Assembly (NCBI RefSeq): GCF_000682775.1
Contig: NZ_AWFI01000001.1
Coordinates: forward strand, 310,001-374,000
Direction: 5' to 3'
DNA length: 64,000 nt
Source: Hyphomonas sp. L-53-1-40
GTDB taxonomy: Bacteria > Pseudomonadota > Alphaproteobacteria > Caulobacterales > Hyphomonadaceae
Part shown: in pieces, positions 1 through 64,000 of the stretch
Position numbering within the stretch: the stretch's first letter is position 1
Layout of the letters: each line of letters begins with the position of its first letter
The notes under the pieces: model-generated
Told to the model about the DNA's origin: nothing
The model's input: only the letters and a program-made list of their open reading frames with translations
Database searches by the model: none
Translations under genes and position numbers: made by a program

Positions 1-542
1 TTGGTCTTGGCGAACCAGCCCGGCGAAGCGGCGAGACGCTTCTTGATCTGCGCGAAGAGGAATTTCTCTTCTTCCGAGCCCGGCTTCTCTAGGAAGGCCG
101 GGTCGGATTCGGCACGCTCGCCGAGGATCAGGTACATGGTGGCATCGCCGCCATCATCGAGGATCAGGTTTGCGCCGGTGCCGTCATGCCAGTGGAACAT
201 GCGGTCGGTGAATTCCCAGTACTCTTCCAGCGTTTCACCTTTATAGGCGAAGACAGGCGTGCCATTTGCCGCGATGGCGGCGGCGGCATGGTCTTGCGTT
301 GAGTAGATGTTGCACGACACCCACTGAACGTCGGCGCCGAGGGCTTCGAGCGTCTGGATCAGCACAGCCGTCTGGATCGTCATGTGCAGGGAGCCAGCGA
401 TCTTCGCGCCCTTGAGCGGCTGCGACGGGCCGAACTCTTCGCGCGCGGCCATCAGACCCGGCATTTCTGTCTCGGCGATGGCGATTTCCTTGCGACCATA
501 CTCGGCGAGGGAAATATCGGCGACGCGGTAGTTTTCAGCCAT
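1..542 (-). CDS. ahcY: S-adenosylhomocysteine hydrolase, N-terminal part (partial)
   Basis: Cytosolic enzyme that splits S-adenosylhomocysteine into adenosine and homocysteine, closing the methyl cycle. The gene runs off the left edge, so only about 180 N-terminal residues are visible. They begin [20 protein letters not shown] and contain the family's [21 protein letters not shown] and [15 protein letters not shown] segments, which line the substrate pocket. The ATG at 542 is chosen because the family starts a few residues before the DISLAEYGR block, and an AAAGGA stretch lies just upstream. It follows the aminotransferase gene on the same strand but is separated from it by a clear intrinsic terminator, so it is likely transcribed on its own. 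No recognisable SAM or SAH riboswitch fits in the short gap of 45 bases between terminator and start. Confidence 0.96.
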
Positions 543-587
543 ATCAATGATCCTTTATATGTTTGTATCGCGGCTAACATGACGCAC

Positions 588-619
588 AAAAAAAGGCAAC
601 GCGCGAAGTGCGCGTTACC
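588..619 (-). terminator. Intrinsic terminator after the aminotransferase gene
   Basis: Read on the minus strand, a 9-bp stem (GGTAACGCG / CGCGTTGCC, one G-U pair) with a 7-base loop is followed by seven T. It sits between the stop of the DegT-family gene and the start of ahcY and should separate the two transcripts. Confidence 0.85.
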
Positions 620-647
620 CGTACTGAGTTCTGATTTCGCGGACGGC

Positions 648-1808
648 TTATCCGTTGAATGCCCGGATCGTATCTATGACGCGTGTCTGGTCCGCCTCTT
701 CCAGATAGGGGTGCATCGGCAGCGCAATCACTTGTTCGCTCGCAGCTTCGGTTACCGGCAGGGTGCCGTCGGCGGGTTTGAAACGGGCGCAGAAATCCTG
801 CTCGTGGATCGGCACCGGATAGTAGACGGCGGTGGGGATCCCCTGCGCCGAGAGATGCGCCTGAAGGCCGTCGCGGTTTTCATGCTCGATGACATATTGC
901 GCCCAGACGCTCTTGCCGCCCTCAATGACGCTCGGCACGCGTTTGACATGGCCGGTCAGGCCCGCGGCATAGCGATCTGCCACGATCTGGCGTTTCTCGA
1001 TCTCGTCAGCGAAGATTTTCAGTTTCTCCAGCAGGACTGCGGCCTGGATCGTGTCGAGGCGGGAGTTCATACCGACGCGCAGGGAGAGGTATTTCGGATC
1101 ATGATGGAAATTGCGCTCGGCCGCGTCGGTCGGAGTGACTTTGCCATAGACGCGCAGCGATTCGATCCGCTCGGCGAGTTTGGCGTCATTCGTGATAATC
1201 GCGCCGCCATCGCCGTAACAGCCCAGCGGCTTGGCAGGGAAGAAGCTGGTCGTGGCAATATCGGCCCAATCGGACGGGTGCTTGCCGTTCAGCGTACAGC
1301 CATAGCCCTGCGCCGTATCGGCGATCAGTTTAAGGCCGAACTCGTCACAGATTGCCTTGATTTCAGGATAGTTGGCGGGCTGGCCGAACAGGTCGACGGC
1401 GATTACGACTTTCGGCGTCAGCTTGCCCTCGGCTTTCACGGCCTCGATCTGCTTGCGCAGATGTGCCGGGTCGATGTTGTAGGTCTCTGGCAGAATGTCG
1501 ACAAAGACCGGCGCAGCACCAAGCCAAGGCACGACTTGCGCCGTCGCGACGAAGGTGAAGGATGGGCAGAAAACGGCGTCGCCGGGCTTCAGTTCCCACG
1601 CCATCAGCGCGAGCGCGAGGGCGTCTGTGCCGTTGGCGCAGCTGACGGAATGCGCAGCGCCACACCAGGCCGCAAGCTGGTTTTCCAACTCGGTGACTTC
1701 GGGGCCAAGGACGTATCGCCCGCTTTCCACCACGCCCTGAATGGCCGTATTGATTTCGGCTTCGATGCGCTTGCGCTGTGCTTGAAGGTCAATGAAGGGA
1801 ATGGACAC
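648..1808 (-). CDS. DegT/DnrJ/EryC1/StrS sugar aminotransferase (WbpE-like)
   Basis: PLP-dependent aminotransferase acting on a keto sugar nucleotide. The GTG at 1808 gives 386 residues beginning with SIPFIDLQAQRKRI, the normal family start; the open frame extends 21 residues further upstream but without family character. Visible motifs are GTDAL (about 60-64), the cofactor region IADTAQ (about 162-167) and the Schiff-base lysine in SFFPAKPLGCYGDGG (Lys about 193). That last block is closest, from memory, to WbpE/WlbC enzymes that make UDP-2,3-diamino uronic acids, but no WbpA/B/D partners are seen here, so the exact sugar is open. It is divergent from the rhamnose genes and marks the left border of the polysaccharide locus. 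Confidence 0.9.
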   Translation of the reverse strand: MSIPFIDLQAQRKRIEAEINTAIQGVVESGRYVLGPEVTELENQLAAWCGAAHSVSCANGTDALALALMAWELKPGDAVFCPSFTFVATAQVVPWLGAAPVFVDILPETYNIDPAHLRKQIEAVKAEGKLTPKVVIAVDLFGQPANYPEIKAICDEFGLKLIADTAQGYGCTLNGKHPSDWADIATTSFFPAKPLGCYGDGGAIITNDAKLAERIESLRVYGKVTPTDAAERNFHHDPKYLSLRVGMNSRLDTIQAAVLLEKLKIFADEIEKRQIVADRYAAGLTGHVKRVPSVIEGGKSVWAQYVIEHENRDGLQAHLSAQGIPTAVYYPVPIHEQDFCARFKPADGTLPVTEAASEQVIALPMHPYLEEADQTRVIDTIRAFNG

Positions 1809-2178
1809 GAGGAACCTGCCTGTTCTGCGATCTGATGTTGGCCGAATACGATCAACCCAAAATGGGTGCAAGTCACGAGCAGTTACAGACTAATTCCGCG
1901 AATGCTTTCACACTCACGCCTCCGGGAAGTCATGGCGCGAGGGATTGTGACCGAATGCTACCGAATAATGTGCCGATTGGTTGCTGTGACAGCGGACTTG
2001 GTGTAGCCCGGAAGTCGGGCCGGGGCGACCATGACAGGGGCGTAATGTCTGGAATTGAACGACTGGCAAAAGCCGATAGGGCGTCGCTTTTTCATCTCGG
2101 TTGCGGGCATGTCGGGCAGTTTGCTCTGATACGGAGTCGCAAACCAATCCCTTTTTGCGAAATTACAGGATTTGCTAA
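1809..2178. other. Intergenic region between divergent aminotransferase and rfbB
   Basis: 370 bases between two divergently transcribed polysaccharide genes, so promoters for both are expected here. I see no convincing protein: the open frames across it have no family character and no good ribosome site. A short dyad GCCCG-gaagt-CGGGC lies near 2010. No consensus promoter stands out enough to annotate. Confidence 0.5.
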
Positions 2179-3231
2179 ATGAAACGATATGTCGTGACGG
2201 GTGGCGCCGGATTCATCGGATCTGCGCTTTGCCACCTGCTATTGTCGGAAAGCGACGCCGAAGTCGTGGCTGTGGACCGCATGACTTATGCGGCCAATCA
2301 GGTCACGCTTGACGAATTGAGCTCCCAGGCCGGTTTCCGTCACATAGACGCTGATGTTCGAGATGTTGCGCGCATGACGGAGATCGTTCAGTCGGTCAAA
2401 CCAGACGTCATTTTTCATCTGGCCGCTGAGACGCATGTTGATCGTTCGATTGATGGGCCTGCTGAATTCGTCACGACCAATGTTGTGGGCACGTATGCTA
2501 TGCTCGAAGCGGCTCGGACATATTGGTCTGACCTGCCGGGCGATGCAAATCAACAATTTCGCTTCGTACACATTTCGACTGACGAGGTATTCGGCTCTCT
2601 GGGTGCGGAAGGCCATTTCAGCGAGACGACGCCGTATGATCCGTCATCGCCTTATTCTGCCAGCAAGGCCGGGTCGGACCATCTGGCAAGGGCGTGGCAG
2701 CGCACTTATGGATTGCCGGTTGTGGTCTCGAATTGTTCAAACAATTACGGACCGCGTCAGTTCCCCGAGAAACTCATACCTTTGATGGTCCTGAATGCTC
2801 TGGAAGGAAAAGCCCTTCCGGTGTACGGCACAGGAACCAATGTGCGCGACTGGCTGCATGTTGAAGATCACGCCCGCGCCCTGAAGATGATGGCTGAACA
2901 GGGTGTGCCTGGTGAGGTCTACTGTGTTGGCGGTGGCAGCGAGCGGACAAATCTGCAGATCGTGCACGAGGTCTGCCGAATTCTGGATGCCCGGCGTCCG
3001 GAGAGTGCTCCTCATGCAGATCTGATTGAGTTTGTAACCGATCGTCCGGGGCATGATTTCCGGTATGCGATTGATGCGTCCAAGATCGATACGAAATTGG
3101 GCTGGACTCCAAGGCAGGATTTCGAAGCTGGTCTTGAAGAGACAATTGACTGGTATTTGACGCATGAGGCCTGGTGGCGGCCCCTGCGCGACAAAAACTA
3201 TAGTGGCGAGAGGCTGGGTGTTAAGGCATGA
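2179..3231 (+). CDS. rfbB: dTDP-glucose 4,6-dehydratase
   Basis: Second step of dTDP-L-rhamnose synthesis: converts dTDP-glucose to dTDP-4-keto-6-deoxyglucose. The 350-residue length is normal. The NAD-binding GGAGFIG is at 8-14, the catalytic Thr-Asp-Glu at 134-136 (STDEVFGS), and YSASK, holding the active Tyr159 and Lys163, follows. An AGGA lies nine bases before the ATG. The gene overlaps rfbD by four bases (ATGA), so the two are translationally coupled. First gene of the block rfbB-rfbD-rfbA-rfbC. Confidence 0.97.
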   Translation: MKRYVVTGGAGFIGSALCHLLLSESDAEVVAVDRMTYAANQVTLDELSSQAGFRHIDADVRDVARMTEIVQSVKPDVIFHLAAETHVDRSIDGPAEFVTTNVVGTYAMLEAARTYWSDLPGDANQQFRFVHISTDEVFGSLGAEGHFSETTPYDPSSPYSASKAGSDHLARAWQRTYGLPVVVSNCSNNYGPRQFPEKLIPLMVLNALEGKALPVYGTGTNVRDWLHVEDHARALKMMAEQGVPGEVYCVGGGSERTNLQIVHEVCRILDARRPESAPHADLIEFVTDRPGHDFRYAIDASKIDTKLGWTPRQDFEAGLEETIDWYLTHEAWWRPLRDKNYSGERLGVKA

Positions 3232-4109
3232 CGCGCATTCTTGTTGTTGGAAGGTCGGGACAAGTCGCGCAGGCGCTAGTTTCAGTAGGGGGTGAGCGGA
3301 TCATTTGTCCGGGGCGTCCGGTGGTGGACTTGCTGGACGCAGACTCGCACCTCAGCGCGCTTGACCGTTATGAGCCCATGGCAGTGATCAATACTGGGGC
3401 ATTTACCGCAGTCGATGGCGCCGAGGCAGATGCTGACGGCGCTTATGCTCTGAATGCTAAAGGACCGGGCAACCTGGCGGTTGCGTGCGCGCGGCGTGGC
3501 GTGCCGCTCATCCACATGTCGACAGACTGTGTGTTTGATGGCGCGAAGGACGGCCCTTACACGCCGAATGATGCACCGAATCCGTTGGGCGTGTATGGCA
3601 AGACGAAACTTCAGGGGGAGGTGGCTGTCCGCGAACGGGCTGAACGATCCCTGGTCGTGCGGGTGTCGTGGATATTTTCGCGATTTGGTGGCAATTTCGT
3701 GCGGACCATGTTGAGGGTGGCACAGACCCGCGACGCAGTGAGTGTTGTGAGTGATCAAGTTGGTTGTCCAACGCATGCGCCCGATCTCGCACGGGCTCTG
3801 ATCACAATCGCTGAACAGGCGACTAAGCCTGGCTTTGATAATTGGGGTGTTTACCATGCTGCCGGGGCGGGAGAGACCGACCGCGCGTCCATGACGCGGC
3901 GGATCTATGAGGTCAGCAAGGAACTGGGCGGACCGGTCGCCGATGTGAACGGTATTTTGACGGCGGACTATCCTACGCCGGCGCAAAGGCCCCTGAATGC
4001 GCGGCTTGATATGTCTGAGACCCGGCGTGTTTTCGGGATTGAAATGCCGGACTGGAATATTGGCCTTTCCGAGACGGTTTCCGCGATTATTGCGGAACCT
4101 GCACGATAA
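3228..4109 (+). CDS. rfbD: dTDP-4-dehydrorhamnose reductase
   Basis: Last step of dTDP-L-rhamnose synthesis, reducing dTDP-4-keto-rhamnose with NAD(P)H. The 293-residue protein has the short N-terminal nucleotide motif VGRSGQVAQAL (7-17), STDCVFDG (98-105) and the catalytic YGKTK (Tyr123, Lys127). The start overlaps the rfbB stop. The order B-D-A-C differs from the enterobacterial B-D-A-C only by the 209-base gap before rfbA, which has no gene and may hold an internal promoter. Confidence 0.96.
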   Translation: MTRILVVGRSGQVAQALVSVGGERIICPGRPVVDLLDADSHLSALDRYEPMAVINTGAFTAVDGAEADADGAYALNAKGPGNLAVACARRGVPLIHMSTDCVFDGAKDGPYTPNDAPNPLGVYGKTKLQGEVAVRERAERSLVVRVSWIFSRFGGNFVRTMLRVAQTRDAVSVVSDQVGCPTHAPDLARALITIAEQATKPGFDNWGVYHAAGAGETDRASMTRRIYEVSKELGGPVADVNGILTADYPTPAQRPLNARLDMSETRRVFGIEMPDWNIGLSETVSAIIAEPAR

Positions 4110-4318
4110 GGCTTTTGACCCGTGCGAAGACACTTTTCAGCGGCACATTCGGCGTCGAATTCTCATCTTCTTCGCCGGCCCCCGATGAAAATCGGCATGT
4201 CTATACGTAAGACGCGCGGCCGGGCGATGGCAGTGCAGCTTAAATTCAGTTAGCGGTTGACCAGCCTCGGCGAGATGGTCCAAACCAAGTGGGTAATTGC
4301 TATGTGGAGTTTTGGCGG

Positions 4319-5188
4319 ATGAAGGGCATCGTTCTGGCAGGCGGGACGGGGTCTCGATTGTTCCCGTTGACCAAGGCTGTCTCAAAACAACTGATGCCGG
4401 TTTACGATAAGCCGATGATCTACTACCCACTAAGCGTGCTGATGCTGGCCGGTATTCGAGACGTTCTCATCATCACAACGCCCGAGGATCAGTCCCAGTT
4501 CAAGCGACTGCTGGGAGATGGGTCGATGTTCGGAATCAACATCGAGTTTGCCGTTCAAGAGCAACCGAACGGTCTGGCTGAAGCGTTCATTATCGGCGAG
4601 GACTTTGTGAAGGGCGGCCCGTCAGCGCTGGTCCTTGGGGACAACATATTTTACGGTGCCAATCTCGGCTTGATGTGCGCGCAGGCGGCTGCACAGGCCG
4701 ACGGAGCGACGATCTTTGCCTACAAGGTTGCGCACCCGCAGCGCTATGGTGTTGTGTCCTTTGACAAGGACTTCAAGGCGTTGACGCTGGAAGAAAAGCC
4801 GAGCGCGCCCAAGTCGAACTGGGCGATTACCGGCCTGTATTTCTATGATGAACAGGTCGTCGATATCGCACGCGAATTGAAACCTTCCGAACGAGGTGAG
4901 CTCGAAATCACCGACGTCAACCGCGCCTATCTGGAAATGGACAAGCTGAAAGTGAAGCAGCTGGGCAGGGGATATGCCTGGTTGGACACCGGAACACATG
5001 ACAGTCTGCACGAGGCATCCAGCTTTGTGCGTACGATCGAGCACCGGCAGGGCGTCAAGATCGCCTGTCCGGAGGAGATTGCTTTCGAAAAGGGCTATCT
5101 CGGGCGCGAAGAATTGCTTCATGCCGCAGACCAGCTCGGCAAGACAGAATACGCCGTTTACCTGCGTACACTTGCAAATCAGAATTGA
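4319..5188 (+). CDS. rfbA: Glucose-1-phosphate thymidylyltransferase
   Basis: First step of dTDP-rhamnose synthesis: joins glucose-1-phosphate and dTTP. The ATG at 4319 gives 289 residues, the usual family length; an in-frame start ten codons earlier adds residues the family lacks, and a GGAG precedes 4319 by about nine bases. The nucleotidyl-transfer signature [12 protein letters not shown] is at 7-18, the metal aspartate is in LGDNIFYG (Asp108), and [19 protein letters not shown] and the [10 protein letters not shown] block follow as in all RmlA proteins. Confidence 0.97.
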
Positions 5189-5200
5189 GGACAGTGACTG

Positions 5201-5764
5201 ATGAATGTGCGTGACCTTGGCCTTGATGGCGTCAAGGAAATCGTCCCGGCGCGCTATGGCGATGCCCGTGGCTATTTCAGCGAAACCTACAATCACCAAC
5301 GTTTTGTTGACGCTGGAATTGAACTGAACTGGATTCAGGACAATCACTCCTTCTCTGCAGAGAAGCACGTGTTGCGAGGTCTCCACTTCCAGACCCCTCC
5401 ATTCGCCCAGGATAAGCTTGTGCGCGTCGTTACCGGTGCGGTATTCGATGTGGCCGTGGATATTCGCAAGGGATCACCGGACTTCGGCCGGTGGACGGGG
5501 GTCACACTGACCGCGGAAGCGGGAAATCAAATCCTGGTACCGAAGGGCTTCGCGCACGGCTTCTTGACGCTGACGCCAGATGTACATGTCATCTACAAGG
5601 TCACGGCGCCCTATGCCCCGGACAATGATCGCTCTATTCGGTATGATGATGCGGAAATTGGAATTGAATGGCCTCTGGACGGCGCCGTGCCGCAACTCTC
5701 CCAGAAAGATGAACAGGCCGGCAGTCTGCAGGACACTGACACGGGATTTGTGTATCAGGGCTGA
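5201..5764 (+). CDS. rfbC: dTDP-4-dehydrorhamnose 3,5-epimerase
   Basis: Third enzyme of dTDP-L-rhamnose synthesis, epimerising C3 and C5 of the 4-keto sugar. A 187-residue cupin protein of normal length, with the active histidine in LRGLHFQTPP (His62) and the conserved tyrosine in VIYKVTAPY (about 132). Starts 12 bases after rfbA. It is the last gene of the rhamnose block and is convergent, head to tail end, with the minus-strand epimerase gene whose stop lies directly beside its own. Confidence 0.97.
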   Translation: MNVRDLGLDGVKEIVPARYGDARGYFSETYNHQRFVDAGIELNWIQDNHSFSAEKHVLRGLHFQTPPFAQDKLVRVVTGAVFDVAVDIRKGSPDFGRWTGVTLTAEAGNQILVPKGFAHGFLTLTPDVHVIYKVTAPYAPDNDRSIRYDDAEIGIEWPLDGAVPQLSQKDEQAGSLQDTDTGFVYQG

Positions 5765-6811
5765 TCAATCGATACCGTGATACTCCTTGTACCACGCGAC
5801 AAATCTTTCGACGCCATCCTTGACGGATGTGGAGGGCCGGTACCCGACGGCTTCCGTCAGCTTGGTGACATCGGCATAGGTGTTTTTCACATCACCCGGC
5901 TGCATCGGCATCAAGTTGCGTGTGGCCTTGCGCCCCAGGGAATTTTCCAGAGCCTCCACATAATCGAGCAGTTTTACGGGCTGGTTGTTGCCGATATTGT
6001 AAATCCGGTACGGAGCATTTGACGTTGCCGGGTCTGGCGCGCTCGCGTCCCAGTCCGGATCAGGCTCCGCGACCTTTTCTGCAATTCGAAGGACGCCCTC
6101 AACGATGTCATCGACATAGGTGAAATCGCGAGACATTTCTCCATTGTTGAAGATGTTTATTGCCTCACCGCGGACGATCGCGTCCGTAAACAGGTACAGC
6201 GCCATATCGGGCCGCCCCCATGGTCCGTAGACGGTAAAAAATCGTAATCCTGTGGTGGGTAGGCGATACAGGTGGCTGTAGGCATGTGCCATCAACTCAT
6301 TTGCCTTCTTGGTGGCGGAATAGAGTTGTAGCGGATGGTTCGCCCCGTGAGATTCACTGTAGGGAGATGTCGTATTCGCGCCATAGGCGCTTGATGTCGA
6401 CGCGTAGACCAGATGGGGCGTTTTGGCTGTTCGGCAAGCTTCCAGCATGTTGGCAAAGCCGACCAGATTCGACGATACGTATTCTTCAGGATGGGTGATC
6501 GAATGGCGCACCCCAGCCTGAGCGGCCAGATGAATCACGCGATGAAATTCATGTGACGCAAAGCAGGCATTCAGCTCTGCTGCGTTCTCTAGATTTCCCT
6601 CGACAAAGTTGAACGAAACGCCTTCTTTTGCCGATGTGTTTTCCAGCTCTTTCAGGCGCGCGCGTTTCAAGGCGGGATCGTAATACGTATTTAGATTGTC
6701 GAACCCCACGACGGGCACGCCCCGTTTCAGAAGCGTGTTTGCCACATGAAATCCGATGAACCCTGCGCTGCCGGTGACCAGGTAGGTTTTGCTATCTGTG
6801 GCTGAGGGCAT
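5765..6811 (-). CDS. UDP-glucuronate 4-epimerase (NAD-dependent epimerase)
   Basis: Extended short-chain dehydrogenase of 348 residues that most likely interconverts UDP-glucuronate and UDP-galacturonate. It shows GSAGFIG (14-20) for NAD, the active YSATK (Tyr164, Lys168), and the TVYGPWGRPDMALYLF stretch that is typical of the LspL/GAE UDP-glucuronate epimerases rather than GalE. It is the last gene of the minus-strand series that starts with the DUF115 gene at 13.3 kb and includes the ABC exporter. It would supply galacturonate for the polymer. Confidence 0.9.
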   Translation of the reverse strand: MPSATDSKTYLVTGSAGFIGFHVANTLLKRGVPVVGFDNLNTYYDPALKRARLKELENTSAKEGVSFNFVEGNLENAAELNACFASHEFHRVIHLAAQAGVRHSITHPEEYVSSNLVGFANMLEACRTAKTPHLVYASTSSAYGANTTSPYSESHGANHPLQLYSATKKANELMAHAYSHLYRLPTTGLRFFTVYGPWGRPDMALYLFTDAIVRGEAINIFNNGEMSRDFTYVDDIVEGVLRIAEKVAEPDPDWDASAPDPATSNAPYRIYNIGNNQPVKLLDYVEALENSLGRKATRNLMPMQPGDVKNTYADVTKLTEAVGYRPSTSVKDGVERFVAWYKEYHGID

Positions 6812-6916
6812 TTAATCGAATTCCGTGATGGTTCAGGTGAGGGCAGGGACCAATCCAGTTGGTCGTTGCGATACAGAGCGGGCAATCTTGTTGATACTGC
6901 GTCGCGGGCGGGCAGG

Positions 6917-8686
6917 CTAGGTGTCGCGTTTTGCCCAGAAGTTCAAAGTTCCCAGCTCTCCCAAGTGCGACATGGGTTTGCTGCGGCTGCGCTTGGCATA
7001 ATTGCCAGACTTCCCGATCTGGTACCGGAAGCCGAGGCGCGTGAGGGTCGAAAGAACATCGTCCAGGGCAATATCTGACGGGTTTGCGCCCAGATGCCAT
7101 TCCACGCACATTTGTTTGACATTGGCGAGAGCATCCCCGGCGGCCATTAGGACTTCTCCTTCAGCGCCTTCGATATCCAGTTTCAGGAATTCCACTTCGC
7201 GATCGAGATAATCTGCCAGAGGTACTGTTTCGATTGTCAGCTCCTCAATTTCATCGCCAAATGTCTTGCGTCGCTCGGTAAGGGATCCTGCCATACTGTA
7301 GTCGCCGGACATGAAGAATGTGGCGATGCCCGGCTTTGCGGCCAAGCCTTTCTTCAACACTGTTACGTCACTCAGCTTGTTGCGGACGATATTTTTCGAC
7401 GCCAGATCGTGAAGGAAGGGGACAGGTTCGAATGCCAGAACCTCTGCATCCGGATAAAGTTCCTTGAAGTACACGCTCGACATCCCGAAATTGGCGCCAG
7501 CGTCGATAATGTAAGGCTTCATCTGATCGGTATCGAAATAGTATTCCTGATCCATGAGGATTTCATGGATCAGTGTCCAGATCGCATGCTTGTCAACATA
7601 GGTCAGCGTTGAATCGCGCATCAGGAATTCCTGCCCGCGGCACAAATGCTCGGTGAAGAAATCTCGCAGTACGATGTCGTTTGGAAAACCACCATCGGGA
7701 ATGGGAGCTGTCTGCAAATCTTTCAGGACCGGGCTGTCGCCGTAATACACTTTCAGTCTGGAAATCATGTCCAGGTACTTCGAAAATCCGTCCAACTGGC
7801 GCTGCTTCATTGGCCAGGCGCCGGACAGGATGCCCACTGCTTCTCTCTCGTTGAGTTGAGAGGTCAGGATGGAATTCCGGACGGAGGAAAGTTCACCAAT
7901 AGCGGCCTGAACTTCTCCGTTTCCAAAGAAAGCCTTTCGGTTGTCATCGCTCAGAGCGTACTCGGTGAGGAATCGGAGATCGCTTCCGAGCGCGTTTCGG
8001 ATTGAAGTAGTCGCAATAGCTGCGGTTTGGACTTCTCCGTTTCCAAAGAAGGCGTTCCGGTTGTCATCGTTCAGAGCGTACTCAGTGAGGAAGCGGAGAT
8101 CGTTTCCGAGTGCGCTTCGGATTGACGTCGTCGCCGTGGCCGCAACCTGAACTTCTTCCTTCCCGAAGAAGGCTTTTCGGTTCTCATCGCTCAAGGCAAA
8201 TTCGGTAAGGAATCGAACGTCATTCCCAAGCGTGCGACGGATAGATGTGGTCGCGGTTGCGGCGGCCTGAATTTCTCCATTTCCGAAGAACGCTTTGCGA
8301 TTTTCGTCGGATAAAGCGGACTGCACAAGAAAACGGACATCTTTGCCAAATTTGTCGCGGATGCCGGTCTGCTTCGATGCAATGGTTCGGATACGGCCAT
8401 CCGCGAAGAACGCATTGCGGTTCTTGTCGGCCAAGACTGAATTGATCAGAAACTCGACATCTCTTCCAAGCCTTTCCCGAATCCAGGGCAGGGCAAGAAA
8501 TCGATCGCGCATACTGGGTCGGCTGGCTACGCCATCAAAGAGCTCCGGCGAATCATCGACGAACGCGCTCAAAAGATCGGACTTTTCTTCAACAGATGTC
8601 GTGCGTTTGACTTCAGCCAGCAGGAGTTGCCTGAACCTGCTGCTTTTCAACAGCAGTCGGCAGAGTTTGGAAATCAGTCTCTTCAT
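6917..8686 (-). CDS. FkbM-family methyltransferase with five N-terminal 40-residue repeats
   Basis: The C-terminal part (about 355-589) is a SAM-dependent FkbM methyltransferase: DAGANFG (396-402) binds SAM, FEP follows at 420-422, and the family mark FLKLDIEGAEGEVL is at 500-513. Such enzymes O-methylate sugars. The N-terminal half is unusual. Residues 69-268 consist of five tandem units of exactly 40 residues with the pattern IR..LG.D.RFL...AL.D.NRKAFFG.GE.Q.AA, probably helical. The gene directly follows wzt, whose C-terminal domain reads glycan ends, so it could be the methyltransferase that caps the chain; that role is inferred. Length is about twice that of a plain FkbM enzyme. Confidence 0.88.
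   Translation of the reverse strand: MKRLISKLCRLLLKSSRFRQLLLAEVKRTTSVEEKSDLLSAFVDDSPELFDGVASRPSMRDRFLALPWIRERLGRDVEFLINSVLADKNRNAFFADGRIRTIASKQTGIRDKFGKDVRFLVQSALSDENRKAFFGNGEIQAAATATTSIRRTLGNDVRFLTEFALSDENRKAFFGKEEVQVAATATTSIRSALGNDLRFLTEYALNDDNRNAFFGNGEVQTAAIATTSIRNALGSDLRFLTEYALSDDNRKAFFGNGEVQAAIGELSSVRNSILTSQLNEREAVGILSGAWPMKQRQLDGFSKYLDMISRLKVYYGDSPVLKDLQTAPIPDGGFPNDIVLRDFFTEHLCRGQEFLMRDSTLTYVDKHAIWTLIHEILMDQEYYFDTDQMKPYIIDAGANFGMSSVYFKELYPDAEVLAFEPVPFLHDLASKNIVRNKLSDVTVLKKGLAAKPGIATFFMSGDYSMAGSLTERRKTFGDEIEELTIETVPLADYLDREVEFLKLDIEGAEGEVLMAAGDALANVKQMCVEWHLGANPSDIALDDVLSTLTRLGFRYQIGKSGNYAKRSRSKPMSHLGELGTLNFWAKRDT
7883..8482 (-). repeat. Five tandem 120-bp in-frame repeats inside the FkbM gene
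   Basis: Unit length is exactly 120 bases (40 codons). Units two to five are most alike, for example the segments ending at 7980 and 8100 differ at only a few bases. The first unit is more diverged. Because the unit is a multiple of three, copy number could change by slippage or recombination without breaking the reading frame. Confidence 0.9.
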
Positions 8687-8758
8687 AATCGGGCGCTTTG
8701 GCTACTTGCGATGAGGAATGGCGGCAGTGTATCTGACCCGCCCGTACAATTGGGGGCG

Positions 8759-10198
8759 TTAATTCGACACTTTGAAGATATTGTATTGATACTGCATGCT
8801 GATCGGGTTCCACACCATGAAGCGGTTGGGCGATACTTTGAATTCAAGGATCGCGTCGCGCCACAGATATGCATTGCCTTCGTGGATGGATATCGTGACA
8901 ACATAATACCCAGCGGCAAATGGAATGTCGGCAATATTCACACGACAGAGGACCCTGCTGTCGCCATTCTGCTTCAATAGGTCACCGTTCAAGGTAGAGA
9001 TGGTTGAAAGGCGTTTGCCGTCCTTGGTGTGGAAGACGAGAGAGACGTTCAGGTCGTTGATGGGTCGTTGTGGCGTGAAGCCGAATTCAATGGCGAATGG
9101 CTTGTTTACCTGAAGCGTATTGGTCGGCTGGCCATCGGAAAGCACGACAGCGCGAAAATCCTGAAAGCCCGTGGGTTCTATGTGCCCACCATAAAGCTCT
9201 TCGACCTGATTTTCGGATATGGTCGGTCGTTTCCACTGAAGCTGTGGGTTCTGGGCCAGGAAGCTCTTGTCTGGATCGTCGATGACCTTGTTGTCCTTCG
9301 GCGTCAGATTGCTCCAACGCTGCGCGACTTTCGCCGAAAGTGGCCGGGCAGGCTGTGTTGGAGCGTGCTGCATCGGGGGGCTGGCCTCGGTCAGGGCCGC
9401 TGCCGGCTCTTCATTGCGCGACATCTCCTGATCAATGAATTCGAGATATTGCGCCGTAACTTGGTCGACCGGGCCGTCAGCCTGCAGTTCGCCCGCATGA
9501 ATCCAGAGTGCACGGTCGCAGAACTGCCTGATGCTCGTCATCGAGTGTGACACCAGCAGCATGGCAACGCCCTGCTGTTTCATGGCCTGCAAGTGCAGCT
9601 TGCATTTGTTCTGGAAGGCCAGGTCTCCCACGGACAAGGCTTCGTCGATCACAATGAGATCGGGCCGCAGGAATATGCAGAGTGCGAAACCAAGCCGCGA
9701 TTTCATGCCGGAGCTATAGGTTTCCACTGGTCCATCAATAAAGGCGCCGACCTCGGCAAAGTCTATGATCTGTTCCACAAGCTCTGGACTGCGCTTTGGA
9801 CTGATTCCGCGCATGCGCATGCCGTTGAGAATGTTTTCACGACCGCTGAGCCGTTGATTGAATCCCGCCCCCAGATTGATCAGTGCCTGAATCTCACCAT
9901 TGATCGAGACGTGTCCCTTTGTCGGGGCAAGAAGGCCCGACAACAGCTTCATGAGCGTTGTCTTTCCGCTGCCGTTTCGGCCGATCACGCCCACGGCATC
10001 TCCGGGGCGGATATCCAGGCTCACATCACGCAGGGCCCAGAATTCTTCTTCATCGCGGTCATGCTTTGGAGGGAGGCAGAAGATGTTGCCCAGTATGTCG
10101 TTGAAATTGCGCGACACATTGTTCTGCCGCCGTCTGGGAAAACTACGGCCGATCTGCGAGGCGGAGATGATGGGGCGTTGCGTACTCACGTCAGACAT
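8759..10198 (-). CDS. wzt: Polysaccharide ABC transporter ATP-binding protein with Wzt C-terminal domain
   Basis: ATPase of the exporter that moves a finished lipid-linked polysaccharide across the inner membrane. Residues about 10-250 are the ABC domain: Walker A GRNGSGKT (73-80), signature YSSGM (161-165), Walker B LIVIDE (181-186) and the switch histidine in LLVSHS (about 218). The 479-residue length comes from an extra C-terminal domain (about 320-479) of the Wzt carbohydrate-binding type, as in systems such as E. coli O8/O9 where Wzt recognises a terminal modification on the glycan. It overlaps wzm by eight bases and is followed by the FkbM methyltransferase, which may make that modification. 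Confidence 0.94.
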   Translation of the reverse strand: MSDVSTQRPIISASQIGRSFPRRRQNNVSRNFNDILGNIFCLPPKHDRDEEEFWALRDVSLDIRPGDAVGVIGRNGSGKTTLMKLLSGLLAPTKGHVSINGEIQALINLGAGFNQRLSGRENILNGMRMRGISPKRSPELVEQIIDFAEVGAFIDGPVETYSSGMKSRLGFALCIFLRPDLIVIDEALSVGDLAFQNKCKLHLQAMKQQGVAMLLVSHSMTSIRQFCDRALWIHAGELQADGPVDQVTAQYLEFIDQEMSRNEEPAAALTEASPPMQHAPTQPARPLSAKVAQRWSNLTPKDNKVIDDPDKSFLAQNPQLQWKRPTISENQVEELYGGHIEPTGFQDFRAVVLSDGQPTNTLQVNKPFAIEFGFTPQRPINDLNVSLVFHTKDGKRLSTISTLNGDLLKQNGDSRVLCRVNIADIPFAAGYYVVTISIHEGNAYLWRDAILEFKVSPNRFMVWNPISMQYQYNIFKVSN

Positions 10199-11000
10199 AA
10201 GCTCTCATGGTACGATGATAAGCGAACCAGCTGACGCAGAAGAGCGCCATGATGCCGAGGGCAACATAAAAAAGCGGCAGGATGTGGGACAGGCTGGGCG
10301 AGAGCAGGCAAAAGCGCAATTCCTCGATCGTCAGAGCAACCGGATTGCCATGCTTGAAAATGGCGAGCCCTCCGGTGAGCGGGAAGACCGCGCCCGAGAG
10401 GTACAGCATCGGCCGGGCAATCACGCCAACGGCCAGCTTCAAGTCGCCGGAAACGAGCGTAAATGGCGCAAAAAACAGACCTACCGCGACTCCGCCGAGG
10501 GCGCAGATTGGCGACATGGCAATAAACAGCAACGCATTCTGCCATTCCAGCAATCCCTGAGCGGCCGCGAGGCCGAGCACGATTGGGACACGCATGCAGA
10601 GCAGGAACAGGGATCTGAACACCATGGCCATCATCAGGCTTTCAGGCGGCATGGCATAATTGCCGATAAGTCCACTCGCGCGCTGAAGCGATGTCAGGGA
10701 CATCATCATGCCGTCGAAGAATGTTTGCCAGATCAGGATGCCACTGACAGCAAAGAGGGAAAACGGCATGTTGAGCCCGCTGACTTCCAGCGACCCACTG
10801 CTGCGCAGGGCGATGAAAACGCCAGCGATCGCGAGGGGCTCGATAAAAGCCCAGAACAGGCCCATCTTCGTGTGAACATATTCGATGCGAATATCACGGG
10901 CGGCAAGGTTCCAACCCTGTCGTGGTGCGCTGGAGACTCCGCCGAACATGTCGGCGAGGGTCTGCTTTGCCTTGCTGAAAGCCGCTGAACTCAACTGCAC
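10191..11000 (-). CDS. wzm: Polysaccharide ABC transporter permease
   Basis: ABC-2 type membrane subunit of the polysaccharide exporter, 269 residues. The N-terminal cytoplasmic stretch RDIRIEYVHTKMGLFWAFIEPLA is followed by about six hydrophobic membrane segments, including FALRSSG-flanked and VAVGLFFAPF helices, as in KpsM/Wzm proteins. The stop region overlaps the start of the ATPase gene, so the pair is translationally coupled. The 153 bases upstream hold no gene and may carry a promoter. Confidence 0.92.
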   Translation of the reverse strand: MQLSSAAFSKAKQTLADMFGGVSSAPRQGWNLAARDIRIEYVHTKMGLFWAFIEPLAIAGVFIALRSSGSLEVSGLNMPFSLFAVSGILIWQTFFDGMMMSLTSLQRASGLIGNYAMPPESLMMAMVFRSLFLLCMRVPIVLGLAAAQGLLEWQNALLFIAMSPICALGGVAVGLFFAPFTLVSGDLKLAVGVIARPMLYLSGAVFPLTGGLAIFKHGNPVALTIEELRFCLLSPSLSHILPLFYVALGIMALFCVSWFAYHRTMRAYV

Positions 11001-11153
11001 TACTCCTTCGTCTCCATTATCGTCATTGACGCAATGGGCCGATGTATTTTTACGGCTCGAAATGCGGACACCGGAATTTGGCCCAGTTTAGGGTATTTTT
11101 CGCTGGTTTGGAGTCGCAGGCAAGGCGGTCAAGCATGAAAAATAAAATAGAAT

Positions 11154-12392
11154 TCAAGGTTTTACGGCCTTTTTGTGTGGTTCCGTCTGATGGGCTGTGC
11201 CCGCCACAGATTCAAACAGCGCCACGATCCGTGACGCACTTGCTGACGGGTTATGCCCCCGCGATACGCGCTTTGACAAGTTCTCATCAACGGTCCCGTT
11301 GGCCGTCACCAGAGCGCTGACGTCGCGCCCCATTGCCTTTGCGTCGAAGTCGGCAATGAGATGTCCGGCTTCATAATTCCGCACAAGGTCAGCAGCGCCG
11401 CCCCCATCTGCAAAGGCCAGCACAGGCACCCCAAGCATACCGGCCTCGATGGCGACGCGCGGATAGGGGTCTTCGCGCGAAGTGATCAGCACGGCGGACG
11501 CTCTGCGAAAGTAAGCATATGGGTGAGCTTTGACGCCTGGAAACAGCACATTTGATTCAAGGCCAGCCTCATGGACGGTGTGTTTGAGGCTCTGCATCAT
11601 GTCGCCATCGCCGAGCCACGCAAAGACCAGCCGGCCAGCGCCGTCATGCATGTTGAGGGCTGTTTTGGCAGCCTCAACGAACAGGTCGGGTCCCTTGCGA
11701 GGGATCAGGCTTCCAGCGCCAATAATGAGTGTGTCCAGCTCGCCAAGTTTCAGGTCGTCATTCACGTCGCCGCGCGCTGCATCAGCAGCAGCCATTTGCT
11801 CCGGGGGTATTTTAACGGCCGGAGGTTCGACCCGAAGTTTTTCGTCCGGCACGGAGAAGTCCTGCGACAGGTCCCTCATGACGCTGCGGGACGCGCACAG
11901 AAACATGTCCGTCTTGTTCATCGTGCTCTTGAGACGCCGCGCATCAAGCGCGCGGATTGTCGGCCCCATTTCACGCACGTGCGTGACGATTGGGGTGTCG
12001 AGGTCAAGCTCGTCAACGACATCGCCGCAATGCGTTGTATTTGCGTAGATGATGTCGGGCTTCCAGTTCCGGATCTCCTGTCGGAGTCTTGCGGTGCGCT
12101 GCCGATCTTGCCGTCCGAGACAATAGGGTCTGTCCGGGGAGCGCACGCATTTTATTGCCATAAGTGGGTCGAATCGCAGGGCTGTGCTCAATCCGTCGGA
12201 CAGGTCGAATTGCGGTGACTCACGCCAGATATGGGTTGGGGCCGTTTCGCGATAGGCCTCGCCCAACTCGCCACCGCGCCGAAGGATGATCGTCAACTCA
12301 TGGCCCAGCGATATCATCTCCCGTGCCAATTGCAGCGCACTGATCGGGGCGCCGGTACGATCGGCAGCATGGGAAATCATGAGAATGCGCAT
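11154..12392 (-). CDS. Glycosyltransferase family 4
   Basis: Retaining GT-B fold glycosyltransferase of 412 residues. It opens with RILMISHAADRTGAPISALQLA, the nucleotide-side glycine loop of GT4 enzymes, and has SLIPRKGPDLFVEA, ARVAI-type EAGMLGVPVLAFADGG and the conserved acidic residue in TSREDPYPRVAIEAG. Two bases separate it from the DUF115 gene upstream. The same two-gene pair, DUF115 then GT4 with the same SGAPIS-like start, occurs again at 20.1-22.2 kb, so this is one half of a duplicated cassette. Its donor and acceptor cannot be read from sequence. Confidence 0.9.
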   Translation of the reverse strand: MRILMISHAADRTGAPISALQLAREMISLGHELTIILRRGGELGEAYRETAPTHIWRESPQFDLSDGLSTALRFDPLMAIKCVRSPDRPYCLGRQDRQRTARLRQEIRNWKPDIIYANTTHCGDVVDELDLDTPIVTHVREMGPTIRALDARRLKSTMNKTDMFLCASRSVMRDLSQDFSVPDEKLRVEPPAVKIPPEQMAAADAARGDVNDDLKLGELDTLIIGAGSLIPRKGPDLFVEAAKTALNMHDGAGRLVFAWLGDGDMMQSLKHTVHEAGLESNVLFPGVKAHPYAYFRRASAVLITSREDPYPRVAIEAGMLGVPVLAFADGGGAADLVRNYEAGHLIADFDAKAMGRDVSALVTANGTVDENLSKRVSRGHNPSASASRIVALFESVAGTAHQTEPHKKAVKP

Positions 12393-12394
12393 GA

Positions 12395-13279
12395 CTATGA
12401 CTTGTCAGGGAACAGTGAGTGAAAGTCGACTCTGTCGAACACGTCCAGCTTTCCCCCGATACCTGCATTGTATATATGACGTCCTGCGTCTTCAAATGCA
12501 GCGCGGGCAACGCCAAAGGCCTGATTTTGCAGGTCAAAATTTGGTATGCCGATGACATCCCCGACTTGATAATAGTCTTTCGTGAAATGCGCTTGATTCA
12601 CCAGATCGATATTCTCTTCCGACACGTGGATCTTACCCGGCGGGAATTGTTCCGCCAGCGGTCCATAGTCCATATCTACGCCGATCAGATAAACCGGATC
12701 GCAGCCAAGATGGTAGGCGAGCTGGAGCGCGATGTAGCTGATCGTGGATCCAAGGTAGACCGAATGAGAAAAGTCACGCGAGAACTGAATGCCGGGATCT
12801 GTCCAATAGGCTTCGTCGGCAAGCCGCGCATTCATGAACAGAAGGTTGTTCCAGGGGCGCGCGATCCCATGCGCATTATAGATGGCGGCAATCTTCAGCG
12901 GCCCATCTATATTTCGAATATCCTGACCACGAATTTCGGTCTGCTCAATGTCCTCGAACAACAGGTAATCCGGGGTAAAGCCCCATTCCTGAAACGCCTT
13001 GTAGGCGCCGTTTGAGGCAATCGTGATCTCGTCCTTCAGCGCGGAAAGGTCCATGTTGCGAAGGCTGGGGCCATTGCCCAGTACGAAGGCGCGGCGGCCC
13101 TTGCCCGAATTCTTCAGTGCCGCAAGCTTGCGCTCGTCGCCCGGCACGATGCCGATGCGAAGACCGCGTGCATCCTGTTTCAGGCCGATACGATCATAAT
13201 AACGCTGGCGCGCAGCGCGCAGGCGCAGATACCCCAGCGGGTACTTCCATTTCGGAAAGTTGCGGGACCAGCTGATCAT
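12395..13279 (-). CDS. DUF115 / MptE-like protein, copy 1
   Basis: A 294-residue protein of the DUF115 family (named after MptE, a 6-hydroxymethylpterin diphosphokinase), which in polysaccharide and flagellin-glycosylation loci is thought to be a glycosyltransferase; similarity in style to GT42 sialyltransferases has been noted for the GNGPSL motif. Here LGNGPSL is at 67-73, followed by a TIASNGAY segment and VYLGSTISYIALQLAYHLGCDPVYLIGVDMDYG. The protein is clearly paralogous to the one at 20.1 kb over its full length. It is the first gene of the long minus-strand series ending with the UDP-glucuronate epimerase. Confidence 0.85.
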   Translation of the reverse strand: MISWSRNFPKWKYPLGYLRLRAARQRYYDRIGLKQDARGLRIGIVPGDERKLAALKNSGKGRRAFVLGNGPSLRNMDLSALKDEITIASNGAYKAFQEWGFTPDYLLFEDIEQTEIRGQDIRNIDGPLKIAAIYNAHGIARPWNNLLFMNARLADEAYWTDPGIQFSRDFSHSVYLGSTISYIALQLAYHLGCDPVYLIGVDMDYGPLAEQFPPGKIHVSEENIDLVNQAHFTKDYYQVGDVIGIPNFDLQNQAFGVARAAFEDAGRHIYNAGIGGKLDVFDRVDFHSLFPDKS

Positions 13280-13639
13280 TGGGCGACCGCTTTGGTACTG
13301 AGAGGAGCAGGTTGGCTTGTGCGATCGGCGTGAAGGTGACGCATGATCCTTGATAGGGGCCGTTCATGATCAGGATTAATACACATGAACTCAAAGCGAT
13401 CTTTTGGCGAATCGGTCAGGGCGAAAGCACCTGCACGCTAGACGCCTCCGATCCCCGTTTCAATCTGCTAGCAGGTAAGGCGGCTGCGTGTGTTCAGGCA
13501 ACGCTGGTGGTTGAAGTGTTCAAGCGCTGTGGCAGTCGGCCATCATACTTGATAATTTGAGGGACACGGCCTATCGCTGGCCCGGACGAGCCCTGACCTC
13601 TTCTGGGGGCGCAACTTACAGATTGAAAGTGAGACTATC
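13280..13639. other. Intergenic region between divergent DUF115 and SIS genes
   Basis: 360 bases separating two divergent genes, so promoters for both directions are expected. No believable protein is seen; the 64-codon frame inside it lacks family character and a ribosome site. A short dyad TTGAA-gtg-TTCAA lies at 13511-13523. I cannot point to a clear promoter. Confidence 0.45.
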
Positions 13640-14209
13640 GTGGCTGCAGATACCCAGTTCCTGAACGATTATTTCGGCAGATTGGAAACCTTCGCGCGCC
13701 CCAATGACGCGGTATTCGAGCAATTGGGGCAGGTGCGTGACCTGTGGGTCCGGTCGAAAAACGCAGGTGGCAAGGTGATCTTCATCGGCAATGGTGGGTC
13801 TGCAGGAATTGCATCGCATCTCGCGATTGATCTTGGCAAGAACGGCCACATTCCGGCGGCATGTTTCAATGATGGCGCTCAAATCACCTGTCTCTCCAAT
13901 GATTACGGATTCGAGAACTGGATTGCCCACGCTCTGCGGATTCAGGGCAAGCCAGAAGATACGCTGGTTGCGATCAGCTCGTCCGGTGGCTCAAAGAATA
14001 TTCTCAATGCTGTCGAGCAGGCCCGCAAAATGGGGATCTCCGTTACGACGTGTTCTGCAATGAACCCGGAAAACCCGCTTCGCAAACTCGGAGATGTAAA
14101 CCTCTGGGCCGACAGTCACGCCTACAATATCGTCGAGACGGTTCACCAGTTCTGGATGATGGCCGTTATCGACATGATCATCGGCAAGGCCGAGTATCCG
14201 CCGAATTGA
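13640..14209 (+). CDS. SIS-domain sugar isomerase (GmhA-like)
   Basis: A 189-residue SIS-domain protein of the GmhA/DiaA type. The phosphosugar-binding motifs are GNGGSA (50-55) and SSSGGSKN (113-120). GmhA makes heptose 7-phosphate from sedoheptulose 7-phosphate, but no other ADP- or GDP-heptose genes are in the window, so the substrate is uncertain. It starts at a GTG preceded by a GAAAGTGAG stretch. It is a lone plus-strand gene between two minus-strand groups and converges with the SGNH gene, 25 bases away. Confidence 0.82.
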   Translation: MAADTQFLNDYFGRLETFARPNDAVFEQLGQVRDLWVRSKNAGGKVIFIGNGGSAGIASHLAIDLGKNGHIPAACFNDGAQITCLSNDYGFENWIAHALRIQGKPEDTLVAISSSGGSKNILNAVEQARKMGISVTTCSAMNPENPLRKLGDVNLWADSHAYNIVETVHQFWMMAVIDMIIGKAEYPPN

Positions 14210-14234
14210 TCGGCAAAAAATTCAGATACCAGAG

Positions 14235-15410
14235 CTATTGTTCTGGTGTCTGGCCTAGGGCGGACTCGGCAAGTGCCGGTGAAGAATCCAGCGCAAAAAG
14301 TGTTTCGAATACCGTATCGCCAATCAGCTTGTTTCCCTGATGGTTGGGGTGGCGGGGATCGTGGTAGAGTCCTGTTTTTCCTGCAAATACGTCGCTGATG
14401 TCCGTGCAGTACATAAGTTCTTCGCAATGGCGACGTGCTGCCGTGTAAAAAGCTGCCGCTTTTTCAGCGTAGTCAGGTTTTGAGCTGAGCATTGCGGCGT
14501 AAAGCTCGGCTTCCGAATCGGTCGGCATGTAACCTGGTTCGATTCCCATGGCTGGCTGCAGGAATACATGGAAGCGTGCGCCCATTTGCGCGCTGGCCGC
14601 ATTCATCAGCTCAACGTTGCGGCGCCACATTTCTGCATCTGTCATTTCGTAGCTAGAGCCTGCTGTCACGGTGAGCTGAGTATCTTTCTCGCCGCCTGAT
14701 TTCATGGCGGCCACCAGGTTCGGCATGAAGCGTGGCGGTTGGTGTCCTTTGCCGGCGAGTGTTCTGAGCATCACGAGCTGATAGGGGCTGACCATGGGGT
14801 GCTCGCGCAGGCTGTGTGAGAAGTTCAGATCATTGACGCCGCTGAGTGAGACCACAACATCTGGCGCAAGCGCCGGGACATCGCGAATAAGCTTTAGCAG
14901 TTCCTGATTGGTCGAGTATCCGGATACCGCGCCATTGTAGACGACCGCAGGTCCTGTCGGGCCTTCATTGAGGCGCGTGAAAAGGGTTTCGCTCCAGGCC
15001 CCCCAATCGCTCTCATAGTAGGGATCGCTCGTACTGCCACCGAGCACAACCAAGCGCAGCGCAGCGCCACTCGTCTCGTCGCCTGACGTCCGGAAACCGG
15101 GCCGGCGCCAAGCGGGCTCAGACGTAGGGCCGCCTGCCGGTCGCGCATATCCAAGTTGCGGGTCGAGTACGTTCAGTCCCTGCGACAACCGACGGTCTAC
15201 GACGGTTTCCTTTTTGCCCTGCTTGTCGGAAGACTGCCAGACCAGTGAGTATTGAGGTGCACCCTTTGCGCCCAGATACGCTCTCGCCATCAGGTCGGTA
15301 GCCAACAACAGAATCAGCGTTGCCAAGATTGTGAGGATACCGAGCACGATCTTTGCCTGTCGGCTCAAGACAACGCTATGCGGTGTTTCCGAAAGTGGTT
15401 GTTCGTTCAT
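14235..15410 (-). CDS. Membrane-anchored SGNH/GDSL hydrolase (SxtL position)
   Basis: A 391-residue protein with an N-terminal membrane anchor (about 20-43) and an SGNH hydrolase domain outside. Block I is GGST (Ser about 126), the glycine block is VYNGAVSGYST, the Asn block is SGVNDL (Asn193) and the catalytic pair is in DPRHPNHQGN (Asp351, His354). Such enzymes usually remove or transfer acyl groups on sugars. It is the last gene of a same-strand set SxtJ-like, DUF5989, carbamoyltransferase, SGNH, the order of the sxtJ-K-I-L module (sxtL is a GDSL-type hydrolase). It probably edits or transfers groups on the exported polymer; that is inferred from context. Confidence 0.85.
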   Translation of the reverse strand: MNEQPLSETPHSVVLSRQAKIVLGILTILATLILLLATDLMARAYLGAKGAPQYSLVWQSSDKQGKKETVVDRRLSQGLNVLDPQLGYARPAGGPTSEPAWRRPGFRTSGDETSGAALRLVVLGGSTSDPYYESDWGAWSETLFTRLNEGPTGPAVVYNGAVSGYSTNQELLKLIRDVPALAPDVVVSLSGVNDLNFSHSLREHPMVSPYQLVMLRTLAGKGHQPPRFMPNLVAAMKSGGEKDTQLTVTAGSSYEMTDAEMWRRNVELMNAASAQMGARFHVFLQPAMGIEPGYMPTDSEAELYAAMLSSKPDYAEKAAAFYTAARRHCEELMYCTDISDVFAGKTGLYHDPRHPNHQGNKLIGDTVFETLFALDSSPALAESALGQTPEQ

Positions 15411-15448
15411 GTCTCAGGCACCGCTCGGTGTTGTCTTTGGTGATCGTG

Positions 15449-17293
15449 TCAATCGAGATCGAAAGCGTTCTTGTAGTCAAGCACGAGGGCAGGATCCTGA
15501 TCCGACTTGCGCAGTATGGCGCGGCCGCAGACCAGTAGATCCATCTCCGTTCCCATCAGGCAGCGGAATGCGTCGCCAGGAGATTCCACAATGGGCTCCC
15601 CGCGAACATTGAAACTGGTGTTCACAACAACTGCGCAGCCGGTCCTCTGCTTAAACGCGCTGAGCAGCTTGTGGTAGAGCGGGTTCGTCTCGGCATGCAC
15701 CGTTTGCACGCGCGCGGAATAATCAAGATGGGTTATTGCCGGGAGCGTCGAGCGGATGTCGTTCACGCGATCGATGCCATGTTTGGAAGAGCTGTCTGAC
15801 TCAGGCTGTACGCGCAGTCGATCGACAACATCAGCGACGAGCAGCATGTATGGACTGTCGCTGTTCAGGTCGAAATAGTCTGCTGCATCTTCGGCCAGTA
15901 CGGACGGGGCAAAGGGGCGGAAACTTTCGCGAAACTTGATCTTCAGGTTCAGGTTGCGCTGGGTTTCGGGATTTCGTGGGTCGGCAATGATCGACCGGCC
16001 GCCCAATGCGCGAGGGCCAAATTCCATACGCCCCTGAAACCAGCCAATTGCCATACCGCTATCCAGCGCTTTGGCGGTGGTTTGGATCATCGTGTCCTCG
16101 TCCACGACCTCGAATACAGCGCCAGCTGAGGTCAAGGCTGCGTTGATATCTTCCTGCGAATAGTCCGGGCCGAGATAGGCGCCGCTCATGGCATCGCCGT
16201 CACCCGTCAGGAGGCGATCGGTGTCCAGATAACGATGGTGGGCTAGCAAGGCCGCGCCGAGCGCGCCGCCGGCATCACCTGCTGCGGGCTGGACCCAGAT
16301 ATTCTTGAAGTGGCCGTCCCGCAGGATTTTGCCATTGGCAACACAATTGAGGGCGACGCCGCCGGCCATGCAGAGATTGTCGATGGCGAACTCAGCGTGT
16401 AGCGCGCGGGTCATGCGCAGCATCACATTCTCTGTCACTTTCTGGATCGATGCAGCCATGTCGAAGTGGAACTGCGTCAGCTGGCTCTCAGACGTGCGCG
16501 CAGGCTCACCAAACAGGTCGTGGAAAGCCTTGTTGGTCATTTGCAGGCCGGTGACATAGTCGAAATAGCGCATGTCCAGCCAGAAGCTGCCATCATCGGC
16601 AATGGAGATCAGCTTCTCTTCCATGAGGTCTGCAAATCGCGGCTCGCCATATGGTGCGAGCCCCATAACCTTGTACTCGCCGGAATTGACCTTGAAACCG
16701 AGATACCCCGTGATCGCGGAATAGAGCAGGCCCAGTGAGTGCGGGAAGCGGATCTCCCGAATGCGCCGTAATTCCTTGCCTCTGCCGACAGAGACCGACG
16801 TGGTGGCCCATTCGCCGACCCCGTCCATTGTCAGGACAATCGCTTCGTCGAAAGGCGAGGGATAAAATGCCGATGCCGCGTGACTGTCATGATGCTGGGC
16901 AAACACCATACGGTTGCCCGCATCAGGATCATTGAAATCATCCCGGAAGATCTTTGCCATGTTCGACTTCTGGAAGAGCTTTCCCTTGATCCAACTCGGC
17001 ATGGCGATCGCAAATGTCTTGCGACCGCGCGGGGCGCTGGTCAGGTAGGTCTCGATCAGGCGCTCAAACTTGAGCAGCGGTTTCTCGAAATAGGCGATGT
17101 GTTGCACGTCGCTGAGCTCGATGCCCGCTTCGTCGAGACAATAGCGCGTCGCTTTTGCCGGAAAGCCTGCATCATGCTTGACCCGGGTGAAGCGTTCTTC
17201 CTGGGCGGCTGCGACGATCTTGCCGTCGCACAGCAGAACGGCCGCGCTGTCATGGAAGTAGGCTGAAATGCCCAGGATATATGTCGGCATCAC
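15449..17293 (-). CDS. O-carbamoyltransferase (NodU/CmcH/SxtI family)
   Basis: Transfers a carbamoyl group from carbamoyl phosphate, via carbamoyl adenylate, to a hydroxyl. The 614-residue length is normal. The N-terminal Kae1-like part starts ILGISAYFHDSAAVLL and has the HHDSHAASAF metal-site segment and MDGVGEWATT. The C-terminal YrdC-like part has FQGRMEFGPRALGGRSI, the family mark. A start at GTG 17293 or the ATG three bases later are both possible; no strong ribosome site is seen because the DUF5989 stop is only a few bases upstream, suggesting coupling. In this locus a sugar hydroxyl is the likely acceptor. Confidence 0.93.
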   Translation of the reverse strand: MMPTYILGISAYFHDSAAVLLCDGKIVAAAQEERFTRVKHDAGFPAKATRYCLDEAGIELSDVQHIAYFEKPLLKFERLIETYLTSAPRGRKTFAIAMPSWIKGKLFQKSNMAKIFRDDFNDPDAGNRMVFAQHHDSHAASAFYPSPFDEAIVLTMDGVGEWATTSVSVGRGKELRRIREIRFPHSLGLLYSAITGYLGFKVNSGEYKVMGLAPYGEPRFADLMEEKLISIADDGSFWLDMRYFDYVTGLQMTNKAFHDLFGEPARTSESQLTQFHFDMAASIQKVTENVMLRMTRALHAEFAIDNLCMAGGVALNCVANGKILRDGHFKNIWVQPAAGDAGGALGAALLAHHRYLDTDRLLTGDGDAMSGAYLGPDYSQEDINAALTSAGAVFEVVDEDTMIQTTAKALDSGMAIGWFQGRMEFGPRALGGRSIIADPRNPETQRNLNLKIKFRESFRPFAPSVLAEDAADYFDLNSDSPYMLLVADVVDRLRVQPESDSSSKHGIDRVNDIRSTLPAITHLDYSARVQTVHAETNPLYHKLLSAFKQRTGCAVVVNTSFNVRGEPIVESPGDAFRCLMGTEMDLLVCGRAILRKSDQDPALVLDYKNAFDLD

Positions 17294-17446
17294 TTAGAAC
17301 AGGGAGTAAATGAACGGGGCTAATGGTGAGCCTTGTGCAAACACCAGCGCCCCGCCAATCAGCAAAACGAACAGGAATACAGGCAACAACCAGAATTTCC
17401 TGCGCTGCGAAAAGTATAACGCCAGCTCTTTCAGAATCTCTTTCAT
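17294..17446 (-). CDS. DUF5989 family small membrane protein (50 aa)
   Basis: A 50-residue protein starting MKEILKELALYFSQRRKFW, followed by one hydrophobic helix (about 19-37, LLPVFLFVLLIGGALVF) and the conserved tail AQGSPLAPFIYSLF. This matches the DUF5989 family end to end, from memory of the family. It lies one base after the SxtJ-like stop (TGAgATG) and its TAA ends at 17294, just before the carbamoyltransferase start at 17290-17293. Its place matches sxtK of saxitoxin clusters, also about 50 residues. The role is unknown; a membrane partner of the carbamoyltransferase is a reasonable guess. Confidence 0.9.
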   Translation of the reverse strand: MKEILKELALYFSQRRKFWLLPVFLFVLLIGGALVFAQGSPLAPFIYSLF

Positions 17447-17447
17447 C

Positions 17448-17858
17448 TCAGAACTGTCTCTCCATTGCGGCCCGGTCCTGAGGATCCGTCGATTCGCACC
17501 AGTATGAGCCGGTTTGGGGCCTCTTGTGAATGCGCAATGGATCGCGCCCCATACGCAAGAGCAGGCCGTAGGGCGTAATGAAGCCGTAATACATGATGCC
17601 CATCACAAGCGGGTTGACGATCTTGGCCAGACCCAGTGCAAGCAAGCCCCACAAATATGCGAGTCCCTTCAGCCAACGCGGCGCGACGAAGGCGACGAGC
17701 GCAAACAACAGGGCTGCGCCCGCGAGGGCCAATGATAGCTGAACATGGTTGCGCAGCAGGACGGCCGCGATCGCGGAAACGGCTGCGAATGTGTATCCGA
17801 CACTACGGGGGGAGGCCGGAGGCGGTGCAGTGTGTTCGACCTTTTCGAAGGCACTCAT
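17448..17858 (-). CDS. SxtJ-like membrane protein
   Basis: A 136-residue protein from the ATG at 17858 (MSAFEKVEH); the open frame continues 80 residues upstream but that part is low-complexity and overlaps the acyltransferase gene antisense-free spacer, so it is left out. Hydrophobic helices lie at about 25-40, 45-65 and 70-105, and the end ETGSYW-like segment (QTGSYWCESTDPQDRAAMERQF region) fits the SxtJ family. It precedes the DUF5989 gene with one base between stop and start. Together with the carbamoyltransferase and SGNH genes it repeats the sxt gene order. Function unknown. Confidence 0.78.
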   Translation of the reverse strand: MSAFEKVEHTAPPPASPRSVGYTFAAVSAIAAVLLRNHVQLSLALAGAALLFALVAFVAPRWLKGLAYLWGLLALGLAKIVNPLVMGIMYYGFITPYGLLLRMGRDPLRIHKRPQTGSYWCESTDPQDRAAMERQF

Positions 17859-17953
17859 CCTGTCGTCCCGCTTCTCACTTCGGCTTCGCGCTCGTCTACC
17901 CCGATTGGTTCCTGGCGGCAATGTCTTGCACGTCTGGTACGCGTTGCGGAATT

Positions 17954-19867
17954 TTACGGACTGCTGGTTGCTCCCAAGCCACTGCTGGCAAGCATGCCAG
18001 TTTCGCTGAAGCGCTTTGCAAGAAAGGCGGAGCCCTCGGGTGTGAGGTGGCCCGAATCCCATTGAAACAGCAGCGGCATCTCCTCTGCTATGAGGCAAAT
18101 GTCGCCTTCCGTACAGAAGATATCAAGGGGATCAAAATAGGCAACTTCTTCCTCTCTTGCGAGTGCTTCCAATTCTCCGTTTACGATACGTAGGCCGCGC
18201 AACATGAAACGAGACGTGTTCATCTGATTGGCGGTAACACCGCGGCGTTGCACAATATCCGGCAGCGAATGTTGGTACTCCGCGCTTCGGCCGAAAATTA
18301 TGGGCTTAACACCCAGCGCCTTGAGATGACGTATGGTTTCACGAAGAGGTTTAATGTCGGTTCTGCTCCATCTCGCGGCGAGGATTGCGTTTTGAGGGCG
18401 TATGCGCGGCAGGTCGACCGAATAGATGTGGTCCATGAATGAGGCGCAGGGCGTGTCCGCCGGTTCATGCCCCATAATCGGCGAGCATGACGAAAAATTA
18501 CCCTGCATTATATTTATGCTTGGAAAGGTCGCAATCAGGCCAGGATACAGGTGGGCGGCATGGCTATCTCCGAGAAGAATAATATTTTGCTTCCCTGGTA
18601 CAGTGGTAAGGCATTTTTCGCGACTGATCTTGTTTTCGAAACCTACGGCACCTGAGTAGCAAACGCTTGAGCGATAAGTTGCAAAAATTGCAAGTTTATC
18701 CACATTCATCAGCTCAAGTTCGGGCTTCGTGTACCGCGACGTCCAGCCGCCTGACAACCATGCGCCGGTAGAAGGTAGTGCAATCAGAGCCAAACTGGCG
18801 ACAAGACCAGCAATAAAGATACGATTGCTTCTCTGGGGCTGGGATTGAGATGGGTGCCGGAATGGTTGTTCGATGAAATGGTACATTAGGGCGCCGGCGG
18901 CCATTGCCGCGAGCACAAGTACGACGCTTTCCGTCGGACTGAGCTCTACAAATCGCCAGTATGTGTAGAACACAATGATAGGCCAATGAGCCAAGTAAAC
19001 TGAGTAGGATATTTTCCCAAGATAAACAGCTACAGGATTTCCCAAAATAAATCCCAGCCGGCCCGGTGCACGTGCGATGTGGATAATCATCGCCGCCCCC
19101 AAACATGGGAGTATGGCGTTTAGGCCAGGAAATCTTGTGCTACCATTATATAAGAAGATGGCGGTGGTGACGGCAGTCAGCCCGAGCGCAAATATGATAT
19201 CTCTTACCCACCGGTTCCAAGCGGACGGAGCAGGAAAGAATGCCAAAACCGCGCCGATACAGAACTCAAAAGCTCGAAACGGGGTTAGGTAAAACACAGC
19301 TGTAGGATGATCCGGAAGCATCGCTTCGGACGCGCAGAGGGAGCCAATCGACAGAATGGCTATAATGCTCAGCGCCGTTCGACGTCCTCCGAATCGCAGT
19401 GATACGGCAAGCATTGCAGGCCAGACAAGGTAGAACTGTTCTTCAACACCCAGCGACCAAAAATGAAGCAACGGCTTAGTCTCTGCCGCAGCATCCCAGT
19501 AGCCTGTTTGCAGCCAGAAATATATGTTCGGGAGCGAGAATAAAGAATAGACTGATGAGATGCCCAATTCTTCAAGGTGCTCAGGCGAGAGCAACCAAGA
19601 TCCTATCAGAAGGCATGCGGCCAAGGTAAAGAATCCCGCCGGCAAGAGCCGCCTTGCCCTGCGAAGATAGAACTTCCCGAAGCTGAATTCGCCCCTCTCC
19701 TGGTCGGTAAGAAGGTGACCTGTGATCAGGTAGCCGGAGATTACAAAGAAGACGTCGACACCGACGTAACCGCCGGAAAATACTGAGAATCCGGCATGAA
19801 ATAACAGCACAGACATGACGGCGACGGAACGCAGTCCGTCAACCGCAGGAAGATATGTTCGCTTCAT
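17954..19867 (-). CDS. OafA/YrhL-type acyltransferase with C-terminal SGNH domain
   Basis: Membrane O-acyltransferase of about 637 residues. The start MKRTYLPAVDGLRSVAVMSV is where the family begins, so the ATG at 19867 is preferred over one 15 codons upstream. About ten membrane helices of the AT3 domain include FHAGFSVFSGGYVGVDVFFVISGYL and RRARRLLPAGFF. After the helices comes a periplasmic SGNH domain with ILLGDSHAAHLYPGL. Such fused proteins acetylate surface sugars. Base composition is clearly lower in GC than its neighbours (for example 22 of 60 bases G or C in 18661-18720), hinting at recent gain. Confidence 0.93.
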   Translation of the reverse strand: MKRTYLPAVDGLRSVAVMSVLLFHAGFSVFSGGYVGVDVFFVISGYLITGHLLTDQERGEFSFGKFYLRRARRLLPAGFFTLAACLLIGSWLLSPEHLEELGISSVYSLFSLPNIYFWLQTGYWDAAAETKPLLHFWSLGVEEQFYLVWPAMLAVSLRFGGRRTALSIIAILSIGSLCASEAMLPDHPTAVFYLTPFRAFEFCIGAVLAFFPAPSAWNRWVRDIIFALGLTAVTTAIFLYNGSTRFPGLNAILPCLGAAMIIHIARAPGRLGFILGNPVAVYLGKISYSVYLAHWPIIVFYTYWRFVELSPTESVVLVLAAMAAGALMYHFIEQPFRHPSQSQPQRSNRIFIAGLVASLALIALPSTGAWLSGGWTSRYTKPELELMNVDKLAIFATYRSSVCYSGAVGFENKISREKCLTTVPGKQNIILLGDSHAAHLYPGLIATFPSINIMQGNFSSCSPIMGHEPADTPCASFMDHIYSVDLPRIRPQNAILAARWSRTDIKPLRETIRHLKALGVKPIIFGRSAEYQHSLPDIVQRRGVTANQMNTSRFMLRGLRIVNGELEALAREEEVAYFDPLDIFCTEGDICLIAEEMPLLFQWDSGHLTPEGSAFLAKRFSETGMLASSGLGATSSP

Positions 19868-20067
19868 ATGATTTCTTTGTTTCGCTGGCTTCAAGTCTTG
19901 GTACGGTCTCATGAGGTCGCTGCCAAGAAATGACCGCTGTCAATGTTGTCCGTCTAGAGTTTATTGCCTAAGGGAGTCTAATTGCTTGCCTTTGACTGGC
20001 AAGACACGTGCGGGGCTGTTTCGTGCATATTGAGCGACGTTTTACGTCGGTGGGAGTTTCCGAGAAA

Positions 20068-20946
20068 ATGATTGTTTGGACCAACAGGTTTCCTGAAAAG
20101 GAAAAGGCTGCCGGTTATTTGCGTCTCGTGCGGGCGCGCATGAATTTCTTTGACCAGATCAAGCCGGGTCGCAACGGTGCTGGCAAGTTCGGGTTTTATC
20201 GCCGGCCGGGATTCCAGACGACGCTGCGCCACATGCGCAACAAGCACCAGGGCAAGCCGGGATTCATTATCGGGAATGGTCCGAGCCTGAAGGAAATGGA
20301 CCTGACGCCGCTGCGCGACCAGATCACGTTCGGGGCCAATGGCATCTACCAGATGTTCGACGAATGGGGCTTCCACACCAAATATCTCCTGTTCGAAGAT
20401 ACAGAGCAGACCGAGTTGCGCCGCAAGGAAATCCACAATGTTGTGGGGCCGACCAAAATGGCGGCGATCTACAACGCGTACTGTTTCAAGAATTTCAACG
20501 ACACGCTGTTTTTCAATGCGCGCCGGGGAGACCCGTACTATTTCGACGAAATGGGAATCCAGTTCTCCCGTGACTTTTCCAACATCGTGTATCTGGGCTC
20601 GACCATCACTTATATCGCGTTGCAGCTGGCCTACTATCTGGGCTGCAATCCGGTCTACCTGATTGGCGTCGATCACAGTTATGGTGCGCTGGCCAAGAAT
20701 TTTCCGCCCGGCAAGATCGAGGTGACCAAGGAGAACTACGAACTCGTTCGGCAGTGCCACATGAACCCCGATTATTACCAGATCGGAGACGTGATCGGCG
20801 TGCCAAACACCTCACTTCAGGACAAGGCTTATGAAGTGGCCGCCGACGCCTACAAGCAGGCTGGCCGCGAAATCTACAATGCCGGCGTCAACAGCTTCCT
20901 TGATGCATTTCCCCGAACAGATTTTGACAGCATTTTCAAAAAGTAG
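20068..20946 (+). CDS. DUF115 / MptE-like protein, copy 2
   Basis: A 292-residue paralogue of the minus-strand DUF115 protein at 12.4-13.3 kb, sharing its start (MIVWTNRFPEKEKAAGYLRL versus the other copy's MISWSRNFPK), the GNGPSLKEMD motif, the LGSTITYIALQLAYYLG segment and the FPPGKI block. The ATG at 20068 is chosen because it lines up with the other copy and has a GGGAG upstream; the frame extends 20 residues further. It is followed after two bases by a GT4 gene, exactly as in the other copy. Likely a glycosyltransferase, not shown. First gene of the plus-strand assembly series. Confidence 0.85.
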   Translation: MIVWTNRFPEKEKAAGYLRLVRARMNFFDQIKPGRNGAGKFGFYRRPGFQTTLRHMRNKHQGKPGFIIGNGPSLKEMDLTPLRDQITFGANGIYQMFDEWGFHTKYLLFEDTEQTELRRKEIHNVVGPTKMAAIYNAYCFKNFNDTLFFNARRGDPYYFDEMGIQFSRDFSNIVYLGSTITYIALQLAYYLGCNPVYLIGVDHSYGALAKNFPPGKIEVTKENYELVRQCHMNPDYYQIGDVIGVPNTSLQDKAYEVAADAYKQAGREIYNAGVNSFLDAFPRTDFDSIFKK

Positions 20947-20948
20947 AC

Positions 20949-22151
20949 ATGACCGAAAAGAAACGCATCCTGTTCATATCGCATCACGGCACGATGAGTG
21001 GCGCGCCCATAAGCCTGCTTACGCTGATGAAGCATTTTGCCGCCAATCGGGACTGGGAATTCCAGGTTCTGATGCGCAAGGAAGGTCCGCTGCGCAGTGA
21101 GTTTGAAAAACTCGCGCCAACTCATGTCTACTACCAGCATTTTTTGGATCCGGCCGATATGCGCCCGGAAGGGGCGAAACGACCGCCTCTGCCAGAAGAC
21201 GTTCGGCGGCGAAAATTCCGCCAGTGGCGACATGAACAGCGCCTGCGGCTGAAACTGCGTCAATTCAAGCCTGATCTTGTGTATTCCAACACGACTGTGA
21301 ACGGGGACTTGCTGGCCAAGCTAGGCATCAAGGCACCGACGCTCATCCATGTGCGGGAATTATGGACGACGATCGCGCTGTACAATCAGGTCCAATTGAA
21401 TGCGTTCAAGCAGCCGGATTACAAATATTTCGCCGTTTCCGAATTTGTTCGGAATTATCTGAAAGATACATTCTCCATCCCACATGAGCGCATCGGGATC
21501 GTGCCCGGCTCCATGGAGCCGGAAGTTTTCGACAAGAAGGCTGAAGATCTCACCGTCGGCGAGATGCGCAAGGAACTCGCACTGCCTGAAGATGCTGTGA
21601 TCATTGGCGGTCTGGGGTCAGTCGATAGCCGGAAGGGGGTCGATTATTTCGTCGATACCGCCCTGGATGTCCTGCGTTCCGAACCGAAGGGGCGGCCCGT
21701 CTACTTCGTCTGGATAGGTGATGGCGGTATGCGGCAGGATATGTTGAAGAAAGTGGAAGATGCGGGATTTTCCGGTCGGGTCGTCTTCCCGGGCGCGCGC
21801 AAGAACCCCTATCCATATTTGAAACTGTTTGAAATTGGATTGATGACATCGCGCGATGACCCCTTTCCACGCTCGGTCATGGAAATGGCTGCGTTTGGCG
21901 CGCCAATTATCTGTTTCAAGGGTTCAGGCGGCGCGGCAGAATTCGTGCTGGATGATGCCGGGATTGTGCTGGATGATTTCAGCGCAGCTGACATGGCCGA
22001 CGCCGTTCGAAGCATACTGGCGAATGACGCGGCAAAAGCAGCTTTTGCAATTGCTGCTCGCCGCAAAGCGCGCGAAGACTATGAGACGACACGTATAGGA
22101 GAAAGTGCTGCCATCCTGCTCGACAAGATGATGGCAGGCGCACGTTCCTAA
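20949..22151 (+). CDS. Glycosyltransferase family 4 (paralogue of 11154-12392)
   Basis: A 400-residue GT-B enzyme. The N-terminal RILFISHHGTMSGAPISLL matches the first GT4 of the locus; the C-terminal donor half has SVDSRKGVDYFVDTAL, GLMTSRDDPFPRSVMEMAAFGAPIICF and GGAAE. The acidic residue of the E-x7-E region appears as SVMEMAAFG. It lies two bases after its DUF115 partner and four before the methyltransferase frame, so it is in an operon. Sugar specificity cannot be read. Confidence 0.9.
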   Translation: MTEKKRILFISHHGTMSGAPISLLTLMKHFAANRDWEFQVLMRKEGPLRSEFEKLAPTHVYYQHFLDPADMRPEGAKRPPLPEDVRRRKFRQWRHEQRLRLKLRQFKPDLVYSNTTVNGDLLAKLGIKAPTLIHVRELWTTIALYNQVQLNAFKQPDYKYFAVSEFVRNYLKDTFSIPHERIGIVPGSMEPEVFDKKAEDLTVGEMRKELALPEDAVIIGGLGSVDSRKGVDYFVDTALDVLRSEPKGRPVYFVWIGDGGMRQDMLKKVEDAGFSGRVVFPGARKNPYPYLKLFEIGLMTSRDDPFPRSVMEMAAFGAPIICFKGSGGAAEFVLDDAGIVLDDFSAADMADAVRSILANDAAKAAFAIAARRKAREDYETTRIGESAAILLDKMMAGARS

Positions 22152-22175
22152 GGCTTGAACCAAGTGGGGTATCCA

Positions 22176-23147
22176 GTGACGGATGTACAAGACAACAAGG
22201 ATGAACTTGAGGTGCTGCAGAAGGAAAATGCTGCGTTGAAAAAGATAGTCCGCTCATTGAAAGACAAGATCAACAAGGTCGGCGTCGATGAGGAGAAGAG
22301 CCCACTGTGGCGCGCACTCGGGCATTTCTATTCTCCGGTCGCCAACATTGAAGACATCAAGGCCGACGAAGCGCGAATTTTCAATCGTGATCGGCGTACC
22401 CTGCCTGGCATCGGCCTGAACGAAGACAAGCAATTGGCCGTGCTTGAAGAGTTTGCGTCCTTCTATGACGATATTCCATTTGGCGACGAGCCTTCTGACA
22501 AGATGCGCTACGGCTTCCTGAATGGGGGCTACTCCTACTCCGATGCCATCTCGCTTTACAGCATGATGCGCCGCGTCAAACCCAAGCGCATCGTCGAGGT
22601 CGGGTCCGGGTATTCCTCGTGCTGTATGCTCGATACCAATGACGCATTCTTCAATGGTGATATCGATATCCGTTTCGTCGAACCCTATCCGCAATTGTTG
22701 AAATCGCTGGTGCGTCCTTCCGATCTCGAGACCCGTGAAATCATCGAAAAGCGGGTTCAGGACGTCGATATCGAAGTCTTCACCTCGCTGCAGGAAAACG
22801 ACATTCTGTTTGTCGATTCGACACACGTCTCTCGCGTGGGCAGTGATGTGAACCACATGTTCTTCGAGATACTCCCGCACATCAATGAGGGGGTGTACGT
22901 TCATTTCCACGATATCCACTATCCGTTCGAGTATCCCGAGCATTGGGTGTATCAGGGCCGCTGGTGGACAGAGACCTATCTCCTTCGGGCGTTTCTCGAA
23001 TTCAATAGCGACTTCGAAATCGTCTACACGAATACATTCATGCAGAGGTTCCACCGCGAGTTTTTCGAGGAGCGCATGCCATTGTGCCTGAAGAACCAAG
23101 GGGCCAGTATCTGGCTTCGGCGCAAGAAAAAGTCGACTGAAGAGTAG
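22176..23147 (+). CDS. Class I SAM-dependent methyltransferase with N-terminal coiled coil
   Basis: About 323 residues. The first 40 (ELEVLQKENAALKKIVRSLKDKI region) look like a coiled coil, then a helical linker, then a methyltransferase fold with RIVEVGSGYSSCCML as the SAM loop, FVEPYPQLLKSLV after it, and DILFVDSTHVSRVGSDVNH. The GTG at 22176 is chosen because GTGGGG precedes it by six bases; a TTG at 22155 gives seven more residues but lies too close to the AAGG. The WWTETYLLRAFLEFN end suggests the family found beside surface-glycan glycosyltransferases. The target is probably a sugar. Confidence 0.8.
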   Translation: MTDVQDNKDELEVLQKENAALKKIVRSLKDKINKVGVDEEKSPLWRALGHFYSPVANIEDIKADEARIFNRDRRTLPGIGLNEDKQLAVLEEFASFYDDIPFGDEPSDKMRYGFLNGGYSYSDAISLYSMMRRVKPKRIVEVGSGYSSCCMLDTNDAFFNGDIDIRFVEPYPQLLKSLVRPSDLETREIIEKRVQDVDIEVFTSLQENDILFVDSTHVSRVGSDVNHMFFEILPHINEGVYVHFHDIHYPFEYPEHWVYQGRWWTETYLLRAFLEFNSDFEIVYTNTFMQRFHREFFEERMPLCLKNQGASIWLRRKKKSTEE

Positions 23148-23179
23148 GCTTGTCCGCACGTGCTTGTTCAGGGGCTGGC

Positions 23180-24718
23180 ATGAAAATCCTTATTTGCAGC
23201 ATCATGCCTCAAGGTGCCTATTCGGGCGGGCGCTACCATGCGTGGATGATGGCACAGGCGTTTGCCGCGCTTGGTCACCAGGTCACGTTTTGGACGAACA
23301 ATACGCCGATTTTCATTGACGACTTCGAGGATTTCGACTTCGGCGACCGGTTTGCGTTGCGGCTGACGCGGGATTTTTCGGACACACCCGATGGGCCGTG
23401 GGATTTTGTCTGGATTATTCCGCACAAGCATCCGCCAGTGAAAGTGTTCCGGCGGGCGCTGGACATTTCCGTCGCGAATAAGGCGAAGCTCGGAATGCTG
23501 AGTTTCGAGACCCCCAACTGGATTGCGAAGACCGCAGAACACGGCACAAACCAGAAGCCCTGGGACGCGTGGAAGGCTATTGGGCCGCACTTGGATGTGG
23601 TTCTCGCGTCGACACTGGAAGGTGAGACGCATGCGGAAGAATACTTTGCTGATACAGGTGCCCGCTTTCATCACATCAATCCACCCATCAATGATCTGGC
23701 CGCTGCGGAGGCCAAAGCCCTTGCAGTAAAGTCCGATGATCGCCGATCCGTCATCTGTATCACGCGTTTCGGGGGCGCGTTCGGATACAAGGGCGGTATG
23801 GAATTGCTCGATCATGCTGGACCCGCCCTGTCGGGATGCCGGCTGACATTTATTGTCGGAACAGCGACGATGGATGAATCCATTGCTTCAGCTTACCATG
23901 CATGGGGCGAAGAGCACGATGTGGAGGTCCACTTCCAGCATCGTGTGACTGATGTCGAGAAGTTCAAATTGCTGTACGAAGCAGATTTGATGCTCTTTCT
24001 GTCGAGGTTTGAGGGGTTTGGTTATCCGCCGGTCGAGGCGCTCTATTGTGGTGTACCGTGTGTCGTGTACGATCTTCCTGTGTTGAGAGAGGTCAGCGGA
24101 GACAAGCTGATTTACGCGTCAATGGACGAGCCAGAAGAGCTTGCGCCCATTATCTCCGATGTGCTCGACAATCTGCCTGCACGTCAGTCCGAAATCCGGC
24201 AGCATGATTATTCCAGCTTGGGCTTTGATGCTTATGTCCGCCTGATCGACGACCTGCTCGGACGCGAGGCCGAGTATGCACCCAAGGCGAACGTGACCTC
24301 CGAAGACGAGTTGCAGGCAACATGCAAAACACTCGTCGCCATCGACCAAGCGACTGCGAAACCAGTCGGACGCAGCGGTACGCCATCGCTGAAGCATAGG
24401 ATCAAGCAGAACTTCGTCCGCTTGCTTGCTGGAACATTCCGCCGTGTGCCTGTCCTGAGGAAACTGTTCGGTCAGGCGATTTTGTCCCATCACAATCTTT
24501 CTCTTCTTCTGGAAGATCGGGCGATGGCGACGCTGATGTTCGAGAACAGGAAAGCGCTTACGCTGGCTATTCGGCGTAACCCAGGATTCCTCAAGCATCT
24601 CATGCTCTCACCACAAGCGCAGGAACTGTTACCTGAAGTGTTGGCCAGCCTTCGCGAGAAAGAGGCAGTTTCCGTCTCTCAGATTGCTGAGGAATTTCAA
24701 GAGACGAAGAATAGTTGA
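23180..24718 (+). CDS. Glycosyltransferase family 4 with helical C-terminal extension
   Basis: Starts MKILICSIMPQGAYSGGRYHAW, with a GGGG run before the ATG at 23180; the frame runs 10 residues further upstream without family character. The GT4 donor site is seen as LFLSRFEGFGYPPVEALYCGVPCVVYDLP. Residues after about 400 add a helical stretch (LLAGTFRRVPVLRKLFG, ENRKALTLAIRRNPGFLKHL) not needed for catalysis. Its style (leucine, arginine rich, ENRKAL) recalls the repeats of the FkbM protein. The gene follows the methyltransferase by about 30 bases. Confidence 0.87.
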   Translation: MKILICSIMPQGAYSGGRYHAWMMAQAFAALGHQVTFWTNNTPIFIDDFEDFDFGDRFALRLTRDFSDTPDGPWDFVWIIPHKHPPVKVFRRALDISVANKAKLGMLSFETPNWIAKTAEHGTNQKPWDAWKAIGPHLDVVLASTLEGETHAEEYFADTGARFHHINPPINDLAAAEAKALAVKSDDRRSVICITRFGGAFGYKGGMELLDHAGPALSGCRLTFIVGTATMDESIASAYHAWGEEHDVEVHFQHRVTDVEKFKLLYEADLMLFLSRFEGFGYPPVEALYCGVPCVVYDLPVLREVSGDKLIYASMDEPEELAPIISDVLDNLPARQSEIRQHDYSSLGFDAYVRLIDDLLGREAEYAPKANVTSEDELQATCKTLVAIDQATAKPVGRSGTPSLKHRIKQNFVRLLAGTFRRVPVLRKLFGQAILSHHNLSLLLEDRAMATLMFENRKALTLAIRRNPGFLKHLMLSPQAQELLPEVLASLREKEAVSVSQIAEEFQETKNS

Positions 24719-24739
24719 GTATGTTCAAGGTCTTGCTCA

Positions 24740-25750
24740 ATGAGCGCTAATGGTGTGCCCAGCCGCGACGACCGTCTGCAGGGGGCAGGGGAACGTGCCT
24801 TCAGGGTGCTTGTCCTGTTCCTGACATTCGATCCAGAGAAAACCAAAGGCGTGCGTGCAGTTCTCGGAGATTTCTTCAGGGCGCGCGAAGGCATAGAGTT
24901 CACGGTTGTCGAGATCGACAATGCGAACGAACAACGCGAGTGGCAATCGGTATCGAATGAGGGCTGGCCATGCCGCGCCTTTGCGGTCGGCGGCGATAAT
25001 ACCGCTCATGAGTTTACCGGCTGGGATCGCGGCTGGCGGGAAGTGCGGACGAGGCTGCCGGAAACTTTCGACGTCGTATTGATGGTCAATGATGCCTTGG
25101 CCAATTCAAAGCCGCTGGAGGCGCTGGCAGCGATCGACGGCGACCTTATTCGCCAATTGCCAGCACAGAATACCGTGTTGGGATGGGTAGATACATTCTC
25201 CAGAGTCAATCCGGCTCCGCTTGATACGCTGGCCCAGCCAATGCGTATCGGCGGGGAGGCCTGTCGGAAATGGTTGTGCACGACCTTCTTCATGGCGCCG
25301 AGATCCGTATTTGAGAAGCTATACCCTGTGACCAGTTTCTCGACGGCAAACGAAGTATTCACGCGCTATTGTCCAGAAAAACCTTTTCGGGAAAGCGCTC
25401 CGCTTTCGCAGAACTATCAGGAGTTTCTCTACACGCACCAGACCAAAGTCTGGCGACGAGGAGACAAGCGGGGCTATGTCCTGAACGAAACAACCTTTCC
25501 GCTCTTCAAGAACAAGGTGCGCAACATACTCAATGAGCACGCATTGAGCATCAAGCTATGGAAACTGGGTGTGGGCCATGTGAACTTGGCCATATTCGAC
25601 CGGCCGTCGCGTGGGCTGGGAATCAAGCACGACCAAATCAAGGGGTCGGCAGGAACACGGCTCAGAAAGTTGCGCCTGTTGTCATGGCGCCAATTCTTTC
25701 ATGAAGTAATCCCGCCACTGCTAAAGCGGCGCGGCTTGCGCTCGTCATAA
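24740..25750 (+). CDS. Uncharacterised protein of the polysaccharide locus
   Basis: A 336-residue protein I do not recognise with confidence. It has no signal peptide or membrane segment, so it is likely cytosolic. Segments such as FDVVLMVNDALANSKPLEAL and FMAPRSVFEKLYP, followed by a run of aromatic residues, resemble the acceptor side of GT-A or rhamnan-synthesis-type glycosyltransferases, but no clear DxD motif is seen. CAAGG nine bases before the ATG is a fair ribosome site. Placed between a GT4 gene and the MBOAT gene in the same direction, so a role in assembly or editing of the glycan is likely. Confidence 0.6.
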   Translation: MSANGVPSRDDRLQGAGERAFRVLVLFLTFDPEKTKGVRAVLGDFFRAREGIEFTVVEIDNANEQREWQSVSNEGWPCRAFAVGGDNTAHEFTGWDRGWREVRTRLPETFDVVLMVNDALANSKPLEALAAIDGDLIRQLPAQNTVLGWVDTFSRVNPAPLDTLAQPMRIGGEACRKWLCTTFFMAPRSVFEKLYPVTSFSTANEVFTRYCPEKPFRESAPLSQNYQEFLYTHQTKVWRRGDKRGYVLNETTFPLFKNKVRNILNEHALSIKLWKLGVGHVNLAIFDRPSRGLGIKHDQIKGSAGTRLRKLRLLSWRQFFHEVIPPLLKRRGLRSS

Positions 25751-25765
25751 AGGGCTCACTGCGCC

Positions 25766-27257
25766 ATGCTGTTCAATTCTGTCCCGTTCCTCGCCTATTT
25801 TTTACCGGTCGTGCTGGTTGTTGCTTTGCTGCTTGGACGTGCCGGACAGAAGGATGCCGTTAAGATTTGGCTACTGCTGTCCTCTGCGTTTTTCTACGGG
25901 TATTGGGAGTGGCGGTACCTGTTCCTGTTGTTTGGAACTATCATTGTCAATTACTTCGTGGGCAGGGCGCTTTCCGCGCACGACCGTCCGCCTGGACAGC
26001 GGCGTTTTTTGCTTATCTGTAGCGTGACGTTCAATCTCGGCCTGCTGTTTGTCTTCAAATATTTCAACTTCTTCATCGGCAATATAGAATTCTTGTTCGG
26101 TTTCGATATCGAGGTGTTCAAGGTCATCCTGCCGCTGGGAATTTCGTTCTTCACATTCCAGCAAATCGCGTTCCTGGTAGATGCCTACAAACGCAAGCTC
26201 GGTGAAGAATACAGCTTTGTAGACTATGCCCTGTTCATCTCATTCTTTCCGCAGTTGATTGCGGGCCCGATCGTTCATCACAAGGATCTGGTGCCCCAGT
26301 TCAAGACCAGGCTGTTTGCGCGCCCCACCGCCGCCATGTTCGCAAGCGGGCTCGCAATTATCATCATCGGCCTGTTCAAGAAGGCCGTCCTGGCAGATGG
26401 CATTTCACCTGCGGTGAACCAGCTGTTCGGTGAAGCTGCTGCGGGTGCGCAACTAACTTTGATCGAGGCGTGGTTGGCAACGCTTGGATTTGCCGGACAG
26501 ATATATTTTGATTTTTCCGGCTATTCGGACATCGCCATTGGGCTTGCCTTGCTGGTAGGCTTGAAGATGCCTGAGAACTTTGCAGCCCCTTATCGCGCAT
26601 CCAGTATTATCGATTTCTGGCGCCGGTGGCACATCACACTGTCTGACTTCCTGCGCGACTATCTGTACATCCCTCTCGGCGGTAACCGCCGATATCAACC
26701 TGATGACAACCATGCTGCTTGGCGGTCTCTGGCATGGCGCGGCATGGACTTTCGTGATCTGGGGAGGGCTGCACGGAGCATATCTGACGGTGAACCATCT
26801 GTTCAACTCGGTGATCAAGGGGAGCGGGCTTGAGGCCGCCGTTGGAAGCCTGCCGGGCAGGGTGTTTGGCTGGGCTGTCACGTTCTTTGCGGTCTGTGTG
26901 GCATGGATCTATTTCCGCGCAGAAAGCCTGGAAGCGGCAAACAATGTTCTGGCCGGTTTCCTCGGCATGAATGGATTCCATATGCCGCCTCATCTCAATG
27001 CGCTGCTGGGGCTCCCCGTGAAGTATGCGTCCTTGACCCCTGCCGGTTCGACCCTCTTCTCCGATCCGGCCCAATGGACCAGCTTGGTGCAGGCGTTCTG
27101 TTTCTCCCTGCTCGGGCTTGTCGTGGCATTCGCGCAGACGAAGGAACGGGGCGGTCAGCGCGCACGCCTCGTGGGAGTTGCGCTGGTAATCGGCTTCGTC
27201 ATTCAGGCGGTGTTCTTCGGAACAGCGTCTGAAGAATTCATCTACTTCCAGTTTTAG
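25766..27257 (+). pseudogene. MBOAT-family O-acyltransferase, frameshifted
   Basis: An AlgI/DltB-type membrane O-acyltransferase, about 490 residues if joined. The first frame (25766 to about 26690) has the helices from MLFNSVPFLAYFLPV to the family mark FWRRWHITLSDFLRDYLYIPLGGN. It then runs out of frame. A second frame takes over near 26690 with INLMTTMLLGGLWHGAAWTFVIWGGLHG, including the active histidine in GGLWHGAAW, and goes on to 27257. The usual five or so residues between GGNR and NLM are missing, so a deletion of roughly 14-16 bases fits, possibly aided by the short dyad CGGCGGT-A-ACCGCCG there. Either a real lesion or an assembly error. Confidence 0.88.
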
Positions 27258-27269
27258 GGAGGCGCGTAA

Positions 27270-28244
27270 ATGAAACCTATCCTGAGTGTTATTGCCGCCA
27301 GCCTTCTGGGACTTGTGCTGTATTTTGGCCTGTTCGGTGTGGTTATCGACAAGCCATTGTCGGTCGGGATTTTCGACCGCGTATATTCACAGAAGAGAGC
27401 TTACGGCCAAGCGCTGGACAAGCCGAAAATTGTCCTCGCTGCCGGGAGTAGCGGATTTTACAGCGACCGCTGCGAGACGATTGCCGAGGAATCCGGAATA
27501 CCATGTGTGAATCTGTCCATTGCGCTGGCATTGGGGCGCGAGACAATTCTTCAGCAAGTAAAGCAAGTTGCAGAACCTGGCGATATCGTTCTGCTGCCGT
27601 GGGAGTACCGGCTCTACTTCCTGAATGCCGAGGATATGCGGGCTCGCATTTCATATCCCTACATTGTGCGTCATGAGAAAAGCTTTCTGAAGGGGCTGGG
27701 TGTCAGGCGTTCATTGGACGCGCTATTCTATTTCGACCTCGATTATTTGTTCGCCGCCCTGCTGGAAACTGAGAACTATGTCGGTGGCAAACGCCATGGA
27801 TTCGACAAGGAAGGACGTATGACTTTGCAGGGGGACTATCGCGGACACACTGCGGAGGTCGCTGCCAAATACCGCGAGAAAGTCGAAACGGCCGGATCTT
27901 CTGCAGCGGAAACGCGAAGGATTGCAGAGATGGTCGAACCTCCTGCCGGCTTGATGGAATTCATCAAGTGGGCCAACGCCAATGACATTACCGTATATGG
28001 TTTGCTCAGCCCTTCCGTTGACTCGGGCGAGCTGTCTCCGGAGGCGCTCGACAAGATGCGTGCTTGGTTTGGGATGGCAGAAAAGGGAGGCTTCCTGGAG
28101 TTCAAGGGCAACTTACAATATCCGTACACATGCTTTTTTGATTCCCGTGAGCATTTGCAGGAGGAGTGCCAGATTCAGCACAGTCGCGTGATCGGAAAAG
28201 GATTGGTTGAACAACTGCGGTCCAACTCCCAACCCGAGGACTAA
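27270..28244 (+). CDS. SGNH-like partner protein of the MBOAT acyltransferase
   Basis: A 324-residue protein with an N-terminal membrane anchor or signal (about 5-27, ILSVIAASLLGLVLYFGLF). After it, VLAAGSSGFYSDRCETIA looks like block I of an SGNH/AlgX-like fold (Ser in GSSGFYS), and DSREHLQEECQ near the end fits the Asp-x-x-His-like block. Such proteins act with MBOAT acyltransferases to move acyl groups onto exported sugars (AlgX, DltD as examples). A GGGAGG lies eight bases before the ATG and 12 bases follow the MBOAT stop, so the two form a unit. If the MBOAT is truly dead, this gene may be idle. Confidence 0.72.
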   Translation: MKPILSVIAASLLGLVLYFGLFGVVIDKPLSVGIFDRVYSQKRAYGQALDKPKIVLAAGSSGFYSDRCETIAEESGIPCVNLSIALALGRETILQQVKQVAEPGDIVLLPWEYRLYFLNAEDMRARISYPYIVRHEKSFLKGLGVRRSLDALFYFDLDYLFAALLETENYVGGKRHGFDKEGRMTLQGDYRGHTAEVAAKYREKVETAGSSAAETRRIAEMVEPPAGLMEFIKWANANDITVYGLLSPSVDSGELSPEALDKMRAWFGMAEKGGFLEFKGNLQYPYTCFFDSREHLQEECQIQHSRVIGKGLVEQLRSNSQPED

Positions 28245-28310
28245 ACTCTGCCAATCCGACCGTAACCGCACGGAGCTATAGATGTCTGAAAAGCATCAAA
28301 GGAGCTCCAC

Positions 28311-29688
28311 ATGGACGAGTCTGCACGTCTTGGTCTGCCATACCTGATACCCAATCAGGCCCAGAAACATGTCACCGTAAACGAGGCGTTCCGCAAGCTG
28401 GACCAGATGGTTCAGCTGTGCGTGCAATCGAAAGCAATTTCGATCCAGCCCGAGGCGCCTTTGGACGGCGAGGCCTACATCATTCCTGCCAGCGCGACGG
28501 GCGAGAACTGGTCCGGCTATGCCGTGAATACAATCGCCACATTCCAGGATGGTGCATGGGCCGTATTCCAGGCACTGGCGGGTATGCGGGCTTACATTCT
28601 GGATGAAGCGGTGATGCGCGTTTTCAATGGCGCTGACTGGGTGGCTATGGCGGGCGCCGCGCCATCGGAAGAGAGCCCGGTATTGGGGATCAACACGATA
28701 GCCGACCTTTCCAATCGCTTGTCTGTGAAATCTGACTCTGTCCTGTTGCAGCATGATGACGTCACACCCGGTAACGGAGATTGTCGCTTAAACGTCAACA
28801 AGAGTGCCCCGGCCGCGACTGCCTCTCTTCTCATGCAATCGGGCGCATCAGGGCGCGCGGAGATTGGTCTGACGGGTGATGACGATTTCCACATAAAGGT
28901 CAGCAATGATGGAAGCGTGTGGCGGGATGCAATTTCGGTCGACAAGGATACCGGCTTCGTCGGTATCGGGACGGATGCGCCAGCGACACCTTTCCATGTC
29001 AATGCGGGCTTGGCGAATGTTGCCTTCAAGCTCGAGGGAACCGATCCGACCATTGTGTTTCAGATGCAGGATGACACGACCACTTCAACTGGCAATGGTC
29101 CGATCCTGTTCGCACGCACTGGCGACAACACGCAGTTCTACACGGCGGGCTCTGATCGATGCGGATGGCCAGGTCGGGATAGGGACATCAAATCCCTCGG
29201 CGCGGTTGAATGTTCTTGCCGGCGGCATCGTTGCCGGGTCGCCAACCGGCGGTGACAAGGGCGCCGGCACGATCAACGCCGAGGCTCTATATGATGATAA
29301 CGCATTGTTGAGCTGTTATGTGCTGGATCAGGCGATCGACGGACGTGTGGATATAAACAAGTGGGATGCGCGCACGCCAGACCGGCATGTTCCCCCGGCA
29401 GCGGCAATTGCCCGCCATCACGAGCCAGCGCGCCGGTTTGTGGCGCGTATCGGCGGTTCACATGACCCGCTCACACTGGACGGTTACGCCCGGCACTGGA
29501 AAGACAAACGCCATCTGACCTCGATGCCGAACGAGGCAACCTATGATCCCGTCAACGGACCGCTCACAATGGGTGAGTGGATTCAGAGACTGGTGGAAAC
29601 CGCCGAAATTTACGCCGTACTGATCGACACCCTCCATCAGATGCTGAAAGCGGCAGAAAAGACGCCGAAGCCGGAGCGTCCGGGCTAG
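28311..29688 (+). pseudogene. DUF2793 tail-fibre-like surface protein, frameshifted
   Basis: The first frame opens with RLGLPYLIPNQAQKHVTVNE, the DUF2793 signature seen in phage and gene-transfer-agent tail parts. It is followed by repeats of VGIGTDAPATPFHVN type, as in tail fibres. The frame is lost near 29151, where a second frame continues LIDADGQVGIGTSNPSARLNVL to the stop at 29688. Removing one base from GGGCTCTGATC restores one protein of about 458 residues. The 3' end carries GSHDPLTLDGYARHWKDKRHL. The gene has no phage neighbours; it lies at the end of the sugar-assembly series. Its stop overlaps the stop of the Gfo/Idh gene by four bases. Confidence 0.75.
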
Positions 29689-30734
29689 GTCAGTTCCTTG
29701 ACGGTCATGTTGAGTTGGTCTGCGAGGTTTGGTGCCTGATGCAGATCATGTTCGTAAATCATGTCTATCAGGGACATGACTTCAAGGGCTTGATCAGAGG
29801 ACCCGAATTTAACCGGGGCACCGTTCTGGACGCTGTCAAAGAAGAGCTCGATCTCCCGTGCCCATGACTGGTCGATGTGGAAGGTCAGGCGTTCTTCGTC
29901 TTCCCATGTTGCCGCTGGCGCCGTTGTGCGGTTCTGAGCGATGGTAAGGATCTCGTCGCCATAGGTCCCTGACGACGTCTTCAAACCGTTCAGCACCATA
30001 TAGCCGCGCTCCATGAAGACTTCGAGCGAGAACAGGTGTCTCCATTGCGTCATGGTGGAGTGGACTGACGCAGTGACGCCCGTTTGCGTGTTGCGCATGA
30101 TCGCAAAGACATTGTCTTCGATGCCGGGGGTTTTCCAGTACATGTTGGAGACCATGGCGTGAACTTCGTCGAACGGCTTGCCGGTCAGGTAGAGCAGGAG
30201 GTCGAGCATGTGGATGCCCTGATCCAGCAGAATGCCGCCGCCAGCCAGTTCCTTCTTGGCTCGCCATGTGTTCAGATAGTCACCATCCACACTTTTGCCG
30301 TAGCGGCTACGCATCCAGAGAATGGAGCCGAACTTGCGGGAGTCCACGATGCTCTTCATCTTGTCGATTGCACCGTGCTGACGGTGATTGAAACCGTACA
30401 TCAGTACTTTGCCGCTGGCGCGTTCGACTTCCTGAATATCGCGCACATCCTGAGCGCTGAAAGCGGGGGGCTTTTCGCAGAAGACGTGCTTGCCAGCCTT
30501 CAGTGCCATGATCGTTTTCGGCTTGTTGAAATAGTTGGGCAGGCAAAGAAAGACAATGTCGATGTCCGGGTCTTCGATGATCTCGTCAATGGAATTGGCG
30601 ACCGGGTATTTGCAGTCATCGGGGATGTTGACGTCGAAGACGGATTTGATCTGGGCGAAGCCGTGCGTTTCGATCGCATCGGCACGAATTTGTCCCATTT
30701 TGCCGAATCCGCAAATTCCAACATTCATTGACAT
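29685..30734 (-). CDS. Gfo/Idh/MocA family oxidoreductase
   Basis: A 349-residue NAD(P)-dependent sugar oxidoreductase. The Rossmann loop is GICGFGKMGQIRADAI (6-21), the CEKPP motif with the active lysine is at 86-90, and DQGIHMLDLLLYLTG carries the other conserved Asp and His. The start has an AGGAGTGAAGAA just upstream. It is the first of five metabolic genes (29.7-34.1 kb) around the CMP-sugar synthetase. In such a set it may oxidise or reduce a keto group of a sugar, but the substrate is not seen. Confidence 0.9.
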   Translation of the reverse strand: MSMNVGICGFGKMGQIRADAIETHGFAQIKSVFDVNIPDDCKYPVANSIDEIIEDPDIDIVFLCLPNYFNKPKTIMALKAGKHVFCEKPPAFSAQDVRDIQEVERASGKVLMYGFNHRQHGAIDKMKSIVDSRKFGSILWMRSRYGKSVDGDYLNTWRAKKELAGGGILLDQGIHMLDLLLYLTGKPFDEVHAMVSNMYWKTPGIEDNVFAIMRNTQTGVTASVHSTMTQWRHLFSLEVFMERGYMVLNGLKTSSGTYGDEILTIAQNRTTAPAATWEDEERLTFHIDQSWAREIELFFDSVQNGAPVKFGSSDQALEVMSLIDMIYEHDLHQAPNLADQLNMTVKELT

Positions 30735-30767
30735 TTCTTCACTCCTAAAACTCTACGCTGGGCGTCG

Positions 30768-31496
30768 CTAACGGCCATTGGCCGAAACTTCCAGCGGTGA
30801 CCATATATCGTCGTTTGCAACGGTGAAATTTCCGCCAGAGGCCCGCACCAATGCGAGGCCGCCGGCGACATCCCACCATCTGATCCCTTTTTCTTGGTAT
30901 CCGTCCAGTTTCCCCTGAGCGACCCATGAGAGGGACAGGGCGGCCGAGCCAATCATCCGCACCTTGCCCCAGGCGTTCAGTGCCTCGGCATTCTTTGCCG
31001 CGGCTTCGGCATTGGAGCGTGTGGCGGCGGGGATACCTGTTGAGAGGGACGACGGGCCGCCAAGGGCCGCGCGGTCAATGCGTTCGCCGTTGCGATACAG
31101 CCCGGCTGTCTCATTCGTGTGGACAAGTTCGTCCCGGACAAAATCATATACCGCGCCCGCTAGCGGCGTCATTCCCTGACAAAGCGCAATGGAAACAGCG
31201 CACAAGGGGATTCCGCGCATGAAATTGTAGCTTCCATCCAAGGGGTCGATCACCCAATAGGGGTCATCCGGGCTCGCTGGCTCTCGGAGCCATCCGCCCT
31301 CTTCAGACATGACGCCCCACGGACTATCGGAAAGCAGTCCGGCGGCCACCATTTCTTCTGATTGGCGATCTTCGGCAAGTTTCACATCTCGCGCCAGCGC
31401 GGTGTCTATTGCGGCGTCTGCGAATCGTGAGCGGAGGAAGTCGCCGCTTGCCTTGGCGCTCGCCAGCAAGAGTTCGTAATTGATCACGATGGACAT
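30768..31496 (-). CDS. Inositol-monophosphatase-family phosphatase
   Basis: A 242-residue Mg-dependent phosphatase from the ATG at 31496 (MSIVINYELL); the open frame extends 43 residues upstream but is not family-like. Metal motifs are SEEGG (64-68) and DPLDGS (84-89) with NFMRGIPLCAVSIAL, and GIRWWDVAGGLALVRASGG near the C terminus. Relatives such as CysQ act on sugar phosphates and nucleotides. Being next to the oxidoreductase and divergent from the hydratase, it may remove a phosphate from a sugar intermediate of the CMP-activated acid. Confidence 0.88.
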   Translation of the reverse strand: MSIVINYELLLASAKASGDFLRSRFADAAIDTALARDVKLAEDRQSEEMVAAGLLSDSPWGVMSEEGGWLREPASPDDPYWVIDPLDGSYNFMRGIPLCAVSIALCQGMTPLAGAVYDFVRDELVHTNETAGLYRNGERIDRAALGGPSSLSTGIPAATRSNAEAAAKNAEALNAWGKVRMIGSAALSLSWVAQGKLDGYQEKGIRWWDVAGGLALVRASGGNFTVANDDIWSPLEVSANGR

Positions 31497-31649
31497 AGCT
31501 GGATTATCTACTCGCGTATCAATTCGGTACGGAATTCGAAGCCGTGAGGTGTTCCCTGACCTGAGGGGCTTTTGATAGGGTAGTTGCTCCCCTAGAACAA
31601 GGCGTAATGCAGGAGCAAACGGCATGACTCATTCAGGCATTCTGATTTC

Positions 31650-32432
31650 ATGAAACACTTCGAAAATCTTTCCGACGCGCTTGTCTCAGCAGCCCGAACG
31701 GGCACCATCTGTTCCTTCCCAACGCACCAGTTGCCGGCCGATTACGAGTCCGCCGAAGACGTGCAGGACTCCTATCTGAGGGCGTTGGGATTGAAAGGCG
31801 GCCACTGGAAGCTGGGCGCAAGCAATCAGGGTTCGCGCGACGGGCTCGGGCTTGCACGGCCTTTCTCGGGACTGATCCCTTCGACGAACATGATCTCGTC
31901 CGGTAACACTCGGCCTATGACCGACTTCAGGCAGCCCGGCGCGGAATGTGAACTGGCGGTCGTCCTGGGGACTGACCTGCCGCTGAAGCCCGGCGGATAT
32001 ACCCGCACTGAGGTGCTGGACGCGGTGGCGCGAACCATTGCCGCTATCGAGGTTCCCGAAACCCGCTTCTCTGCGCTGGGAATCCATGGCGGCCTGGCGC
32101 TGGTCGCGGACAATGGTGCAGCAGGTTATGCGGTTGCCGGAGAGGGCGTAGAGGGTGCCGATAGCTTAGATGATCGTGATCGTGTGGGTCGGCTGATTGT
32201 TGACGGTGTCGTGAAGGAGGAGGGTGATGTCAGGCAGTTGGTTGCGTTGCCGTCTGAATTGCTCACCGATCATGTGAATCGCATGGCAGCGAGAGGATGG
32301 GAACATCGGCGCGGCGACGTAATCCTGCTTGGGGCGCTGGCCCCGCGTGTGGGCCTTGATGGGCCTGCCAGAATTGTGGCAAGTGTCGACGGTCTTGGGG
32401 AGGCCGAGTTGCATTTCGCAGCCGGTTCGTAA
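31650..32432 (+). CDS. 2-keto-4-pentenoate hydratase-like protein (MhpD/FAH superfamily)
   Basis: A 260-residue protein of the FAH superfamily hydratase branch. The metal-binding glutamates are in GAECELAVVLG, and WKLGASNQ, VPETRFSALG and HRRGDVILLGAL are further family marks. Hydratases and hydrolases of this type act on 2-keto acids, some on 2-keto-3-deoxy sugar acids. Placement between a sugar phosphatase and a 2-hydroxyacid dehydrogenase suggests a 2-keto sugar acid here. No strong ribosome site is seen before the ATG. Confidence 0.75.
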   Translation: MKHFENLSDALVSAARTGTICSFPTHQLPADYESAEDVQDSYLRALGLKGGHWKLGASNQGSRDGLGLARPFSGLIPSTNMISSGNTRPMTDFRQPGAECELAVVLGTDLPLKPGGYTRTEVLDAVARTIAAIEVPETRFSALGIHGGLALVADNGAAGYAVAGEGVEGADSLDDRDRVGRLIVDGVVKEEGDVRQLVALPSELLTDHVNRMAARGWEHRRGDVILLGALAPRVGLDGPARIVASVDGLGEAELHFAAGS

Positions 32433-32466
32433 GCGGGATACGCATCTCGGGACAGGAGAAACTTCA

Positions 32467-33426
32467 ATGAACAACACAGCCTCCGTCGCCGTGCTATCGC
32501 GTTCCTTTTCCGCGCATGAAAAGTTGGCCGCTGAACTCAATCGCCGCTATAGCGACGTCACTTTGAACGACACCGGTCGCACCTTGGCAGGTGACGAACT
32601 CGTCGCCTTTCTGCAGGGCAAGTCCCACGTCGTAGTCGCGCTCGAGAAGATCACCGATGACATCCTTGCGCGGCTGCCTGATTTGAAAGTCATCGGCAAA
32701 TATGGCGTAGGCCTGAACAATGTGGACCTGCATGCGTGTGAAGCCCGCGGAGTCCACGTTGGCTGGACAGGCGGCGTGAATCGCCGGTCTGTCGCGGAGC
32801 TTGTGATTGCACTCAGTATCGCCAGCCTGCGCCATGTTGTGAGGTCACATATGGAAATCGTGGGTGGTGAATTTCGTCAGATCAAGGGTCGTCAGTTGCA
32901 AGGCCGCAAAGTGGGCCTGCTGGGGTGCGGACATGTCGGCAAGGAAGTGGCGCGGCTCATGCTGGCGCTTGGCTGCGAAGTCCAGGCGCATGATATTCGC
33001 GACCTGTCGGAGTTCTGTGAGGAAACTGGCGTGAAAAGCGTTTCACTGGATGAACTAGTCGAGACCAGTGAAGTCCTTTCGCTGCACGTGCCGTTCACAC
33101 CTGCCACGTCGATGATCATCAATGCTGATCGCCTGGCTCGCATGCGGACTGATGCGGTACTGGTCAATACGGCGCGTGGCGGATTGGTGGACGAGGCAGC
33201 GCTGAAGCGTGCGTTGCACAATGAGAACATTGCGGCGGCTGCGTTTGACGTGTTTGAACCGGAACCCCCGACGGACATGGATCTGCTGCGACTGCCGAAC
33301 TTCATCGCTACAGGCCATATTGGCGGTAGCGCTGAAGAAGCCATTTTCATGATGGGCATGGCTGCGATTGAAGGGCTGGAAAACGCCCAACCTGCATTGA
33401 GCCATATTCCAGACTATTTGCGCTAA
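32467..33426 (+). CDS. D-isomer-specific 2-hydroxyacid dehydrogenase
   Basis: A 319-residue enzyme, from the ATG at 32467 (MNNTASVAVL) that follows a GGAG by about ten bases. NAD loop GCGHVG is at 153-158 with the acidic Asp176. The catalytic trio is Arg237 (NTARGGLVDE), Glu266 (DVFEPEP) and His284 (TGHIGG). It is a phosphoglycerate-dehydrogenase-like enzyme, reversing 2-keto and 2-hydroxy acids. Downstream of the hydratase gene and followed by a CMP-sugar synthetase, so it may interconvert a sugar-derived 2-keto or 2-hydroxy acid. Confidence 0.9.
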   Translation: MNNTASVAVLSRSFSAHEKLAAELNRRYSDVTLNDTGRTLAGDELVAFLQGKSHVVVALEKITDDILARLPDLKVIGKYGVGLNNVDLHACEARGVHVGWTGGVNRRSVAELVIALSIASLRHVVRSHMEIVGGEFRQIKGRQLQGRKVGLLGCGHVGKEVARLMLALGCEVQAHDIRDLSEFCEETGVKSVSLDELVETSEVLSLHVPFTPATSMIINADRLARMRTDAVLVNTARGGLVDEAALKRALHNENIAAAAFDVFEPEPPTDMDLLRLPNFIATGHIGGSAEEAIFMMGMAAIEGLENAQPALSHIPDYLR

Positions 33427-33446
33427 ACCGAAAGGCTTGTTGCCGC

Positions 33447-34133
33447 ATGACCAATATCGCGATGATCCCCGCCCGCATGGGCAGCCAGCGTCTGCAAAAG
33501 AAGAACCTGGCGCCGTTGAAAGGCGTTCCGTTGATCGTGCACGCGATCCGGAAATGCCGCGAGGCGGGTGTCTTCGACCGCATCATCGTGAATTCCGAAC
33601 ATCCGGACTTCGGGCCGATTGCGCAAGCCGAGGGTGTTGAGTTCCATCAGCGCCCGGAGGAGCTTGGATCCAACAACGCAACGAGTGAAGACTTCGTGAC
33701 AGAGTTCCTGAAGGCCAATCCCTGTGATCGCGTGTTCCAAGTACACTCGATTGCGCCATTGCTGACAACCGCTGAGGTGCGCGACTTTGTAAGTGCAATG
33801 ATTGAAACCGATGTCGACGTGCTGCTCAGCGTGGTCGATGATCAGCTGGAATGCCTCTACCATGATGAACCTGTGAACTTCACGTTTTCCGAGAAGACGA
33901 ACTCGCAGGATCTCGATCCTGTTCGGAAGGTTTCCTGGTCAATCACAGGGTGGCGCTCTGCGACATTCCTCGCCGCAAAAGAGTCCGGCGGCTGCGCGAC
34001 ATATGCGGGCCGACGAGGCGTGTTTACCGTCAACAAGATGGCAGGGCATGTCATCAAGACTGAGGAAGATTTGCGGATTGCAGAAGCCTTGTATGATTTC
34101 GTCCATCAAGGCGGTTCGGTTGAGGGTGACTGA
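33447..34133 (+). CDS. Acylneuraminate cytidylyltransferase-family protein (CMP-sugar synthetase)
   Basis: A 228-residue nucleotidyltransferase of the NeuA/KdsB type, which makes CMP-activated acidic sugars from CTP. The N-terminal IPARMGSQRLQKKNLAPL is the CTP-binding signature, and EDLRIAEALYDF closes the domain. An AAAGG precedes the ATG. The chain is shorter than bifunctional NeuA. No sialic, legionaminic or pseudaminic synthase (NeuB) is in the window, so the acid is unusual or made elsewhere. It is the last of the five metabolic genes and converges with the GT2 gene. Confidence 0.88.
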   Translation: MTNIAMIPARMGSQRLQKKNLAPLKGVPLIVHAIRKCREAGVFDRIIVNSEHPDFGPIAQAEGVEFHQRPEELGSNNATSEDFVTEFLKANPCDRVFQVHSIAPLLTTAEVRDFVSAMIETDVDVLLSVVDDQLECLYHDEPVNFTFSEKTNSQDLDPVRKVSWSITGWRSATFLAAKESGGCATYAGRRGVFTVNKMAGHVIKTEEDLRIAEALYDFVHQGGSVEGD

Positions 34134-34151
34134 CGGAGTCTGTCGCCTGTC

Positions 34152-35231
34152 CTAGTGTGCTTCTCGGGCGATCAGGGGCTGATCCGCGTCAGAAGGCAGG
34201 GGCCGGACATGAGGCAGTCTCTGGTTCATGCGTAGTGGATTCCACGTCATCGTGCGTAGAAGGTCGATCATCGAACGCTTTCTCTTCCGAACACGCCAGC
34301 GTGGGTCTGACAGGATCGCCGGTAGATCTCGCACGCCGTGCCAGGTTCCACGTAGTGTGGGTTTGAAACATCCGATCATGGCACTCCGGAAAATGAGATA
34401 CACCGACAGAACGAGATGAACCGGAGCAGTTAGGACCAGCAAAGGAGTCGGCATATTCTTCGCATAGGTCCAGATGCGGTTGCGTGTTCCGTGATAGGAT
34501 GAAAAGGCGCTGTGGCGACCAGAAATGGCACTGCCCGCATGGTGCACAACCGCATCCTTGAGGAAGACGCACGGCTCCCCTTCAAGCTGCAGGCGGAAGC
34601 CGATGTCGACATCTTCGCAATAACAGAAAAAGCGTTCGTCAAAGCCGCCGATACGCAGGAAAAGTTCCCGGTCATACATTGCCGCAGCGCCGCATGGACT
34701 GAAGCAGAGACCCGTTTCGGGTAGCCGGGAAACCGGGTGGCCGAAGCCACCCCGCCAAGGGATACCGAAGATCAAATACGCATCGCCCACGCCGTCCAGC
34801 ATATCCGGGTCGTCGAGGCAGTATTGGGTCGAGGCGAACACACGGCAGCCCGCATGGTGCCGGGAGGCGGCTTGAAGCTTCTCCAGCCAGTTGGCGGACG
34901 CTGTGGCGTCCGGATTGAGCAATGCGAGCCATTGTCCGCGCGCCAGATTTGCGGCTTGGTTGTTGGCCACCGCAAAGCCGACATTGTCGGAGTTCCTTAT
35001 GAGCCTGGCTTGTGCGATACCAGAGAGATCCAACGTATCTGGCGACCCGTCGGTCGATGCATTGTCGATGACAATCAGCTCAAAGTCCTGAAATGTCTGA
35101 GTCTTCAGCGAATCGACGGCGGCCTGCAAATACGCGCCCCCATTGTAGTTCACAATGATCACAGAGAAGCTTATCGCTGAAGACTTGAAGGGCTTGGGCG
35201 CGGCGCTCGCGGGGGAAATTGATTCTGTCAT
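34152..35231 (-). CDS. Glycosyltransferase family 2
   Basis: Inverting GT-A enzyme of about 359 residues, chosen from ATG 35231 (MTESISPA); a GTG eight codons upstream is possible. It has FSVIIVNYNGGAYLQAAVDS, the metal-site NPDATAS in place of the usual DxD neighbourhood, and FDERFFCYCEDVDIGFRLQ, as in WbbL-type rhamnosyltransferases, which fits the dTDP-rhamnose genes. It is the right-hand edge of the polysaccharide region. The next gene, phhA, is divergent from it. Confidence 0.9.
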   Translation of the reverse strand: MTESISPASAAPKPFKSSAISFSVIIVNYNGGAYLQAAVDSLKTQTFQDFELIVIDNASTDGSPDTLDLSGIAQARLIRNSDNVGFAVANNQAANLARGQWLALLNPDATASANWLEKLQAASRHHAGCRVFASTQYCLDDPDMLDGVGDAYLIFGIPWRGGFGHPVSRLPETGLCFSPCGAAAMYDRELFLRIGGFDERFFCYCEDVDIGFRLQLEGEPCVFLKDAVVHHAGSAISGRHSAFSSYHGTRNRIWTYAKNMPTPLLVLTAPVHLVLSVYLIFRSAMIGCFKPTLRGTWHGVRDLPAILSDPRWRVRKRKRSMIDLLRTMTWNPLRMNQRLPHVRPLPSDADQPLIAREAH

Positions 35232-35330
35232 ACCGATTACAATTGTACGCCCCACTTAATTCCCGAAACCTTACTGACATGTTCGCGTAACGCCGTCGAC
35301 CCGAGTGCTGGAAGCCGCTCAAGAGAGGGA

Positions 35331-35356
35331 CATATAGTTTCATATGGAACTATATG
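35331..35356. promoter_or_regulatory. Near-perfect 26-bp palindrome upstream of phhA (possible operator)
   Basis: CATATAGTT and AACTATATG are exact inverted 9-bp arms, and the eight bases between them hold the palindrome CATATG, so 24 of 26 positions are symmetrical. It lies 24 bases before the chosen ATG of phhA, on the divergent gap with the GT2 gene. Such long AT-rich dyads are typical of operators; phhA is regulated by Lrp/AsnC-type proteins in several alphaproteobacteria, but which protein binds here is unknown. Confidence 0.6.
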
Positions 35357-35379
35357 TCGATTTGCTGTACAGTCCGGCC

Positions 35380-36249
35380 ATGACAACTTCACCTGCCAAG
35401 AACCGCTACCATGACGCTCCGCGCGCCGCTGATTTCACGATCGATCAGGCGTGGGATACCTACAGTGCGGCAGAGCATGATCGCTGGGATCGGTTGTTCC
35501 TGCGTCAGCGAGAGATTGCGAAAGGCCGGGCCTCGGAAGTGGCCCTGAAAGCAATGGCAGAGCTTGAGCTGTCCGCGTCGGGTATTCCGAACATGGCTGA
35601 ACTGTCGGACAAGCTTGAGAAGATCACGGGCTGGCGCGTCGTGCCTGTGGCGGAATTGGTGCCGGATGAGATTTTCTTTGACCATCTCGCCAATCGCCGG
35701 TTTCCGGCCGGGGCCTTCATTCGACCCGAGGCGGAGTTTGACTACCTCCAGGAGCCGGATATTTTTCACGACATTTTCGGTCATGTGCCGATGCTGGCTG
35801 ATCCTGTATTTGCTGACTTCATGGAAGCCTATGGAAAGGGCGGACAGCGGGCCATGCAACTCGGCCAGCTGCACAACCTCGCGCGACTCTACTGGTACAC
35901 GGTCGAGTTCGGCCTCATCCGCGAAGCGGGCGGTCTGCGCATCTATGGTGCCGGTATTCTCTCAAGTCCCAACGAAACCGTGTTTGCGCTTGAGAATGAC
36001 AGCCCCAACCGGGTCGCCTTCGACCTGCAGCGTATCATGCGCACCAAATACATCATCGACGACTTCCAGCAGACCTATTTCGTCATCGACAGCTTCGACG
36101 CCTTGCTGGACGCCTGCTATCAGGATTTCGGCGGCGTCTATGATGAGGTGAAAAACAAGCCCGACATCGAGGCCCATGAAACCCTGCCAGGCGATGCGCT
36201 GATCCATCGTGGATCGCTCGACTATTTTCGCCAGAAGGCGCAGGTCTAG
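35380..36249 (+). CDS. phhA: Phenylalanine 4-monooxygenase
   Basis: Iron and pterin dependent hydroxylase turning phenylalanine into tyrosine. The ATG at 35380 gives 289 residues that line up with Caulobacter PhhA from the first block DFTIDQAWDTYSAAEHD; an in-frame ATG at 35344 lies inside a palindrome and is less likely. Iron ligands are His130 and His135 (PDIFHDIFGHVPML) and Glu176 (YWYTVEFGLI). The usual C-terminal ends near VPGDAL-like sequence. It overlaps the Tag-like gene by four bases, converging. Confidence 0.96.
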   Translation: MTTSPAKNRYHDAPRAADFTIDQAWDTYSAAEHDRWDRLFLRQREIAKGRASEVALKAMAELELSASGIPNMAELSDKLEKITGWRVVPVAELVPDEIFFDHLANRRFPAGAFIRPEAEFDYLQEPDIFHDIFGHVPMLADPVFADFMEAYGKGGQRAMQLGQLHNLARLYWYTVEFGLIREAGGLRIYGAGILSSPNETVFALENDSPNRVAFDLQRIMRTKYIIDDFQQTYFVIDSFDALLDACYQDFGGVYDEVKNKPDIEAHETLPGDALIHRGSLDYFRQKAQV

Positions 36250-36917
36250 CCGACGCTGAGCGCCAGAATGCGGCTGATCTGGGCATAAGGCAGGCCGCTC
36301 TCGGCATGCCAGTGATTGAAGGCTACCTGTACTTTCTTCATCGCGGATTTGGATTTGGCCTCTGGCTTATCCAGCACCTCCTCCTGTACCAGGGCGCGGC
36401 AGACATCCCCAGACATGATCCAGGCATCCCAGCCCGAGAAGCGCAGGAAATACTGCCCCGTCGCTCCGCCAAGGCGTGAGCCCTTTTCGTTCAGGTAGCC
36501 GAGAAGTCCGGCCTGGTCGTCAGCGGGCCAGGCAGAGAGGAACGCGCCGAAGCTGCCATGCGCTTTGGCGGTGTCCGCCACGAATTTCGCATTCTCAAGC
36601 GTCGCCTTGATCTTCTGGCCATTGCGCACGATGCGCGTGTCCGACACGAGCTGACCCAGCATCTCGTCGCCAAAGAAGGCGAGCCTGTTTGGATCGAAGC
36701 CCTCGAAGGCCAGTTCAAACCCGTCCCATTTCGCATCAATGACTTTCCAGTTGAAGCCGGCATTGAACACGCAGCGCGACATCGTGGCGAGATACCGGTC
36801 GTCGGGTATTTTCTTCAGGGATTTTGCCTGATGGGCATTCTGCGACATCTCAAGAACAGCGGCGCGATCTCCATGATGCTGCGCGGCGAAATCCACGATG
36901 CGGTCAAAAGGGTTCAT
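36246..36917 (-). CDS. DNA-3-methyladenine glycosylase I-like protein
   Basis: A 223-residue protein that removes alkylated adenine in base repair if it is a true Tag. It has the [18 protein letters not shown] and [20 protein letters not shown] segments of the Tag (HhH-GPD-like) family, but lacks the usual N-terminal YHD.EWG motif, so it is a divergent branch and substrate is less sure. It is convergent with phhA (four-base overlap) and its start is near the divergent UDP-xylose synthase. Confidence 0.75.
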
Positions 36918-36958
36918 CTGTCAGGCCTCCCATGAGCAGTCTGTCACAAGGCCCGGAA

Positions 36959-37963
36959 ATGTCTAAGAGTCTTGACCCCATAGGGAAAAGCAGGGATCGC
37001 TGGGGGATGCATTATGTCCCCCGAATTCTCGTCACCGGCGGTGCCGGCTTTATCGGCTCCTTCTTGTGCGAGCGCCTGCTGGATACCGGGGCTGAAGTGC
37101 TCTGCGTGGACAACTTCTTCACCGGTCGGCGCACCAACGTAGCGCATCTGCTCGACAATCCCCGTTTCGAAGTGATGCGCCATGACGTGACCGTGCCGCT
37201 CTTTGTAGAAGTGGACCAGATCTACAACATGGCCTGCCCGGCCAGTCCGGTGCATTACCAGTTCGATCCGGTTCAGACGACCAAGACCAGCGTGCATGGC
37301 GCGATCAACATGCTGGGCTTGGCCAAGCGAACACGGGCCAAAATTCTTCAAGCCTCGACGTCCGAAGTGTACGGCGATCCGGAGATCCATCCCCAGACCG
37401 AAGATTATTGGGGCAATGTGAACCCGCTGGGGCCGCGTGCCTGTTATGACGAAGGCAAACGCTGTGCGGAGACGCTGTTCTTCGATTATTATCGACAGCA
37501 CAAGGTCCAGATCAAAGTCGCGCGTATCTTCAACACGTATGGGCCGCGCATGCATCCGAATGACGGGCGTGTGGTTTCCAACTTCATCGTTCAGGCGCTG
37601 AAGGGCGAAGACATCACGCTTTACGGCGATGGCGAACAAACCCGCAGCTTCTGCTATGTTTCGGATCTTGTTGAAGGTCTGATCCGGCTGATGAATACGA
37701 GCGACGACGTGACCGGTCCGATCAATCTCGGCAATCCGGGCGAGTTCACGATCCGCCAACTCGCCGAGAAAATCATCGAGATGACCGGTGCGCGATCCAA
37801 GCTGGTGCACAAGCCACTACCGCAAGATGACCCCCGTCAGCGCCAGCCGGACATCACCCGTGCGCGCGATACGCTCGACTGGGAACCGACGATTGCGCTG
37901 GAGGAAGGCTTGAAGCCGACGATTGCGTATTTTGACGAAGAAGTCCGGGCGATGCTGGGCTGA
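36959..37963 (+). CDS. UDP-glucuronate decarboxylase (UDP-xylose synthase)
   Basis: Extended short-chain dehydrogenase that oxidises and decarboxylates UDP-glucuronate to UDP-xylose. From ATG 36959 it has 334 residues; a closer ATG at 37007 ([12 protein letters not shown]) is also possible. GGAGFIG is at 27-33, the active STSEVYGD (133-140) and YDEGK (Tyr163, Lys167) follow, and [18 protein letters not shown] is the UXS hallmark. It may supply the surface polymer although it lies beyond the main locus. Confidence 0.93.
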
Positions 37964-38050
37964 TCCCGCATTTGCGGGCGCTTTGAGAATTTCCAGCTTC
38001 AATCTGCTCCGCCGAAGCAGGTTGTGCGCAAAGGCGCTTTCACAGGAAAA

Positions 38051-38127
38051 TGGTGGGCCCGGCAGGATTTGAACCCGCGACCAAACCGTTATGAGCGGTC
38101 CGCTCTAACCAACTGAGCTACAGGCCC
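38051..38127 (-). tRNA. tRNA-Ile (CAT anticodon, lysidine type)
   Basis: 77 bases including an encoded CCA. The acceptor GGGCCTG pairs with CGGGCCC, followed by A and CCA. The anticodon loop CTCATAA gives CAT. The body (AGCTCAGTTGGTTAGAGC, TTGGTCGC variable segment) is like tRNA-Ile2 rather than initiator or elongator Met; the CAT anticodon is then read as AUA after lysidine modification. An elongator Met call cannot be excluded by eye. Lies between the UXS and galE genes. Confidence 0.85.
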
Positions 38128-38172
38128 CAGCGGCCCGTTTTAGCGTGCTTCTTTGGCAAGGCAATGTGCTGT

Positions 38173-38211
38173 CTGCCACGCTCTTGCGAATTACGTGCGT
38201 AAATGTGGCAG
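38173..38211. repeat. Nested inverted repeat upstream of galE and tRNA-Ile
   Basis: Outer arms CTGCCAC (38173-38179) and GTGGCAG (38205-38211) enclose an inner dyad TTACG-tg-CGTAA (38191-38202). It lies between divergent tRNA and galE. It could be a protein-binding site or RNA fold in the leader. No T tract follows, so it is not a terminator. Confidence 0.45.
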
Positions 38212-38268
38212 ATCGTTTGCATGATCATTGGACACGACCTACACGATGGAGTTGGGGACAAGTCAGGG

Positions 38269-39331
38269 ATGTCAAAATTCATGCAAGGCAACTCAAAGCG
38301 GATTCTCGTGCCGGGGGGGGGCTGGATATATCGGCTCGCACACATGTGTCGAGTTGCTGAACCGAGGATATACGCCGGTAATTGTAGACAATTTCGTCAA
38401 TTCCAGCATGGCCGCCATCGATCGGATTTGTCAGATTACGGGCGCGAATGATGTGCCAGTCATCGAAGCAGACATTCGCGACACCGACGCCATGATATGT
38501 GCTCTGCGCGAGCACGAATGCGGGGCCGTGATTCACTTCGCCGGCCTGAAGGCCGTTGGGGAATCGACCGCCAACCCGCTCGATTATTACAGCAATAATG
38601 TTCAGGGCTCACTCAGCCTGCTCGACGCCATGAAACAGGCGGGTGTGGGCCATATCGTGTTTTCGTCGTCTGCCACTGTCTATGGCACACCGGTTTCGCT
38701 GCCCTACACCGAAGACCATCCGCTGGCGCCCACCAATCCCTATGGCATGACCAAATATGCGGTTGAGCTGATGCTGAATGACCTCGTCGCATCGGGCGCA
38801 GGCATTAATGCAGGCATCCTGCGCTACTTCAACCCGATTGGTGCGCATCCTACCGGTCTGATTGGAGAGGATCCGAACGGGGTGCCGAATAATCTGATGC
38901 CGTTCGTTGCCCAGGTGGCGGTGGGGCGTCGCCCCCATCTCAACGTGTTCGGCAACGACTACGATACGCCGGACGGCACGGGTGTGCGCGACTATATCCA
39001 CGTCGTCGACCTCGCCGAAGCGCACATCGTTGCGCTTGAGAAGCTGCTGGAAAGTCCGGACAGTTTCACAGTCAATCTCGGGTCCGGGAACGGCTATTCG
39101 GTCCTGGATGTGGTGAAAGCGTTTGAACAGGCAAGCGGTCGGGAGATCCCGCTCAACTTCGCCGAGCGCCGCGCTGGCGATTTGCCGGCCTATTGGGCTG
39201 ATCCCTCCTATGCGATGGAACTTCTTGGCTGGAAGACTCGTTTGACGTTGGAAGACATGTGCCGAGATCAATGGGCCTGGCAAAGCGGCAATCCGGAAGG
39301 GTATCCGCAACGCGAAGTCGGAGCCGCCTGA
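38269..39331 (+). CDS. galE: UDP-glucose 4-epimerase, frameshifted in a G9 tract near the start
   Basis: Interconverts UDP-glucose and UDP-galactose. From codon 15 onward it is a normal GalE: GGAGYIGSHTCVELL, YGMTK and the C-terminal LDDVCR-like end. The start is odd. The ATG at 38269 runs into KRILVPGGG, the first strand and NAD loop, but in the nine-G run (38313-38321) the frame moves; with eight G the product is MSKFMQG...KRILVPGGAGYIG. A frame from ATG 38246 is open to the stop, but lacks the first strand. So the gene is off by one base unless slippage restores it. Length when joined is about 353 residues. Confidence 0.82.
38313..38321 (+). repeat. Nine-G homopolymer at the start of galE
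   Basis: A run of nine G follows CC at codon 15-18 of galE. Eight G would keep the ATG 38269 frame joined to the rest. Long G runs are prone to slippage in replication and to miscounting in sequencing. Confidence 0.85.
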
Positions 39332-39392
39332 CGCGAGTTTGACACAATGCGCTGGTAGCCATCGGTCTCGATCAATAAACCGAGGAGACAAC

Positions 39393-40190
39393 ATGCGCAC
39401 TTTCCGGAATCTGTTCATCGCATCCAGCGCCATCGCCCTGGCAGGAACCCTGTCTGCCTGTGCGCAGATGCCGTCCCAATCGGTTCCAACCGGGACGAGC
39501 CAGATGACCTACCACCCCAATTCGATCCAGCCCGAAACCACATTGGACATTTCCGCGACCGCCAATGTGAAGCGCGCGCCGGACATTGCCTACATCACGG
39601 CCGGTGTAAACGAGGAAGCCAAGACCGCAGTTGCTGCAATGGCGGCGCAGGCTGAGGCGATGACAAGCATGATGAACGCGCTGAAGTCCGCAGGCGTCGC
39701 CGACAAGGACATGCAGACGTCGAATATTTCTCTCAATCCGGTCTACGACTATGTCGAGGAAACCGATGCCAATGGGCGTCGCAACGGCAAACAGGTTCTG
39801 CGCGGCTATTCGGCATCAAACCAGCTAACCGTCAAAGTGACCAATCTGGATGGTTTGGGTGAAACGCTTGATAGCCTCGTTGCCGCAGGCGGTAACACGT
39901 TCTCGGGCCTGAATTTCGCTCTAGAAGATGCCAGTGATGCCCGTGACGAAGCGCGGCGCAAGGCCGTTGCGGACGCAACTGCGCGCGCTGAGCTCTATGC
40001 TGAAGCTGTCGGCATGCGGGTGTCGCGCATCGTCAACATCTCCGAAAGCGGCGGGTATGAACCTTCGCCTGCGCCGATGGGCAGGATGATGGCCATGAGC
40101 GAGTCTGCCGATATGGCATCCACGCCGATTTCAGGCGGTGAAATTGGCTATTCGGCCCAAGTGAACATCCGGTTCGAACTGACCAAATAG
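39393..40190 (+). CDS. SIMPL-domain (DUF541) lipoprotein
   Basis: A 265-residue periplasmic protein with a lipoprotein signal: MRTFRNLFIA then a hydrophobic run and lipobox LSAC (Cys23). The ATG at 39393 has CGAGGAGA before it; an upstream ATG adds 18 residues that are not signal-like. The SIMPL fold (about 55-265) is seen in LDISATANVKRAPDIAYITAGV, LSLNPVYDY-like and ARRKAVADATARAELYAEAVGM. Function is unknown; some relatives oligomerise in the periplasm. Its stop lies just before the convergent kdsD stop. Confidence 0.88.
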   Translation: MRTFRNLFIASSAIALAGTLSACAQMPSQSVPTGTSQMTYHPNSIQPETTLDISATANVKRAPDIAYITAGVNEEAKTAVAAMAAQAEAMTSMMNALKSAGVADKDMQTSNISLNPVYDYVEETDANGRRNGKQVLRGYSASNQLTVKVTNLDGLGETLDSLVAAGGNTFSGLNFALEDASDARDEARRKAVADATARAELYAEAVGMRVSRIVNISESGGYEPSPAPMGRMMAMSESADMASTPISGGEIGYSAQVNIRFELTK

Positions 40191-40195
40191 GCCGA

Positions 40196-41158
40196 TCAGA
40201 CATAGCCTTCGGCGAGAAGGTCTTTCATGTCGACAATTCCCACCGGGCGTCCATCTTCCACAACGAATGCGTTGGAGATGCGATGCTCGGTCAATCTCTT
40301 GATGACTGCGGACATGCGCTCGTCGAGTGAAATCGTGCGGGGTGATGGTGTCATGATCGCGGCGGCATTTCCCGTCAGCTTTCCTGCCAGCATGGCACGT
40401 CGCAAGTCGCCGTCGGTGACCATTCCCACGATCACGCCAGTCGCATCCAGCACGGCCACGCATCCCTTGCGGCCTTCCGAGATGGCCAAGATAACCTCTT
40501 CGACTGCCGCGGTTTCGCTGACCGATGGCATATCGTCCGTGCGGCCGGCCACATAGTCGCCGGCAGTCTGGAGGGAGCGGCCAAGTTTCCCCCCCGGGTG
40601 GCGAAACCCGAACTCTTCCCGTGAGAAGCCCCGTCGCGCCATCAGGACTATGGTCAACGCATCGCCCAGCGCGAGTGCCATTGTCGTTGAGGAGGTTGGC
40701 GCGAGCCCGTTGGGGCAGGCTTCCGCAACAGTTGGCAGCGTCAGCAACACATCCGACCCGCGACCAAGCGTCGACTCTGCCGCGCGTGACATGCCGATCA
40801 GGGGTACCGAATTGGTGCGGCAATAGCGGATCAAATCGACCAGTTCGCGGCTCTCGCCCGAATAGGATATCGCGATCACGACGGAGCCTGGAACGATCAT
40901 TCCAAGGTCACCATGACTGGCTTCGGTCGGATGGAGGAAGAATGAGGGCGTGCCCGTCGATGCGAGACTGGCCGCGATCTTCTGGCCGATATGTCCAGAC
41001 TTGCCCACACCCGCCACGATGATGTGCCGGTCCGTGGCCATGATGAGGTCTGCGGCCTTTTCGATGGCCGCGTCCAGACCGGCCTCAAGTTGTTCAAGGG
41101 CTTCGCGCTCAATGCGAATTACATTGCGCGCAATATCGATGTCGCTTTCACGGGTCAC
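40196..41158 (-). CDS. kdsD: Arabinose-5-phosphate isomerase (KpsF/GutQ family)
   Basis: Makes arabinose 5-phosphate from ribulose 5-phosphate, first step to KDO. A 320-residue protein with an N-terminal SIS domain (about 40-175; VAGVGKSGHIGQKIAASLASTG and SYSGESREL) and two CBS domains at the C terminus (about 205-320). The SIS serine and the histidine in TEASHGDLG are present. KdsA, the next enzyme, is in this window at 51.4 kb. It converges with the SIMPL gene. Confidence 0.92.
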   Translation of the reverse strand: MTRESDIDIARNVIRIEREALEQLEAGLDAAIEKAADLIMATDRHIIVAGVGKSGHIGQKIAASLASTGTPSFFLHPTEASHGDLGMIVPGSVVIAISYSGESRELVDLIRYCRTNSVPLIGMSRAAESTLGRGSDVLLTLPTVAEACPNGLAPTSSTTMALALGDALTIVLMARRGFSREEFGFRHPGGKLGRSLQTAGDYVAGRTDDMPSVSETAAVEEVILAISEGRKGCVAVLDATGVIVGMVTDGDLRRAMLAGKLTGNAAAIMTPSPRTISLDERMSAVIKRLTEHRISNAFVVEDGRPVGIVDMKDLLAEGYV

Positions 41159-41251
41159 GTCTGTTCGCTCCTGATGGCTGGAAAGCCTTCTGGGTCAGCC
41201 CGCTTGGGCTTGCAAGGGTTGCGTTTCAGATTGGAAACTTGAACTCGGGCG

Positions 41252-42367
41252 TTATTTCGCGTTCTGCATCTGGCGCGCTTCGTATTCCGAAACGCTCATG
41301 ATGTGGGTCTTGGGCTGCACAAACGGCTCAACCGGAGTTTCCATTTTAGTGTGTTCGGCAACCTCTGGTGTTGGCGCTGCAACAGGTGCCGTTTCAGCCA
41401 CGACCAGTTTGTCGTCATCTGTTTCACCACCACCTTCAGCGATGATAACGCTGATGCGTTTTCCATTCAGCATCGGTTCTGCCGCATCGTTCGGGTGTAC
41501 TGGCTGCAGAACGCCCGCAAAGGCGAGTTGGGTGTCGTGAGCAGGATCGGTGAGCGTCGTAAAGGCAGCTTCAACAAGATCCTCGACATGTGCGTTGCGA
41601 GATCGGGACGTGTTCCCGCCCAGCATGATCGCAATGATACGGCTATCGTCGCGCTTGGCAGAGGTCATCAGGTTGAAACCGGAGGCGCGGGTATAGCCGG
41701 TCTTGATGCCGTCCACGCCGTCTACTTTGCCGAGCAGCTCATTGTGGTTCTTGTAGGTGCGTCCAGCCCACTGGAAGCTGCTGGACGAGAAGTAATGATA
41801 ATAGTCAGCATGATCGGTGAGCATCGCATCGGCCAGGATGGCCAGGTCACGCGCGGTCGTCAGCTGCTGTGTGTTGGGCAGGCCCGACGCGTTCATGAAG
41901 CGGGTATGGTTCATTCCGAGCGATTTGGCCTTCACAGTCATCAATTGGGCAAAGCGGCTTTCGGTGCGCCCGAGACGCTCAGCCACAACCACAGCGACAT
42001 CATTGGCTGATTTGCTGACCAGCGCGCCGATTGCGTCGCGAACTGTCATGGTCGAGCCGGTGCGAAGCTTGAGGTTTGAAGGGGGTTGGCTGGCCGCGTG
42101 GCGCGAGACAACGAGGCGTTCGTCCAGAGTGACCTCGCCTGTCTTCAGCGCGTCAAACAGCATGTAGAGGGTCATCACCTTGGTGAGGGAGGCCGGGTAG
42201 CGCGCTTCATCGGCATTGCGGGCATGAAGCACTTCATGAGTATCCGCATCGATCACGATGGAGGCGTACTTCTCGGCGTGAGCAGATTGGGCAAACAGGC
42301 CTGCCGCCATCAGCGCCACCGCTATAGTGAGTGCTTTCAGGACAGGTGGTAGTGCGAGCCGCATCAT
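41252..42367 (-). CDS. D-alanyl-D-alanine carboxypeptidase (S11 family)
   Basis: Periplasmic penicillin-binding protein that trims peptidoglycan pentapeptides. The ATG at 42367 follows a GGAGAGA; an upstream start adds 10 residues. A signal peptide ends near AHA-E (about 31), then SLTK (60-63), SAN (120-122) and KTG (222-224) are the active motifs. A Pro/Thr-rich C-terminal tail holds AEHTKMETPVEPF. The 371-residue size fits. Divergent from phasin. Confidence 0.93.
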   Translation of the reverse strand: MMRLALPPVLKALTIAVALMAAGLFAQSAHAEKYASIVIDADTHEVLHARNADEARYPASLTKVMTLYMLFDALKTGEVTLDERLVVSRHAASQPPSNLKLRTGSTMTVRDAIGALVSKSANDVAVVVAERLGRTESRFAQLMTVKAKSLGMNHTRFMNASGLPNTQQLTTARDLAILADAMLTDHADYYHYFSSSSFQWAGRTYKNHNELLGKVDGVDGIKTGYTRASGFNLMTSAKRDDSRIIAIMLGGNTSRSRNAHVEDLVEAAFTTLTDPAHDTQLAFAGVLQPVHPNDAAEPMLNGKRISVIIAEGGGETDDDKLVVAETAPVAAPTPEVAEHTKMETPVEPFVQPKTHIMSVSEYEARQMQNAK

Positions 42368-42532
42368 GTTCTCTCCAAAATGAGTTAACCCCGGCACCCG
42401 GAGATTAAACTAGAGTCCGTCAAATCGGTTGACCACATCTTAACGCAGGCCCCAGCCTCACAAATCTGTAATCAGGTTTCAAGCTTTGCAATTTTCATGC
42501 GAATTTAAAAATGCTGCGCCGCACAATAATTG

Positions 42533-42561
42533 TTGCAATTGCTCATATTTTACGCTACGTT
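42533..42561 (+). promoter_or_regulatory. Possible sigma-70 promoter of the phasin gene
   Basis: TTGCAA at 42533-42538 and TACGTT at 42556-42561 are 17 bases apart, giving a start near 42568 and a 24-base leader that carries the AAAGGATCC ribosome site. Single bases differ from consensus; no experiment supports it. Confidence 0.35.
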
Positions 42562-42591
42562 AGGGCATCCAGCGTGAAAAGGATCCTCCCC

Positions 42592-43020
42592 ATGGCGACA
42601 ACAAAAAAGACCACTCCCAAGTCTTCTCCGAAAGCCAAAGCGGAAGCGCGTGTGGCAGATTCGGCAACCAAAATGATTGATGAAGGCATGGAACAAATGA
42701 CAGGTTTCGCAGGCAAGTTCGGTGGTTATGCTGAAGGCGGCATGAAGGCCCTCGCAGAACAAGCAGCATCTTCTTCGGAAATGATGCGCACCATTGGGGC
42801 CCGCAACATGGACTTCTTTGCTCGCACGCTCGAACAGGGTGTTGAAGCCACGCAGTCGCTGACCGGTGCAAAAGATCCACGCGAAGCAATGGAAATACAG
42901 TCCGGCTTCGCCAAGAACCTTCTCTCGGCTTACACGTCCGAAGTCAGCGCGCAGGCTGAACTCTGCATGTCTGCTTGGCGCGACGCGACGAAGCCGTTCA
43001 TGGCGTTCGCACCCAAGTAA
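42592..43020 (+). CDS. Phasin family protein
   Basis: A 142-residue protein, from ATG 42592 (MATTKKTTPKSS); the frame extends 27 residues upstream but AAAGGATCC points to 42592. An N-terminal Lys/Thr/Pro tail is followed by the helical phasin domain (about 30-135), with MTGFAGKFGGYAEGGMKALAE and EQGVEATQSLTGAKDPREAMEIQ. Phasins coat polyhydroxyalkanoate granules or act as stress-related surface proteins. No PHA synthase is in the window. A strong terminator follows. Confidence 0.9.
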   Translation: MATTKKTTPKSSPKAKAEARVADSATKMIDEGMEQMTGFAGKFGGYAEGGMKALAEQAASSSEMMRTIGARNMDFFARTLEQGVEATQSLTGAKDPREAMEIQSGFAKNLLSAYTSEVSAQAELCMSAWRDATKPFMAFAPK

Positions 43021-43081
43021 GCTCTTCCTGTTTCCCGGCCAAGCTAGCGGGCTGGGGCGTAGAGTGGCGTAGATAGTTTTG

Positions 43082-43111
43082 AGCCGGGCCTGTTTGGCCC
43101 GGTTCTTTTTT
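43082..43111 (+). terminator. Intrinsic terminator after the phasin gene
   Basis: A 9-bp stem AGCCGGGCC / GGCCCGGTT with a five-base loop is followed by C and six T. Ends phasin transcription. Confidence 0.92.
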
Positions 43112-43134
43112 GCCACGACTTCTTTCAAGTTTAG

Positions 43135-43575
43135 ATGCAGAATGCTCTGGCGAAACCGCTGCGCATGCTTCTACAGTTGTGCATGAGCGATTTTCTCGAT
43201 TTCCAAACCCTTAAGCGACCCAAGTCGCCGAATACGTATCTAGTCGCACCAGCCGGCTTTGCTGACCAGGCTAGCCCGGACGAAGAAGGCCCGATTTTCT
43301 TCTGCAGCACAGACAGTCTGTTCAGCCAGGTCGAGGCCCTTGTGGCCATGCGCAAGGACTGGAGGCTGAAGGCGCTCGACGCCCAGGCGGGTCGCATCAG
43401 CTTCATCGCGGTATCGAAACTGTTCAAATTCAAGGATGATGTGGATATTGCCATCCTGCCTTCAGACGGGAAATCCACGCTCGCAGTCTATTCTGCATCC
43501 CGCGTGGGCTATAGCGATATGGGGGCGAATGCTAAGCGCGTGAATGATCTCCTCGCCAGTCTCCAAGTGACCTGA
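43135..43575 (+). CDS. DUF1499 family protein
   Basis: A 146-residue protein of the DUF1499 family, seen in [20 protein letters not shown] and the [13 protein letters not shown] and [19 protein letters not shown] segments. No signal is clear. The ATG at 43135 or one at 43183 ([13 protein letters not shown]) are both possible; the latter is closer to family starts. Function unknown. It is just downstream of the phasin terminator and upstream of clpS. Confidence 0.8.
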
Positions 43576-43646
43576 ATTCAGGCAGATTGTGCTTTTGCCG
43601 CGTATCCGCTCTTCAAAGTCGGGCAAGAACGTATATCTTGGTAACT

Positions 43647-44045
43647 ATGAGCGGTGACCTGAACCATTCCAGCACGGATCCAATACGGCTAAATCGGCCC
43701 GGACCCGGCGACCCACCAGGGGGCGGGCAGACTGGCGATGATGATGGGACGAATTTTGGTCTGTCCACGCAAACGCGCGTACGGACCAAGAAGCCGTCGC
43801 TCTACCGTGTGCTTCTGTTGAATGACGATTACACGCCGATGGAGTTTGTCGTCTACGTCCTGGAACATTTCTTCAATCGTTCCCGGGAACAGGCCACGCG
43901 CATCATGCTTCATGTCCACCAAAAGGGCGTGGGGTTGTGCGGTGTCTATACTTACGAAGTGGCCGAAACAAAGGTCGCGCAGGTATTGGACCTTGCCAAA
44001 CGCCATGAACATCCTCTCCAATGTGTCATGGAGAAAGACGACTAG
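43647..44045 (+). CDS. clpS: ATP-dependent Clp protease adaptor ClpS
   Basis: Adaptor that hands N-end-rule proteins to ClpA. A 132-residue protein from ATG 43647 (MSGDLNHSS); the first 45 residues are a flexible Gly/Pro/Asp tail longer than in enterobacteria, then the ClpS fold: [46 protein letters not shown]. The NDDYTPM pocket binds the N-degron. Followed by clpA after 27 bases. Confidence 0.95.
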
Positions 44046-44072
44046 AAACACTCACTCCGGAAGGCCAGTCAC

Positions 44073-46391
44073 TTGCCACGTTTGTCCCCCTCCCTAGAGA
44101 CCGCACTCGAAAAGGCCCTGACGTTCGCATCAGAGCGTGATCATGAATATGCCACACTGGAACATTTGCTTCTGGCGCTGACGGAAGATGAGCATGCCCG
44201 CGAAGTGATGGGCGCCTGCAAGGTCAACATTGACGCCCTCAGCGCCGACCTCAGCCGATACATTGATGAAGAGCTTTCCAGCCTGACAGTGGATGAAGGC
44301 GAAGGCCGCGTTCAGCCGACCGCTGCGTTCCAGCGTGTTGTCCAACGCGCCATCCTTCACGTTGAGAGCTCGGGCCGCGATGAAGTTACCGGCGCGAATG
44401 TGCTGGTCTCGATCTTCTCTGAACGTGAAAGTCACGCTGCCTACTTCCTGCAAGAGCAGGACATGACTCGTTATGATGCGGTGAATTTCATCTCGCATGG
44501 CGTTGCCAAACAACCGGGCATGTCGCGCCCATCCAGTCCACGCGGTGCGGAGGCCTCGGAAGAAGAGCCGGTCAAGCAGGGTCATGAGGCGCTCGACGCT
44601 TACTGTGTGAACCTGAATGACAAGGCGCGCTCCGGCAAGATCGATCCGCTGATCGGCCGGGACATGGAAGTGAACCGTTGCATTGAGGTGCTCTGCCGTC
44701 GCAGCAAGAACAATCCGATCCTCGTCGGCGATCCCGGTGTGGGCAAGACGGCGATTGCCGAAGGCCTGGCCAAGAAGATTGTCGATGGTGAAGCCCCTGA
44801 GATCCTGGATGAGGCTGTCATCTGGTCGCTCGACATGGGCGCCCTGTTGGCAGGTACGCGCTATCGCGGTGATTTCGAGGAACGCCTCAAATCCGTGATG
44901 AAGGAATTGGAGCAGCAGGAAAAAGCCATCCTGTTCATTGATGAGATCCACACCATCATTGGCGCCGGGGCGACCTCCGGCGGCGCGATGGATGCGTCAA
45001 ATTTGCTGAAGCCTGCGCTTCAGTCCGGTGGCTTACGGTGCATGGGGTCCACAACCTTCAAGGAATACAAGCAGCATTTCGAAAAGGACCGGGCCCTGTC
45101 GCGCCGGTTCCGGAAGATCGATGTGGTTGAGCCGACTGTTCCGGATACGATCAAGATTCTCACGGGTCTTAAATCGCGCTTCGAGGATTTCCACGGCCTG
45201 CGCTACACAAATGACGCCATCAAGTCAGCTGTTGAACTCGCAGATCGCTACATCACCGACCGCAAATTGCCGGACAAGGCGATTGACGTGATCGACGAGG
45301 CCGGCGCCGCGCAGTGGTTGTTGCCTACGTCGAAACGCAAGAAGACGGTGGGGCAGAAGGATATCGAGGCTGTCGTCGCCAAGATTGCCCGCATCCCCCC
45401 CAAACAGGTTTCGACCGACGATGCAGCCGCGCTCAAATCGCTGGAGACAGATTTGCAGCGAGTCGTGTTTGGCCAGAACGATGCCATCACGGCGCTTTCG
45501 GCAGCCATCAAACTCGCGCGTGCCGGCTTGCGTGAACCGAACAAGCCAATTGGCTCGTACCTGTTCACCGGTCCAACCGGCGTCGGCAAGACCGAAGTTG
45601 CCAAACAGCTTGCCTCCATCATGGGCGTCGAGATGCTGCGCTTCGACATGTCGGAATATATGGAGCGCCACACCGTTTCCCGTCTGATCGGCGCGCCTCC
45701 GGGCTATGTCGGCTATGATGAGGGTGGCCTGCTGACCGATGGCGTGGACCAGCATCCGCACTGCGTGCTGCTCCTCGATGAAATCGAGAAGGCCCATCCG
45801 GACCTGTTCAACATCCTGCTTCAGGTCATGGACAATGGCACACTGACGGACGCCAATGGCCGCAAGGTCGATTTCCGGAATGTCATCCTGATCATGACAA
45901 CGAATGCTGGGGCGTCTGATGCGTCCAAGAATTCGATCGGCTTTGGCCGCGGCAAGAAGGACGACGAGCAGGAAGAGGCGCTCAAGCGTCTGTTCACGCC
46001 GGAATTCCGTAATCGTCTTGATGCGACGATCACTTTCGGCGGCCTGACGCCAGAGATCATTGATCGTGTGGTCGAGAAGTTCATTCTTCAGCTCGAAGTG
46101 CAGCTGGAAGATCGCAACGTCTCCATCGAGATCACCAAGCCTGCACGCGACTGGCTCGCCAAGCGCGGCTTCGATGCCGACATGGGTGCCAGGCCGCTGG
46201 CGCGGACGATCCAGGAGCACGTCAAGAAGCCGATGGCGGAAGAACTCCTGTTCGGCTCACTCCAGAAGGGCGGCGTGGTCAAGATCGACATCGACAAAAA
46301 GGACGAGGAGAAGCTCGCCTTCAAATATGTTGCCGAGAAGCCGAAGAAGAAGCCTGTCGCCAAGAAAGGCTCTGCTGAAGAGCCAGCCTAG
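44073..46391 (+). CDS. clpA: ATP-dependent Clp protease ATP-binding subunit ClpA
   Basis: Hexameric unfoldase that feeds ClpP. The 772 residues start at TTG 44073, preceded by GGAAGG nine bases before, and the first residues MPRLSPSLETALEKALTFASERDHEYATLEHLLLAL line up with the Clp N domain. Walker A motifs are GDPGVGKT (about 219-226) and GPTGVGKT (about 500-507), with DEIHT and arginine-finger blocks in between. The C-terminal Lys-rich tail (KPKKKPVAKKG) is a bit longer than usual. No ATG is in frame near the start. Confidence 0.96.
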   Translation: MPRLSPSLETALEKALTFASERDHEYATLEHLLLALTEDEHAREVMGACKVNIDALSADLSRYIDEELSSLTVDEGEGRVQPTAAFQRVVQRAILHVESSGRDEVTGANVLVSIFSERESHAAYFLQEQDMTRYDAVNFISHGVAKQPGMSRPSSPRGAEASEEEPVKQGHEALDAYCVNLNDKARSGKIDPLIGRDMEVNRCIEVLCRRSKNNPILVGDPGVGKTAIAEGLAKKIVDGEAPEILDEAVIWSLDMGALLAGTRYRGDFEERLKSVMKELEQQEKAILFIDEIHTIIGAGATSGGAMDASNLLKPALQSGGLRCMGSTTFKEYKQHFEKDRALSRRFRKIDVVEPTVPDTIKILTGLKSRFEDFHGLRYTNDAIKSAVELADRYITDRKLPDKAIDVIDEAGAAQWLLPTSKRKKTVGQKDIEAVVAKIARIPPKQVSTDDAAALKSLETDLQRVVFGQNDAITALSAAIKLARAGLREPNKPIGSYLFTGPTGVGKTEVAKQLASIMGVEMLRFDMSEYMERHTVSRLIGAPPGYVGYDEGGLLTDGVDQHPHCVLLLDEIEKAHPDLFNILLQVMDNGTLTDANGRKVDFRNVILIMTTNAGASDASKNSIGFGRGKKDDEQEEALKRLFTPEFRNRLDATITFGGLTPEIIDRVVEKFILQLEVQLEDRNVSIEITKPARDWLAKRGFDADMGARPLARTIQEHVKKPMAEELLFGSLQKGGVVKIDIDKKDEEKLAFKYVAEKPKKKPVAKKGSAEEPA

Positions 46392-46413
46392 AATACTGGC
46401 AGTATGATTTCAG

Positions 46414-46450
46414 AAATGCCCGCAACGTCCTGTTGCGGGCATTTGTTTGC
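46414..46450 (+). terminator. Intrinsic terminator after clpA
   Basis: A perfect 13-bp stem (AAATGCCCGCAAC / GTTGCGGGCATTT) with a five-base loop GTCCT, followed by GTTTG. The T run is weak, but the stem is strong and follows the clpA stop by 23 bases. Confidence 0.8.
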
Positions 46451-46595
46451 CTGCGATCTGGAGACGGTGGCTGAAGTCGCATCAACCTTGTGCAGGAACA
46501 TGCTGTTTTCGAAGGAAATTCGCTGATCGCGTTTGGATTGTCACAATGGTTCACTAGGAGTAACGCTACGGCAAGCATGGTCTAGAGGTGACGAG

Positions 46596-47801
46596 ATGAC
46601 CGATGCAATTTTGACGACAGGTTCGGCCATGACGGCGCCAACGCAGAAGGCGTCGCGATTGGTGCATATTGATGGGGCGCGGGGCTATCTGCTCATCGCC
46701 ATGTTCATCGCACACTTCAATTTCACGCACTGGACGCCTGTGATCCGGTTTCATCACGGGAATTTCTCGCCTGTTTGGGATGGCGAGTTTTTTGTTCTCT
46801 TGTCCGGTTTTGTCTGCGCGCTGAGCTATCTTCGGCCCTTCTCCAAAGGCGGTATGGTCGCCTGCGAACTGGCCGTTTTGAAGCGGCTACGATGGGTCTA
46901 TCTCTATCAGATCATCGTCGCGCTCTCGATGCTGTATCTGTTCGTGTCAGCATGGCCGATGCGGCTGGATTCCCAATATGTGCCAGACCTCGAAACACCG
47001 CTGTTCTTGCAGAGTCTTCAGGTTTTCACCTTCGCCAAGCAGCCGCTCTATCTCGGCATTCTGATCCTCTACATGATGCTGATGCTGTTCATTCCGGTCG
47101 GGTTTTGGTTTCTGGAGACAAAGCGGACGCGCCTGTTCTTCGGAATTCTTGCGGCCTGCTGGCTGGTTGCCGCAGCTCGTCTCGATCAAGCCGTGTTGGG
47201 CTGGATCTTCGCGCATGTCTTCGACACGCGGCCTTTCCTGTCTCTGACGGGTATCTTCAATCCTTTGTCTTATGCGGTTATTTTCTATGGCGGATTCTAT
47301 CTCGGCTACCGGTACAAGACGGAAGGCTGGGACTATTTCAAATCCAGCATACTGCCCGCCAGCTATCCGGTCTTTTATGCGGCGCTTGCCATCACAGTGG
47401 CCTTTGCAGCTGCGGAAGCCGGGCGAGGCATGCTTGGGTCGCCTGAATGGCTGATTGAACCAAAGCGCCGGAATGTGTCTGGCATCGGCCTGATCAGTCT
47501 CGCTGCGATCTCATATGTCTTCTACTTCCTGCTGAACAGGGAAGACTTGCCAAGGCCCCTTAAGTGGGCACGGGCTGTGGTGGATTCTGTGTTGAGATTC
47601 CCGCCTCTGGTAACGGTCGGCCGAAATTCCCTGTTTGTGTATAGCGGCCATGTCGTGGCGGTCTTTATGGCCAGTTACTTCATTCTCTCCAACGGGTTTG
47701 AAGACAATCGGATTGCGGTTATGGTTGTCCAGATCTGTGCTCTGGCGGTTTTGCTTGGCGCGGCAAGCCTGAAGAAACGCTACCTCCCGGCCCTGCCATA
47801 G
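46596..47801 (+). CDS. opgC: OpgC-type membrane acyltransferase (glucan succinylase)
   Basis: A 401-residue membrane protein of the OpgC/acyltransferase-3-like group, which adds succinyl groups to periplasmic glucans. About ten membrane helices; the catalytic-side segment is VHIDGARGYLLIAMFIAHFNF near the N terminus, and LSGFVCALSYLRPF after it. The ATG at 46596 follows GAGGTGACGAG; an earlier start adds 21 residues. No OpgG/OpgH genes are in the window, so the target is inferred from the family. Confidence 0.85.
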   Translation: MTDAILTTGSAMTAPTQKASRLVHIDGARGYLLIAMFIAHFNFTHWTPVIRFHHGNFSPVWDGEFFVLLSGFVCALSYLRPFSKGGMVACELAVLKRLRWVYLYQIIVALSMLYLFVSAWPMRLDSQYVPDLETPLFLQSLQVFTFAKQPLYLGILILYMMLMLFIPVGFWFLETKRTRLFFGILAACWLVAAARLDQAVLGWIFAHVFDTRPFLSLTGIFNPLSYAVIFYGGFYLGYRYKTEGWDYFKSSILPASYPVFYAALAITVAFAAAEAGRGMLGSPEWLIEPKRRNVSGIGLISLAAISYVFYFLLNREDLPRPLKWARAVVDSVLRFPPLVTVGRNSLFVYSGHVVAVFMASYFILSNGFEDNRIAVMVVQICALAVLLGAASLKKRYLPALP

Positions 47802-47865
47802 GGCTTGCCTTCCCGTGGGGAGGGCACATCACACTGGCATCAATAAAATCCTCGGGAGGGAACAT

Positions 47866-49068
47866 ATGTCAGGATCCATTGTCGGGGCGTGCGAGTCAAA
47901 ATTCGCCGCCGTGAAGGAAGAGTTCGAACGCAATTTTGCAGAGCGTGGAGAGGTTGGCGCCTCAGTCTGCCTGTCAGTGAATGGCGAGACGCAGGTGGAC
48001 CTCTGGGGCGGCATGGCAAATCCGGAAACCGATGATGCCTGGCGTGAGGATACGATCTCCATCGTCTTTTCCTGCTCCAAGGCCGCCACCGCGCTGTGCG
48101 CCCATATCCTAATCGACCGGGGTGAGCTGAATCCCGAGGCGCTGGTCGCTGACTACTGGCCGGAATTTGCCAAGAACGGCAAAGAGAAGACCACAGTTCG
48201 CATGATGCTGAACCATGAAAGCGCGCTGCCAACCCTGCGCGATCCGGTCCGGCCTGGCGGATTCGAGGACTGGGACTACATGATCCAGCGGCTGGAAGAT
48301 GAGGAAGCCTTCTGGGAGCCGGGCACCCGCAATGGCTATCACATGATCAATTTTGGCTGGACGGTTGGCGAACTGGTCCGCCGCGTGTCTGGCAAGTCGC
48401 TCGGCACCTTCTTCCGCGAGGAAGTGGCTGACAAGACCGGCGCGCGCTTCTGGCTAGGCCTGCCCGAAACTGAAGACGTTCATATCGCGCCGATCATTCC
48501 GTACGCGCCGAAGCCCGATGATGTTCCGACCGAGTTTGCCATCAAGCTGATGACCGAGCCGGAATCCATCCAGCACAAGAGCTTCATGAATAATGGCGGC
48601 TGGGACTTCAACGACCGCAAATCGCAAGCCGCTGAAATAGGCGGTGGGGGCGGCCTGTCGAATGCGCGCGGGCAGGTGGCAATGTATACGCCACTGGCGA
48701 CCGACGACGGCACGCTCGTCTCGTCTGACCGTCTGAAGGCCATGAGCATGGTGACGACGGCGACGCAACGCGATGCAACCCTCCTGGTCCCGACCCGGTT
48801 CGGGCCGGGTTTCATGAAGTCCATGGACAATCGCGCGCTGAACCTCGGCCCCGGCACCAGCGTCATCATGGGCGAGCAGGCCTTTGGCCATGTCGGGGCG
48901 GGCGGATCAATTGGCTTCGCCGACCCCGAAGCGGGCCTCGCCTTCAGCTACACGATGAACCAGATGGGCAGTGGCATCCTCGTGAATGACCGCGCGCAAA
49001 GCCTGATTGATGCGGCCTATCGCTCGTTGGGGTATCGCACCAATGCCCCGGGTGTCTGGGTGAAATAG
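47866..49068 (+). CDS. Serine beta-lactamase-like hydrolase (EstB type)
   Basis: A 400-residue protein with the class-C-like fold of EstB esterases. The nucleophile is in FSCSKA (Ser69, Lys72), GYHMINFGW gives the tyrosine (about 157), and GHVGAGGS is the third block. No signal peptide is seen, so it is probably cytoplasmic, unlike AmpC. The ATG at 47866 follows GGGAGGGAAC. Substrate unknown; esterase or peptidase. Confidence 0.88.
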   Translation: MSGSIVGACESKFAAVKEEFERNFAERGEVGASVCLSVNGETQVDLWGGMANPETDDAWREDTISIVFSCSKAATALCAHILIDRGELNPEALVADYWPEFAKNGKEKTTVRMMLNHESALPTLRDPVRPGGFEDWDYMIQRLEDEEAFWEPGTRNGYHMINFGWTVGELVRRVSGKSLGTFFREEVADKTGARFWLGLPETEDVHIAPIIPYAPKPDDVPTEFAIKLMTEPESIQHKSFMNNGGWDFNDRKSQAAEIGGGGGLSNARGQVAMYTPLATDDGTLVSSDRLKAMSMVTTATQRDATLLVPTRFGPGFMKSMDNRALNLGPGTSVIMGEQAFGHVGAGGSIGFADPEAGLAFSYTMNQMGSGILVNDRAQSLIDAAYRSLGYRTNAPGVWVK

Positions 49069-49080
49069 GCTGCGACCTGA

Positions 49081-50328
49081 TCAGCCATCGTCGCTGGCTT
49101 CGCCAATCCCGCCTACCTGGAGCATGCCTTCCTTGGCGGCTTGCGCCCGTGCGACGCCTTCGCTGCGCGCGGGCGGGGCCATGATTTCCGGCGGGTCGGT
49201 TTCCTGTAGATAGATGGTGCGGCTCGGAAAGGCGAAGCCCGTGCCCGCCTTTTCGATAATGTCCATCACGGCGACGGCGAACTCTTCCTTGATCTCCAGC
49301 CACTCGCCCCAATTCTTCGTGTGGGTGAAAGTGTAGATCAGGAAGTCGATGGAGCTGGCATTAAAGCTGTCCACACGCACGAACAATGCGGCTTCCGGCG
49401 GCTTGGCGAACCGGTCATCATTCCAGAGCCAGGCCTCGATTTCGTCGCGGATATATTTCAGCTGGTCCACGGTCGTGCGATATTCCACGCCGACCACCCA
49501 TTTGATGCGCCGGTGCGTCATGCGCGAGAAATTGGTCACGGCCGCATCTGACAGTGCGCTGTTGGGAACATAGACCGGGCTTTTGTCGAACCGACGGATA
49601 AGGGTCGAACGGAAATTGATCTTCTCGACCGTTCCTTCGACCACACCGTCTGCCTTGACCCACTCGCCGGGAATGAAACGCTTCTCTGAAATGATCAGCA
49701 AGCCGGAGATAAGGTTCTTGAACAAGTCCTGCGCGCCGAGGCCGACGGCGATGCCGAGCACGCCAAGGCCGGCCAGCAGAGGCGCGATCTGGATTCCCCA
49801 TTGCTCCGCCACGGCGCCGAGACCCAGTACGATCAAGATGATCTGCAACGCCTTGACCATCCAGTCGACAGCAGCTGGCGACAACGCGTCTCTCAGACCC
49901 GCGAACAGATATTCGAAGGCATGCACCGCGCGAGACAGCGTCCAGAATACGGCAAGCGTGATGATCGAGCGCAGAATGCGAGTCGCGTAGATTTCCGCCT
50001 CGCCGGAAATATTGGTCACCTGCAGCGCGATATAGATGCCGATGATGACCGGGACGATCTTGAGCGGCGTCGCGATGGATTGAACGAGCGCGTCATCAAA
50101 GCCCGACTTGGTGCCGGACGCCAGGCGCATGATGGTCTTCACGATCAGCCGTGCGAACAGGCCGCGGATCATCAGTGCGATCATGATGATCACAACAGCG
50201 ATGGTGATCTCGCCATAGGTCAGACCATAAGCGCCATCATTCCAGATGTTTCCGATGAAGGTTGCGGACTCGCGCGCCCAGTCGGGGGCATTCTGGTCAA
50301 ACCAGCTCGAAGATTGTGTTAGGGCCAT
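49081..50328 (-). CDS. mscS: MscS family mechanosensitive channel
   Basis: Membrane channel that opens under tension. From ATG 50328 (MALTQSSSWFD) with GGAG six bases upstream. About five hydrophobic segments lie in the first 200 residues; the pore helix is at about 200-230 with LLAGLGVLGIAVGLGAQDLFKNLISG, then the beta domain (FIPGEWVKADGVVEGTVEKINFRSTLIR) and the C-terminal cage. The extended N-terminal part makes it an MscM-like variant. Converges with the esterase gene. Confidence 0.93.
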   Translation of the reverse strand: MALTQSSSWFDQNAPDWARESATFIGNIWNDGAYGLTYGEITIAVVIIMIALMIRGLFARLIVKTIMRLASGTKSGFDDALVQSIATPLKIVPVIIGIYIALQVTNISGEAEIYATRILRSIITLAVFWTLSRAVHAFEYLFAGLRDALSPAAVDWMVKALQIILIVLGLGAVAEQWGIQIAPLLAGLGVLGIAVGLGAQDLFKNLISGLLIISEKRFIPGEWVKADGVVEGTVEKINFRSTLIRRFDKSPVYVPNSALSDAAVTNFSRMTHRRIKWVVGVEYRTTVDQLKYIRDEIEAWLWNDDRFAKPPEAALFVRVDSFNASSIDFLIYTFTHTKNWGEWLEIKEEFAVAVMDIIEKAGTGFAFPSRTIYLQETDPPEIMAPPARSEGVARAQAAKEGMLQVGGIGEASDDG

Positions 50329-50418
50329 GCGGCGCTCCATCTGTTTCATCCGGTTGCGACCGGGCCTGTGGAGTGCCGTTTGCTAATCTGTGTTATGCGG
50401 CCTGTGAAGGGTTGGGGG

Positions 50419-50973
50419 TCAGCCCTTTATGTCGCGCCACTCGCCGGGGGCAAGGCCATTCAGGGTCCAATCGCCGATTTGCGCGCGCACAAGGCGCAAG
50501 GTTGGATGCCCGACTGCGGCGGTCATGCGCCGGACCTGTCGGTTGCGGCCTTCGGTAATGGTCAGTTCGATCCAGCAATCTGGTACCGATTTTCGAAACC
50601 GGATTGGCGGGTCGCGCGGCCAGAGATCTTCTGGCTCGTCCATCCGTCTCACCTTTGCAGGAGCGGTGCGACCATCATTCAGGTCTACGCCGGAGCGGAG
50701 GGCCTGCAATGCCGTGTCATCCGGAATACCCTCGATCTGGGCCCAGTAGACCTTGGCCATCTTGGCTTTCGGATCGGAAATGCGGGCCTGCAACTTGCCA
50801 TCATCGGTGAGGAGCAGCAGGCCCTCGCTATCCCGGTCGAGCCGGCCAGCGGGATAGACGCGTGGGACGTCCATATAGTCCGACAGCGTCTCGCGCGAAC
50901 TTGCCAGTGTGCTCTTGTCGGTGAATTGGGAGAGCACATTGAACGGTTTGTTGAAGGCGATAAGGCGGGTCAT
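50419..50973 (-). CDS. rluE: 23S rRNA pseudouridine synthase RluE family
   Basis: A 184-residue pseudouridine synthase without an S4 domain, as RluE, which modifies U2457 of 23S rRNA in E. coli. The catalytic aspartate is in [19 protein letters not shown] (Asp46), followed by [12 protein letters not shown]. Overlaps the GNAT gene by four bases, so the two share an mRNA. Confidence 0.9.
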
Positions 50974-51440
50974 GCGTCAGGGCCTTCGGGCAACAGGCCG
51001 AGCGCGGATGCGGCGGCGGGTGTTCGGATCCAGATCCAGTCACCAATCCCTTCGCTGGTGCCGCCAGGTTCGTCCGTCTCGATCCAGCCCATTGCACGGT
51101 AAAACGTGCGGGCAGTGGTGTTGGATGTATTGCACTTCAGTGAGAGCGCGCTGCCATAGCGCATCATTGTAGCAACCATCAGCGACCGCCCAATGCCGTG
51201 GCGGTGATAGGCCGGGTCGATGAAGAAATGATGCAGGAAGTGGTCGGGGTCCCAGACGCTGGAAAAGCCGACCGGTCGGTCATCCTTTTCTGCAACCAGA
51301 ATGCTCTCGCCAGCCGTTTGGCGGTCAAACTCGGCGGCATCAACGCGTTCGATGCCAGCCAGCGGGAATACGTCACGGCTCGCCCGATAGAGGATGGTAG
51401 CAAGAGCCTCCCGGTCTGATGCTACAGCCTCCCTGATCAC
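50970..51440 (-). CDS. GNAT family N-acetyltransferase
   Basis: A 156-residue acetyl-CoA transferase with the P-loop-like [14 protein letters not shown] and [12 protein letters not shown] motif, and the C-terminal [16 protein letters not shown]. Start overlaps the kdsA stop by four bases and its stop overlaps rluE, so kdsA, GNAT and rluE form one operon. Substrate unknown. Confidence 0.86.
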
Positions 51441-52285
51441 GCGTTCACGACCTCATGCAGGGATTTCAACGTGCTGAGCAGGCCTTCGGCTGACGAGATC
51501 GGCAGGCAGCTCGGTCCATCGCACAGGGCCTTGTCCGGGTCGGTATGGAATTCGAGGAAGACGCCATCAGCGCCGGCGGCAATGGCCGACTTGGCGATGA
51601 TGGCCACGCCGTCGCGTCGCCCGCCGGTGGACGCGCCGCCCGTGCGCGGGTCTGCGCCTGGAAGCTGGACAGCATGGGTCGCGTCGATAGTCACCGGGCA
51701 GCCGAGCTTCTGCATCTCGGGAATGCCGAGCATGTCGACGACGAGATTGTTGTAGCCAAAGCTGGAGCCGCGCTCGCACAGGATCACGCCGACATCTGCG
51801 GCTTCACCGATCTTGGAGACGATGTTCTTTGTATCCCACGGTGCGATGAACTGAGCTTTCTTGACCTGGATGATCCCGCCCGCTGCGGCAGTGGCCTTGG
51901 CGGTGGCGACAACCAGATCAGTCTGGCGGCACAGGAAAGCCGGGATCTGGACGATGTCGGCCACGTCTGCGACGGCTTCGGCCTGACCGGCTTCATGCAG
52001 ATCGGTGCAGATCGGCACGCCGAGCTTGGCCTTCACGCTGGCCAGCATTTTCAGGCCATTCTCAAGGCCGGGGCCGCGAAATGACTTGATCGAGGAACGG
52101 TTCGCCTTGTCGAAGCTGGCCTTGAAGACATAGGGCAGACCCAATTGTTCGCAAACGCGCTTCAACTCGGTGCCAACTTCAAGGGAAAGGCCCTCGTCTT
52201 CGAGGACGTTGAGGCCCGCAATCACTGAAAGCGGTTTGCCGGTGCCGATCGTCCAGCCGGAAGTCTTGTGGGTCAGCACGTTCAT
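51437..52285 (-). CDS. kdsA: 3-deoxy-8-phosphooctulonate synthase
   Basis: Condenses arabinose 5-phosphate with phosphoenolpyruvate to KDO 8-phosphate for lipid A core. From ATG 52285 (MNVLTHKTSG) with GGAGAGACC before; 282 residues. Family marks are FKASFDKANRSSIKSFRGPG, VKKAQFIAPWD, and IDATHAVQLPGA with the metal-side histidine. No cysteine-metal ligand scan was done. First gene of the kdsA-GNAT-rluE operon. Confidence 0.95.
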   Translation of the reverse strand: MNVLTHKTSGWTIGTGKPLSVIAGLNVLEDEGLSLEVGTELKRVCEQLGLPYVFKASFDKANRSSIKSFRGPGLENGLKMLASVKAKLGVPICTDLHEAGQAEAVADVADIVQIPAFLCRQTDLVVATAKATAAAGGIIQVKKAQFIAPWDTKNIVSKIGEAADVGVILCERGSSFGYNNLVVDMLGIPEMQKLGCPVTIDATHAVQLPGADPRTGGASTGGRRDGVAIIAKSAIAAGADGVFLEFHTDPDKALCDGPSCLPISSAEGLLSTLKSLHEVVNA

Positions 52286-52368
52286 CTGGGTCTCTCCGCT
52301 CAGGTGTTTTTCCAGCAAATAGCGTTGTTTCAGGCAAAAGGTAAGTCGGAGCGTTCATGCCGTTTCCA

Positions 52369-52400
52369 CAAACAAAGAAGCCGCCCTCAGGGGCGGCTTC
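52369..52400 (-). terminator. Intrinsic terminator after the 26-aa ORF
   Basis: A perfect 10-bp stem GAAGCCGCCC / GGGCGGCTTC with loop CTGA, then TTTGTTTG on the minus strand. It lies 58 bases after the small ORF stop, and 84 bases before kdsA, so it ends a separate small transcript. Confidence 0.88.
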
Positions 52401-52457
52401 CGTGAGTCCTCGGGACCCAACAAGTCTGGCAGCGTTTCAGCGTGCCTTCAAATATCT

Positions 52458-52538
52458 CTATGCGCCGACAGGAGGCTGCTCCGGCCGGGCACCACAGGAT
52501 ATAAACTTGTTGATCCCTCTGGTTTTCTCACTCGACAT
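52458..52538 (-). CDS. 26-residue ORF with extreme Shine-Dalgarno (uncharacterised)
   Basis: Begins MSSEKTRGINKFISC, ends about 26 residues on with a Pro-rich PEQPPVGA tail, and has one cysteine. No membrane segment. The ribosome site GAAAGGAGGTGAT is a 13-base match to the 3' end of 16S rRNA, with GGAGG six bases before the ATG. A leader of unknown length upstream and a terminator 58 bases downstream make a small transcript of its own. I do not recognise a family. It could be a small protein or a leader/regulatory RNA. Confidence 0.65.
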   Translation of the reverse strand: MSSEKTRGINKFISCGARPEQPPVGA

Positions 52539-52673
52539 GAATCACCTCCTTTCAAGCGTGCAACAGGCACGAACTTTGTCCAGAACCGTTCCGGACGAAT
52601 CAAAGTTAAGCATGATTTGCGCCATTACAAAGTTAACTTCGCGGCTTTTTTGAATGACTGTTTCATGACGCAC

Positions 52674-52702
52674 AAAAAACGCCCGGACCTTGGGCCCGGG
52701 CG
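52674..52702 (-). terminator. Intrinsic terminator after the RcnB-like gene
   Basis: A 10-bp stem CGCCCGGGCC / GGTCCGGGCG with loop CAA, followed by six T on the minus strand. Confidence 0.88.
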
Positions 52703-52730
52703 CAGTCAGTTTTCATACGCTGATCATGTG

Positions 52731-53333
52731 TCAATCATAGGCCAGCGCGCCGACAACCAGTCCGATGATGGCCCCCGTTGCGACGGAGGCGAGAATCGCG
52801 TCTCCGCTATGATGGTCCCGCGCCCAGTAGTGTCCCGGTGGCGGCGCATAGAGGCCGTAGGTGTGATAGTCGCGGATATAGACCGTATGCTGGTGGGGGC
52901 GATACCAGCCACCGACATGGTAGCGCGGTTGGTAGCCGTGACGATAATAGGGTCCATAAGCCCGGCTGTAGCGCACATAATTGTGACGGGGCGGTGCATA
53001 ATGGCGATGCGAACGCGCGGGCGCGCGATAGACATGGCGCGGCGCGGGGCGGTAGTCGCGGCGCGGGGCATGGTGGCCGCGATTGTAATGGCCTCTATTA
53101 TTGTGGCCATTATTATAGCCTCGATTGCCACGATTATGGTCACCGCGGTGACCATTGTCGCGTCGACCATTGTCCCGGTGTCCCCGGTCTCCACCGCGAT
53201 GGCCGCCATCATGATAACCGCCGCCGCGATTGTGATCGCCGCGTCCCCGTTCTGCATAGGCAGCGGGAGCGGCAAGAAGTCCGATCGTGGCCGTCGTGGC
53301 CACCAATGTGGTGAGTGTCTTGAACAGCTTCAT
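52731..53333 (-). CDS. RcnB-like periplasmic protein, His/Arg/Asn rich
   Basis: About 200 residues from ATG 53333 (MKLFKTLTTLVATTATIGLLAAPAAYAE), an obvious signal peptide with AYA-E cleavage. The following stretch (about 30-110) is rich in His, Arg, Gly and Asn; the C-terminal RcnB-like domain has YRPHQHTVYIRDYHTYGLYAPPPGHYW and a glycine-zipper-like end ILASVATGAIIGLVVGALAYD. RcnB of E. coli affects nickel and cobalt export; here metal binding is only suggested by His content. A GGAGG lies twelve bases upstream. Confidence 0.72.
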   Translation of the reverse strand: MKLFKTLTTLVATTATIGLLAAPAAYAERGRGDHNRGGGYHDGGHRGGDRGHRDNGRRDNGHRGDHNRGNRGYNNGHNNRGHYNRGHHAPRRDYRPAPRHVYRAPARSHRHYAPPRHNYVRYSRAYGPYYRHGYQPRYHVGGWYRPHQHTVYIRDYHTYGLYAPPPGHYWARDHHSGDAILASVATGAIIGLVVGALAYD

Positions 53334-53470
53334 ATCGGGCAAAGCCTCCGAAGATTGGCCCCTTGGAAACCGTTTCCGGGGCAGCCATTTCCCGCATCCT
53401 GCGGGCTTATGACAGTCAGGCTAGGCCTGCGGGGCTGAACTCTGGCTGAACACCGTGTTAAGGAAACTCC

Positions 53471-53905
53471 ATGGCTGAATTCGGCGACATCCGTATCAAT
53501 GACGAACTGACACTGCCCGCATGGGAAGTGTCAGAGGCATTCGTGCGCGCGTCCGGGCCAGGTGGGCAGAACGTGAACAAGGTGTCGACTGCGGTGCAGC
53601 TGACCTGGCACGTCGAAGCGTCATCTCTGCCACCTGATGTGAAGGCGCGCTTCGCCAAACTGTATGCCAACCGGATAACCAAGGATGGCCGGCTGATGCT
53701 GGAGGCTTCGGAGCATCGGAGCCAGGCGCTCAACCGGGAATCTGCACGCAAGCGGCTTGCCGAGATGATCCTTCGTGCCAGCCGTCGTCCGAAACGGCGC
53801 ATCAAGACCAAGCCGACCTATGGCAGCGTCAAACGTCGCATCGCCACAAAAAAACGCCGTGGCGAGATCAAATCGCTGCGCGGGTCCGTCGATCCGACGG
53901 AATAG
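53471..53905 (+). CDS. arfB: Alternative ribosome-rescue factor / peptidyl-tRNA hydrolase ArfB
   Basis: A 144-residue class-I release-factor-like protein that frees stalled ribosomes. The catalytic GPGGQNVNKVST is at about 29-40, and the Lys/Arg-rich C-terminal tail (KRRIKTKPTYGSVKRRIATKKRR) enters the mRNA channel. AAGGAAACTCC precedes ATG. Converges with der after 12 bases. Confidence 0.95.
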   Translation: MAEFGDIRINDELTLPAWEVSEAFVRASGPGGQNVNKVSTAVQLTWHVEASSLPPDVKARFAKLYANRITKDGRLMLEASEHRSQALNRESARKRLAEMILRASRRPKRRIKTKPTYGSVKRRIATKKRRGEIKSLRGSVDPTE

Positions 53906-53917
53906 ACGCCGCTGCAG

Positions 53918-55465
53918 CTAGCCCTTCTTGTTCGGCTTGCCGCGATAAGGGCCCTTGCCTTGGGGCTTGCGCGCGCCGTCGGCCTTGTCAGCATAGGGGT
54001 TCTTGCCCTGCCGGACGAACAGACGGATCGGCACGCCATGCATGTCGAAGGCATCGCGCAGATTGTTGATCAGATAGCGCTTGTAGGTTTCCGGCATCTG
54101 GTCACCGCGCGAGGCGATGAGCACGAAGGTCGGTGGGCGGGCTTTCATCTGGGCCATGTAGCGTGGCTTGATGCGCTTGCCCTGAACACTTGGCGGCGGA
54201 TGACGCTCAACCGTGTGGCGCAGCCAGCGGTTCAGATCACCCGTCTTCACGCGCGCGGTCCAATCCTGATACACCTTGACCACGGCTGGCATCAGCCTGT
54301 CCGTATGCCGACCTGTCAGGCCGGACAGGAACACGACGGGTGCACCGCCAGCATTCGGCATCAGCCGGTTGGCAAGATCCCGGATATGTTTGGCGGCTTC
54401 ATCCGGCTTTTTCACCGTGTCCCATTTGGAAATGACCAGTACGACGCCGCGGCCTTCGCGCAGGGCGAGGTCGGCAATCAGCAGGTCCTGCTTTTCCATC
54501 GCCTCGTGGGCGTCCATGACAAGGGCAATGATATCGGCATATTTCAGCGAGCGGATGGTCTCGCCGGTCGACATACGTTCAAGACGCTCCTGCACCTTGT
54601 TTTTGCGGCGCAGGCCTGCCGTGTCGACCAGGCGAATGCGGCGGCCTTCCCATTCCCAGTCAATAGAGATGGAGTCGCGCGTGATGCCAGCTTCGGGCCC
54701 AGTTAGCAGGCGGTCCGATTGTAGCAGTTGGTTGATCAGCGTGGACTTGCCGGCATTCGGGCGGCCGACAATGGCCAGTTTGATCGGCTTGTCGTCTTTT
54801 TGCGGCTCGGGTTCGACGTCTACGTCCGCCGCTTCAATAGCGGCGACGAGATCATCGTCGGACACAGAGAAATCGTCGATATCGATATGGGCCAGCTTCT
54901 CGATGATGTCCTCGGCGGCGCGGGGATCATAATCCAGTTCGGCTTCCTGCAGGGCGAGCTCAAATGCTTCCTCGCCCAGTGCCTGACGAATGGCTTCGTA
55001 AAGTTCGGCCATGCCCTCGCCATGCTCGGCAGACAAGCCAATCGGTTCACCCAGGCCCAGCGACCAGGCATCCATCACGCCGACCGTGCCCTGTTTGCCT
55101 TCAGCCTTGTTGGCCGCCAGAACGATCGGGATATTGGCCTTGCGCAGCAGGGCGGCAAAGTTCTCGTCTTCCGGGGTGACGCCAACGCGGGCATCAATCA
55201 GGAAGAGGGCCAGTTCAGCCTCGGCAATCGCCGCCTCGGTCTGTTGGCGCATGCGGGATTCGAGACTGTCGTCATAGGACGTCTCATAGCCCGCTGTGTC
55301 GATCAGGACCAATGGCAGGGAGGCGAGGCGCCCTTCCGCCTGTTTGCGGTCCCGCGTCACGCCCGGCTGGTCATCGACCAGCGCGATCTTCTTGCCGACG
55401 AGGCGGTTGAACAGGGTCGACTTGCCCACATTGGGGCGTCCGACGATGGCGAGTTTCAAAGGCAT
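53918..55465 (-). CDS. der: GTPase Der (EngA)
   Basis: Essential ribosome-assembly GTPase with two G domains. G1 motifs are GRPNVGKST (8-16) and GRPNAGKST (about 232-240), with DTAGYE and DTAGLR switch blocks, NKAEG and SKWDTVKK, then the KH-like domain and a basic tail (KPQGKGPYRGKPNKKG). 515 residues. The insert between the domains (about 170-225) is acidic. Follows bamB by 54 bases, same strand. Confidence 0.97.
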   Translation of the reverse strand: MPLKLAIVGRPNVGKSTLFNRLVGKKIALVDDQPGVTRDRKQAEGRLASLPLVLIDTAGYETSYDDSLESRMRQQTEAAIAEAELALFLIDARVGVTPEDENFAALLRKANIPIVLAANKAEGKQGTVGVMDAWSLGLGEPIGLSAEHGEGMAELYEAIRQALGEEAFELALQEAELDYDPRAAEDIIEKLAHIDIDDFSVSDDDLVAAIEAADVDVEPEPQKDDKPIKLAIVGRPNAGKSTLINQLLQSDRLLTGPEAGITRDSISIDWEWEGRRIRLVDTAGLRRKNKVQERLERMSTGETIRSLKYADIIALVMDAHEAMEKQDLLIADLALREGRGVVLVISKWDTVKKPDEAAKHIRDLANRLMPNAGGAPVVFLSGLTGRHTDRLMPAVVKVYQDWTARVKTGDLNRWLRHTVERHPPPSVQGKRIKPRYMAQMKARPPTFVLIASRGDQMPETYKRYLINNLRDAFDMHGVPIRLFVRQGKNPYADKADGARKPQGKGPYRGKPNKKG

Positions 55466-55519
55466 GGCGGGGCCCGCTCCTATGCGTTCAGGCGAGGCGC
55501 GCCAGCCCGGCGCAGCCTG

Positions 55520-56869
55520 CTACTGAATCGCAACCAGTTTTGCTTCATCGGTCAGCAGGAAGACTTTTCCCTGCACGGCGATGGGTTCGATATAAGTCGT
55601 GTCCTTGATATCCAGAGACGCGGTCTGTTCGCCCGTCTGCGGATCAAACGCGAGCAGCTCGCCATAGGACGAAACGATCAGGATGCGTCCTGACGCGAGA
55701 AGCGGACCGGAATAGCTGATCCGTTTCTTCTTTTTCCTCTCGTTCTTGTACTGCGGCAGCTCGGTGACCCAATAGGCGTCGCCTGAGCCAGCATCCAGCG
55801 CCGCCAGAGTGGCATTGGTGCCGATGACAAACAGGAATTTCCCGCTGAGCGCTGGGGCTTGGGTCGAGCCGATGGGGCGCGCCCAGACGCGATTGCCGCT
55901 GCGCCCGTCAATGGCGACCGTGATGCCGGACTGGCTGGACGCGAAGACGAGGCCACCGGCCAGAACCGGACGTGAGCCGATATCGTTGATCTCGGAAATC
56001 GGGGTGAAGCGGCCAGCCTGCGAAATGGCATCCGTCCAGAGTCGACGGCCATTATTGGCAAGATAGGCAATGATCTCGCCGGAGGAGTAAGGCGCGATCA
56101 CAAAGTCTTCGATGGCGGCCGGGCTTGGGCTGCCGAGGACGCGGGCGGATTCCGCAATTGCCTGATCGCTCCAATCGGTCTCGCCGGTCTCGAGGTCCAG
56201 CGCGAACACTTCATTATTGTTGGAGGCGACAAAGATCGTGCCGTCCTTGACGGTGGGGGCACCCGTCATGGGCACGCCAAGCTCGCGCTTCCACAATTCG
56301 GTCCCGTCTTCGGCGCTGACGCGTGTGACATAGCCAAAGCCACTTGCGACGATCAGCGTACCATCTGTCACGGCAAGACCGCCGCCGAGCGCGGTCTTGT
56401 CGCGCTTGGTCAGGCCTTTGAGTTCCTTTTTCCAGAGCGTGCGGCCGCTGGAGATTTCCGTCGAATAGATCGTCTGGTCTGCATCCAATGTGTAAATGGC
56501 CGTCTCGCTGGCGACCGGTGGCGTGGTCACGGCAGACTTGTTGCTGGAGCCTTTGCCGACCGAATTGCGCCAGGCGATTTTCAGGTCAGGCGCTGCGTTG
56601 ACGTGGCCTGGTGCCTTGGCGGGGGTCCCGCCTGCTTCCGGCCAGGATGCCATATCCGTGGGAGGCAACAGTTCGATGGATTCCGTGGCCAGCTCAGGCT
56701 TGGCCTCAACCGCTTCCTCCGCGAGCACCATCGTGACACGGCCAGCCTTGTCGAGCTGTTCCTTGTCGTCATTGCCGGAATTGCCGAAGAACGGAATGCT
56801 GCTGCAGGCCGTCAGGGCGACGAACGCCGTTGCGGTTGCGGTCAGCTTGAGTGGGCGTGAAAGCCTCAT
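55520..56869 (-). CDS. bamB: Outer-membrane protein assembly factor BamB
   Basis: Lipoprotein of the BAM complex, an eight-bladed PQQ-like propeller. A signal with lipobox LTAC (Cys22) opens it, then repeated blades such as WKKELKGLTKRDKTALGGGL, VYALDLETGETDWS-like and RVWARPIGSTQAPALSG. 449 residues. Same strand as der and the TPR gene, the order YfgM-BamB-Der being common in bacteria. Overlaps the frameshifted upstream gene by four bases. Confidence 0.93.
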   Translation of the reverse strand: MRLSRPLKLTATATAFVALTACSSIPFFGNSGNDDKEQLDKAGRVTMVLAEEAVEAKPELATESIELLPPTDMASWPEAGGTPAKAPGHVNAAPDLKIAWRNSVGKGSSNKSAVTTPPVASETAIYTLDADQTIYSTEISSGRTLWKKELKGLTKRDKTALGGGLAVTDGTLIVASGFGYVTRVSAEDGTELWKRELGVPMTGAPTVKDGTIFVASNNNEVFALDLETGETDWSDQAIAESARVLGSPSPAAIEDFVIAPYSSGEIIAYLANNGRRLWTDAISQAGRFTPISEINDIGSRPVLAGGLVFASSQSGITVAIDGRSGNRVWARPIGSTQAPALSGKFLFVIGTNATLAALDAGSGDAYWVTELPQYKNERKKKKRISYSGPLLASGRILIVSSYGELLAFDPQTGEQTASLDIKDTTYIEPIAVQGKVFLLTDEAKLVAIQ

Positions 56870-57577
56870 TGGCCGGTCTCCTCGATATCGGCAGTTTCAG
56901 CGGGCGCTTCGCCCTCAACTGGTGTCTCAGTGTCGCTTGCGGCCGCTTCTTCAGCTGGCGCTGGCGGGATCGCAGCAAGGGCGATCTCGGCGCGGCGCTT
57001 CACGCCTTCGGGCGCAGCCGCGTCAAAGCGGAGACGGTTGAACTCGGTTCGGGCGCGGGCAATGTCACCGCTCTCGAAAGCTTTCGCCGCGATCAGTTCA
57101 CGGGCAAGCGCGCCGAGCGGGCCTTCATCCTGAACGAGGCTGCCCAACGTAGCTTCAAGGTCTGCCATGGATTGGGTATCGACCGAGAAATACGCGGTCT
57201 TCAGGATGGACAGGCGCTCGTAGGGGCTGCCTTCCACGGCAGCCACGGTTGGCGTCGCCGCCGCCCTCATATTGGGTCTGCGCCAGATATTGCGCTGCCA
57301 AAGGCGCGATCCTGCCGTTGCCTTCGGCCAATTCACGGAACGCGGCTTCGGCTTCGACATAGTTGTCTTCTTCCAGCAGGGTCAGGGCGTTCTCGAAGGC
57401 GAGCGCGCGTTCGGCGCGGGCCTGTTCAGCCTGTGGACGCAACACGAATTCATTCAGGGCCACCGCCCCGATGAGCAGCGCCGCCGCGCCATAGATAAAG
57501 GGCCTGTAGCGTGTCCACAGGCCTTCCATCTTGTCCTGGCGCAGGCTTTCATCGACTTCGTCAAAAATGTCGCTCAA
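56866..57577 (-). pseudogene. YfgM-like TPR membrane protein, frameshifted
   Basis: A tetratricopeptide protein of the YfgM/AncillaryTPR (TPR_21) family next to bamB, thought to help periplasmic chaperones. The first part (57577 to about 57250) starts MSDIFDEVDESLRQDKMEG, has one membrane helix (about 27-47, FIYGAAALLIGAVALNEFVL) and TPR helices to QYLAQTQYEGG. The frame is lost at the GCCAACC near 57250; a second frame continues TVAAVEGSPYERLSILKTAYFSVDTQSMADL to a Glu/Ala-rich end at 56866. One extra A (or two missing bases) explains it. In a conserved neighbourhood, sequencing error is quite likely. Confidence 0.85.
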
Positions 57578-57646
57578 CGTGGCGCTCCGATCGGGTAATC
57601 TGACTTCGGGGGGAACCTAGACGCGCCTGCGCCCAGCTGCAACGTG

Positions 57647-58483
57647 TCAGGGCTGTTTCGCCTCAGGTTTTCGCAGGGAATAGGTCTCGGCTTCGCCGGG
57701 GAATTCGCGGGACCGGACGTCAACAGCAAACTGGCCGAGGGCGGTGTCGATCTCGCTGCGGAGGTCGGCGTAACGGCGCACGAATTTCGGCGCCCAGTCG
57801 AACAGGCCCAACATGTCCTGTGTGACCAGTACCTGGCCATCGCAGCTGGCGGACGCGCCGATGCCGATTGTGGGGCAGCTGACGGCCTTGGTAATCTCGT
57901 CGGCGAGATCGCGCGCAACGCCTTCGATGACAATGGCAAATGCGCCCGCGTCGTCTGCAGCGCGCGCCTCGTTCAGCACGATGTCGCGTTCGGATTCGGT
58001 GCGGCCCTTGGCGCGGAAACCACCATCGACATTCACCGCCTGCGGGCGCAGGCCGACATGGCCCATGACCGGAATGCCACGCTCCACAAGATGGGCGATC
58101 TGGGTAGCGGCATAGGCGCCGCTCTCGATCTTGACCGCCTGACAGCCGGTTTCCTTCATGATGCGGGCGGCATTCAAAAAGGCCTGATCTTCACTCGTCT
58201 CGTAGCTGCCAAAGGGCATATCGACGACGACGAAGGCCTGCTGGCTGCCGCGCATCACGGCCTGCCCGTGCAGGATCATCATCTCCATCGTCACGCCTAC
58301 GGTCGAGGGCAGGCCATGCACCACCATGCCGACGCTGTCGCCAACGAGGATAAGGTCGGCATGCGGGTCCATGATCTCGGCCATTGGCGCGTCATAGGCG
58401 GTCAGGCAAACCAGCGGCTCACCCCCTTTGGCGGCGGCGATATCCTTGACGGTTTTGCGGGAAATACGGGTTTGTTTCGACAT
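57647..58483 (-). CDS. panB: 3-methyl-2-oxobutanoate hydroxymethyltransferase
   Basis: First committed step of pantothenate synthesis. 278 residues from ATG 58483 (MSKQTRISRKTVKD); the frame runs 14 residues upstream without family character. Marks are LTAYDAPMAEIMD, LVGDSVGMVVHGLPSTVGVT (metal aspartate), VKIESGA and GHVGLRPQAVN. An acid-rich C-terminal end follows. Convergent or neighbouring genes do not belong to this pathway. Confidence 0.95.
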   Translation of the reverse strand: MSKQTRISRKTVKDIAAAKGGEPLVCLTAYDAPMAEIMDPHADLILVGDSVGMVVHGLPSTVGVTMEMMILHGQAVMRGSQQAFVVVDMPFGSYETSEDQAFLNAARIMKETGCQAVKIESGAYAATQIAHLVERGIPVMGHVGLRPQAVNVDGGFRAKGRTESERDIVLNEARAADDAGAFAIVIEGVARDLADEITKAVSCPTIGIGASASCDGQVLVTQDMLGLFDWAPKFVRRYADLRSEIDTALGQFAVDVRSREFPGEAETYSLRKPEAKQP

Positions 58484-58552
58484 GGTCAGCGACTTAGCCT
58501 GCCTCAGACCGGCGGGCAAGCGCATGTGAACGGTCGCTCCGGCACCTTCGGA

Positions 58553-58954
58553 TCAGCTGCGACCTTTGGGAAAGTGCTGCAGGGCGGTGGGTATGTCCAC
58601 CCACTCATGCCGGGTCTCTTCCCAGACCGAGCGTATCGGCCCGGGAAAGCGCGGATTCGCGATCGCCCCTACGGCTATACCCGCTGCTTCCGGGTGCTTC
58701 TCGGTGACCCAGTAGACGGTAGACCCGCAGGTGGGACAAAAGTAGGTCGTGAAGGTGCCCCCGCTGTCAGCTTCGCGTGTCCACGAGGTAGCCTTGCCTG
58801 CAATGGTCAAAGCAGTGAGCAGGTAATATGCACCCACTCCGAAGGGGGAGCCGGTGCGACGCTGGCACGCGGTACAGTGACAGGCGACGACGGCCGGCGT
58901 GATATCGTCAGGCAGCGTGACTTTCACGGCGCCGCAAGCGCATTGCGCATCCAT
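58553..58954 (-). CDS. GFA family protein (glutathione-dependent formaldehyde-activating-like)
   Basis: A 133-residue zinc protein. Cysteines at 5 and 7 (CAC), 25, 27 and 30 (CHCTAC), and 73 and 76 (CPTC) are the two metal sites of the family. Most members are not tied to formaldehyde and have unknown roles. Same strand as nnrU, five bases apart. Confidence 0.88.
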   Translation of the reverse strand: MDAQCACGAVKVTLPDDITPAVVACHCTACQRRTGSPFGVGAYYLLTALTIAGKATSWTREADSGGTFTTYFCPTCGSTVYWVTEKHPEAAGIAVGAIANPRFPGPIRSVWEETRHEWVDIPTALQHFPKGRS

Positions 58955-58958
58955 GTGA

Positions 58959-59543
58959 CTACACTCCCGGCACGACAGGCACGCCGATCAGCCATTGATG
59001 CAGGTGGAAGACGAACGCGACATACACGCCGGTTCCGATCACCAGCGCGCCAATGTCTCCCATATTGGACACCGCCACATCAGCCGGCGGGCCATTGTCG
59101 CCGCGCTTCTTCACTGCGATCCGGTCGATCACGGCATAGGCGAGGAAGCTGCCGAACAGGATGATCGAGTTCCACTCGCCATTGGCCAGAAGGTGACCAA
59201 GCGCCCAGAGCTTCACCGCCACCAACATGGGGTGCTTCAGGGCTTTCTTGATCCGGCCTGTCGGCAGGTTGGCAGCGACGAGGAAGATCAAGGCTGGCAG
59301 CATCAGCGCCATGTTGACGTGTGAGCCCCAACTGGGCGCGAAATAGAGCGATCCCATCCAGCGCGCTGCGTCATAGCCATAGATGATCAGGACCAATCCG
59401 ATCAACGAAATCAGGCTGTAGAGCCCCATATAGGGGCCGTAGCCTATACGTTGTTTCAGATCCTCTCCCGGTTTTCGGCTTCGAAACGCGGAAAACAGAT
59501 GGACCCCAAAGAACACGACCAGCCCGGCAATCAGATACGGCAT
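58959..59543 (-). CDS. NnrU family membrane protein
   Basis: A 194-residue membrane protein, NnrU family (named from nitrite/NO reduction regions), with about five helices; ISLIGLVLIIYGYDAARW and PMLVAVKLWALGHLLANGEW are family marks. No denitrification genes are nearby, so role is unknown; relatives include an isoprenylcysteine methyltransferase-like fold. Starts 4 bases upstream-linked to the GFA gene. Confidence 0.86.
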   Translation of the reverse strand: MPYLIAGLVVFFGVHLFSAFRSRKPGEDLKQRIGYGPYMGLYSLISLIGLVLIIYGYDAARWMGSLYFAPSWGSHVNMALMLPALIFLVAANLPTGRIKKALKHPMLVAVKLWALGHLLANGEWNSIILFGSFLAYAVIDRIAVKKRGDNGPPADVAVSNMGDIGALVIGTGVYVAFVFHLHQWLIGVPVVPGV

Positions 59544-59614
59544 GACGATTTCCTCCCGAGCGGGAGTCTATGCGGAGTCCGGGATGTGGGAAAGTGGAAA
59601 GCCTGAAGGCGGCC

Positions 59615-59863
59615 TCAGCCCTCGGGCTGATCCTTGAGCCAGACTTCGACATTGCCTTTCAGCTTCAGCGTGAGGGGCTTGCCCTTGCGGTCGAGCGCCT
59701 TGCCAGCCGCGACGCGGATCCAGCCTTCAGACACACAATATTCCTCGACATTGGTTTTCTCGGTTCCATTGAAGCGGACGCCGATCTCGCGTTGCAGCAA
59801 ATCTGCATCGTGAAACTTGCTGTCTGGATCGAGGGCGAGGCGGTCTGGAAGTGTGTCGGTCAT
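59615..59863 (-). CDS. DUF3297 family protein
   Basis: An 82-residue protein: RLALDPDSKFHDADLLQREIGVRFNG, KTNVEEYCVSEGWIRVAAG and KGKPLTLKLKGNVE match the DUF3297 family. Cytosolic, no signal. Function unknown; common in alphaproteobacteria and gammaproteobacteria. Confidence 0.85.
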   Translation of the reverse strand: MTDTLPDRLALDPDSKFHDADLLQREIGVRFNGTEKTNVEEYCVSEGWIRVAAGKALDRKGKPLTLKLKGNVEVWLKDQPEG

Positions 59864-60032
59864 GCGATGCTGTTTGCCAGCGAATGAGGGAATTGCAAGA
59901 GCCCAGACGCAACTTGATGGCCCAAGGTGGGAATGAAGACATGGTTAATGGAAAGTAGTGGAATTATTTCCCCACTAAACCGGGCTTTATGGAACTGTCG
60001 CTATTGGTTACCGCAGAACAGAACGGGCTGAT

Positions 60033-62045
60033 ATGCGAAGTATATCCGACATCAAGCATTACCGCACAATGCTCCAGAATGCACGTACGCTCGAAGAAGC
60101 GGTCGTCATGGAGCAAATGCGCGCGACCGCAAAGAATTTGTCCGCTCTCTATGCGATGTTGTGTGTCGCGTCGCTTTCGCTGGGGATGAGCTTCCTGAAC
60201 CATGCGCCGCTATATCTGACACTCGGCCTGCCATGCCTGTTCATCGTGGGAAGTATACTGCGGATCAATCATTGGCGCGATTCGCAGGCTGAATTTACAG
60301 ATCCGCTGCGCGCTCAGCGTGATTTCGCGGTGATAGAAATTGGCTCGCTGATCATCTTTGCCGTCATGGGCGGCTGGATTGCTCTATTGTGGCCGTACGC
60401 GATCGGTCGACAGGAAGCGCAACTGGCCCTGTTTACCGGCCTGATCGGCCCGGTTGGCATGATGTGCTCGATGCCGCGGCCGCGTATTGTCGCAGCTGGC
60501 TTGTCGGGGACGTTGCTGATATTCTGCATGATCTTCGTACGCCATGATCCGTTTTACTACGGCTATATGGCCCTGCCGATGGCCGTGTCGTATGCAGCAT
60601 TCCTGAAAGTGTCCCTGACTTACAAGCAACGCATCGCGGAATCGGTGATGCTGCACAATGAGCTGGTCTCCGAGAATGAGCGGGCTTCGGGCCTGGCGGA
60701 ATCCAATCGCTTCCTGGCCTTGTCAGACACTCTGACCGGCCTGCCAAACCGGCGCCGGTTCTTTGAACAGATCAACCTTTTCTTCGAACGAAGCCCGGAT
60801 GGGGAATTGCCGATTGTCGGACTGGTTGACCTGGACGGCTTCAAGCCCTTGAATGACGTGTTCGGACATTCGGCAGGCGATGCCATGCTGGTGGAAACAG
60901 CGAACCGAATGAAGGCGGCAGCGGCCCGATATGGTGGCTCAGTAGCGCGTCTTGGCGGGGATGAGTTCGCCTATGTCCTGCCGTGGAATACATCGCGCGA
61001 GGAAGCCATGAAGTTCTCGCTGGAACTGGTCGCTTCGATCAGTCACCCGGTTGTTCTGCCGAGTGGAGATATCAGCCGCGTATCAGCGTCGGTCGGCATG
61101 TCTTCGCGCGGCTTCGACGTCGCCTCGGCAAAAGACCTGCTTGAGCAGGCAGATTTCGCCCTGTTCCGCGCCAAGGAAGCGACCTCCGGCCCCGTGGTCG
61201 AGTTTTCGTCTCATCATGCCGCCAGCAAACGCCGCGAAGTGCTTGTGCACCAAGCGTTCAAGAATGCGGATCTCGACAAGGAAATTCATCTGGTTTTCCA
61301 GCCGATCATCGACACACGCGATGGTGCCATTCGACGTTGTGAGGCATTGGCGCGCTGGGACAGTCCGGAAATTGGTATGGTGCCGCCGGGAGAGTTTGTG
61401 CCGATTGCCGAGAAAGCTGGCATGACCCAGGAAATGACTCTGGCAGTCTTCCGCAAAGTGATTGCCCAGCTGAAGGTTTGGCCGGAAACGGCACGCATTG
61501 CGGTCAACCTGTCCGCACAGGACGTGAACAGCCGGCAGTGTACGGACCTGCTTGCTTCGATGCTAATCCGCCAACCGCCGAGCCTGCGCCAGCGCATTTC
61601 GATTGAGGTGACGGAATCCTCTTTGCTGACGGATTTCACCGAGGTTCACAACAACCTGCTGAAATTCCGGGAACTGGGTGTGAAGATCGCGCTGGATGAT
61701 TTCGGCACAGGATTTTCCTCTCTGCGATACTTGCAGGAATTGGAATTCGACATTGTGAAGATCGACCGAAGCTTCATTTCGTCAATCGAGCACAATCAAA
61801 AAAGCTTTGGCCTTGTCCGGACGATCAGTCGTTTGTGTCGCTCCCTGTCGATTGCCTGTGTGGCAGAAGGCGTGGAGACCCGCGAAGAACTGGACCATGT
61901 TCGCACGGCCGGGTGTCATCTGGTCCAGGGCTATATCTTCACCAAGCCCCTGATGGCTGAGAAGATGCTGCCTTACCTGACCGGCGAGCTGAAATTTGAT
62001 GGCATGGGCGTCATGCTGTCCGTGCCGACCAAGGATGTGGCCTGA
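60033..62045 (+). CDS. Membrane GGDEF-EAL protein (cyclic di-GMP turnover)
   Basis: Makes and/or degrades cyclic di-GMP, the signal for biofilm and surface life. N-terminal part (about 35-205) has five or six membrane helices and no known sensor domain. The GGDEF domain (about 235-405) keeps the active LGGDEF (Asp310, Glu311, Phe312). The EAL domain (about 415-660) keeps EAL (437-439), the VNLSAQD and EVTESS blocks, DDFGTGFSSL, KIDRSF and AEGVET, so both look active. A possible link to polysaccharide output is inference. 670 residues. Confidence 0.95.
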   Translation: MRSISDIKHYRTMLQNARTLEEAVVMEQMRATAKNLSALYAMLCVASLSLGMSFLNHAPLYLTLGLPCLFIVGSILRINHWRDSQAEFTDPLRAQRDFAVIEIGSLIIFAVMGGWIALLWPYAIGRQEAQLALFTGLIGPVGMMCSMPRPRIVAAGLSGTLLIFCMIFVRHDPFYYGYMALPMAVSYAAFLKVSLTYKQRIAESVMLHNELVSENERASGLAESNRFLALSDTLTGLPNRRRFFEQINLFFERSPDGELPIVGLVDLDGFKPLNDVFGHSAGDAMLVETANRMKAAAARYGGSVARLGGDEFAYVLPWNTSREEAMKFSLELVASISHPVVLPSGDISRVSASVGMSSRGFDVASAKDLLEQADFALFRAKEATSGPVVEFSSHHAASKRREVLVHQAFKNADLDKEIHLVFQPIIDTRDGAIRRCEALARWDSPEIGMVPPGEFVPIAEKAGMTQEMTLAVFRKVIAQLKVWPETARIAVNLSAQDVNSRQCTDLLASMLIRQPPSLRQRISIEVTESSLLTDFTEVHNNLLKFRELGVKIALDDFGTGFSSLRYLQELEFDIVKIDRSFISSIEHNQKSFGLVRTISRLCRSLSIACVAEGVETREELDHVRTAGCHLVQGYIFTKPLMAEKMLPYLTGELKFDGMGVMLSVPTKDVA

Positions 62046-62076
62046 CCGGGTTTGGGTTGATCTTACCCGGTTCTTC
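62045..62076 (+). terminator. Weak candidate terminator after the GGDEF-EAL gene
   Basis: ACCGGGT and ACCCGGT form a 7-bp stem with a 13-base loop, then TCTTCT. It overlaps the stop and the T run is poor, so it is uncertain. Confidence 0.3.
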
Positions 62077-62192
62077 TGGACGATTTCCTTGATCGCCTCC
62101 TCGCCCTGCGGGGTGGATTTCCGGTTCTCACCATTCAAAGCCGTGCTAAGATGAAGCAAGGACGCCGTTCTGGCGGGTGAGGGAACAACACA

Positions 62193-62819
62193 ATGACACT
62201 ATCCGTAATCAGCGCCGGCTTCGGGCGTACAGGCACAATGTCGCTTAAACTGGCGCTTGAGCAACTCGGCCGGGGGCCGTGCCATCACATGATCGAGGTC
62301 ATCGAGAATGGTGAGGCGCAGGTTCCGCTCTGGAATGATGCGCTGGCGGGCAAGCCCGACTTTGCCGCCATCTATGACGGGTACAATTCCGCCGTGGACT
62401 GGCCAACCGCGGCCTTCTGGCAGGAGACGGCCGATGCCTATCCTGAGGCGAAGATCATCCTTTCGACGCGTTCCGCCGAGAGTTGGTACAGCAGTATTTC
62501 CGAGACCATTCTGGCAACCGTCTGGGCGCCGGAGACCTGGCCGCCGCAAGCCACCGAATGGTTCAAGATGGTGACAAAGGTGCTCGAGCGCAGCTTTGGC
62601 GGGGCGAAAGACAAAGACAGCCTGATCGCCGCATTCAACGCGCACGAAGCCAAGGTGAAGGCCACCATTCCCGCCGAGCGCCTTCTGGTCCATTCGGCCA
62701 AGGATGGCTGGGAACCGCTCTGCGCCTTCCTCGGCGTGCCCGTGCCCGCCGAGCCTTATCCGCGTACCAACAGCAAGGAAGAATTCTTCCAGCACATGAC
62801 CAAGGCCGACGACCTGTAG
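62193..62819 (+). CDS. Sulfotransferase family protein
   Basis: A 208-residue protein with the PAPS-binding start VISAGFGRTGTMSLKLALEQLG (about 5-26), and the 3'-phosphate motif STRSAESWYSS. Short and soluble, of the fungal/bacterial Sulfotransfer_4 kind. The HHMIEVIENGE and PAERLLVHSAKDGWEPLC segments are common in this group. Substrate unknown. Confidence 0.88.
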   Translation: MTLSVISAGFGRTGTMSLKLALEQLGRGPCHHMIEVIENGEAQVPLWNDALAGKPDFAAIYDGYNSAVDWPTAAFWQETADAYPEAKIILSTRSAESWYSSISETILATVWAPETWPPQATEWFKMVTKVLERSFGGAKDKDSLIAAFNAHEAKVKATIPAERLLVHSAKDGWEPLCAFLGVPVPAEPYPRTNSKEEFFQHMTKADDL

Positions 62820-62894
62820 GCTGGCCGCGCCAGCAGGTGCGACGCCTGTGAGGGCGCTTCGGGGGAGTTTGAATTTTCGTGAAAGGTGGTGCGG

Positions 62895-63263
62895 TCAGGG
62901 GTCCGGACCAGGCAGGGCGTAGTTCTGGCTGAACGGCATCTGGCAGCTTGGTTCGCCCGCATCAAGTCGCACACGGTTCCGGTGTTCGCCCGGATGAGCG
63001 GACTTCAGTTCGCCAATTGCCAGGCGGAAAGCCTTTGACCATGTGAAGGCCAGCGGGTCCGGTTCGCGCTCATGCGGCGCGTCGCCGATCCATTGAAGAT
63101 ACACGGTGCCGCGATGGTCGATGACCGTCATGAACGGAACGCCCCGGCCCTTCAGCGCCCGCACATACAGGCGCAGGGCCACCGTCTGCAGCCAGATCCA
63201 GAACCGATAGGGTTCCAGATGTGCTGGCAGCGGTGTTGCAAGGGGCCGAAACAGCGAGTCCAT
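62895..63263 (-). CDS. Hypothetical protein
   Basis: A 122-residue protein I do not recognise. RFWIWLQTVALRLYVRALKGRGVPF and VIDHRGTVYLQWIGD are seen; a single cysteine and no signal or membrane segment. It overlaps no other convincing gene and reads minus strand. Possibly real by its codon choice, but unsupported by family. Confidence 0.5.
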   Translation of the reverse strand: MDSLFRPLATPLPAHLEPYRFWIWLQTVALRLYVRALKGRGVPFMTVIDHRGTVYLQWIGDAPHEREPDPLAFTWSKAFRLAIGELKSAHPGEHRNRVRLDAGEPSCQMPFSQNYALPGPDP

Positions 63264-63309
63264 GCAGCCAATCCTGCCACGGCGCCAAGTCCGGTTGGAT
63301 AGGGCGTAG

Positions 63310-63345
63310 AAAAAACCCTGACCTGAGCGGCAGGTCAGGGGTTTT
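63310..63345 (-). terminator. Bidirectional-looking intrinsic terminator after the acyl-CoA dehydrogenase gene
   Basis: CCCTGACCTG and CAGGTCAGGG form a perfect 10-bp stem with a five-base loop. On the minus strand six T follow; on the plus strand GTTTTG follows. It ends the gene to the right and may serve the small gene to the left as well. Confidence 0.88.
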
Positions 63346-63390
63346 GACGTTAAAGGGCCGGGGACAGGCCGGGTGGTCTCCCCGGATCAA

Positions 63391-64000
63391 TTAGTAACTC
63401 TTCGGCAGGCCGAGGACCCGTTCGGCGATGAAGTTGAGGATCATTTCGCGGCTGACCGGGGCGATGCGGGCGAGCATGGCTTCGCGCATCATGCGCTCGA
63501 CATGGTACTCTTTCGCATAGCCCATGCCGCCATGTGTCAGCACAGCGGTCTCGCAAGCGCGGAAGCCAGCTTCGGTGCCGAGATATTTCGCGGAATTGGC
63601 CTCGGCGCCGCAATCCTGTCCGGCATCGTAGAGTCCTGCCGCCTTGTAGGCGAGCAGTTCGGCGGCGGAGAGTTCGGCCCAGGATTTTGCCAGCGGATGC
63701 TGGATGCCCTGATTCTGACCAATCGGACGGCCGAAGACGACGCGCTCTTTCGCATAGGTCGCGGCCCGCTCCAGCGCGGAAAAGCCAAGCCCGATGGATT
63801 CGACGGCGAACAGGACACGCTCGGGGTTCAGGCCCTGAAGCAGGTATTTGAAGCCTTCGCCTTCCTCGCCGATCAGGTGGTCTTTCGGCACTTCGAGCCC
63901 GTCAATATAGAGCATGTTGCACTCCACCGCCTTGCGGCCCATTTTCGGGATCGGCTGGCGCTCGATCTTGTTTGGGTCGAGATCGGTGTAGAACAGGGAG
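63391..64000 (-). CDS. Acyl-CoA dehydrogenase, C-terminal part (partial)
   Basis: Flavoenzyme of fatty-acid or branched-chain acyl-CoA oxidation, cut by the right edge; about 200 C-terminal residues are visible. ERVLFAVESIGLGFSALERAATYAKERVVFGRPIGQNQGIQHPLA and GGMGYAKEYHVERMMREAMLARIAPVSREMILNFIAE are the standard C-terminal helix-bundle blocks, and the family glutamate region is GGMGYAKEYH. The CDS continues past 64000. Confidence 0.95.
   Translation of the reverse strand, partial: SLFYTDLDPNKIERQPIPKMGRKAVECNMLYIDGLEVPKDHLIGEEGEGFKYLLQGLNPERVLFAVESIGLGFSALERAATYAKERVVFGRPIGQNQGIQHPLAKSWAELSAAELLAYKAAGLYDAGQDCGAEANSAKYLGTEAGFRACETAVLTHGGMGYAKEYHVERMMREAMLARIAPVSREMILNFIAERVLGLPKSY

Follow-up and report, generated by a model that had tools for sequence, protein, structure and literature searches.

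A tandem-repeat stem on an FkbM methyltransferase encoded beside wzm and wzt in Hyphomonas: a possible terminator of surface polysaccharide chains

The locus and its genes

The window analysed here, a 64,000-nucleotide stretch of the genome of Hyphomonas sp. L-53-1-40 (contig NZ_AWFI01000001.1), encodes on its reverse strand the two subunits of a putative ABC exporter, Wzm and Wzt, followed directly by an FkbM methyltransferase with a stem of tandem repeats (Table 1). The genes are closely packed, with an 8-nt overlap between wzm and the start of wzt and a spacing of 72 nt from wzt to fkbM. Wzm has no Pfam match of its own and is probably the membrane subunit on account of its identity to the Wzm of a Marinicaulis MAG (L031; 58%) and to that of another genome (G160; 30%, E 1e-34), the latter of which matches ABC2_membrane. 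Wzt matches ABC_tran at 1.7e-20 and Wzt_C at 1.8e-9 (38.2 bits against a cutoff of 30.4), which bears out the C-terminal domain that an earlier, sequence-only reading had seen in it. The FkbM protein likewise passes the cutoffs of PF05050 (60.5 against 22.7 bits) and of NCBIfam TIGR01444 (7e-25; 88.1 against 37.7 bits). Each is the only match of its kind in the genome (PF05050 at E ≤ 1e-5, Wzt_C at E ≤ 0.001), and the two adjoin.

The GT4-type and MptE-like genes belong to a core shared with related clusters, which also holds a cytidylyltransferase-like gene (33447-34133) and an aminotransferase gene. Another methyltransferase gene in the window, MT22155 (22155-23147), encodes a short coiled-coil-like stretch at its N-terminus and has no counterpart at E ≤ 1e-8 in the L031 or G160 cluster.

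Table 1. Positions in the window of the genes, domains and repeat units discussed in the text
Feature	Position	Strand	Basis
MptE-like (PF01973) protein, shared core	12395..13279	-	Pfam and cluster comparison
GT4-type glycosyltransferase, shared core	11154..12392	-	Pfam; identity 47% to L031 and 41% to G160 cluster
wzm, putative ABC exporter membrane subunit	10191..11000	-	Similarity to L031 and G160 Wzm
wzt, ATPase subunit with C-terminal carbohydrate-binding domain	8759..10198	-	479 aa ORF
Wzt_C putative cap-reading domain, residues 354-456	8831..9139	-	Pfam and A. aeolicus alignment
Repeat-stemmed FkbM methyltransferase, 589 aa	6917..8686	-	ORF, Pfam and NCBIfam
Cationic amphipathic N-terminus, residues 1-18, possible membrane anchor	8633..8686	-	
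Repeat unit w1, residues 69-108	8363..8482	-	
Repeat unit w2, residues 109-148	8243..8362	-	
Repeat unit w3, residues 149-188	8123..8242	-	
Repeat unit w4, residues 189-228	8003..8122	-	
Repeat unit w5, residues 229-268	7883..8002	-	
Linker region, residues 284-392	7511..7837	-	Kept in all three members
FkbM methyltransferase domain, residues 395-555	7022..7504	-	PF05050 3e-16

The repeat stem

The sequence-only reading had described five 120-bp units of exact length in the FkbM gene after wzt, and five gap-free 40-residue units were indeed recovered in the protein alignment. A profile made from these units and three units of the L031 member finds exactly five, at residues 69-268 (DNA 7883-8482), so that the stem lies N-terminal to the FkbM domain at 395-555. 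Tandem Repeats Finder (TRF) reports a period of 120 with 0% indels, 77% matches and 3.3 copies over 7902-8296, and the lag-40 similarity of residues 61-275 (3.09) was reached by none of 2000 shuffles (best of lags 38-42; mean -0.63, SD 0.11). The units are far from near-identical, which corrects any impression of a uniform array: protein identity is 62-75% among w2-w5 and 38-48% between w1 and the others. Pairs within w2-w5 have a dN of 0.15-0.31, while dS is saturated in five of the six, and the array does not stem from recent slippage; judged from these substitution patterns, the units are maintained by purifying selection. The 40-residue register is exact and indel-free in two lineages, with Asp19 in 8/8 units and Gly6 in 5/8.

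The stem has no Pfam match at the curated cutoff, and sub-cutoff matches to PF21624, PF20762 and PF09675 (E 0.0006-0.0035) were judged to be chance. Against PDB sequences (E ≤ 1), the 40-residue profile gave a single match at E 0.16. By a crude heptad score, in which windows with Pro or at least two Gly are skipped, the window protein peaks at 0.32 (residues 1-42) and five FkbM-coiled-coil controls at 0.63-0.80, and the stem is not an extended coiled coil. Among the 23 window genes scored the best value was 0.53, below the control level, so no long coiled-coil terminator is seen in the window; the FkbM protein of G160, the sole gene scored from the L031 and G160 clusters, reached 0.33.

Residues 1-18 combine a hydrophobic moment of 0.73 with a net charge of +6, placing this N-terminus second of 216 among mechanical ORF starts. 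The N-terminus of the G160 member is ordinary (moment 0.50, rank 23/216), and the L031 member has no strong amphipathic helix (top moment 0.37 in 40 windows from the likely GTG start).

Related clusters

Three full members were found, namely the window protein and those of L031 and G160. The L031 member has three units of the 40-residue repeat and the same order wzm-wzt-fkbM, whereas in the G160 member the same linker and FkbM part follow 12 clear units, or as many as 16 counted in register, of another repeat 46 residues long. Linker identity is 57% and 34% over residues 284-404, a stretch that takes in the first 12 residues of the FkbM part. Homologues away from wzm and wzt, which the sequence-only reading had named as evidence against itself, did not appear: all three members are clustered with these genes, two directly after wzt and that of G160 at 7.0 kb within one cluster, and at least nine genes are common to the three clusters.

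Copy number differs by whole units between the 40-residue stems (five against three), and in G160 the stem is made of another unit. The G160 stem has no Pfam match at E ≤ 0.5, and its 46-residue profile matches no PDB sequence at E ≤ 1. Homology of the two repeats was not detected with single-unit profiles, and in hmmsearch no cross-matches occurred among the best 60 listed per profile (E to ~7); with two-unit profiles, hhalign gave a marginal score of 12.7, which was reached by 5 of 300 column shuffles. At the level of profile comparison, the 40- and 46-residue stems are thus not demonstrably homologous, and for this reason the whole-unit difference rests on one pair. Such mutual non-detection would be expected if stem length matters above stem sequence.

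A scan of genome contigs for exact peptide patterns, which reaches close relatives only, gave one further member, and genus and family sweeps (1/28, 1/109, 1/62 and 1/105) each returned a known member. The whole-protein search of 150 relatives gave 35 matches in 30 genomes, with the stem covered only in its own. An order-level profile search matched 3 of 398 genomes, two of which had built the profile. The linker profile matched 3 of 385 genomes of the class and 2 of 398 of the phylum, in full only in its own genome each time; the other matches were partial and were FkbM proteins without a stem. No member was found in viral contigs, and none of 34 matched plasmid records covered 80% of the query, the best 15 of the 34 all beginning at residue 338 or beyond.

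The Wzt reading domain and the cap pocket

Among 299 genomes of the order, a profile of the three reading domains matched at E ≤ 1e-84 only in the three members, the next-best matches (~1e-10) lying in four other genomes. As there is no fourth strong match among these genomes, this type of reading domain was not seen without the repeat-stemmed FkbM protein. Such co-occurrence of writer and reader would also be expected from block transfer of one cluster, given the nine shared genes.

Searched against the PDB (E ≤ 10), a profile of the carbohydrate-binding domain (CBD) matched four sequences, all Wzt chains, with the isolated CBD 8dky/6o14 at the top (E 0.04-0.05). The entries 6O14 and 7K2T are Wzt of Aquifex aeolicus, and 8DKY also appears in the same text; in this protein the cap methyl lies against Leu300, Thr346, Ala348 and Trp362, and the chain is coordinated by His350 (PMC9445017). 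In an alignment that is weak (E 0.04) and in which the window trap loop is five residues shorter, T435, S437, H439 and W446 of the window Wzt align with Thr346, Ala348, His350 and Trp362. The pocket Trp is present in 3/3 FkbM-linked CBDs and in 0/5 other aligned Wzts (Tyr in four, His in one). The pocket His and Thr each also occur in two of these five, so that Trp alone among the pocket positions divides the two groups in this way; the Ala348 position holds Ser in all three members and Ala in all five others. Conservation of A. aeolicus Tyr233 was considered and dropped, as this residue aligned with Leu252. The Trp pattern lends some independent support to a writer-reader link, as far as aligned residues can indicate it.

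A possible route to chain termination

These features could be brought together in a reading that we favour tentatively, as possible though somewhat short of an even chance, in which the window protein is a methyl-capping chain terminator read by Wzt and its stem is a spacer for minimum chain length. The FkbM protein would end the growth of an ABC-exported surface polysaccharide by placing a methyl group on the non-reducing end of the lipid-linked chain as it is built, and this methyl cap would halt growth. The C-terminal domain of the adjacent Wzt would then read the cap and let the chain into the Wzm channel; reading by Wzt is suggested by the biology of Wzt_C and by the cap-pocket residues. 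The N-terminal amphipathic helix may anchor near the membrane a stem of tandem units that are predicted to be helical. If rod-shaped, the stem could keep the catalytic domain off the membrane-bound polymerase, such that only stem-spanning chains would be capped and extra units would give longer chains. Since relatives have three or about 12-16 units, the stem may set the length of the surface sugar chains. It is possible, though less likely than not, that the arrangement amounts to a polysaccharide ruler of countable helical units, with a stem anchored in the membrane that bears FkbM at its far end, Wzt checking the methyl mark, and 40- and 46-residue stems fitted to the same head so that chain length would be tunable stepwise by whole units. 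If true, a stem built of repeats would allow the ruler idea to be tested unit by unit; it would suggest that spacer length counts and not spacer type, and the known chain terminators would gain a further kind of enzyme.

A fairly unlikely alternative retains a methyl-capping terminator read by Wzt but regards the repeats as a helical-repeat scaffold on which the polymerase, a glycosyltransferase or Wzt docks and not as a ruler, unit number following binding needs and not the length of the chain. Helical repeats often bind proteins, and strong purifying selection on the units suits a binding surface better than a mere spacer. Solenoid stems would, moreover, be short: a naive estimate at ~1 nm per unit gives the 40-residue stems only ~3 and ~5 nm, which is short for a ruler. 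The Klebsiella pneumoniae O4 terminator, in which a TPR-like bundle stands beside the coiled coil, offers a parallel (PMC11231755). For a conserved docking surface, however, it is unexpected that G160 has a different unit of undetectable relation in a stem several times longer. Neutral or structural expansion of the repeats with no role in chain length is already disfavoured and highly improbable; presence of the protein in only 1 of the 105 searched genomes of its own family would suit it, but inter-unit dN lies far below dS, and the exact register is kept in both lineages.

FkbM enzymes form a broad family with many different methylation targets elsewhere. It is therefore conceivable, but unlikely, that the window enzyme acts within the glycan chain or methylates some other sugar or lipid, with chain termination left to a different enzyme; the gene neighbourhood would then reflect nothing beyond a common O-antigen cluster. 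The cytidylyltransferase-like, aminotransferase and MptE-like genes of the shared core point in this direction, since with them a CMP-derived sugar could serve as the cap, and Kdo caps exist in other systems (PMC9445017; PMC11231755). The presence of a second methyltransferase, MT22155, also fits this reading. Against it stand the lack of a match to MT22155 (E ≤ 1e-8) in the other two clusters and the methyl-stacking Trp position of the linked CBD, and a stem on a purely internally methylating enzyme would be left unexplained.

Comparison with known systems

An extended coiled coil is described as a characteristic marker of terminator rulers for ABC-exported glycans (PMC11231755). A close parallel is WbdD of Escherichia coli O8/O9a, which is also a stem-borne methyltransferase encoded with Wzm and a cap-reading Wzt (PMC3482155; PMC11231755). 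The window protein likewise unites a methyltransferase and a stem, here a presumptive spacer, in a cluster with wzm and a putatively cap-reading wzt, and its amphipathic N-terminus, strong here but ordinary in G160 and weak in L031, may be a counterpart in kind, on the stem end away from the catalytic domain, of the WbdD membrane helix (PMC11231755). In contrast to WbdD, it is of FkbM type with no kinase found, its stem consists of tandem 40-residue units and not of a coiled coil, and this stem is N-terminal where that of WbdD is C-terminal (PMC3482155; PMC11231755). By analogy, the window protein may follow a WbdD-like logic with a repeat stem in place of the coiled coil and the domain order reversed, with a presumptive ruler step. 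In the Klebsiella systems ORF7-O4 and ORF6-O7 a spacer again carries the terminator at its end; O4 has the extra TPR-like helical bundle and O7 joins a methyltransferase to the spacer, but both retain a coiled coil and have other catalytic domains (PMC11231755). Similarly, the E. coli O101/O162 enzyme is a methyltransferase with a spacer beside wzm/wzt and a proposed ruler, required for O-methylation that is taken as terminal capping; it differs in its annotation as ubiG2, in a C-terminal coiled coil and in that FkbM does not appear in the text of the paper (PMC13168486).

For the methyl-capped O antigen of A. aeolicus, the capping enzyme is unnamed in the main text, which does not use the word methyltransferase (PMC9445017). 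The likeness of its WzmWzt to the window lies in the identical Thr346, His350 and Trp362, set against the weak overall similarity, the shorter trap loop and the change of Ala348 to Ser.

To our knowledge, WbeT/RfbT of Vibrio cholerae O1 has no repeat stem. For the G160 member, the RfbT Pfam model (PF05575) scores below its cutoff (24.6 against 27.9 bits), and the window protein has no match to it at E ≤ 0.1. WbeT/RfbT adds a methyl group to the terminal perosamine in the side chain of O1 LPS, and strains without the methyl (Inaba) remain O1 LPS serotypes (PMC5051702).

A fusion of FkbM, coiled coil and glycosyltransferase occurs in the same genus, 1.2 kb from wzm/wzt (G035, L041), and in L041 it is accompanied by a Wzt without a Wzt_C match. 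FkbM-coiled-coil proteins of relatives were considered as the same system and set aside for L037, L038, L039 and L042, which have no match to the window Wzm or Wzt; of the six such neighbourhoods, L040 and L041 do match one or the other.

Repeat array of the FkbM protein

The repeat array and the gene neighbourhood of the window FkbM protein are solid. Both open reading frames proposed by the sequence-only reading are confirmed, the first encoding a methyltransferase with its FkbM domain at residues 395-555 (PF05050 3e-16; TIGR01444 also matches) and the second a Wzt in which an ABC ATPase is joined to a Wzt_C (reading) domain. These two neighbouring genes hold the single FkbM match and the single Wzt_C match of their own genome. 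The 120-bp units described in the FkbM gene also stand: TRF returns a 120-bp period with zero indels, five 40-residue units (w1-w5) are alignable without gaps, and the lag-40 similarity score was reached by none of 2000 shuffles. The same five units were recovered by a profile search, the profile being built from them and three units of a relative, L031.

Features of the window and of related loci
Feature	Locus	Position	Strand	Remark
FkbM methyltransferase ORF	window	6917-8686	-	589 aa
wzt ORF	window	8759-10198	-	479 aa
Putative wzm	window	10191-11000	-	upstream of wzt
MptE-like and GT4 pair	window	11154-13279	-	
MptE-like and GT4 pair	window	20008-22151	+	
Second methyltransferase	window	22155-23147	+	Methyltransf_24
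Glycosyltransferase	window	23150-24718	+	
Sugar-metabolism-like gene run	window	29685-34133		
FkbM ORF	L031	7890-9419		immediately behind wzm and wzt; three 40-residue units
FkbM fusion	L041 (G035)	12634-15936	-	1100 aa
wzm/wzt	L041 (G035)	17165-18836	+	divergent from the fusion
FkbM-coiled-coil protein and wzt	L040 (G132)	3349-4779 and 9505-11163	+	

Residue identity is 62-75% among w2-w5 and 38-48% for w1 versus the rest. Pairs among w2-w5 have dN of 0.15-0.31, with dS saturated (returned as not computable) in five of the six and 0.52 for w4-w5, and pairs with w1 have dN of 0.43-0.61, with dS at least 1.6 or saturated. Because dN is low while dS is mostly saturated, the units are, on their substitution rates, old copies under purifying selection. 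Furthermore, we think them too divergent for assembly to collapse the array, since nucleotide identity between them is 49-80%. Over eight 40-mers (five of the window, three of L031), I1, F11, L12, D19 and F25 are invariant, position 5 is hydrophobic throughout and D8 occurs in seven, while Gly6 is found in 5/5 window and 0/3 L031 units. Judged by sequence, this pattern reads as short helices with breaks and not as a heptad coil, in agreement with a crude heptad score of 0.32 for the window protein (at residues 1-42), compared with 0.63-0.80 for five coiled-coil controls.

Relatives and gene neighbourhood

When 84,980 species genomes were scanned with sequence patterns, a method that detects close relatives only, one relative emerged: L031, from a Marinicaulis MAG, whose protein has the same linker and FkbM domain as the window protein. 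A profile made from the N-terminal region and linker of these two proteins matched 3 of 398 genomes of the order, namely the source of the window, the Marinicaulis genome (G321) and G160. Searches at class and phylum level and in three families added no member; those at class and phylum level and in the G160 family covered samples drawn from larger groups. The G160 protein (1060 aa) has a stem with a period of 46 residues and a higher order of 138. Up to 16 rows of 46 residues fall into register, of which rows 1-3 and row 16 are poorly alike, and 12 clear units are recognised by a profile built from those 12. The 40-mer and 46-mer profiles gave no cross-matches, and their profile-profile score was marginal (reached by 5/300 column shuffles). 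The two stems are not detectably related in sequence, so one linker-FkbM head bears two stem types that differ greatly in length.

Nine of the 23 window query genes have relatives in both the L031 and G160 clusters: those for an aminotransferase, FkbM, Wzt, Wzm, a GT (11154), an MptE-like protein (12395), SIS, an oxidoreductase (29685) and a cytidylyltransferase-like protein (33447). The G160 fkbM gene lies 7.0 kb from wzm, and both are on one strand. The two MptE-like/GT4 pairs of the window are apparently paralogous and match one and the same L031 pair, the genes of the second pair (MptE 20008 and GT 20949) having the same targets as the 12395 and 11154 genes. That the sugar-metabolism-like run ends in the cytidylyltransferase-like gene (PseF and KdsB model matches, below cutoff) suggests a CMP-linked sugar in the window glycan. 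The glycosyltransferase at 23150 has, by eye, a helical-looking tail C-terminal to its GT domain, which is absent among the matches listed for both repeat profiles.

The reading domain of Wzt

A reading-domain profile built from the three members, which are hence its own matches by construction, gave E <= 1e-84 in these members only and about 1e-10 in four others among 299 genomes. As there was no fourth strong match among the 299, writer (FkbM methyltransferase) and reader (Wzt) travel together within the genomes searched, a co-occurrence equally expected from block transfer of one cluster. No FkbM was seen beside wzt in the four weak-match genomes by BLAST with four FkbM queries; at one weak match, L055, an FkbM-like ORF lies about 6 kb from wzm.

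All PDB matches of the reading domain (four sequences, E <= 10) are Wzt chains, the best being the isolated CBD 8dky/6o14 (E 0.04-0.05). In A. aeolicus Wzt (6O14 and 7K2T), the chain is capped by a 3-O-methyl sugar whose methyl group occupies a pocket of Leu300, Thr346, Ala348 and Trp362, and the chain itself is coordinated by His350 (PMC9445017). Window Thr435, Ser437, Trp446 and His439 align with Thr346, Ala348, Trp362 and His350, respectively, PDB chain numbering being the paper's plus 1 by our own count. The Trp446 position is Trp in all three FkbM-linked domains, and when five further Wzts from the order were aligned, four had Tyr there and one had His; the Ala348 position is Ser in 3/3 members and Ala in 5/5 others, and the His350 and Thr346 residues each recur in two of the five. 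Among the pocket positions compared, only Trp sets the two Wzt groups apart in the same sense. Its retention in the FkbM-linked domains is, by alignment, a fair hint that the mark read by the window Wzt is a methyl group.

A possible capping mechanism

Of the known systems, the WbdD class of E. coli O8/O9a comes closest. There, a terminator caps the chain end, export requires the cap, and chain length is determined by a coiled coil that lies between the catalytic sites and a polymerase site close to the membrane (PMC3482155, PMC11231755). The window FkbM protein has neither the coiled-coil stem nor the domain order of WbdD, and so at most works like it. By analogy, its FkbM domain would cap the glycan chain, the neighbouring Wzt would read the cap, and the repeat stem would hold the FkbM domain apart from the membrane, which an N-terminal cationic amphipathic helix may bind.

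Methyl-capping of the chain by the window enzyme is likely. A rival terminator candidate, the second methyltransferase, has a short N-terminal coiled-coil-like stretch and no counterpart in the L031 or G160 clusters. A ruler role of the repeat stem is plausible but more tentative than capping, and the stem would be of modest length if the units form a solenoid, which counts against it. Similarly, the window helix has a hydrophobic moment of 0.73 and a net charge of +6, ranking second among 216 mechanical ORF starts, but those of G160 (0.50, rank 23 of 216) and L031 (0.37 at most) are weaker and count against an anchor.

V. cholerae RfbT/WbeT provides a precedent for terminal methylation (PMC5051702), and the RfbT Pfam model is matched by the G160 member, below cutoff. 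In E. coli O101/O162, a spacer-bearing methyltransferase is needed for O-methylation, which is taken as terminal (PMC13168486). An FkbM enzyme tied to wzm/wzt, O-antigen chain length, a methyltransferase of an ABC-transported O-polysaccharide or a polysaccharide coiled coil was not found in the searched literature, which omits most subscription papers; six papers that mention FkbM alongside terminal O-antigen methyltransferases seemed unrelated to the question, going by their listing.

Other FkbM proteins with coiled coils

The fusion in L041, from a genome of the same genus, is encoded 1.2 kb from wzm/wzt, the Wzt there having no Wzt_C match. It combines an FkbM domain, a coiled-coil stretch with a heptad-like pattern and a glycosyltransferase domain, and looks like an FkbM version of a methyltransferase-coiled coil-GT terminator. 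Long coiled coils also form the C-terminal part of the FkbM proteins of L002, L003, L005 (called by heptad score) and L006 (by eye), from genomes G030, G079, G053 and G077, respectively, the coiled coil of L002 including a 74-residue tandem repeat. The window Wzm/Wzt are unmatched in four coiled-coil FkbM neighbourhoods of 18-20 kb each (L037, L038, L039, L042). In L040, about 5 kb separates the gene for an FkbM-coiled-coil protein from a wzt gene, the product of which matches Wzt_C below cutoff.
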